A DNA stretch of 27,579 nt from Mycobacterium syngnathidarum (GTDB lineage: Bacteria; Actinomycetota; Actinomycetes; Mycobacteriales; Mycobacteriaceae), in contig NZ_MLCL01000050.1 in NCBI RefSeq assembly GCF_001942625.1, positions 1 to 27,579 on the forward strand. The letters run 5' to 3'. Below, in pieces: positions 1 to 27,579 of this stretch; position 1 is the first letter of the stretch; each line of letters starts with the position of its first letter. The position numbers and the translations under genes are program-made. The notes beneath the pieces were generated by a model. It was not told where the DNA came from, made no database searches, and saw only the letters and a list, made by a program, of their open reading frames with translations.

Positions 1-122
1 GGCCCGTGCAGCGACCTACCCGGACTGGCTGCATCACTACAATCACCACCGACCCCACACCGGCATCGGCGGCAAGACACCCATCGAACGCCTACGCGTT
101 CACAACCTGTGTGGGAATTACA
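1..122 (+). mobile_element. Right end of an IS481-family insertion sequence
   Basis: The first 122 bases are the 3' end of an IS481-type element; the rest lies outside the window. They encode the C-terminal tail of a DDE transposase. The terminal bases end in ACA, as expected for the TGT...ACA ends of this family, and are followed directly by CCTAGT (123-128). That fits the NCTAGN target reported for Bordetella IS481. The exact boundary at 122/123 is inferred from this match, because the left end and its target copy cannot be seen. Confidence 0.7.
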
Positions 123-127
123 CCTAG
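2..127 (+). CDS. IS481-family transposase, C-terminal fragment (5' end outside window)
   Basis: Frame 2 reads open from the window edge to a TAG at 125-127. The product contains HHYNHHRPHTGIGGKTPIER and ends in NLCGNYT. The YN-HHRPH-xxIGG-xxP-I-RL pattern is the C-terminal signature of IS481-type integrase-core transposases, just after the last catalytic acidic residue. The stop codon lies inside the CTAG target sequence, so it appears to be supplied by the insertion site and not by the element. About 41 residues are visible, so whether the whole transposase is intact cannot be judged. Confidence 0.8.
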   Translation, partial: ARAATYPDWLHHYNHHRPHTGIGGKTPIERLRVHNLCGNYT

Positions 128-474
128 TGGAGCCGCCCAACGGGCCGCCGTGTGCGGTGGACCGGGTGGTCGGTGACGGCGATGTGCTCGATTTCGCCGG
201 GGGCGCCCGGGTGATCGGCGTGCCCGGCCACACCCCGGGCGGCATCGCGCTGTATCTCCCGACGGCGGACGCGGTGCTCACCGGCGACGTGGTTGCGGAG
301 TTCAACGGCCAGGTGATCGTCGGTGTCTTCAACACCAACCGGAGCGAACTCGCGGACTCGGTGGCAAAGCTTGCCAACACGGGTGCGCAGCGTGCCGGTT
401 TCGGCCATGGTGAGCCGGTTCTCGAAGATGCTGCGGCCCGTATCGCCGGGGCCGCGGACCCTTTCGCCGCCTGA
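109..474 (+). pseudogene. Metallo-beta-lactamase-fold hydrolase, C-terminal half, truncated by the IS
   Basis: The frame runs from a GTG at 109, inside the transposase end, to a TGA at 474. Only sequence after about 128 belongs to the original gene. The remaining roughly 115 residues carry the later MBL-fold metal motifs: GHTPGG, TGD and a terminal GHGEP. The N-terminal HxHxDH metal site is missing, so this cannot be an active enzyme in the form seen. The 5' half may lie upstream of the IS, outside the window, or may be lost. The gene converges on gatD and the palindrome at 500-562 separates them. Substrate cannot be inferred. If translated from GTG109 it would give a domain fragment of 121 residues. 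Confidence 0.75.
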
Positions 475-499
475 CTCCCGCCGAACTCCGCCCGACTCC

Positions 500-562
500 C
501 GCCGAAACGGTATTCCAGCAGGAAATGTTCGAGTAACGGCATGCTGGAATACCGTTTCGGCG
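500..562. terminator. Bidirectional palindromic terminator, 21-bp perfect stem
   Basis: Positions 500-520 and 542-562 are perfect reverse complements (21 bp, starting CGCCGAAACGG), separated by a 21-nt loop. The structure lies between the stop of the truncated MBL gene (474) and the stop of gatD (567), which converge on it. On the plus strand the stem is followed by AAAATTAC and not by a T tract. Intrinsic terminators with weak or absent U tracts are common in mycobacteria. The length and perfection of the arms also fit a dispersed palindromic repeat, which would need a genome search. Confidence 0.65.
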
Positions 563-566
563 AAAA

Positions 567-1304
567 TTACACCCGGCGCGGCGCGGCCAGCCGTTCGCGG
601 CGCAGCAGCTCGACCTCCCGCAGCTCCAGCGGCGGCAGTTCACCCACCACCTGTGAGAGCAGATGGTCGGCCAGTTCGGGATTGCGGGCCAGGCACGGGC
701 CGTGTAGGTAGGTGGCCACCACGCTGCCTTGCACCGCGCCGTCGTAGCCGTCGCCCATGCGGTTGCCCGCGCCTTTGGTGACCGCGGCCAGCGGAGTGGC
801 ATCCGGTCCCAGAACCGTTCCGCCACGGTGGTTTTCGAAACCGGTGAGCGGCTGCGAAAGCCCATCGATCAAGGGTCTGGAGGCGACCTCGCCGATGGTG
901 CGGGCCTGCTGTGGTGAGGTCGTGGCGTCGAGCAGCCCGACGCCTTCCACTCGCTCACCGGCCGAGGTCTCGTACCAGTGGCCGAGCACCTGGATCGCCG
1001 CACAGATCGCGAGCACCGGTGCCCCCCGTGAAACCGCTTGTTGCAGACCGGGATACCGGATGAGGTGTTTGGTGGCCAGCCGTTGCGCGTAGTCCTCGGC
1101 GCCGCCGAGGGTGTACAGGTCCAGCGAGTCGGGCACCGGGTCGGCCAGGGTGATCTCCACGATCTCGGCGTCGATACCGCGCAACCGCAAGCGCTGCTGC
1201 AGCACCACGGCGTTGCCGCTGTCGCCGTAAGTTCCCATCACGTCGGGCAGTACCAGCCCGATCTGCACCGGGGTCCTTTTGCTCCTCGCGTGCGCGCCAC
1301 TCAT
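567..1304 (-). CDS. gatD: Lipid II isoglutaminyl synthase, glutaminase subunit GatD
   Basis: This 245-residue class I (triad) glutamine amidotransferase of the CobB/CobQ type releases ammonia from glutamine for MurT. MurT uses it to amidate the second residue (D-iso-Glu) of the peptidoglycan stem to D-iso-Gln. The nucleophile is Cys101 in LAICAAIQVLG and the catalytic His is His201 in TYLHGP. TYGDSGN near residue 26 and TLGGAED near residue 65 are typical of the family. The ATG at 1304 overlaps the murT stop (ATGA), so the two subunits should be translationally coupled and made in equal amounts. The length is normal for GatD. The same pair lies beside leuA and dnaQ in M. tuberculosis (Rv3710-Rv3713). 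Confidence 0.93.
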   Translation of the reverse strand: MSGAHARSKRTPVQIGLVLPDVMGTYGDSGNAVVLQQRLRLRGIDAEIVEITLADPVPDSLDLYTLGGAEDYAQRLATKHLIRYPGLQQAVSRGAPVLAICAAIQVLGHWYETSAGERVEGVGLLDATTSPQQARTIGEVASRPLIDGLSQPLTGFENHRGGTVLGPDATPLAAVTKGAGNRMGDGYDGAVQGSVVATYLHGPCLARNPELADHLLSQVVGELPPLELREVELLRRERLAAPRRV

Positions 1305-2563
1305 GAGATCCGCCGATTCAGTTGCAGGAAGGCCGTGTAGTTGGCGATCACCTCGACGTGCCCGGGCGGGCAGCTCTCGATCGCGGCGACGGTGTCGTGC
1401 ACCAGGGAATGTTCGACGCCGGCGTAGCCGAGCCGTACCGCCAGATCAGTCCCGCGCTCGCCGGCGGCGACGACGACAGTGTCGGAGCCTGTTTCTCTTC
1501 GCGCGAGCGGCTCATCGGCGAAGTGCTCGAAGCTCACGTCCCACAACCAGGACAGGTCTTCTCCGTCGGGCACCTGCCCGTTGACCGAGATGACCACCCC
1601 CGCACCGTGCTTGTCCACCATCGACAGGGCCTCCTGCCACCCGGCCGGGTTCTTGGCCAGCAGGATCCGCGCGGTGTGCGAGCCGATCTGAACCGTACGG
1701 TAGCGACCGGCGACCTCGTCGACCCTGGAGACGGCGGCCACCGCGGCGGCCGGGTCGGCGCCCAGCGCGACGGCGGCGGCGACCGCCTGGGTGGCGTTGC
1801 CGCGGTTGACGGCGCCCGGCAGCGACAGCGTCATCGGCAGCGAGAGGCCGTCCGGGCCGTAGATGTGGGTGTCGTCGAACCACCACTGCGGGCTGGGACG
1901 TTTGAAATCTGCACCGGTGGAATGCCAGCCCGGGCTTCCTCCGCCGTCGCGCTCGATGATCTCGCCGGAACGCGGGCAGCTCACCGAGTCGCCCGCCCAG
2001 CCGCCGCCGGCGGCTACCCACACCACATGGGGGCTGTCGTAGGCGGCCGACGTCATCAGTACGTCGTCACAGTTGGCCACGACCACCGCGTCAGGGTGCC
2101 GGGCCAGCCCGGCTCGCAGGGTGCGTTCGATGTGGTTGATCTCACCGACCCGATCCAGCTGGTCGCGGGACAGGTTGAGCAGGACGATCACCGACGGGTT
2201 CACCGCATCCGACACGTGCGGCACGTGCATCTCGTCGACTTCCAGGGCGGCCAGCGTGGCCTCGCGCGCAGAGGCCAGCGCCGCCACCAGGCCGGCGTCC
2301 ATGTTGGCGCCCTCGGAGTTGCTGGCCACCGGACCGAGCGTGGCCAGTGCCGCCGCGGTCATCCGGGTGGTGGTCGATTTGCCGTTCGTGCCGGTCACGA
2401 CGACGCTGCGGCGGTCCTGGCCCAGCTGGCGCAGGATCGAGCGGTCCAGCGTCATTGCCACCAGGCCGCCGATCATCGCGCCGGCGCCGCGCCCGGTGAC
2501 CCGCGACGCCCAGCGCGCGGTTGATCCGGCGGCCAGTGCGGCACGCCCTCGAAGGGTCAGCAT
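1301..2563 (-). CDS. murT: Lipid II isoglutaminyl synthase, Mur ligase-like subunit MurT
   Basis: This is the ATP-dependent subunit of the MurT-GatD complex, acting on lipid II at the cytoplasmic face. It has 420 residues from the ATG at 2563. The frame stays open further upstream, but that extension is arginine/proline-rich and not homologous. The Mur ligase central domain has the P-loop GTNGKSTTT (residues 58-66) and NLSRDQLDR (130-138). A C-terminal DUF1727 domain contains WLWDVSFE, with Asp342 probably equivalent to the triad aspartate that serves GatD, and ANYTAF near the end. The zinc-ribbon insertion present in many MurTs has lost three of its four cysteines: CPRSG at 196-200 and WHSTGADF at 213-220. 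A -10 element seven bases upstream suggests a leaderless message. Confidence 0.93.
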   Translation of the reverse strand: MLTLRGRAALAAGSTARWASRVTGRGAGAMIGGLVAMTLDRSILRQLGQDRRSVVVTGTNGKSTTTRMTAAALATLGPVASNSEGANMDAGLVAALASAREATLAALEVDEMHVPHVSDAVNPSVIVLLNLSRDQLDRVGEINHIERTLRAGLARHPDAVVVANCDDVLMTSAAYDSPHVVWVAAGGGWAGDSVSCPRSGEIIERDGGGSPGWHSTGADFKRPSPQWWFDDTHIYGPDGLSLPMTLSLPGAVNRGNATQAVAAAVALGADPAAAVAAVSRVDEVAGRYRTVQIGSHTARILLAKNPAGWQEALSMVDKHGAGVVISVNGQVPDGEDLSWLWDVSFEHFADEPLARRETGSDTVVVAAGERGTDLAVRLGYAGVEHSLVHDTVAAIESCPPGHVEVIANYTAFLQLNRRIS

Positions 2564-2570
2564 TCCGGCG

Positions 2571-2576
2571 ATTTTA
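2571..2576 (-). promoter_or_regulatory. Probable -10 element for leaderless murT-gatD
   Basis: The minus strand reads TAAAAT, matching the mycobacterial TANNNT -10 pattern, followed by seven bases (CGCCGGA) and then the murT ATG. Transcription would begin at or next to the start codon. No clear -35 hexamer is seen. It lies in the 74-bp gap before the divergent dnaQ-like gene. Confidence 0.5.
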
Positions 2577-2637
2577 AGGGCACGACACGCTGCCGCGCCG
2601 CCTGAGGTTGTCGGGCTCGCGTGCCATCCTGGCGAAT

Positions 2638-3627
2638 ATGAGCAGCGCGTGGGGCAGGCCGGCCGAAGAGCCGGGCACGGGCTGGGCCGTCGTCGACGTG
2701 GAAACCACGGGGTTCCGGCCCGGGCAGGCACGCATCGTCAGCGTCGCCGCCCTCGCCGTCGGGGACGACGGCAATGTGGAGCGCAGTGTGGCCACCTTGC
2801 TCAACCCGGGGGTCGATCCCGGGCCCACCCATGTGCACGGGCTGACGGCCGAGATGCTGGAGGGCCAGCCGACCTTCGGCGACGTGGTCGACGACGTGAG
2901 TGACGTCCTGCGGGGGCGCACCCTGGTGGCCCACAACGTGGGTTTCGACTACAGCTTCCTGGCCGCCGAGGCGGAGTTGGTCGGCGCCGAACTGCCGGTC
3001 GACAGTGTGATGTGCACCGTTGAGCTGGCCCGCCGGCTGGCGCTGGGCACCGAGAATCTGCGACTGGAGACGCTGGCCGCGCACTGGGGTGTGAGCCAGA
3101 TGAAGCCCCACGACGCCCTCGACGACGCGTTGGTGCTGGCACAGATCCTCAAACCCACTTTGGCCCGGGCCCGTGACCGCAAGGTCTGGCTGCCGCTGCG
3201 GGAGGTGAGCCGGCGCCGCTGGCCCAATGGCCATGTCACCCATGACGAGTTACGGCCGCTGAAGGTTCTGGCCTCGCGGCTGCCGTGTGAATACGCCAAT
3301 CCGGGCATCTACGTGCCGGGCAGGCCGCTCGTGCAGGGCATGCGGGTGGCGCTGTCGGCGGAGGTGGCCCGCACCCACGAGGAGCTCATCGAGCGCATTC
3401 TGCACGCCGGGCTGGGCTATACCGATCTGGTGGATCAGCAGACCTCACTGGTGCTCTGCAACGAGCCCGCACCCGACCAGGGCAAGGGTTACCAAGCCCT
3501 GGAACTCGGGGTGCCGCTGCTCGATGACGAGACGTTCATGGGGCTGCTGGGCCATGTCGTCGGCGGGGCCAACATCGAGGAGTTCATCGACATCCCCGCC
3601 GAAAGCGATCAGTACACGCTGTTCTGA
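2638..3627 (+). CDS. dnaQ: DnaQ-like DEDDh 3'-5' exonuclease with C-terminal BRCT domain
   Basis: This 329-residue protein has an N-terminal RNase T/DnaQ exonuclease fold. ExoI is DVETTG (Asp20, Glu22), ExoII is the segment LVAHNVGFDYSFL, and ExoIII is PHDALDDALV, whose His and Asp make it a DEDDh type. The C-terminal ~90 residues, from GRPLVQGMRVALS onward, have the BRCT pattern also found in DNA ligase and RFC1. I chose ATG2638 over GTG2608 because homology begins there and the upstream stretch is not family-like. In mycobacteria proofreading by DnaE1 is done by its own PHP domain, so this protein is more likely an accessory DNA repair nuclease than the replicative epsilon subunit. It matches the Rv3711c position and length. 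Confidence 0.9.
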   Translation: MSSAWGRPAEEPGTGWAVVDVETTGFRPGQARIVSVAALAVGDDGNVERSVATLLNPGVDPGPTHVHGLTAEMLEGQPTFGDVVDDVSDVLRGRTLVAHNVGFDYSFLAAEAELVGAELPVDSVMCTVELARRLALGTENLRLETLAAHWGVSQMKPHDALDDALVLAQILKPTLARARDRKVWLPLREVSRRRWPNGHVTHDELRPLKVLASRLPCEYANPGIYVPGRPLVQGMRVALSAEVARTHEELIERILHAGLGYTDLVDQQTSLVLCNEPAPDQGKGYQALELGVPLLDDETFMGLLGHVVGGANIEEFIDIPAESDQYTLF

Positions 3628-3639
3628 TCCCGACTCGGT

Positions 3640-3693
3640 GAATCGGCGACATAGAGACCGCGAATCGGCGAAACGCACACCGCGAATCGGCGA
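3640..3693. repeat. Three direct repeats with exact 22-bp period
   Basis: The core GAATCGGCGA occurs at 3640-3649, 3662-3671 and 3684-3693. The flanks are partly conserved (C before the core; ACACCG or AGACCG leading into the next unit). A 22-bp step puts all copies on one face of the helix. The array ends nine bases before the -10 element of the ATPase gene. It could be an operator or a fragment of a dispersed repeat. No protein can be assigned from sequence alone. Confidence 0.7.
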
Positions 3694-3701
3694 GTGATTG
3701 A

Positions 3702-3707
3702 TATGGT
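3702..3707 (+). promoter_or_regulatory. Probable -10 element of the AAA ATPase gene
   Basis: TATGGT (TANNNT) lies six bases before the GTG at 3714. No Shine-Dalgarno sequence precedes that GTG, so a leaderless transcript starting at the GTG is the simplest reading. The 22-bp repeats lie immediately upstream, where an activator or repressor could act. Confidence 0.45.
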
Positions 3708-3713
3708 TTCTAA

Positions 3714-4991
3714 GTGAACCCGCGGTCTAGCATCGCTAGAAACCTGCTTCCGAGGGTTGAGGAGGCACTGTCTGACACACGGATCGTGGTCGTTCAGGGC
3801 GCGCGCCAGGTCGGCAAGTCAACCCTCGCTGCCGAGATTACGCGTCGCCGCGGCGGTCGGCTGGTCACGCTCGACGATGACGTGACCCGAACAGCTGCGG
3901 CTGCCGATCCCCTCAGTTTCGTCCGCCAGTTCCCCGATGGGCTACTCACGATCGACGAGGTGCAACGGGCTCCAGAATTGATTCTTGCGCTCAAGAGCAC
4001 CGTTGATTCAACCCATCGGCCAGGGCAGTATCTGCTCACCGGGTCGGCCAATCTTTTGCAACTCCCAGCGACCGAAGACAGCCTGGCTGGTAGGGCGGAA
4101 AGCCTGGAGCTCTTCGGATTCAGTCAAGGTGAACTCGAAGGCGCCACTGAAACCTTCATCGACCGCTTGCTCGCCGGCGAACTATTCCTCGGTCACGAAA
4201 GTAGTCTGACGCGTAGCGACTATCTCGCCCGCGCCTGCACTGGCAGCTACCCCGAGGCCGTCAGCCGAGAGTCAGCCAGGCGCCGAAATGCATGGCTGGA
4301 TAACTACGTCGACCGCATCGTCAAACGTGACGCGAAGGATGTCTCCAATCTCCAACGCATCGCCGACCTGCCGCGGCTGATCCGGCTCCTTGCCGCACGC
4401 AGCGCATCCGAGCTCAACCTGAGCTCCGTAGCTGCTGACGCTGAAATCCCCGTACGTACACTGCCGCCGTACCTCGCCCTCCTCGAGACCCTGTATCTGA
4501 TTGGCCGCGTCCCCGCGTGGTCGACGAATCTTTCTAAGCGCGTTGTCGATCGGCCGAAAGTTCTCCTCCTCGACTCCGGGTTGGCCGCTCGTCTCGTCAA
4601 CGTGTCGCCCACCGGAGCCGGACCCAACGCCAATCCTGACGCGGCGGGAGCGATCATCGAAACGTTCGTTATCACAGAACTCCGACGACAACTCGGATGG
4701 GCTGAACAGGCACCGCGGTTGTTTCACTACCGCGATCGAGACGGGGCCGAAGTGGACCTCATTTTGGAGACGGCAGACGGCCTCATTGCCGCTATCGAAA
4801 TCAAATCGGCAGCAACGCTTCGCGGCAGGGACACCCGCTGGATCACGAAACTCCGCGACAAAGTCGGTACTCGTTTTGTCGGCGGCCTTATCCTCCACAC
4901 CGGGCCACAAGCTCAGCCATTGGGCGACCGCCTCGCCGCTGTCCCAATCGATGTTCTCTGGTCCGCACGGGGACAGCTCCGAGACCCATAG
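3714..4991 (+). CDS. AAA-family ATPase with C-terminal DUF4143 domain
   Basis: This 425-residue protein combines an AAA_14-type P-loop ATPase with a DUF4143 domain. Visible motifs are Walker A GARQVGKST (about residues 29-37), Walker B LLTIDEVQ (about 80-87) and sensor-1-like LLTGSAN. The C-terminal part has DGAEVDLILE followed by AAIEIKSA, the E/D-(I/V)-D...E-x-K arrangement of PD-(D/E)xK nuclease-like folds. The family is widespread and patchily distributed, often as single horizontally moved genes, and its physiological role is not settled. It interrupts the usual dnaQ-leuA neighbourhood and its base composition looks lower in GC than the flanks, which suggests acquisition. It converges on the SHOCT gene with a 15-bp gap. 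Confidence 0.85.
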   Translation: MNPRSSIARNLLPRVEEALSDTRIVVVQGARQVGKSTLAAEITRRRGGRLVTLDDDVTRTAAAADPLSFVRQFPDGLLTIDEVQRAPELILALKSTVDSTHRPGQYLLTGSANLLQLPATEDSLAGRAESLELFGFSQGELEGATETFIDRLLAGELFLGHESSLTRSDYLARACTGSYPEAVSRESARRRNAWLDNYVDRIVKRDAKDVSNLQRIADLPRLIRLLAARSASELNLSSVAADAEIPVRTLPPYLALLETLYLIGRVPAWSTNLSKRVVDRPKVLLLDSGLAARLVNVSPTGAGPNANPDAAGAIIETFVITELRRQLGWAEQAPRLFHYRDRDGAEVDLILETADGLIAAIEIKSAATLRGRDTRWITKLRDKVGTRFVGGLILHTGPQAQPLGDRLAAVPIDVLWSARGQLRDP

Positions 4992-5006
4992 CCAACTTGT
5001 GGTGGC

Positions 5007-5393
5007 TCAGCCCAGCGCCTTGGCCTTCAGCCCGTCGAACTCAGCCTGGCTGATCGTGCCGGCATCCAGCAGCGCCTTGGCATCGGCGATTTCCTGTGCC
5101 GGAGACCGGCCCGCAGCCTGACGGATGTAGTCGTCGGTCTCTTTCTTGGCGTCCAGCGCCGCCGCCTGGGCACGCTCGGACATGCCCTGGCCCCTGGCGA
5201 TCAGATACACCAGCGCGGTGAGCCACGGCAGCAGGATCAGGAACACCACCCACACGGCCTTGATCCAGCCGGAGGTCTTGTGATCGCGCCAGAACAGGTC
5301 CGTGAGGATCTGGAACAGGACCAGCAGGTAGGCGATCCAGGCGAAGATGATCAGGAAGTGCCACAGGAAATCCCAAGTCGGACCCCAGTCCAT
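5007..5393 (-). CDS. Small membrane protein with PLDc_N and SHOCT domains
   Basis: This 128-residue protein starts with two membrane spans: about residues 9-31, rich in W, F and L, and about 44-66. The span pattern and the conserved RDHKTSGWIKAVWV between them are those of the phospholipase D nuclease N-terminal domain (PLDc_N), here without any catalytic HKD domain. The C-terminal ~30 residues, from AQEIADAKALLDAGTIS onward, are a SHOCT (short C-terminal) motif. The start is supported by AAGGAG eight bases ahead of the ATG at 5393. Such proteins are common in actinobacteria and have no established function. The gene lies downstream of leuA on the same strand, with a hairpin between them. Confidence 0.8.
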   Translation of the reverse strand: MDWGPTWDFLWHFLIIFAWIAYLLVLFQILTDLFWRDHKTSGWIKAVWVVFLILLPWLTALVYLIARGQGMSERAQAAALDAKKETDDYIRQAAGRSPAQEIADAKALLDAGTISQAEFDGLKAKALG

Positions 5394-5411
5394 GGGTTGC
5401 TCCTTGTAGTC

Positions 5412-5442
5412 GACGTCAGGCGCAGTGATCTACGCCGACGTC
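5412..5442 (-). terminator. Hairpin downstream of leuA
   Basis: GACGTC at 5412-5417 plus GGCG at 5419-5422 pair with CGCC at 5433-5436 plus GACGTC at 5437-5442. This gives a 10-bp stem with one bulged base and a 10-nt loop. It begins three bases past the leuA stop and lies before the next minus-strand gene. There is no T tract. Confidence 0.5.
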
Positions 5443-5444
5443 AG

Positions 5445-7349
<1,905 letters not shown>

Positions 7350-7365
<16 letters not shown>

Positions 7366-7391
7366 CGTCCGAGAAGGAGCACCCGCTGCAC
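7350..7391 (-). CDS. leuL: leuA leader peptide MQRVLLLGRRDGV (attenuator uORF)
   Basis: This 13-residue reading frame begins with GTG at 7391 and ends with TGA at 7352-7350. Codons 5-7 are CTC CTT CTC, three leucines in a row, and they end six bases before the 5' arm of the terminator. This is the expected layout of ribosome-mediated attenuation of a leucine gene. When charged tRNA-Leu is scarce the ribosome stalls, the terminator cannot form and leuA is transcribed. The GTG lies seven bases past a -10 element, so the leader is probably leaderless. The frame is too short for normal gene calling. Function is inferred from position, codon content and RNA structure. Confidence 0.8.
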
Positions 7392-7398
7392 GCGCTCA

Positions 7399-7426
7399 AC
7401 TGTACTCCGCGTCAATCCCAGGCCAA
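7399..7426 (-). promoter_or_regulatory. Promoter of leuL-leuA
   Basis: On the minus strand TTGGCC (7426-7421) and TACAGT (7404-7399) are separated by 16 bp. TACAGT fits TANNNT, and the -35 matches TTGACA at four of six positions. Transcription is predicted to begin at about 7391, the first base of the leader peptide GTG. The remaining bases up to the plus-strand small gene (7427-7595) show no other clear structure. Confidence 0.55.
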
Positions 7427-7595
7427 AACCAGCGGCTGACGTGGGCTTCCTCCGATCGGGGGAACAAATCTTCACCAGGCTCATCGCCTGATCGCCGGAC
7501 AGACCGGAAACCGTCTGGATCGCATCCTTGTCTCAGTGGCTCAACAAGTCGCAGTCACATACGAAAAGCAAACTGAGGCAAAAGGATTCACGATC

Positions 7596-7814
7596 ATGAC
7601 CAAGTTCACCAAGGTTCTGGCACTGCCCATCCTGTCCGCGGGTGTGTTCGGCGCCGTCGCGCTCGGCCTGGCGGGCACTGCCGCCGCGCAGGAGCCCCAC
7701 GGCCCGGGTAACCAGTTCAGCCCGGATACCTACGCCACCCCGGCACCGGGCATGAAGCCCGGCTGGCACAACCATCACGGCCCGCAGCGCCACCTGATCG
7801 TTTATGGCCAGTAG
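7596..7814 (+). CDS. Small secreted protein, unknown function
   Basis: From ATG7596 this encodes 72 residues. The first ~32 are a classical signal peptide: TKFTK positive region, a hydrophobic core LALPILSAGVFGAVALGLAG and an AAA-Q cleavage site. The mature part is only about 40 residues, rich in Pro, Gly and His, and ends PQRHLIVYGQ. I preferred this start to the upstream in-frame GTG/ATG positions because AAAGGA precedes it and the signal peptide begins there. No cysteines or known domain are seen. The product should be exported by Sec. I do not recognise a function; tiny secreted proteins of this build are frequent in mycobacteria. It converges on the transglycosylase gene. Confidence 0.75.
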   Translation: MTKFTKVLALPILSAGVFGAVALGLAGTAAAQEPHGPGNQFSPDTYATPAPGMKPGWHNHHGPQRHLIVYGQ

Positions 7815-7842
7815 TTGCCGGCCGGGCTGCTATGCCATCGCG

Positions 7843-8913
7843 TCAGCGGGCCCCGCCCGAACGGCCGTTGCCGAACTTGACCTTGGGTGTGCCGGTGCTG
7901 TGCCGGGACCCGCTCGTCGTGCTCGTGCTCGTCCTCGTGTTGGTGGAGCCCGTGCGCGTCGTCGAAGATCCCGGCCGGGTTGTCGCCGACCGGGTGTCAC
8001 CGTCGTCTCGACGCACAGCCTTGTCCGGCGTGGCGGTGTCGCTTTCAGCCGACCCGCCGGTTGATGCTGCGGGGCTGTCGACCGCGCGAACGGCGACGTT
8101 CGGCGGGCGCGGCGCGGTGAGCGGCGGCAGGTTCACCGGAGCCACACCGGTGGCGTAGGCCCGCGCCCAGCCCAGCACGTGGGCGACGTAGGCCATGGAG
8201 TGGTTGTAGCGAAGCACCGCGGCGACCAGCTGCGCCTCGTCGCGCAGTTTCGCGCCCTCGCTGCAGAGGTAGCCGGCCGCAGCCAGGGTGGCATCGAACA
8301 GGTTGTGCGGATCGGCCTGACCGTCACCGTCACCGTCGGCGCCGTGCAGCAGCCACGTGCTCGGCAGGAACTGCATGGGCCCCAGCGCGCGGGCGTAGGT
8401 CGTGCCGCCGCCGAAGCTGCCGGCAACGATGATCTCGTTGCCCGGCAATGAGCCGTCGAGGGCGGGGCCATAGATGGGACGGACCGGGTCACCGCGCTCG
8501 TCGGCGGCGCCGCCGAACGCATGCGTGGACTCGACGTACCCGATCCCGGCGAGCAGGTTCCAGGTCACACCGCAATCGGGTTGGCTCTGTGCCATCGCGG
8601 CGTCCGCGTTCCGGTAGGCCGCCAGTGCGATCGCCGGGATGTGCACGGCGCCCGGTGCCCGAACCTCCGGGGGTGGCGGTGATCCCGTCGTAGTCGGTGT
8701 CGCGGCAATTGGACGCGCCGTCGGCGTTGCCGCCAAGGGCTGGCCGGCGAGGTCGGGCAACGCCCGGACCGCGGCCAGCGTCCGTACCCGGTGCTCCTGG
8801 ACCAGGCCGACCAGGCTGGGCGCGACGGCGACCGCGCTGGTCAACGCCATCCGAACGATCACGGCGAGGCAGGGGGAGGCGTCGCGGACCGCTCGACGAA
8901 CACGGTGGCGCAT
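7843..8913 (-). CDS. Lytic transglycosylase-like cell-wall protein (SLT/MltB type)
   Basis: About 356 residues from ATG8913. A GTG at 8958 is an alternative start, and neither has a well-spaced ribosome site. A basic N-terminus (RHRVRRAVRD) precedes a hydrophobic signal or anchor segment, followed by a Pro/Thr/Ala linker. The catalytic domain runs roughly from IPAIALAAYRNADAAM to VLGWARAYA. It has NLLAGIGYVESTH, where the Glu after GYV is the expected catalytic acid, then ALGPMQFLPSTW and AAGYLC. These are the motifs of goose-lysozyme-like transglycosylases that cleave the glycan strand between MurNAc and GlcNAc. A long Ser/Thr/Arg-rich low-complexity tail ends the protein. It acts outside the membrane, in wall turnover. 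Confidence 0.85.
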   Translation of the reverse strand: MRHRVRRAVRDASPCLAVIVRMALTSAVAVAPSLVGLVQEHRVRTLAAVRALPDLAGQPLAATPTARPIAATPTTTGSPPPPEVRAPGAVHIPAIALAAYRNADAAMAQSQPDCGVTWNLLAGIGYVESTHAFGGAADERGDPVRPIYGPALDGSLPGNEIIVAGSFGGGTTYARALGPMQFLPSTWLLHGADGDGDGQADPHNLFDATLAAAGYLCSEGAKLRDEAQLVAAVLRYNHSMAYVAHVLGWARAYATGVAPVNLPPLTAPRPPNVAVRAVDSPAASTGGSAESDTATPDKAVRRDDGDTRSATTRPGSSTTRTGSTNTRTSTSTTSGSRHSTGTPKVKFGNGRSGGAR

Positions 8914-9008
8914 CCCTCCACAGTGACACCCTCGTCGTTGTGTGCCAACTCCCGACACTCCGGGGTCAGTCGGCGGTCAGGGGCCCGCGAACTGCGGCGG
9001 GTGTCGGC

Positions 9009-9653
9009 TCACACCTGGGAATCGGGGAAGGCGATCACCGAAAGGAACCGGATCGGCAGTTCGATCAGGTCGACCGGTCCGTGCGCGCCTTCCCCGTCGA
9101 TCTGTAGCGAGTCGCCGGGATGCAGCCGGTAGACCGAGCGGCTGTGGCTGTAGTCCATGATCCCTTCGAGCATGTAGAGGAACTCGGTACCGGGGTGCTG
9201 GAACAGCGGGTAGGTCTGACTCGTCTCGGTCAAGGTGACGTGCAGGCATTCCAGGCGCTTGTGCTCCCCGCGCAGCGAGCTCAGCAGTTGGTACTCGTGA
9301 CCCTGCTTGGTGCCGTTGCGCACGATCTCCGGGCCGGTGCCCGCCTTGACGAAGGCGGCCGGGCGTTCGACGTCGGCCCCGCGGAACAGGCTGGTCACCG
9401 GAACGTCGAGGCCCTTGGCCAACAGCGCCAGGGTGGACAGGCTGCATGAGGTCTGGGCGTTCTCGATCTTGGACAGCATCGCTTTGGAGATGCCGACCCG
9501 GGACGCCATGTCGGCGACGGTGAGCCCGCGCTGCTGCCGCAGTTGACGCACGTTGCGCCCGATCGCGGCCTCGAACTCCAGTGCTTCGACCGGTTTGTGC
9601 GGATCGCGTTCGCGGGCCGTGCCGGAATTACGCAGCAGAGGCTGGTCGCTCAC
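9009..9653 (-). CDS. XRE-family regulator with C-terminal cupin domain
   Basis: This 214-residue protein has an N-terminal helix-turn-helix (about residues 33-87: VRQLRQQRGLTVADMASRVG then ISKAMLSKIENAQTSCSLST) and a C-terminal cupin_2 barrel (about 140-205: FQHPGTEFLYMLEG, HPGDSLQIDGEGAHGP). This architecture is that of PuuR-like repressors, which sense small amines, amino acids or their products through the cupin. It is the last gene of the glnT operon, 12 bp after the FAD oxidoreductase. That suggests it senses the operon's substrate or product and feeds back on it, in addition to any global nitrogen control. It starts at GTG9653. The ligand is unknown. Confidence 0.88.
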   Translation of the reverse strand: MSDQPLLRNSGTARERDPHKPVEALEFEAAIGRNVRQLRQQRGLTVADMASRVGISKAMLSKIENAQTSCSLSTLALLAKGLDVPVTSLFRGADVERPAAFVKAGTGPEIVRNGTKQGHEYQLLSSLRGEHKRLECLHVTLTETSQTYPLFQHPGTEFLYMLEGIMDYSHSRSVYRLHPGDSLQIDGEGAHGPVDLIELPIRFLSVIAFPDSQV

Positions 9654-9665
9654 GGCACTCCTGAC

Positions 9666-10853
9666 CTATCGCATCTCCCCGGCACCGACGTACGGGTACC
9701 GGCTGGTGAGCAGATTGTCCTCTGCGAACCGGGCGAGCCGGAAATCCGACTCGGGTATCCGCGGGTCGCAGCTGTGCCCCTCGGTCACCAGGTCGGCGAC
9801 CAGCTTGCCGACCGCCGGTGCGATCTTGAAGCCGTGCCCGCTGAATCCGGCTGCCACGATCAGCCCGTCGATACCGGTCGGAGAGATGATCGGGTTCCAG
9901 TCCGGTGTGACGTCGTAGCAGCCGGCGTAGCTGCCGGTGATCGCCGCGTCGTCGAATCCGGGAAACCGGGTGCCCACCTTGTCGACGGTGAGGTCGATGA
10001 AGCCGTCGGTGGCTCGGTTCAGGTAGTCGTCGGGGTCGGCGAGCTCCAGCTCGGTCAGATCGGAATTTCCGAACAGCAACTCTCCGTTGGGTTCTGGCCG
10101 GATGTACTGCAGCGATACCAGGTCGGAGAAGACCGGTACCGGCCCGGTCCGCACCCCGGGTTTGATCGTCACGATCTGCTCGCGGTGCACCCGGATCGGT
10201 ACGTCGACGCCGTAGGGCGCCAAGAACGGTCGGGTCCACACCCCGGTGGTGACGACGACGGTGCCTGCCGAGATGCGGGTGCCGTCGGCCAGTTCGACCC
10301 CGATGACCCGGGCCCCGTCGAGCGTCAGCCCGGTCACGTTGGTGCCCTGGTGGATTCGGACCCCGGCTGCCCTGGCCGTCACCGCGAAGGCCTGCGCGGT
10401 CTGGTAGGCGTCGCCGTGGCCGCCGCGCGGCTCCCAGCCGAAGGCCGCGAACGGTTCCAGGTCGGCCCACGGCCACAGCTTTGCCACGTCGGTGGCGTCG
10501 ATCTCCTCGGTCTGCACGCCGACCTCGCGTTGGGCGGCCAGGCTCTTGCGCAGGTTGTCGACGTTCGGTTCACCGACGCCGACGACATAGCCGGTCTGCC
10601 GGAACCCGATGTCGGTGCCGAAGTACTGCTCGGCTTTCTCGAACACTTCCAGGCCGACTGTGGCCATCGCGGCCAGGGAGCTGACTCCGTAGTGGCAGCG
10701 CACGATGCCGCTGGATTTCCCGGTCATCCCGGAGCCGACGGTATTGCGTTCCAGGACAGTCACATCGGTGACGTCGCGCTGGCTGAGCGCCCAGGCCACC
10801 GCCGTGCCCTCCAGCCCGCCGCCGACGATGACGACATCCGCGGTGGTGCTCAC
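9666..10853 (-). CDS. DAO-family FAD oxidoreductase (sarcosine oxidase beta/MgdA-like)
   Basis: This 395-residue flavoprotein has an N-terminal Rossmann dinucleotide site VVIVGGGLEGTAVAWALS (about residues 7-24), an E/R at the end of the second beta strand, and GLIVAAGFSGHGFKIAPAVG near the C-terminus. These are the DAO superfamily hallmarks shared by sarcosine oxidase beta subunit, glycine oxidase and N-methylglutamate dehydrogenase subunit A. It starts at GTG10853, overlapping the upstream stop by GTGA, so it is coupled to the glutamate synthase-like gene. From this context I infer oxidation of the secondary amine of an N-alkylglutamate, releasing glutamate and an aldehyde. No soxD, soxA or soxG homologues accompany it, unlike the four-subunit MgdABCD. 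Confidence 0.85.
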   Translation of the reverse strand: MSTTADVVIVGGGLEGTAVAWALSQRDVTDVTVLERNTVGSGMTGKSSGIVRCHYGVSSLAAMATVGLEVFEKAEQYFGTDIGFRQTGYVVGVGEPNVDNLRKSLAAQREVGVQTEEIDATDVAKLWPWADLEPFAAFGWEPRGGHGDAYQTAQAFAVTARAAGVRIHQGTNVTGLTLDGARVIGVELADGTRISAGTVVVTTGVWTRPFLAPYGVDVPIRVHREQIVTIKPGVRTGPVPVFSDLVSLQYIRPEPNGELLFGNSDLTELELADPDDYLNRATDGFIDLTVDKVGTRFPGFDDAAITGSYAGCYDVTPDWNPIISPTGIDGLIVAAGFSGHGFKIAPAVGKLVADLVTEGHSCDPRIPESDFRLARFAEDNLLTSRYPYVGAGEMR

Positions 10854-12142
10854 TGGCCCGGAATCCAGTTCGTACCGGCCAGCGGAACCCGGGCCATCGC
10901 AGCCGCCTCGATGGTCACCGCCACCAGGTCCTCGGGCTCCAGGTGGCAGACGTGGGCCTTGCCGCAGGCCCGGGCGATCGTCTGGGCCTCCATGGTCAGC
11001 ACCCGCAAATAATTGGCCAGCCGTCGCCCGCCTTCGATGGGGTCGAAGCGCGCCGCCAGGTCGGGGTCCTGGGTGGTGATACCGGCCGGATCGCGGCCGT
11101 CCTGGAAGTCGTCGTAGAAACCGGCTGCGCTACCGAGCTTCTCGTACTCTGCGGCGTAGCGGGGATGGTTGTCGCCCAGTGCGATCAGCGCGGCAGTGCC
11201 GATCGCGACGGCATCGGCACCGAGCGCGAGTGCCTTGGCGACATCGGCGCCGGTGCGGATACCGCCGCTCACGATCAATTGGACCTGTCTGTGAACCCCC
11301 AGCTCCTGCAATGCCTGTACGGCTTGGGGCACCGCAGCCAGGGTCGGGATGCCGACGTGTTCGATGAATACCTCCTGGGTGGCGGCCGTGCCGCCCTGCA
11401 TCCCGTCGACCACCACCACGTCGGCGCCGGCGTGCACGGCGAGCTTCACGTCGTAGTAGGTGCGGGTGGCCCCGACCTTGACGTAGATCGGCTTCTCCCA
11501 GTCGGTGATCTCCCGCAGCTCGTTGATCTTGATGGTCAGGTCGTCGGGCCCGGTCCAGTCCGGGTGCCGGCACGCGCTGCGCTGGTCGATACCCTCGGGC
11601 AAGGTGCGCATCTGCGCCACCCGCGGGGAGATCTTCTGCCCCAACAGCATTCCACCGCCACCGGGTTTCGCACCCTGGCCGAGCACCACCTCGATGGCGT
11701 CGGCCTTGCGCAGGTCGTCGGGGTTCATCCCGTACCGCGAGGGCAGGTACTGGTACACCAGGTGCTTGCTCTGCCCCCGCTCCTCGGGCGTCATCCCGCC
11801 GTCGCCGGTGGTGGTCGAGGTGCCCGCTTCGCTGGCCCCGCGGCCCAGGGCCTCCTTGGCCGGCCCGGACAGCGCGCCGAAGCTCATGCCCGCGATGGTG
11901 ACCGGGATATCCAGGTGCAGTGGGTGTTTAGCGTGCCGGTTGCCGAGCACCACGTCAGTGCCGCAGCGTTCCCGGTAGCCTTCCAAGGGGTAGCGCGACA
12001 TGGATGCGCCAAGGAACAGCAGATCGTCGAAGTGGGGCAGGCGGCGTTTGGCGCCCCAGCCGCGGATGTCGTAGATGCCGGTCTCGGCGGCGCGTTGGAT
12101 GTCTGCGATCGTGGATCGATTGAAAGTGGCGGATTCACGCAT
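10850..12142 (-). CDS. Glutamate synthase FMN domain protein (GltB2/MgsC/GlxD-like)
   Basis: This 430-residue protein corresponds to the central FMN-binding (alpha/beta)8 synthase domain of glutamate synthase. Supporting segments are IAGMSFGALSGPAKEALGRG, GQGAKPGGGG, KVGATRTYYDVK, VVDGMQGGTAATQEVF and SGGIRTGADVAKALALGADA, which form the FMN and phosphate loops. ACGKAHVC near the C-terminus retains two cysteines spaced as in the iron-sulfur loop of GltS. In the N-methylglutamate pathway this subunit (MgsC) carries out the synthase chemistry on an amine donor and a keto acid. The start overlaps the preceding stop by one base (TGATG). It is part of a four-protein set split from what is one polypeptide in GltB. 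Confidence 0.9.
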   Translation of the reverse strand: MRESATFNRSTIADIQRAAETGIYDIRGWGAKRRLPHFDDLLFLGASMSRYPLEGYRERCGTDVVLGNRHAKHPLHLDIPVTIAGMSFGALSGPAKEALGRGASEAGTSTTTGDGGMTPEERGQSKHLVYQYLPSRYGMNPDDLRKADAIEVVLGQGAKPGGGGMLLGQKISPRVAQMRTLPEGIDQRSACRHPDWTGPDDLTIKINELREITDWEKPIYVKVGATRTYYDVKLAVHAGADVVVVDGMQGGTAATQEVFIEHVGIPTLAAVPQAVQALQELGVHRQVQLIVSGGIRTGADVAKALALGADAVAIGTAALIALGDNHPRYAAEYEKLGSAAGFYDDFQDGRDPAGITTQDPDLAARFDPIEGGRRLANYLRVLTMEAQTIARACGKAHVCHLEPEDLVAVTIEAAAMARVPLAGTNWIPGQ

Positions 12143-12840
12143 CAGTAGGCACTCGCATTGTCGACGTGGAAGTGGTAGAGGTTCCGGGCCGAGCCGTAGC
12201 GGGTATAGGCCGCGGTGTCGTCGTCGCTGAAGCCACTGGCCGCCAACAACTCCGCGAGTTCGGCATGGTGTTCGGGACGCATCGGCTTGGCGACGCAGTC
12301 CGCACCGAGTGAGGCCACTTCGCCGCGCACGTAGATGCGCGCCTCGTAGATCGAATCGCCCAGCGCCTCGCCGGCGTCGCCGCGCACCACGAGCCGCCCG
12401 GCCTGCGCCATGAACGCGCTCATGTGGCCGATGCTGCCGCCGACCACGATGTCCACGCCCTTCATCGAGATGCCGCAGCGCGCGGCGGCGTCCCCCTCGA
12501 TGATCAGCAGCCCGCCGTGTGCGGTCGCGCCCGCGGACTGCGAGGCATTGCCTGTGACGCGCACCGTGCCGCTCATCATGTTCTCGGCCACCCCGGTCCC
12601 GGCGTTGCCGTTGATGGTCACCTCGGCGAGCTGGTTCATCCCGGCGGCGTAGTAGCCGACGTGGCCCTCGATGGTGACCCGCACCGGGGTGTTGAGGCCG
12701 ACGGCCACGTTGTGCGCGCCGTCGGGGTGGGCGATGACGTGGTCGCCTTCGATATCCGGCTGGTGCAGCGCGGCGTTGACCTCACGCAACGGTGTTGTGC
12801 GCAGGTCGAATCCAACGAGCGTGGCTGCTATCTGGTCCAT
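12142..12840 (-). CDS. Glutamate synthase beta-helix domain protein (GltB3/MgsB/GlxC-like)
   Basis: This 232-residue protein is built of glycine-rich repeats (GHVGYYAAGMNQLAEVTING, GNAGTGVAENMMSGTVRVTG, GDAAARCGISMKGVDIVVGG and similar). They form the right-handed beta-helix of the GXGXG domain at the C-terminus of glutamate synthase. As a separate protein it matches GlxC/MgsB, the structural subunit that links the amidotransferase and FMN subunits. I start it at ATG12840, which has GGAGGTGG upstream and lies 13 bases inside the end of the amidotransferase gene. The open frame continues to 12870 but without homology. Confidence 0.88.
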   Translation of the reverse strand: MDQIAATLVGFDLRTTPLREVNAALHQPDIEGDHVIAHPDGAHNVAVGLNTPVRVTIEGHVGYYAAGMNQLAEVTINGNAGTGVAENMMSGTVRVTGNASQSAGATAHGGLLIIEGDAAARCGISMKGVDIVVGGSIGHMSAFMAQAGRLVVRGDAGEALGDSIYEARIYVRGEVASLGADCVAKPMRPEHHAELAELLAASGFSDDDTAAYTRYGSARNLYHFHVDNASAY

Positions 12841-13697
12841 GCGTAGACCACCTCCGGCTCCGGTTCCCAAATACGTGCCTGCTCGACCCCGGGTAGCCCA
12901 GCCAGGGCGCGGTACTCGCTGGCCATCGCCACCCAGTCGGCGGTTTCGGCGATCACCGCGGGCTTGCAGGCGATGGCGTCGCGCACCACCGCGAACGAGT
13001 CGTGATCGGAGACCAGCAGGGTGTAGAAGCCGTCAAACGTCGCGCACAGTTCCTTGAGTGCCGTGGCCACGTCACGGCCGGCAGCCAGTTGTTCGGCCAC
13101 GAACCGGGCGCCCACCTCGGTGTCGTTCTCGCTGTCGAACTCCACCCCGGCTCGGCGTAGTTCGCGGCGGATGGTGGCGTGGTTGGCGAAAGATCCGTTG
13201 TGTACCAGGCACTGTCCGGGGCCGACGGTGTAGGGGTGGCAGCCCGACGGCGTCACCGCCGATTCGGTGGCCATTCGGGTATGTCCGACACCTTGCCACC
13301 CCTGGGCTTTGGATAGGCCCCACGCCTCGGTCAGGGCGCGGGGGTGGCCCACCCCTTTGAGGACTGCCAGATCGGGACCGAACCCGGAGATCAGCGCGGT
13401 GGGGTAGGCCGCCCGCACCAGGTCCAGCAGTTCCTCGGATTCCATGTCGGCCGACAGCAGGTAGGTCGAATCGACTTGCACCACATCGATATCCGGGCCC
13501 AGGTCGGGCCTGCCAGGGACATCGGTCACCGACACACAGCCCTGCCCGTATGGTGACCATTCCGGGTCTCCGTAAACCGCGATGCCCGCCGAGTCGGCGC
13601 CGCGGTCGGACATCTCGCCCAACATCGCGGCGAGTAGTTCGCCAAGGCGCGGGTACAGCTCAGGTGTGCGCAGGTGTAGACCCACGATCCCGCACAT
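12828..13697 (-). CDS. Class II glutamine amidotransferase (GltB1/MgsA/GlxB-like)
   Basis: This 289-residue N-terminal-nucleophile amidotransferase starts MCGIVGLHLR. Cys2 becomes the N-terminal nucleophile after Met removal. The glutamine-binding motifs RGADSAG, GVGHTRMATES and CLVHNGSFANHATIRREL are all present. The frame is open upstream to 14096, but the start must be 13697 because Cys2 has to follow it; AGGGAG lies eight bases ahead. In glutamate synthase this domain makes ammonia from glutamine. In the N-methylglutamate system (MgsA) it releases methylamine from gamma-glutamylmethylamide. It lies 14 bp after glnT and overlaps the next gene. Confidence 0.92.
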   Translation of the reverse strand: MCGIVGLHLRTPELYPRLGELLAAMLGEMSDRGADSAGIAVYGDPEWSPYGQGCVSVTDVPGRPDLGPDIDVVQVDSTYLLSADMESEELLDLVRAAYPTALISGFGPDLAVLKGVGHPRALTEAWGLSKAQGWQGVGHTRMATESAVTPSGCHPYTVGPGQCLVHNGSFANHATIRRELRRAGVEFDSENDTEVGARFVAEQLAAGRDVATALKELCATFDGFYTLLVSDHDSFAVVRDAIACKPAVIAETADWVAMASEYRALAGLPGVEQARIWEPEPEVVYAWTR

Positions 13698-13711
13698 GTG
13701 TTGTCTCCCTT

Positions 13712-15016
13712 CTAGAACGCCGTCAGGTAGTGGTCGATCTCCCACGGCGTGACGGTGCCGTGGTAGGCGAAGAACTCCTCGCGTTTGACGTCGGCGAAGT
13801 AGGAGGCGACACCGTCGCCGGCCACGTCGAGCACGCCGGTGACGATCGGATCGGTCTCCAGCGATTCGATCGCGTGCAGCAGGGTGGGTGGCAGCGCCGC
13901 CGGTCCCTGGGCGCCCACCGCTCCCGGATCGAGGCTGCGTTTGACGCCGTCGAGCCCGGCGCCAACGGCCGCGGCGATCGCCAGATACGGATTGGCCGAG
14001 CCGTCGCCGCCGCGCAACTCGATACGTTGACTGTCGGGCACCCGGATGTAGTGGGTGCGGTCGTTGCCGCCGTAGCTGGGTTTGCGCGGTGCCCACGACG
14101 CGCCCGACGCGGTCGAGGTAGCACCGGTTCGCTTGTAGGAGTTGACGGTTGGGGCGACGACGGACTGCAGCGCACAGGCGTGGTCGAGGATGCCGCCGAT
14201 GAACGCGTACGCGGTTTCGGACAGTCCGAGGCCTCGCTCATCGGCATCGCCGGGAAACACCGGCGTCCCGGCGCTGGTCAGCGACAGGTGCAGGTGCAGG
14301 CCGCTGCCGGTGCGGTCGCGGAACGGCTTGGGCATGAAGGTGGCCACCATGTCGCGTTCGGCGGCGATCATCGACAGCAGGTAGCGCAGGGTGATCACCC
14401 GGTCGGCGGTGGTCAACGCGTCGGAGAACTCGAAGTTCTGCTCGAACTGCCCATTGCCGTCCTCGTGATCGTTGGCGTAGTTGGACCAGCCGAGGGTGTT
14501 CATCGCCGTCGAGATCGCCGTGAGGTGCTCGTACATGCGGGTGACGCCGCGCGCGTCGTAACAGGGTTGGGCCGCGGTGTCGGCCGCGTCGGCGGTGGCG
14601 AGAACGCCATCGGCGGTGCGCCGCAACAGGAAGTACTCGACCTCGGCGCCCACCCAGGCTTCGAACCCGGAGTCGGCGGCACGCTGGATCAGGCCCTTGA
14701 GGATGACCCGAGGCGCATAGGGCCACGGTGTGCCACCGACGTGGGGGTCGCAGTGCACCAGGGCCAGGCCCTCCTTGATGAACGGGATGGGGGTGAAGGA
14801 GGCCGGATCGGGCATCGCGATCAAGTCGGGGTCCTTGGGTTCCTGGCCCATGGCACCGACGGCGTAGCCGGCGAAACCGACGCCGTCGGTGGCCAGGAGC
14901 TCGACCGATTCAACGGGAACCAGCTTGGCGCAGGGCTTTCCGCGCAGATCCACGAACAGCGCAAGGATGAACTTGGTGCCGGATTGTTCGGCGAGGGTGG
15001 CGAGATCGGAGGGCAT
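13712..15016 (-). CDS. glnT: Type III glutamine synthetase / gamma-glutamylamide synthetase-like
   Basis: This 434-residue ligase of the glutamine synthetase fold is probably the dodecameric GlnT/GmaS kind. It attaches ammonia or an alkylamine to the gamma carboxyl of glutamate with ATP. Visible motifs include GAEVEYFLLRR (catalytic Glu), NDHEDGNGQFEQNF, GSGLHLHLSL (ATP/metal His), PTVNSYKRTG (ammonium/glutamate loop), RTHYIRVPD and NPYLAIAAAVGAGLDG. The adenylylation segment of type I enzymes is missing. Because it is followed by the three glutamate synthase-like subunits and a sarcosine-oxidase-like gene, gamma-glutamylmethylamide synthetase is the most likely role. A purely ammonium-using role cannot be excluded. 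It has its own promoter and leads the operon. Confidence 0.9.
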   Translation of the reverse strand: MPSDLATLAEQSGTKFILALFVDLRGKPCAKLVPVESVELLATDGVGFAGYAVGAMGQEPKDPDLIAMPDPASFTPIPFIKEGLALVHCDPHVGGTPWPYAPRVILKGLIQRAADSGFEAWVGAEVEYFLLRRTADGVLATADAADTAAQPCYDARGVTRMYEHLTAISTAMNTLGWSNYANDHEDGNGQFEQNFEFSDALTTADRVITLRYLLSMIAAERDMVATFMPKPFRDRTGSGLHLHLSLTSAGTPVFPGDADERGLGLSETAYAFIGGILDHACALQSVVAPTVNSYKRTGATSTASGASWAPRKPSYGGNDRTHYIRVPDSQRIELRGGDGSANPYLAIAAAVGAGLDGVKRSLDPGAVGAQGPAALPPTLLHAIESLETDPIVTGVLDVAGDGVASYFADVKREEFFAYHGTVTPWEIDHYLTAF

Positions 15017-15048
15017 AGCACCAGCACTTTCGTCTCTTATTGAGAATC

Positions 15049-15076
15049 AAGGTATCACGGTAGGAAACTTCGGCAA
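15049..15076 (-). promoter_or_regulatory. Promoter of the glnT operon
   Basis: On the minus strand TTGCCG (15076-15071), a 16-bp spacer and TACCTT (15054-15049) resemble a mycobacterial sigma-A promoter. It lies about 33 bp before the glnT ATG, with a start site predicted near 15042. It suggests glnT can be transcribed independently of amt. GAAAC and GTCAC boxes nearby (15083-15096) resemble half sites of actinobacterial GlnR but are not in canonical spacing. Confidence 0.5.
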
Positions 15077-15095
15077 GTCGAGGAAACCCCGGTCA

Positions 15096-15128
15096 CCGGC
15101 TGCCGAGTGAGCGGACCTCGGCAGCCGG
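15096..15128 (-). terminator. Hairpin between amt and glnT
   Basis: Positions 15096-15107 and 15117-15128 form a perfect 12-bp stem (CCGGCTGCCGAG and its complement) with a 9-nt loop. It starts about 20 bases after the amt stop codon. There is no T tract. It probably ends or weakens the amt transcript before glnT. Confidence 0.65.
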
Positions 15129-15149
15129 GCCGGGGAATCATGGTTCAGA

Positions 15150-16403
15150 TCAGGCGAATTCGAGCTCGTAGGCCGAATCCCGGTGGAACGTGGTGTCGAT
15201 ACCCTTCTCCTCTTCCTCGGCGGAGATGCGGATGCCCATGGTCTTCTTGAGCACGTACGCGATGGCGAATGCCACGGCGAAGGAGTAGAGCATCACCGCC
15301 CCGGCTGCGACGGCCTGGCGCCACAACTGGTCGATGCCGCCGCCGTAGAACAGGCCGTTGGTGGCATTCGGCATGCTTTCGCTGGCGAAGAAGCCGACGA
15401 GCAGGGTGCCGACCACGCCGCCGACGAGGTGCACGCCGACCACGTCGAGTGAGTCGTCATAGCCGAGCTTCTCCTTGAAGCCCACAGCGTAGACGCAGAT
15501 CGCCCCGGCGATGCCACCGACGAAGATCGCGCCGATCGGCGTGACCGCACCGCAGGCCGGAGTGATGGCGACCAGCCCGGTGATCGCGCCCGACGCCGCG
15601 CCCACACCGGTGACGTGGCCGGTCTTGTACTTCTCGACTGCCAGCCAGGCCAGCACCGCCGCGCAGGTGGCGACGAACGTGGTGACCATGACGATGGCCG
15701 CGGAATTGCCTGCGGCCAGGGCGGACCCGCCGTTGAAGGCGTACCAGCCGGCCCACAGCATGCCGGCGCCCAGCAGGGTCAGTGGAACGTTGTGCGGCTT
15801 GCGCAGCTGGCCGAACATGGCCGACTTGCCCAGCACGATGGCGACGGCCAGGGCGGCGGCTCCGGCATTGATGTGCACCGCGGTGCCGCCGGCGAAGTCG
15901 ATGGCGTGCAGTTTGTTGGCGATCCAGCCGCCGACCGAGTTTTCGGTGACCACGCCGTCGAAGGCGAACACCCAGTGCGCGACGGGGAAGTACACCAGCA
16001 CAGCCCAGACGGCGGCGAAGATCATCCAGGCGCCGAACTTCATCCGGTCGGCGACCGCGCCCGAGATCAGTGCCACGGTGATGGCCGCGAACAGGGCCTG
16101 GAATATGGAGAACAAACTGATCGGCAGCCCGGCGACGGTGGTCATCGGCTCCATCAGGTCTTTCATGCCGGCGAATTCGGTGATGCTGCCGACGAATCCG
16201 CCGTAGGACGTACCGAACACCATGGAGAACCCGAACAGCACCCACAGCACACCGACCAGGGCGACTGCGCCGAACGTCATCATCATCATGTTCGTCGAGC
16301 TCTTGACCGAGACCATGCCGCCGTAGAACAGGGCAAGACCCGGGATCATCAGCGTGAGGCCGATGATGCAACACAGCATGAATGCCGTGGTTCCTGTATC
16401 CAT
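15150..16403 (-). CDS. amt: Ammonium transporter, Amt/MEP/Rh family
   Basis: This 417-residue integral membrane protein has about 11 spans and conducts ammonium as a trimer. The Amt signature [19 protein letters not shown] includes the conserved Asp and the first pore His. The second pore His is in [35 protein letters not shown] is the first-to-second span motif. I chose ATG16403 over ATG16409 because AGGAG is six bases ahead of it and directly abuts the other. The C-terminal tail is acidic and about 30 residues long. No PII gene (glnK/glnB) follows, so this is a second, stand-alone type of Amt. It supplies ammonium to the adjacent glnT system or recaptures what leaks. Confidence 0.95.
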
Positions 16404-16457
16404 CAACATCTCCTGGGGGTGGCGGCCCGGACGGGCCGATCACCGGCAGTAGATGAT

Positions 16458-16498
16458 GTTTCTGTTACGTGGACCGACTTGTCGTGTTGCGGTGCCGT
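16458..16498 (-). promoter_or_regulatory. Candidate GlnR-binding boxes upstream of amt
   Basis: On the minus strand two AC-n9-AC arrangements occur, at 16498-16486 (within TTAAC-n6-GCAAC) and 16470-16458 (within CACGTAACAGAAAC). GlnR sites in mycobacteria have been described with such spacing. They lie about 55-95 bp before amt. The motif is short and loose, so this is only a candidate. Confidence 0.3.
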
Positions 16499-16568
16499 TA
16501 ACCTCACCGCCGGGGCCGGTGAGGACCTCGTAACCGGAGCTTTATGTGCCGAAACGCCCGAGAAATCC

Positions 16569-16586
16569 GTATACCGCACCGTATAC
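16569..16586. promoter_or_regulatory. Double GTATAC palindrome, probable GntR-family operator
   Basis: GTATAC occurs at 16569-16574 and 16581-16586, 12 bp apart start to start, within CCGTATACCGCACCGTATAC. The pair ends five bases before the permease ATG, and TATACC may double as the -10 element. GntR/FCD regulators often bind palindromes centred on GTATAC, and one is encoded at the end of this operon. The binding protein is inferred. Confidence 0.55.
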
Positions 16587-16590
16587 AGCC

Positions 16591-17886
16591 ATGGATACAG
16601 CGCCATCCGCCCTCGGCGAGGAATACGAGAACCAGCCCGTCCCGGAGTCCGCCCGCAAGTCGCTGTTCGCGGTGTCGGCAGTGTGGGTCGGGTTCCCGAT
16701 GATCATGACCTCGGCGGTATTCGCCGGCATCGTCGTCTACAACCTCGGCTTCGTCACCGGGATGGCCGCGATCCTCGTCGGCGACCTCATCCTGATGGGC
16801 TATGTGGGCACGCTGAGCTACCTGGCCGGGCGCTCCGGCAAGAACTTCGCGCTCACCGCGGCGGACACCTTCGGTGCCAAGGGTTTCCGGATCGTCTCGG
16901 CATTCCTGTCCGCGCTGGTGATCGGCTGGTTCGCCTTCCAGACCGGCATGGTGGGTTCGACGCTCAATCTGTCGATGGGCTGGAGCGCGCCGTGGATCAC
17001 CCTGCTGGCCGGCGTGCTGTTCGTAGCGCTGACCTTCGTCGGCATCCGGGCCATCTCGTGGATCGGGGTGGTGGCGTCGGCGCTGTTCATCCCGCTCGGC
17101 GTGGTCGCCGTGGTGTTGGCGGCGGCCGACGGCGGCATCGGTTCCGCACTGTCCTATGGCGGTGGAGCCGGTGCGAGCGCGTTCAGTTTCGGCGTCGCCG
17201 TGACGATGGTCTTCGCATGCTTCGCCGACTCGGGCACCATGACGGCCGATTTCACGCGGTGGGCTCGCAACGGCAAGGAGGGTGCGCTGGCGGCGTTCGC
17301 CGCCTTCCCGGTCGCTTACTTCATCGCACAGCTGGCCGGCGCGCTCGTGGTCGCGCTCGGCGCCGCTGCCGCGCCGGGGACGGCCGGTGGCGACTTCCTG
17401 CATGTCCTGGTCAGCGCCGGGGGAATCTTGGTGCCGTTGGCAATCGTGTTCGTCTTCGTCAACCTGGGCAGTGTGTGCGCGCACTGCCTGTACAACGGCG
17501 CCGTGGGCTTCGGCAATATCACCGGAAAGACGATGCGCCAGTTGACCATCGTGCTCGGCATCGTCGGTACCGCAGCCGCCGTCGCCGGCATCTGGTCGTA
17601 CTTCGCGACGTGGCTGAACATCCTCGGCGTGCTGGTACCCCCGATCGGCATCGTGCTGATCCTCGATCAGCTGGTGTTCGCCCACCGTCGAGCCACCGCT
17701 GCGCTGGCGTGGAAACCGTTCGCGGCGTGGGCAATCGGGGCCGGCGGAGCGCTGCTGACGCACTTCTACGCGCCGCAGCTGTCCGACGCCGTGGTGGCGA
17801 TGGTGGTGGGCGGCCTGGCCTTCACCGCCCTGGCGTACCTGCCGGTGCGCGCCGCGCAGCCCGTCCTGGTGGGAGAGACCGCATGA
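16591..17886 (+). CDS. NCS1-family permease (cytosine/purine permease type)
   Basis: This 431-residue membrane protein has about 12 hydrophobic spans and belongs to the nucleobase:cation symporter-1 family (CodB-like). The early segment [20 protein letters not shown] resembles the first span of that family, and [20 protein letters not shown] is the substrate/sodium-site loop. I start it at ATG16591. The frame is open to 16546, but the extra residues read PYTAPYTA from the duplicated operator and are not a protein feature. The stop overlaps the hydrolase start (ATGA), so the substrate is likely what that enzyme cleaves or its precursor: biuret or a related ureide. Uptake of a pyrimidine or cyanuric-acid-like ring is an alternative. 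Confidence 0.85.
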
Positions 17887-18569
17887 TCACGATTGAGGCC
17901 AACCCCTACGTCTGGCCGTACGACGGTGACATCCCCGCCCGGCGCACCGCATTGATCAACGTCGACTGGCAGGTCGACTTCTGCGGCGAAGGCGGCTACG
18001 TCGACACCATGGGGTACGACCTGTCACTGGTGCGGGCCCCGCTCGGACCCGCCCAGGAGGTGCTCACCGCGGCCCGCGCGGCCGGGCTGTTCATCGTTCA
18101 CACCCGCGAAGGGCACCGGCCCGATTTATCGGACCTGCCGGCGAACAAGCGCTGGCGTTCGGCCCAGATCGGGGCCGAGATCGGTTCGCCCGGCCCATGC
18201 GGACGGATTCTCACCCGCGGTGAGCCGGGTTGGGAACTCGTGCCCGAGATGGCTGCTCTGCCAGGTGAACCCGTCATCGACAAGCCGGGAAAGGGCAGCT
18301 TCTACGCGACCGATCTGGACCTGGTCCTGCGCACCCGGGGCATCACGCACATCATCTTCACCGGCATCACCACCGATGTGTGCGTGCACACCACGATGCG
18401 CGACGCCAACGACCGCGGCTACGAATGCCTGGTCGTCTCCGATGCCACCGGGGCCACCGACTACGCCAATCACGTTGCGGCGCTGAACATGATCACCATG
18501 CAGGGTGGGGTCTTCGGGGCACATGCCACCAGCTCCGATGTGGTGGCCGCGCTCAAGGAACTGCGATGA
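17883..18569 (+). CDS. biuH: Cysteine hydrolase, probable biuret amidohydrolase (BiuH-like)
   Basis: This 228-residue isochorismatase-fold amidohydrolase has the catalytic triad Asp28 (in NVDWQVDF), Lys134 (in IDKPGKGSF) and Cys167 (in TTDVCVHTT), with Gln207 in MQGGVFG. As I recall it, Rhizobium leguminosarum biuret hydrolase has Asp36, Lys142, Cys175 and Gln215, the same spacing throughout with a constant offset of eight. The segments [35 protein letters not shown] and [14 protein letters not shown] are also BiuH-like. The expected reaction is biuret to allophanate plus ammonia. An allophanate hydrolase would be needed and is not in the window. RutB-type ureidoacrylate hydrolase is the main alternative. 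Confidence 0.8.
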
Positions 18570-19288
18570 CCACGGTGCGGGTCGCCGAGCCGGTCTCCCT
18601 GCGGGACCGGGTTTACCTCGACCTCGGCAAAAGACTCATGGCCGGTGAGATCGACCATCGCACCCGGCTGGTCGAGTCCCAGCTGTGCGAGACGCTGGAG
18701 GTCAGCCGGACGCCACTGCGCGAGGCGCTGGTCCGGCTGCATGCGGACGGCATGCTCGAACGCAGGCCCGACGGGTACTACCCGGTCGCGCTGGACATCC
18801 CGGGCGTGCGCGATCTCTACGAGCTGCGCATCACCATCGAGCTACGCGGCATCAGCCGGATCCTGGAAACCGACGAGCTGCACTACGACAAGGACCGGCT
18901 CACGGCGTTGCGCACGGAGTGGTCAGAACTGAAGGCCAGCCCACCTCCGCCGGACGGCGACATGGTGCTGCGCGACGAGTCTTTCCACGTCGAGCTGTGC
19001 GCGGCGTCCGGCAACCTGGCGATGGTCGCCACCCTCGACAACATCAACCGCCGGATCCGGTTGATCCGGATGTATGACTTCGTCACCGAGGAACGCGTGA
19101 TCGCCACCATCGACGAGCACCTCGGAATCGTCGACCTGCTGCTCGACGACCAGTTCGACGCCGGCCGCGCGGCCTTGCACGAACATGTCGGGGCAAGCTT
19201 CGAGGTGGTCGAACGGCGTGCGTTGCGCGCGCTGAGCGCGCGGGCGTTGGGTCAATCGGTGACGTCGCTTGAGGCGATGTGGAAGTAG
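18566..19288 (+). CDS. GntR-family transcriptional regulator, FCD subfamily
   Basis: This 240-residue protein has an N-terminal winged helix (about residues 10-75: [38 protein letters not shown], then [13 protein letters not shown]). A C-terminal all-helical FCD effector domain follows, including [24 protein letters not shown] and a final [11 protein letters not shown] with its metal-binding histidine. The start overlaps the hydrolase stop (ATGA), making it the third gene of the permease-hydrolase operon. It probably represses this operon through the GTATAC palindromes at 16569-16586 and releases on binding the substrate. It converges on the esterase gene with a 7-bp gap. Confidence 0.92.
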
Positions 19289-19295
19289 CTGGCAG

Positions 19296-20660
19296 TTACT
19301 CTTCGTCTGCGCCGGGCAGAGTACGTTGTCGCACACCAGGGGTGCCGAGTGTGCTGGCAAGCCACGGCAGGGCGGCGGCAAACGCCGCCCCGGCAGAGTC
19401 GAAGCTGTGCGTGCCTTTGTATCCGACCACTGAGCATTCGACGTTGTAACCGCTCAGCAGGGCGCACAGCTTGTTCGCGTTGGCGGCGTGCTCCTCGGAG
19501 AAGGTGTCCCAGTCGCCGATCGTCTCCTCGGAGGGCGGCGTCATGCTGGGGTCGCGATGGACGGTCGGGGTGTCTTCCGCGACACCGAGCCACGCAGCCA
19601 TGTCTTTGTACGGGCCGTGCCGGGTGATGATCGTCCTGGGATCGAAGGCTTCCCACGCTGCTTGGTCGCCGCCGAACAACCTCGCGACGGTTTGGTCTTT
19701 CGTACCCGCATTGGGGCCGAGGGTCCCGTCGAGCCAGACGATGGCGCTGAACATCTCGGGGTTGCGAACCGCGGTGGTCAGCGAGCAGGTAGCGCCAGAG
19801 GACCAGCCGGCCAGCCCCCAGTTCTCGGCTTTCGGGCTGACTCCGAAGCGGGAGATCATGTACGGCACCACATCTTTGGTCAGATGGGCGGCGGCATTGC
19901 CGCGTAGGCCGTCGACGCACTCTGTGTCGTTGTTGAATTTCCCTGAGGTGTCCGGGAATACGATGATCGGCGCGTTGCCGTGATGTAGTGCCGCAAAGCT
20001 GTCCAACGTCTCCAGCGCATCGGTCGACTGCAACCAGTCGTTCGGGTGATTGAACTCGCCGCCCATCATGATGACCGCGGGCAGTTTGGGGGGAGGGCTG
20101 CTGGAGAACCAGGCGGGTGGTAGATAAACGGTCTCGGTCCGGTGCGCGAAACCCGATGCATCCCCAGGGATGTTCACTCGCACCACGGTGCCGCGGGTTG
20201 GCACCCCACCTGTTTGCTGAAGTGCCGCAAGCTGGGCTTCATCGATCCATTGGTCGGGTTCCGAGTGCGTCAACCGGAGCCAGGCTGCACGTACTGTCGG
20301 GAAATAGCCGGTCGCCGTGTTGAGGGCCGCTAAGCCGCAGACGACCACCATCACCACGGCGAGCACAGAGATCGACCGGCGCCACCATGGGCTGCCGGAC
20401 CAACCGGCGATCAACACCGTCGCGGCGAAGCCGAACATCGCCGTCCAGAACACGGCACCGAACGAAATGGCCTCTGCGGACCAGCCCTGGTCCCTCACGA
20501 ACAGCCGGGCTGCTGCGGCGAGACCCACACCTACGAGCACTGCGGCGAGCAGCCACCGCCGCATCCACTCCTGGGATCGTCCGCGACCGATTGCGACCAC
20601 GATCGTGACCAGTGCCACCAGTTGCAGAGTGATCGGGATCAGACCGCTGGTCAGTGACAT
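19296..20660 (-). CDS. Membrane-anchored esterase of the antigen 85/esterase D type
   Basis: This 454-residue protein starts with four predicted membrane spans (about residues 5-25, 37-54, 66-87 and 97-116). A periplasmic alpha/beta hydrolase domain of the PF00756 type follows. The nucleophile elbow is GWSSG with Ser287, the terminal histidine is His417 in GTHSFDSAG, and MMGGEFNHPNDW near residue 199 would form the oxyanion region. The family includes mycolyltransferases and related wall-lipid esterases, so an acyl transfer or hydrolysis role at the envelope is likely; the substrate is unknown. A degraded paralogue of both ends of this gene lies at 23415-23597. The 255-bp gap upstream, to the divergent sugar transferase, must hold both promoters. 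I see no certain elements in it. Confidence 0.82.
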   Translation of the reverse strand: MSLTSGLIPITLQLVALVTIVVAIGRGRSQEWMRRWLLAAVLVGVGLAAAARLFVRDQGWSAEAISFGAVFWTAMFGFAATVLIAGWSGSPWWRRSISVLAVVMVVVCGLAALNTATGYFPTVRAAWLRLTHSEPDQWIDEAQLAALQQTGGVPTRGTVVRVNIPGDASGFAHRTETVYLPPAWFSSSPPPKLPAVIMMGGEFNHPNDWLQSTDALETLDSFAALHHGNAPIIVFPDTSGKFNNDTECVDGLRGNAAAHLTKDVVPYMISRFGVSPKAENWGLAGWSSGATCSLTTAVRNPEMFSAIVWLDGTLGPNAGTKDQTVARLFGGDQAAWEAFDPRTIITRHGPYKDMAAWLGVAEDTPTVHRDPSMTPPSEETIGDWDTFSEEHAANANKLCALLSGYNVECSVVGYKGTHSFDSAGAAFAAALPWLASTLGTPGVRQRTLPGADEE

Positions 20661-20915
20661 GGGTAATCCGAATTGGGTGAGGTCGATTCATTTGCCGGAT
20701 TCACGATTCTCCAACTTTCGGACCTGAGTATGCGGAAAACCGCACTGGCATCGGACTATACCGATGGGTGGCTTCGCGAGTAGGTCAGGTGAAATCACAT
20801 TGAGACGGTCGCAACGGGTGTTCCCGGCTGAAAACGCTGTTCGAGCAGTACCTACGCGCAATAATCACGGGGGCATAGTTGAGGATGGGAACGTCCCCTT
20901 GGAGTTGATTACGTC

Positions 20916-22424
20916 GTGAATGAGCCTCGGACTACGTCGGTTGGCGCGAAAACAGGTACCTTCGCCGACCCGGGCGCCGCACCCGCGGCGGTGCAGGCGC
21001 AAGCTCAGCGGTGGAGATCCTCATATCGTCGTCGTGTCCTGCTCGTCGACGCGTTCGTCCTCGCGGTGGTTGTCGCGTTCGCCGAATGGATCGGAACGGC
21101 TCAGGCGCATCGCCATTTCGCCAGCTTTACCACCGCAACTGCTTTTTCAGTCGGAATATATATCGGTTGGTTGATCGCGCTCGGATATGTGCATTCGCGC
21201 GATCTCACGCTGGTGGGGCAGGAGGCCGAGGAATACCGGCTCGTTGCCGCGGCGACCGGATGGACATTCGCGATTGCCGCGGCCGCCGAAGTCTTCCTCG
21301 ACATGCCGATTTCGCGTATCCAATTCGGGGTCACCTTCGGCCTCGGGTTCATCGGCCTGTTCGTGGCTCGGCATCTGCTGCGCGCGGACGTGCGTCGCCG
21401 TCGAAAGCGGGGAAAATACCTCTCCCGAGTCGTCGCATTGGGCGGTCTCGATGCCGCGCGCATCTTGTCCGAGTATTTTCAGCGTTCGCCCAGCGCGGGA
21501 TACCAGCTCGTCGGCGTCCTCATGCCGGATGCCGGCGACATGATCGGGCAGGACGTCGAGATGCCCACCGGTCCCGTTCCCGTCCTCGGGTTCAACCATG
21601 ACAGCGAGATCGAGGCGGCCGTGCAAGCGGCCGGCGCGGACTCACTGGCGGCGGTGTATGCGGGGGACTTCGGGCCTGAGAAGGTCAAATTCCTCGCGTG
21701 GCGTATGCAGGCGATCAACACCGGACTCATCGTCGTCCCGGGTTTGACAGAGGTCGCGACGCACCGGCTGCAGCTGCGCCCGCTGGAGAATCTGCCGCTC
21801 TTCGTGATCGAAGCACCAACCCACGACAGAGTCTCGACGATCACCAAACGAATCCTCGATCTCACCCTCGGCGTGATCGGAACCATCATCGCGCTTCCGG
21901 TTATCGCATTGGCTGGGCTGGCGATCAAGCTCGATGACCGGGGCCCGGTGTTCTATCGGCAGGAGCGAGTCGGCCTCGACCAGAAGACGTTCAGGATCTT
22001 CAAGCTGAGAACCATGCATGTCGGCACCGACAAATTGCCGAAAACCAATGAGCAGCATGCCGAGAGCATGTTCAACAAGCGTTCGTCTTCGTCCAGCGTC
22101 ACCAAGGTCGGAAAATTCCTGCGAGCCACCAGCATCGACGAGTTGCCCCAGTTGTTCAACGTGCTGGGCGGTTCGATGAGCGTCGTGGGGCCGCGCCCCC
22201 TAGTACCGGGCGAAGCCGGGACGGACGCCGCATTCCTGGAGCACAGAGAGCACGTCAAGCCCGGCATGACGGGATTGTGGCAGGTGTCCGGGCGTTCTGA
22301 TCTCGAGGATAGAGACCGAGTTCGGCTCGATCGGTCCTATGCCGGCAACTGGTCGGTGATCGGGGACCTGGTGATCATCTGGCGCACGATCGGTGCGGTT
22401 CTCAAGCGCAAGGGCGCGTACTGA
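20916..22424 (+). CDS. Polyprenyl-phosphate sugar-1-phosphate transferase (WbaP/WcaJ type)
   Basis: This 502-residue enzyme starts a lipid-linked glycan by moving a sugar-1-phosphate from a nucleotide sugar onto polyprenyl phosphate at the inner membrane. It has four N-terminal spans (about residues 42-60, 75-93, 108-126 and 134-151) and a CoA-binding-like middle domain. The bacterial sugar transferase domain (PF02397) begins with the membrane hairpin LDLTLGVIGTIIALPVIALA, then VFYRQERVGLDQKTFRIFKLRTM, SIDELPQLFNVLGGSMSVVG-PRPL and KPGMTGLWQVSGRS. The GTG at 20916 has GGAG 11 bases upstream. It is complete. The sugar cannot be told from sequence. Its presence suggests a surface glycan pathway, perhaps the acceptor for the neighbouring aminoacyl-carrier module. 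Confidence 0.92.
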   Translation: MNEPRTTSVGAKTGTFADPGAAPAAVQAQAQRWRSSYRRRVLLVDAFVLAVVVAFAEWIGTAQAHRHFASFTTATAFSVGIYIGWLIALGYVHSRDLTLVGQEAEEYRLVAAATGWTFAIAAAAEVFLDMPISRIQFGVTFGLGFIGLFVARHLLRADVRRRRKRGKYLSRVVALGGLDAARILSEYFQRSPSAGYQLVGVLMPDAGDMIGQDVEMPTGPVPVLGFNHDSEIEAAVQAAGADSLAAVYAGDFGPEKVKFLAWRMQAINTGLIVVPGLTEVATHRLQLRPLENLPLFVIEAPTHDRVSTITKRILDLTLGVIGTIIALPVIALAGLAIKLDDRGPVFYRQERVGLDQKTFRIFKLRTMHVGTDKLPKTNEQHAESMFNKRSSSSSVTKVGKFLRATSIDELPQLFNVLGGSMSVVGPRPLVPGEAGTDAAFLEHREHVKPGMTGLWQVSGRSDLEDRDRVRLDRSYAGNWSVIGDLVIIWRTIGAVLKRKGAY

Positions 22425-22431
22425 CGCGCGG

Positions 22432-23379
22432 CTACAAGCCCATCGCGGTACGCACCTGGCCCGGCCACGAGGACGGATCCAATCCGTGAGTTCGCAGTAG
22501 TCCCAGGGCAATTCGCTCCATACCGAAACCCACGCAGGCGCTGTGTGCGACACCGCCATCGGTGGTGCGCAAGTTGAATGTCTGACCGAAGTGGTCTCGG
22601 TGGCAATTGGCCGACACCACGGCAGTGCCGTCATGCAGGTCGCCGTACAGCCGCACCAGCAGCTCGGTCTTCAGCTCCTCTTCACGCTGGTTTGCGGCCA
22701 GCATTTTGCCAACCCGGCCGAAGAAGGGGTCGTTGGCCGGAGCGGGCCGCGCGTCCAGGCCGAGCGCGGTCAGCACCGCCATGCCGTGGTCCACCCAGCT
22801 GTCACGATGTGTCTGCGCTTGTTCGGGGGTCCCGACCAGAACGTACTCGTGCATCCGAAACGCCTGCATCCGGGCCGGATCGATGGACGGCTCGTGCCGG
22901 AAGCAGTAACCGTAGATATCCATCAGCACACCGCCGTCCGGCAGATTCGACGGTAGCGTCGCATAGCTCGGGTGGCACGCCGCCGAAACCAGCATGGTGC
23001 CAGCGGAATTCAGATGTCCATCCCACGGCAGCCCGGCATCCCGGTCTGCCAACAGTGCCCGGTGCTCGGCGTTTCCGCCGGTGAACGTCGAGATGGCCCC
23101 GGTCAGGTCCGGGAAGGACGCGATGTAGTCGGTCTTCTCGAACTGATCGCGCGGGAAGACGGGTGGGAACCGAAGGACCTTCGCGCGGTCACCATGAACC
23201 TCGGTGCCTTTGCGTCGGACCGCGTAATCGACACCGTCGACGATATCCTCGAAAACCGCTCCACGGCCGTACAGGCCGTCGATGCCCATCGGCACGAGCA
23301 AGCCGGTGGCGACGAGTTCATCGCGGAACTGCCGGCGTGCGGATTCGAGTTGTGTATCCACGTCGCGAGCTTCGGTCAT
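22432..23379 (-). CDS. Amino acid:[carrier protein] ligase (seryl-tRNA synthetase-like)
   Basis: This 315-residue class II aminoacyl-tRNA synthetase core has no tRNA-binding domain. The enzymes of this type characterised from Bradyrhizobium activate glycine or alanine and load it on the phosphopantetheine of a small carrier protein. The zinc ligands expected of the atypical SerRS lineage are Cys135 (SAACHPSY), Glu178 (RMHEYV) and Cys282 (HSACVGFG). Motif 2 is CFRHEPS (159-165) and motif 3 is GFGMERIALGLL (285-296). The carrier and pantetheinyl transferase genes lie 1.5 kb away (24907-25571), on the opposite strand. It follows the lipase and the esterase remnant on the minus strand, probably as one old operon. 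Which amino acid it uses is unknown. Confidence 0.88.
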   Translation of the reverse strand: MTEARDVDTQLESARRQFRDELVATGLLVPMGIDGLYGRGAVFEDIVDGVDYAVRRKGTEVHGDRAKVLRFPPVFPRDQFEKTDYIASFPDLTGAISTFTGGNAEHRALLADRDAGLPWDGHLNSAGTMLVSAACHPSYATLPSNLPDGGVLMDIYGYCFRHEPSIDPARMQAFRMHEYVLVGTPEQAQTHRDSWVDHGMAVLTALGLDARPAPANDPFFGRVGKMLAANQREEELKTELLVRLYGDLHDGTAVVSANCHRDHFGQTFNLRTTDGGVAHSACVGFGMERIALGLLRTHGLDPSSWPGQVRTAMGL

Positions 23380-23414
23380 CCGCCAACCCTATCGTCGGCA
23401 GGCCGGTACCGGAC

Positions 23415-23597
23415 CTACTTCTCGCCGGTCCCCGGCAGTGAGCGTTCCCGCACCTCGGGCGTGCCCAAGCGCACTGGCGAGCCAGGGGAGCGCTACGGCG
23501 AACGCGGTGCCTGCAGATTGGAAGACGTGCTTCCGACCACCGAGCATTCGACGTTGTAGCCGCTTGGGATCAGTCCATCGGTCAGTGACAGGTTCAT
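23415..23597 (-). pseudogene. Internally deleted, frameshifted remnant of an esterase gene
   Basis: The minus strand starts ATG at 23597, overlapping the lipase stop by ATGA, and reads MNLSLTDGLIP, like MSLTSGLIP at the start of the 19296-20660 esterase. It then jumps straight to SGYNVECSVVG, which matches that esterase near residue 402. A frameshift follows (stop at 23495-23493 in the first frame). The other frames continue FQSAGTAFAVALPWLASALG and then TPEVRERSLPGTGEK, ending TAG at 23415. About 1.2 kb of the middle, including the catalytic serine, is gone, and the histidine region is damaged. It was once the second gene of an operon with the lipase. Confidence 0.85.
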
Positions 23598-24787
23598 CTG
23601 GGTCGGCTCTCGCAGTCGTTGGATGCCGGCACCGATCTGAATCGGTCGTTGATCCACGCCAGCGTCGCGGCTGAATCGGGTCGCGGCTCGGGTTGCCGTT
23701 GGACGGTGATCGTGTCGCCCATCTTGCAGGCGGCCTCTACCGCGCGATCGGTCCAGGCGGCCGGGCTGAGCGGCTCGTCACCGCTGTAGCTGACCAGCAT
23801 CGGCGCCTGCGCCGGCCCCTGCGGCAGGTTGGTCTTCTGGATGAAACCCCGCAGGGTGTTCATCGCATCCGCGTCGGCAGGCCGCAGGTCGCCGGCCGGA
23901 ACTTGTCCTGCCACCTGCCGGGCAGTGGGGGCCGGTTGACAGCCGAGCAGGGTATTCCATTGTTGGGTCGCGGCACCGCGTCGGTACTCGTCGAGGTTGA
24001 CGACTTCGGGGTACTCGGCGTGGAGGGCCGCTACGAAGCGGGCAATTGCCACCTTCTGGTCGTCGTTCAATGTGCCGTTCTGGGCGGCCTCAGCAAGCCC
24101 GTTGAGGTCGGAAATCGGTGAGATGCTCACCGAACCCACGAAATTGCCATCGAAGTTGTTGTAGTCGACGGCAAGTTCGTTGGCGGCCCATGCGGCCTGA
24201 CCACCCTCGTTGATCCCGATTGCCAGCCATGACGTCGATGACTGGGGCTCCTCGGTATGGGCCGCCTGTGCAGCGTCGATCATGTTGTATCCGCCGGTCG
24301 TGGAGTCGAGATACGGGTGATAGGTGTCGTCGTAGTTAGTGTCGGCCGTCGGCTTGCCGAGACCTTGGAAATCCGGAACCGCCACGACGTAACCCGCCTT
24401 CAGCAACGCCACAACCGTCGGTGCCAGGTCGAGCAGGGTGGGTGAGAGGGAAGGGGCGCAGTCCGCGGTTGTGCCGGTGACCGGACGACCCACCACTACG
24501 ATCGGGAATCCGTCCTCGGGGGCCTCGGTCTTCGGTGTGAAAACCGATGTATTGAAATGGGTTTCACCGTCGTAGATACCTGATCGGGAAATGTGGGTGA
24601 CGAGGTTCATGGCCGCGGCGGCATCACGGACGGAATCGGCAACGTTCGTCAGCGGAACGGAGCCGAGATGGTGGGGGTCGGCTGCGTCACCCGAACCGGC
24701 CTTCTCGGCGTCGGTCTCGGCGTGCGATCCGCAACCGGTGAGTGCCAGCATGGCTGCGGTGATCATTGCCAGACTGCGACGCATCAT
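23594..24787 (-). CDS. Lipoprotein of the secretory lipase (LIP) family lacking the nucleophile serine
   Basis: This 397-residue protein starts at ATG24787 after GGGGGAG. ATG24784 is nearly as good, and TTG24790 is less likely. Residues 1-19 are a lipoprotein signal peptide with lipobox LTGC (Cys19), so it should be anchored on the outer face of the membrane. The rest resembles PF03583 lipases: GFPIVVVGRPVTGTTADCAPS, GYVVAVPDFQGLG, GGYNMIDAAQAA and a C-terminal VSYSGDEPLSPAAWTDRA. At the nucleophile elbow, where GxSxGG is expected, it reads GINEGGQAA with Asn193. It may therefore be a binding protein or have an altered mechanism. The terminal histidine is also not clear. It is divergent from the carrier gene. 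Confidence 0.82.
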   Translation of the reverse strand: MMRRSLAMITAAMLALTGCGSHAETDAEKAGSGDAADPHHLGSVPLTNVADSVRDAAAAMNLVTHISRSGIYDGETHFNTSVFTPKTEAPEDGFPIVVVGRPVTGTTADCAPSLSPTLLDLAPTVVALLKAGYVVAVPDFQGLGKPTADTNYDDTYHPYLDSTTGGYNMIDAAQAAHTEEPQSSTSWLAIGINEGGQAAWAANELAVDYNNFDGNFVGSVSISPISDLNGLAEAAQNGTLNDDQKVAIARFVAALHAEYPEVVNLDEYRRGAATQQWNTLLGCQPAPTARQVAGQVPAGDLRPADADAMNTLRGFIQKTNLPQGPAQAPMLVSYSGDEPLSPAAWTDRAVEAACKMGDTITVQRQPEPRPDSAATLAWINDRFRSVPASNDCESRPR

Positions 24788-24893
24788 CAACTCCCCCTCG
24801 GGTGGTGTGCGGTTTTAGCCTAGTCAGGCCGGCGGCTGCGCTTCGCCGAATTCCTCATGGGAAATCGCCGGCACATTGCCTTCGGCCGCGTCT

Positions 24894-24899
24894 TATGCT
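24894..24899 (+). promoter_or_regulatory. Probable -10 element of the carrier protein gene
   Basis: TATGCT fits TANNNT and lies seven bases before the ATG at 24907, with only a weak GGCGAG between. This predicts a leaderless message for the carrier, pantetheinyl transferase and hydrolase genes. No convincing -35 element is seen. Confidence 0.45.
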
Positions 24900-24906
24900 G
24901 GCGAGC

Positions 24907-25143
24907 ATGCGGGAAGCAATTCAGAAGGCATTGGCGGATCACGGAAGAATGTCGGTCGATCCGACCGGTGTCGATGCCGACGCTGACCTCTACGAACTCG
25001 GCCTGACCTCTCATGCGTCGGTCAACGTCATGCTGGCCCTAGAGGACGAGTTCGACATCGAATTCCCGGACGAGGCGCTGAAAAAATCGACTTTTGCTTC
25101 GATCAACAACATCGAAGCCGCCATCAACGGCCTTACCAAGTAG
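24907..25143 (+). CDS. Acyl carrier protein, probable aminoacyl carrier
   Basis: This 78-residue four-helix carrier protein has its phosphopantetheine attachment serine as Ser35 in LGLTSHASV, with TSH in place of the usual DSL. The following helix VNVMLALEDEFDIEFPDEAL is typical of ACPs. The FPDEAL...STFASI pattern near the C-terminus recalls the small carriers paired with amino acid:carrier ligases. It should be loaded by the PPTase 23 bp downstream and charged by the ligase at 22432-23379. I chose ATG24907 because homology starts there; the longer open frame upstream is non-coding. It is not the fatty-acid synthase ACP, whose gene context would be different. Confidence 0.88.
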   Translation: MREAIQKALADHGRMSVDPTGVDADADLYELGLTSHASVNVMLALEDEFDIEFPDEALKKSTFASINNIEAAINGLTK

Positions 25144-25166
25144 CACGTGTCGGTGCCGGAAGGCCC

Positions 25167-25571
25167 ATGAACCCGCCTGAGGTCCCGCTACCAGGTCACC
25201 GCGTCCGCGTCGGGTGCGATGTGGTGGCCCTCGACGACATCGCGAACTCGCTGTCGTCTTTCGGGGACCGGTTTCTGACCAGGATCTACACCGCTGACGA
25301 GGTCGCTACCTGCAGCGGCACGAATCGGCTGGCACGGTTGGCCGCGCGCTTCGCCGCCAAAGAGGCGGCCATAAAGGCGTTCGCACAGCCGGACTCCTCA
25401 TTTGTCCCGAATGAGATCGAGGTCGTCACCTCGGATCACCTCCCAACTTTGCGGTTTACCGGTTCGGCGGCGCGGTTGGCGGCCGAGCAACGGTGGCTGC
25501 AGGTCTCTGTCTCGCTCACGCACGCCGACTGTCACGCGGCGGCCGTGGTGGTGGTGGTTTGCGCAGGGTAG
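25167..25571 (+). CDS. AcpS-type 4'-phosphopantetheinyl transferase
   Basis: This 134-residue enzyme moves phosphopantetheine from CoA to a carrier serine. The two family motifs are VGCDVVALDDI (GxDxV-type metal Asp near residue 18) and RLAARFAAKEAAIKAFA (F-AAKEA-xKA, with metal Glu and Lys, about residues 64-80). A later VSLTHADCHAAAVVV matches the (V/I)SxSHxxxxA strand. The length is normal for AcpS. It lies between the carrier and the tandem hydrolase on the same strand, which argues that it is dedicated to this carrier and is additional to the housekeeping AcpS. The start ATG25167 follows GGAAGG. Confidence 0.9.
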   Translation: MNPPEVPLPGHRVRVGCDVVALDDIANSLSSFGDRFLTRIYTADEVATCSGTNRLARLAARFAAKEAAIKAFAQPDSSFVPNEIEVVTSDHLPTLRFTGSAARLAAEQRWLQVSVSLTHADCHAAAVVVVVCAG

Positions 25572-25614
25572 AAGTGGCGGGTATGCGATTTAGCTAAAAT
25601 GGCGGTTTCTATTT

Positions 25615-27408
25615 GTGACAGTCGTGCGCCGAGATGCGAATCTGGTAGAGCGTCGAGCGTTATTGATGGATGACGGGATGGGCACACAGATGGCGGCGGA
25701 ATCGGGTACGCAAGGCGTGCCGACGTGGTTCGGTCCCGAGCAATCGCGTCTTTTCGGCGTTGTGCATGTGCCGGATGGCGGAATTGCCCGGGCCGGCGTG
25801 GTCATCTGCCCGCCGCTCGGCCGTCAGCACCTGGATACCTACCGCGGATTGAAATTGTTGGCGCAACAGTTGTGTGCCAGGGGGTTTGCGGTTCTGCGGT
25901 TCGATTACCGGGGAACTGGGGATTCCACTGGAGCCCAGTGTCTGGACAGCGCCGTGGATGACTACGTCGAGAGCATTCGGACGGCCGTGGGCTATTTGCG
26001 GGCTTGCGGGCTGCAGAGTGTCTCACTGGTCGGCCTGCGGGCGGGCGCGCTGTTGGCAGCGACAGCGGCGCCCTCCATTGACGGCCTGGAAGGCCTGGTC
26101 ATGTGGGACCCGGTCACCGATGGTCGCAGGTACCTGCGCGAACAAAAGGTTCTCTACCAGATGACCGTCGGGGGACAAGAATCCGCCGAGCTGCCGCCCG
26201 AAGCGGACTCGGTGCCACTTCTCGGCCTCACACTCTCGGCGACAGCTGCTGCCGACCTTGGTGCGTTGAAGGTACCGGACGAGGTCGGGGCGACGTCGAT
26301 ACTCGTGTTGAGCCGGCCGGAACTCGCTGGCGACCGCAGGCTGGCCGGCCTGCGCGCGGCGAATAACTGCACAATTCAGGAAATCGCCGGCCAGCCCGAG
26401 TTCGTTGAACCGCCCAGCATCGTGGTCAAGATTCCGATGGATACCCTGGCGATGATCGAGAAATGGCTCGATGCGAATCTCACGTCGGAGACAGTCGCTT
26501 TCCAACCGGCGTTCTCCGACCTTGCAGTGGTCGATGAAATGTCGGACGGCCGAAAGGTCATGGAATCGATCACCGAACTCGGTCCGAGCCGATTGTTCGC
26601 CATCCGAACTGAGCTCGCCGGCGATGGTGCGGGTGGCCCGACCGTGTTGTTCCACAACACCGCGTGCGAGCATCGGGTCGGCTCTGGGCGAATCTGGCCG
26701 GATACGGCCCGGGATCTGGCCGCTCTTGGCGTGACTGCGGTCCGCTACGACCGTCGGGGGGTTGGCGACACCGGCGTCGCTACCGAGGATTTCCCGTGGA
26801 TGCACTCGCCGGTGGCCAAAGCCGATGTGACTGACGCGGTCGACGCCCTGGCGGTACCGGCAGAGCGGTTGATCATGACCGGAATATGTTCGGGCGCTTG
26901 GAATTCCGCCTATGGGGGTTTGGAGCGCGGAGCGAAATTGGTGATCCTGCTGAACATTCTGCTGTATTCATTGCGGCGTTCCGAAGGTGGATCGGAACGA
27001 ATCGCGCAGGTGACTGACGCCGTTTCTGGCGATGAGGGCACCGGCGATGAAGACACTGAGACGAGGCGGGTTTGGGGCCTGGTCAAGCAGGGGCTGCGAA
27101 ACTGGCTGCCGTATAGGGGTTGGTTGCTCCTCGGCCGGCTCGGTTATACGCAGGCACCGGAGGTGCTCCTGAGGGCGCTCGGCAAGGGCCGGGTGCCGAC
27201 TGAACTCGTGCTGTCACCGATGGATTTCGATTGGTACGTCGGACATCGTGGCCCGATCGGGGCCAAACGGTTGGCACGTCGCGGGTGGGCTCCGAAGCTG
27301 ACGCAGGCACCTGCCGGCGACCATGCAGTGCTGCATCGCGGTTTGCAGAACTTCATCCGCGAGTACCTGCTGGAGGCTACGCGACGGGAGTTCGCCGACC
27401 AGCTGTAA
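25615..27408 (+). CDS. Tandem alpha/beta hydrolase fusion (two S33-like domains)
   Basis: This 597-residue protein has two hydrolase domains. Domain 1 (about 37-290) has CPPLGRQHLDTYRGLKLLAQ, FDYRGTGDS and the elbow GLRAG, where Arg142 replaces the nucleophile serine. Domain 2 (about 325-590) has YDRRGVGDTG and the elbow GICSG, with Cys425 at the nucleophile position, and a late GDHAVLH histidine. These two elbows resemble those of hydrolases 2 and 1 that sit beside carrier proteins in exosortase A/exopolysaccharide clusters; here they are fused. Domain 2 could act as a thioesterase or transferase on the loaded carrier. GTG25615 is used, with TAAAAT at 25595-25600 as a possible -10; ATG25666, 25678 and 25690 are alternatives. 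Confidence 0.8.
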   Translation: MTVVRRDANLVERRALLMDDGMGTQMAAESGTQGVPTWFGPEQSRLFGVVHVPDGGIARAGVVICPPLGRQHLDTYRGLKLLAQQLCARGFAVLRFDYRGTGDSTGAQCLDSAVDDYVESIRTAVGYLRACGLQSVSLVGLRAGALLAATAAPSIDGLEGLVMWDPVTDGRRYLREQKVLYQMTVGGQESAELPPEADSVPLLGLTLSATAAADLGALKVPDEVGATSILVLSRPELAGDRRLAGLRAANNCTIQEIAGQPEFVEPPSIVVKIPMDTLAMIEKWLDANLTSETVAFQPAFSDLAVVDEMSDGRKVMESITELGPSRLFAIRTELAGDGAGGPTVLFHNTACEHRVGSGRIWPDTARDLAALGVTAVRYDRRGVGDTGVATEDFPWMHSPVAKADVTDAVDALAVPAERLIMTGICSGAWNSAYGGLERGAKLVILLNILLYSLRRSEGGSERIAQVTDAVSGDEGTGDEDTETRRVWGLVKQGLRNWLPYRGWLLLGRLGYTQAPEVLLRALGKGRVPTELVLSPMDFDWYVGHRGPIGAKRLARRGWAPKLTQAPAGDHAVLHRGLQNFIREYLLEATRREFADQL

Positions 27409-27468
27409 TGGCCGGCTCTCAGATCGTCGTGAACAGGGCACACATCGCTGCGCCTGAGTTAGGACATT

Positions 27469-27483
27469 TGGCTTAGTAAGCCA
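27469..27483. repeat. Short perfect palindrome at the start of the terminal gene's 3' flank
   Basis: TGGCTTA-G-TAAGCCA is a perfect inverted repeat with 7-bp arms. It overlaps the stop codon of the minus-strand partial gene. It could be a weak terminator or part of the end of an insertion sequence. The rest of 27409-27468 shows nothing recognisable. Confidence 0.5.
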
Positions 27484-27579
27484 CTTTGATGCCGAGGCCG
27501 GCCAAGATCTCACGTTGGGGTTCTGGGATTTCTGGTGGGAAGGCCTGGCTGGCATCGTTGATGACGATGGTCGCTGAGC
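27473..27579 (-). CDS. C-terminal part of an unidentified protein, possibly a transposase
   Basis: On the minus strand a frame enters from the window edge and ends with TAA at 27475-27473. The last residues include VINDASQAFPPEIPEPQREI and end in GLGIKVAY. The tail resembles the C-termini of some DDE transposases, in which a short hydrophobic strand is followed by a helix with an ILxxLGI ending. About 35 residues are too few for a safe assignment. The gene converges on the tandem hydrolase. Confidence 0.4.
   Translation of the reverse strand, partial: SATIVINDASQAFPPEIPEPQREILAGLGIKVAY

What the first reader, a model, noticed from the sequence alone, without database searches (positions are those of the whole stretch)
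22432..27408. Self-contained aminoacyl-carrier-protein module next to envelope enzymes
The sequence shows an amino acid:[carrier protein] ligase, a small carrier with a TSH-type attachment serine, a dedicated AcpS-type PPTase and a fused hydrolase in two divergent blocks. A lipoprotein and an esterase remnant share the ligase's strand. Ligases of this type are known to charge carriers with glycine or alanine, but the destination of the amino acid is not established to my knowledge. The surrounding polyprenyl-phosphate sugar transferase, lipoprotein and membrane esterase suggest transfer of an aminoacyl group to a surface glycan or lipid. This is my best candidate for an undescribed system.
Basis: partly seen in the sequence, partly recalled or inferred. 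Interest (0 to 1): 0.8.

Follow-up and report, generated by a model that had tools for sequence, protein, structure and literature searches.

The report
Aminoacyl-carrier module for surface polysaccharide
A mycobacterium carries a small set of enzymes that should load an amino acid onto a carrier protein, and the company these genes keep in quite different bacteria suggests that the amino acid ends up on a surface sugar polymer, which would give a purpose to an enzyme family that so far has none.

Summary
The genes are as described: an aaRS-derived amino acid:[carrier protein] ligase, its carrier, a PPTase and a fused double alpha/beta hydrolase; the lipoprotein-lipase and esterase remnant are not conserved with them. 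In 198 genomes of the genus the carrier occurs in 11, all with the double hydrolase (12 in all); the ligase in 8 of those 11. In 13 of 14 ligase genomes a polyprenyl-phosphate sugar transferase lies within 22 kb (0.3 expected). A fuller operon adds an acyl-CoA-dehydrogenase-like enzyme, DUF1839 and a GH2-like protein; in Burkholderia cenocepacia it sits among Bep-type biofilm-polysaccharide genes. DUF1839's predicted fold matches CcbD, which moves an aminoacyl group from a carrier to an amino sugar. The window belongs to a branch without this trio, probably by repeated loss; ligase, carrier, PPTase and the hydrolase remain, whose second half has a conserved Cys-Asp-His triad while its first half has Arg in place of the nucleophile. 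Best reading: cytosolic aminoacylation of lipid-linked exopolysaccharide precursors (about 0.6). Against: some proteobacterial loci lack glycan genes, and three genomes keep carrier and hydrolase without the ligase. Amino acid, acceptor and transferase are inferred.

The parts
22432..23379 (-). amino acid:[carrier protein] ligase (class II aaRS catalytic core without tRNA-binding part)
   Evidence: PRK07080 434 bits; relative of Bll0957 and of the 4H2W chain in PDB; C135, E178, C282 in 85 of 85 rows
24907..25143 (+). aminoacyl carrier protein, attachment serine S35
   Evidence: PRK07081 95 bits; best PDB matches are 4h2w_C and 2jq4 (Atu2571); S35 in 83 of 83 rows
25167..25571 (+). AcpS-like 4'-phosphopantetheinyl transferase
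   Evidence: TIGR00556 and PF01648 over cut-off; G16, D18, E66, K70 in 46 of 46 rows
25615..27408 (+). fused double alpha/beta hydrolase; N half with Arg142 at the nucleophile elbow, C half with Cys425-Asp537-His570; proposed carrier-dependent acyltransferase or thioesterase
   Evidence: the true start may lie further in (residues 1-30 have pLDDT under 50)
20916..22424 (+). polyprenyl-phosphate sugar-1-phosphate transferase (PGT), tail to tail with the ligase (7 bp gap)
   Evidence: PF02397 200 bits, TIGR03025 345 bits; next to or near the ligase in relatives
24791..24906 (.). 116-bp divergent intergenic stretch between the lipase gene and the carrier gene
   Evidence: no promoter was tested
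23594..24790 (-). lipoprotein-type secretory lipase between ligase and carrier; accessory, not conserved
   Evidence: PF03583; relative at the same place in L004, a partial match in L125; no room for it between ligase and carrier of L001-L003
23418..23564 (-). remnant of an esterase related to the gene at 19296-20660; not part of the module

Best explanation
The module is the aminoacyl-donor arm of an exopolysaccharide pathway. The PPTase converts the carrier to its holo form (established chemistry of the families). The ligase adenylates a small amino acid, probably glycine or alanine, and moves it to the carrier's phosphopantetheine thiol (inferred from the family). The aminoacyl group then passes from the carrier to a sugar of a lipid-linked oligosaccharide that the PGT and glycosyltransferases build on the cytosolic face, before export (inferred). 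In the fuller operon the transferase is most likely DUF1839, which has a predicted CcbD-like fold; the window type lacks DUF1839, so the double hydrolase, through Cys425, is the best candidate there for the transfer, or else for release of wrong cargo. Shown here: gene content, conservation, co-occurrence, glycan-gene neighbourhood, predicted folds. Inferred: charging, amino acid, acceptor, transfer.
Against: Of 7 proteobacterial loci, L082, L083 and L107 show no polysaccharide locus (L107 a glycosyltransferase at its far edge) and L104 only an acyltransferase next door and other envelope genes further off. G011 has no PGT on the ligase's contig. Three genomes keep carrier, PPTase and hydrolase without the ligase, so the cargo there is unknown and the hydrolase could be a plain thioesterase. 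In B. pseudomallei becF, by gene order probably the carrier, was in the library but not found in the biofilm screen; the becG mutant is the mildest of the seven bec mutants tabulated, and polar effects of the insertion are not excluded. The published Bep repeat carries no amino acid, though it was extracted in 0.3 M NaOH and measured in NaOD. The window ends just past the hydrolase with an unidentified gene end, so glycosyltransferases beyond it are not seen in this organism.
Confidence: 0.6

Rival explanations
1. The module makes a small soluble metabolite (a free-standing NRPS-like pathway) and merely sits near polysaccharide genes. The double hydrolase is the releasing or proofreading thioesterase.
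For: Stand-alone activation-carrier-thioesterase logic is common in natural product pathways (recalled); CcbD, AziU3 and CtaG, the fold relatives of DUF1839, act in antibiotic pathways (roles recalled). Several proteobacterial loci show no glycan genes.
Against: PGT near the ligase in 13 of 14 genomes; glycan loci in Cupriavidus, Shinella and B. cenocepacia; the becG mutant of B. pseudomallei has less biofilm and smooth colonies.
Confidence: 0.2
2. The aminoacyl group goes to an envelope lipid rather than to a glycan, with the lipase-like lipoprotein and membrane esterase as partners.
For: Lipase and membrane esterase stand next to the module in the window and in L004.
Against: Relatives of the lipase lie in 3 and of the esterase in 1 of 84 fetched loci, those of the PGT in 23 (window itself taken off each count).
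Confidence: 0.08
3. The double hydrolase is an editing or recycling thioesterase of the carrier, and a third, unlinked enzyme does the transfer to the glycan in the window type. (This is an alternative for one step of the best explanation, not for the whole.)
For: Carrier and hydrolase stay together even where the ligase is missing; full-type genomes keep the hydrolase besides DUF1839, so transfer there may not need it.
Against: Cys instead of Ser as nucleophile (51 of 51 non-gap rows) fits transfer at least as well as hydrolysis (general enzymology, recalled); DUF1839 is absent from the whole genome in 6 of 6 window-type relatives, leaving no other obvious transferase.
Confidence: 0.4

Closest known systems
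Amino acid:[carrier protein] ligases Bll0957/Atu2573 and their carriers (PDB 3MEY, 4H2W; Mocibob et al. 2010, 2013, recalled, not readable here)
   Same: Ligase and carrier are homologous, with the same zinc-ligand positions (recalled) conserved and adjacent genes.
   Different: A 2022 review says the biological role of the attachment remains unknown (PMC9437257, passages). Here the pair is tied to a double hydrolase and to polysaccharide genes.
Bep/Bec biofilm exopolysaccharide clusters of Burkholderia (BCAM1330-1350; becA-R)
   Same: The B. cenocepacia locus L108 contains the same operon type: carrier, ACAD-like, ligase, DUF1839, GH2, plus a double hydrolase matching TIGR03100, the family that Bcam1334 is assigned to.
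   Different: Full type, with dedicated c-di-GMP regulators; the window type lacks ACAD, DUF1839 and GH2 and sits in a mycobacterium.
Dlt pathway (D-alanylation of teichoic acids; recalled)
   Same: Works alike in outline: an amino acid is activated onto a small carrier and ends on an envelope polymer.
   Different: DltA is an ANL-type ligase and DltB a membrane acyltransferase; here the ligase is aaRS-derived and ligase, carrier and hydrolase look cytosolic. Not homologous as a system.
Exosortase A-associated hydrolases 1 and 2 (TIGR03100, TIGR03101)
   Same: N half resembles hydrolase 2 best, C half only hydrolase 1.
   Different: Fused, and scoring less than half the curated cut-offs; no exosortase was looked for.
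CcbD (lincosamide condensing enzyme), AziU3, CtaG
   Same: Predicted fold of DUF1839, the transferase candidate of the full type.
   Different: No detectable sequence similarity; DUF1839 is absent from the window type.

Membership tests
amino acid:[carrier protein] ligase (PRK07080) | Score over the curated equivalog cut-off | tested here: met
   434 vs 357 bits
amino acid:[carrier protein] ligase (PRK07080) | Zinc ligands Cys/Glu/Cys of the SerRS-like core kept (ligand positions recalled for Bll0957) | tested here: met
   C135, E178, C282 in 85 of 85 rows, aligned to Bll0957
amino acid:[carrier protein] ligase (PRK07080) | tRNA-binding N-terminal domain missing | tested here: met
   315 aa; matches only positions 306-504 of the 518-position SerRS profile
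amino acid:[carrier protein] ligase (PRK07080) | Charges a carrier with Gly or Ala | not testable with these tools
   needs an enzyme assay
aminoacyl carrier protein (PRK07081) | Over curated cut-off, attachment serine present | tested here: met
   95 vs 72 bits; S35 in 83 of 83 rows
AcpS holo-ACP synthase (TIGR00516) | Over curated cut-off | tested here: not met
   53.8 vs 59.8 bits; the wider PPTase domain TIGR00556 is met, 69.5 vs 45.35
Exosortase A hydrolase 2 / hydrolase 1 | Over curated cut-off | tested here: not met
   91.3 vs 202.75 and 77.7 vs 168.45 bits
Full-type (Bep/Bec-like) aminoacyl-carrier operon | ACAD-like, DUF1839 and GH2-like genes present | tested here: not met
   ACAD missing from 12 of 85 loci, window included; DUF1839 and GH2 in 0 of those 12. 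DUF1839 in 0 of 6 whole genomes of window-type relatives; the window's own genome is not held
Dlt D-alanylation system | DltC carrier over cut-off | tested here: not met
   PRK05087 22.4 vs 68 bits
Dlt D-alanylation system | MBOAT acyltransferase DltB | not tested
   no MBOAT match among the 24 window proteins scanned with Pfam; no genome-wide search was made
CcbD-type carrier-dependent condensing enzymes (for DUF1839, full type only) | Fold | tested here: met
CcbD-type carrier-dependent condensing enzymes (for DUF1839, full type only) | Catalytic cysteine in the same place | tested here: inconclusive
   C39 invariant and at a helix start; superposed active sites were not inspected; no sequence match

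The most novel reading that the evidence does not exclude
Amino acid:[carrier protein] ligases feed a widespread, Dlt-independent pathway that puts a small amino acid on biofilm or capsule polysaccharide before export: DUF1839 enzymes are CcbD-like aminoacyl-carrier:sugar transferases, and the double hydrolase, with a Cys nucleophile and an Arg-bearing pseudo-hydrolase half, is a second carrier-dependent acyltransferase that suffices alone in the mycobacterial branch. The Bep and Bec biofilm polysaccharides would then carry an amino acid that alkaline extraction removed or that was overlooked.
Probability: 0.4. Interest if true: 0.85.

Novelty: new variant of a known kind. Interest (0 to 1): 0.7.

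Why it matters
The ligase family has solved structures and, according to a 2022 review, no known biological role (PMC9437257, passages). Tying it to exopolysaccharide loci in two phyla, to a regulated biofilm cluster and to a transferase fold that acts on an amino sugar turns an open question into a direct test: isolate the polysaccharide without alkali and look for the amino acid. It would add an aaRS-derived, cytosolic route to the known ways of decorating envelope glycans with amino acids.

Tried and rejected
Lipase and membrane esterase as system members: rejected, rare in relatives. Plasmid origin of the window: no near match of 22400-27579 in 72,556 plasmid records. Own-genome search: not held. 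Single-domain relatives of the hydrolase C half: 2 proteins at E 0.001 or better among 7995 scored candidates, uninformative. Exosortase literature for the hydrolases: a first search found nothing; PMC1569441 holds none of the terms hydrolase, ligase, acyl carrier. TIGR03100 in nine further genomes or records: weak matches only, none over the cut-off. Sequence link of DUF1839 to solved structures: none convincing. Gly versus Ala specificity from pocket residues: not attempted. VIA rows for the double hydrolase nearly all cover its N half, so the C half is barely tested there; GrgF is a weak sequence match to the C half (E 0.001).

Literature: full-text searches for DUF1839 (1 paper), aa:CP terms (19 papers; 13 papers; 48 papers of which 30 were listed), BCAM1344-1348 (none), polysaccharide plus carrier terms (2 papers, off topic by title) and amino acid substituents (none) gave no listing that links these ligases to polysaccharide; most listed papers were seen as title and abstract start only. 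The 2010 paper is not held; the 2013 one did not appear and was not asked for; supplements, among them the bec gene table, could not be read.
Full report
What is there. The window looks like a mycobacterium near Mycolicibacterium setense and related isolates (ligase 86-89% identical to L001-L004; no whole genome is held). On the minus strand lies a ligase (22432-23379) that scores 434 bits against PRK07080, amino acid--[acyl-carrier-protein] ligase, cut-off 357; on the plus strand a carrier (PRK07081, 95 bits, cut-off 72), an AcpS-like PPTase and a 597-residue protein with two alpha/beta-hydrolase halves. A PF02397 polyprenyl-phosphate sugar transferase (PGT) stands tail to tail with the ligase, 7 bp apart. 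A lipase-like lipoprotein separates ligase and carrier; a degraded esterase end lies at about 23.42-23.56 kb.

Ligase and carrier fit each other. The ligase aligns to Bll0957 with the cysteine/glutamate/cysteine positions recalled as its zinc ligands, present in 85 of 85 rows. Its stretch GKMLAANQREEELK resembles the one in which the 4H2W chain differs from wild-type Bll0957, and the window carrier's best PDB match is the carrier crystallised with that chain (53.9 bits, against 27.6 for the carrier crystallised with wild-type Bll0957). That this stretch recognises the carrier is recalled from the 2013 structure paper, which was not read.

The tightest pair is carrier plus double hydrolase. In 198 genomes of the genus of G004 (the genome of L004), the carrier is over its cut-off in 11 (10 more genomes have weaker matches; 0 of 14 control genomes are over the cut-off) and the double hydrolase is found in 12 (A1 profile, E at most 1e-30; 7 candidates per genome were scored). 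All 11 are among the 12; in the twelfth, G159, the hydrolase lies on a 3.9-kb contig with a PPTase fragment at its edge. Fisher p is 3e-17. The ligase is over its cut-off in 8 of 198, all among the 11; three other genomes had matches below the cut-off, and the only control that rang, below the cut-off, was Methanocaldococcus (Fisher p 1e-11 against the hydrolase). All 14 ligase genomes reached through loci hold exactly one double hydrolase at that threshold, 12 of them on the ligase's contig within 14 kb. These tests ignore shared descent, so the p values are guides only. G031, G064 and G071 keep carrier, PPTase and hydrolase without a ligase over the cut-off.

Two types of locus. In 85 loci (84 fetched plus the window), an ACAD-like gene is present in 73 and not found in 12; DUF1839 is in 53 of the 73 and 0 of the 12, a GH2-like gene in 51 of 73 and 0 of 12, the carrier in 72 of 73 and 11 of 12, the double hydrolase in 44 of 73 and 10 of 12 (flanks are at most about 14 kb, one of the 12, L014, is cut at the contig end, and L072 is nearly identical to L074). 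Over whole genomes, DUF1839 is in 8 of 8 full-type and 0 of 6 window-type genomes, and a close ACAD orthologue in 8 of 8 and 0 of 6; GH2 was not sought over genomes. On a tree of 85 ligases the label needs five changes, at least three forced by starred branches, and eight window-type rows lie with seven full-type rows in one well-supported mycobacterial group. The tree has long branches and does not give the direction of change. The simplest reading is that ACAD, DUF1839 and GH2 are a unit lost together more than once while ligase, carrier and hydrolase stay.

Glycan neighbourhood. A PF02397 gene lies on the ligase's contig within 22 kb in 13 of 14 genomes, with 0.31 expected from the number of such genes per genome; within 10 kb in 9 (0.14 expected), within 3 kb in 7 (0.04 expected). 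In G004, G010 and G014 it is the only such gene found. Beyond the hydrolase, L001 carries a Wzy-like protein and GT4 glycosyltransferases, with members of the same clusters in L002-L004 and L125; such genes also stand beside the module in the full-type L012 and, without the Wzy-like one in the stretch held, in several Williamsia loci. Of seven proteobacterial loci examined, three show clear polysaccharide loci: Cupriavidus metallidurans CH34, Shinella and B. cenocepacia. L082 and L083 do not, L107 has a glycosyltransferase only at its far edge, and L104 an acyltransferase next to the carrier and other envelope genes further off.

Link to a studied polysaccharide. In the B. cenocepacia locus L108 the order is CRP/FNR-like regulator, carrier, ACAD, ligase, DUF1839, GH2, sigma-54/VpsR regulator, then ManC, two GT4, Wzc, a GH5-like protein, Wzx, GT4, the double hydrolase and an export protein, on both strands (Pfam and NCBIfam for most; regulator, ManC, DUF1839 and GH2 by similarity to other loci). 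PMC9684580 lists berA as BCAM1349 and berB as BCAM1342 (passage), and PMC3584217 lists Bcam1334 as a TIGR03100 hydrolase in the Bep cluster (section). That L108 corresponds to that stretch is my inference from order and domains; its interior order differs from the published table. PMC5507470 (sections 17 and 18 and passages) describes the homologous becA-R cluster: 15 of 18 genes came up in the primary biofilm screen; the mutant in becG, annotated as an acyl-CoA dehydrogenase, had biofilm OD600 0.84 +/- 0.08 against 1.25 +/- 0.03 for wild type and smooth colonies, the mildest of the seven bec mutants tabulated; becF, by order probably the carrier, was in the library and not found. The paper equates becD with BCAM1349, although becE bears the cyclic-nucleotide-binding annotation, so my assignment by order is not certain. 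The Bep repeat is a neutral tetrasaccharide, extracted with 0.3 M NaOH and measured in NaOD (PMC7084887, abstract, one section and passages); an ester-linked amino acid would be lost under these conditions, an amide might survive.

Verdict. Gene content and co-occurrence are solid. That the amino acid ends on a polysaccharide is the best reading, at about 0.6. Whether the double hydrolase does the transfer in the window type or is a thioesterase is open, about even. The families are known; the arrangement and its link to polysaccharide did not turn up in the papers I could search, and they make the family's purpose testable.

Noticed in passing
window 9666-15016 and 15150-16409: A minus-strand run of DAO-type oxidoreductase, glutamate-synthase-like, GXGXG and GATase proteins, a glutamine-synthetase-like protein and an ammonium transporter: resembles an N-methylglutamate-type amine-use cluster (recalled).
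   Followed up: no
window 27473-27577: A frame on the minus strand ends about 65 bp past the hydrolase; its last 34 residues do not look like the end of the GT4 that follows the hydrolase in L004. Identity unknown.
   Followed up: partly
L121, L122, L123 (G031, G064, G071): Carrier, PPTase and double hydrolase without a PRK07080 ligase; a PhyH-type dioxygenase stands next to the carrier in L123. What loads the carrier there is unknown.
   Followed up: partly
L006:4871-6046 and orthologues: The ACAD-like protein of the full type seems, by eye, to lack the usual catalytic glutamate near its C terminus (the usual motif recalled), so it may do other chemistry.
   Followed up: no
L001:4005-4958, with cluster members in L002, L004, L012, L125: A protein of about 317 residues with one N-terminal hydrophobic stretch and no Pfam match recurs between the glycosyltransferase genes.
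   Followed up: no
L015:12678-15353 and cluster members in other Williamsia loci: EAL and GGDEF proteins stand beside the L015 locus (others by cluster), echoing the c-di-GMP control of Bep.
   Followed up: no
L072, L017, perhaps L023: Records labelled Dehalococcoidia and Kitasatospora hold ligases nearly identical to Dietzia and Williamsia ones, probably misassigned; L023, labelled Acidobacteriaceae, groups with Gordonia less closely.
   Followed up: no
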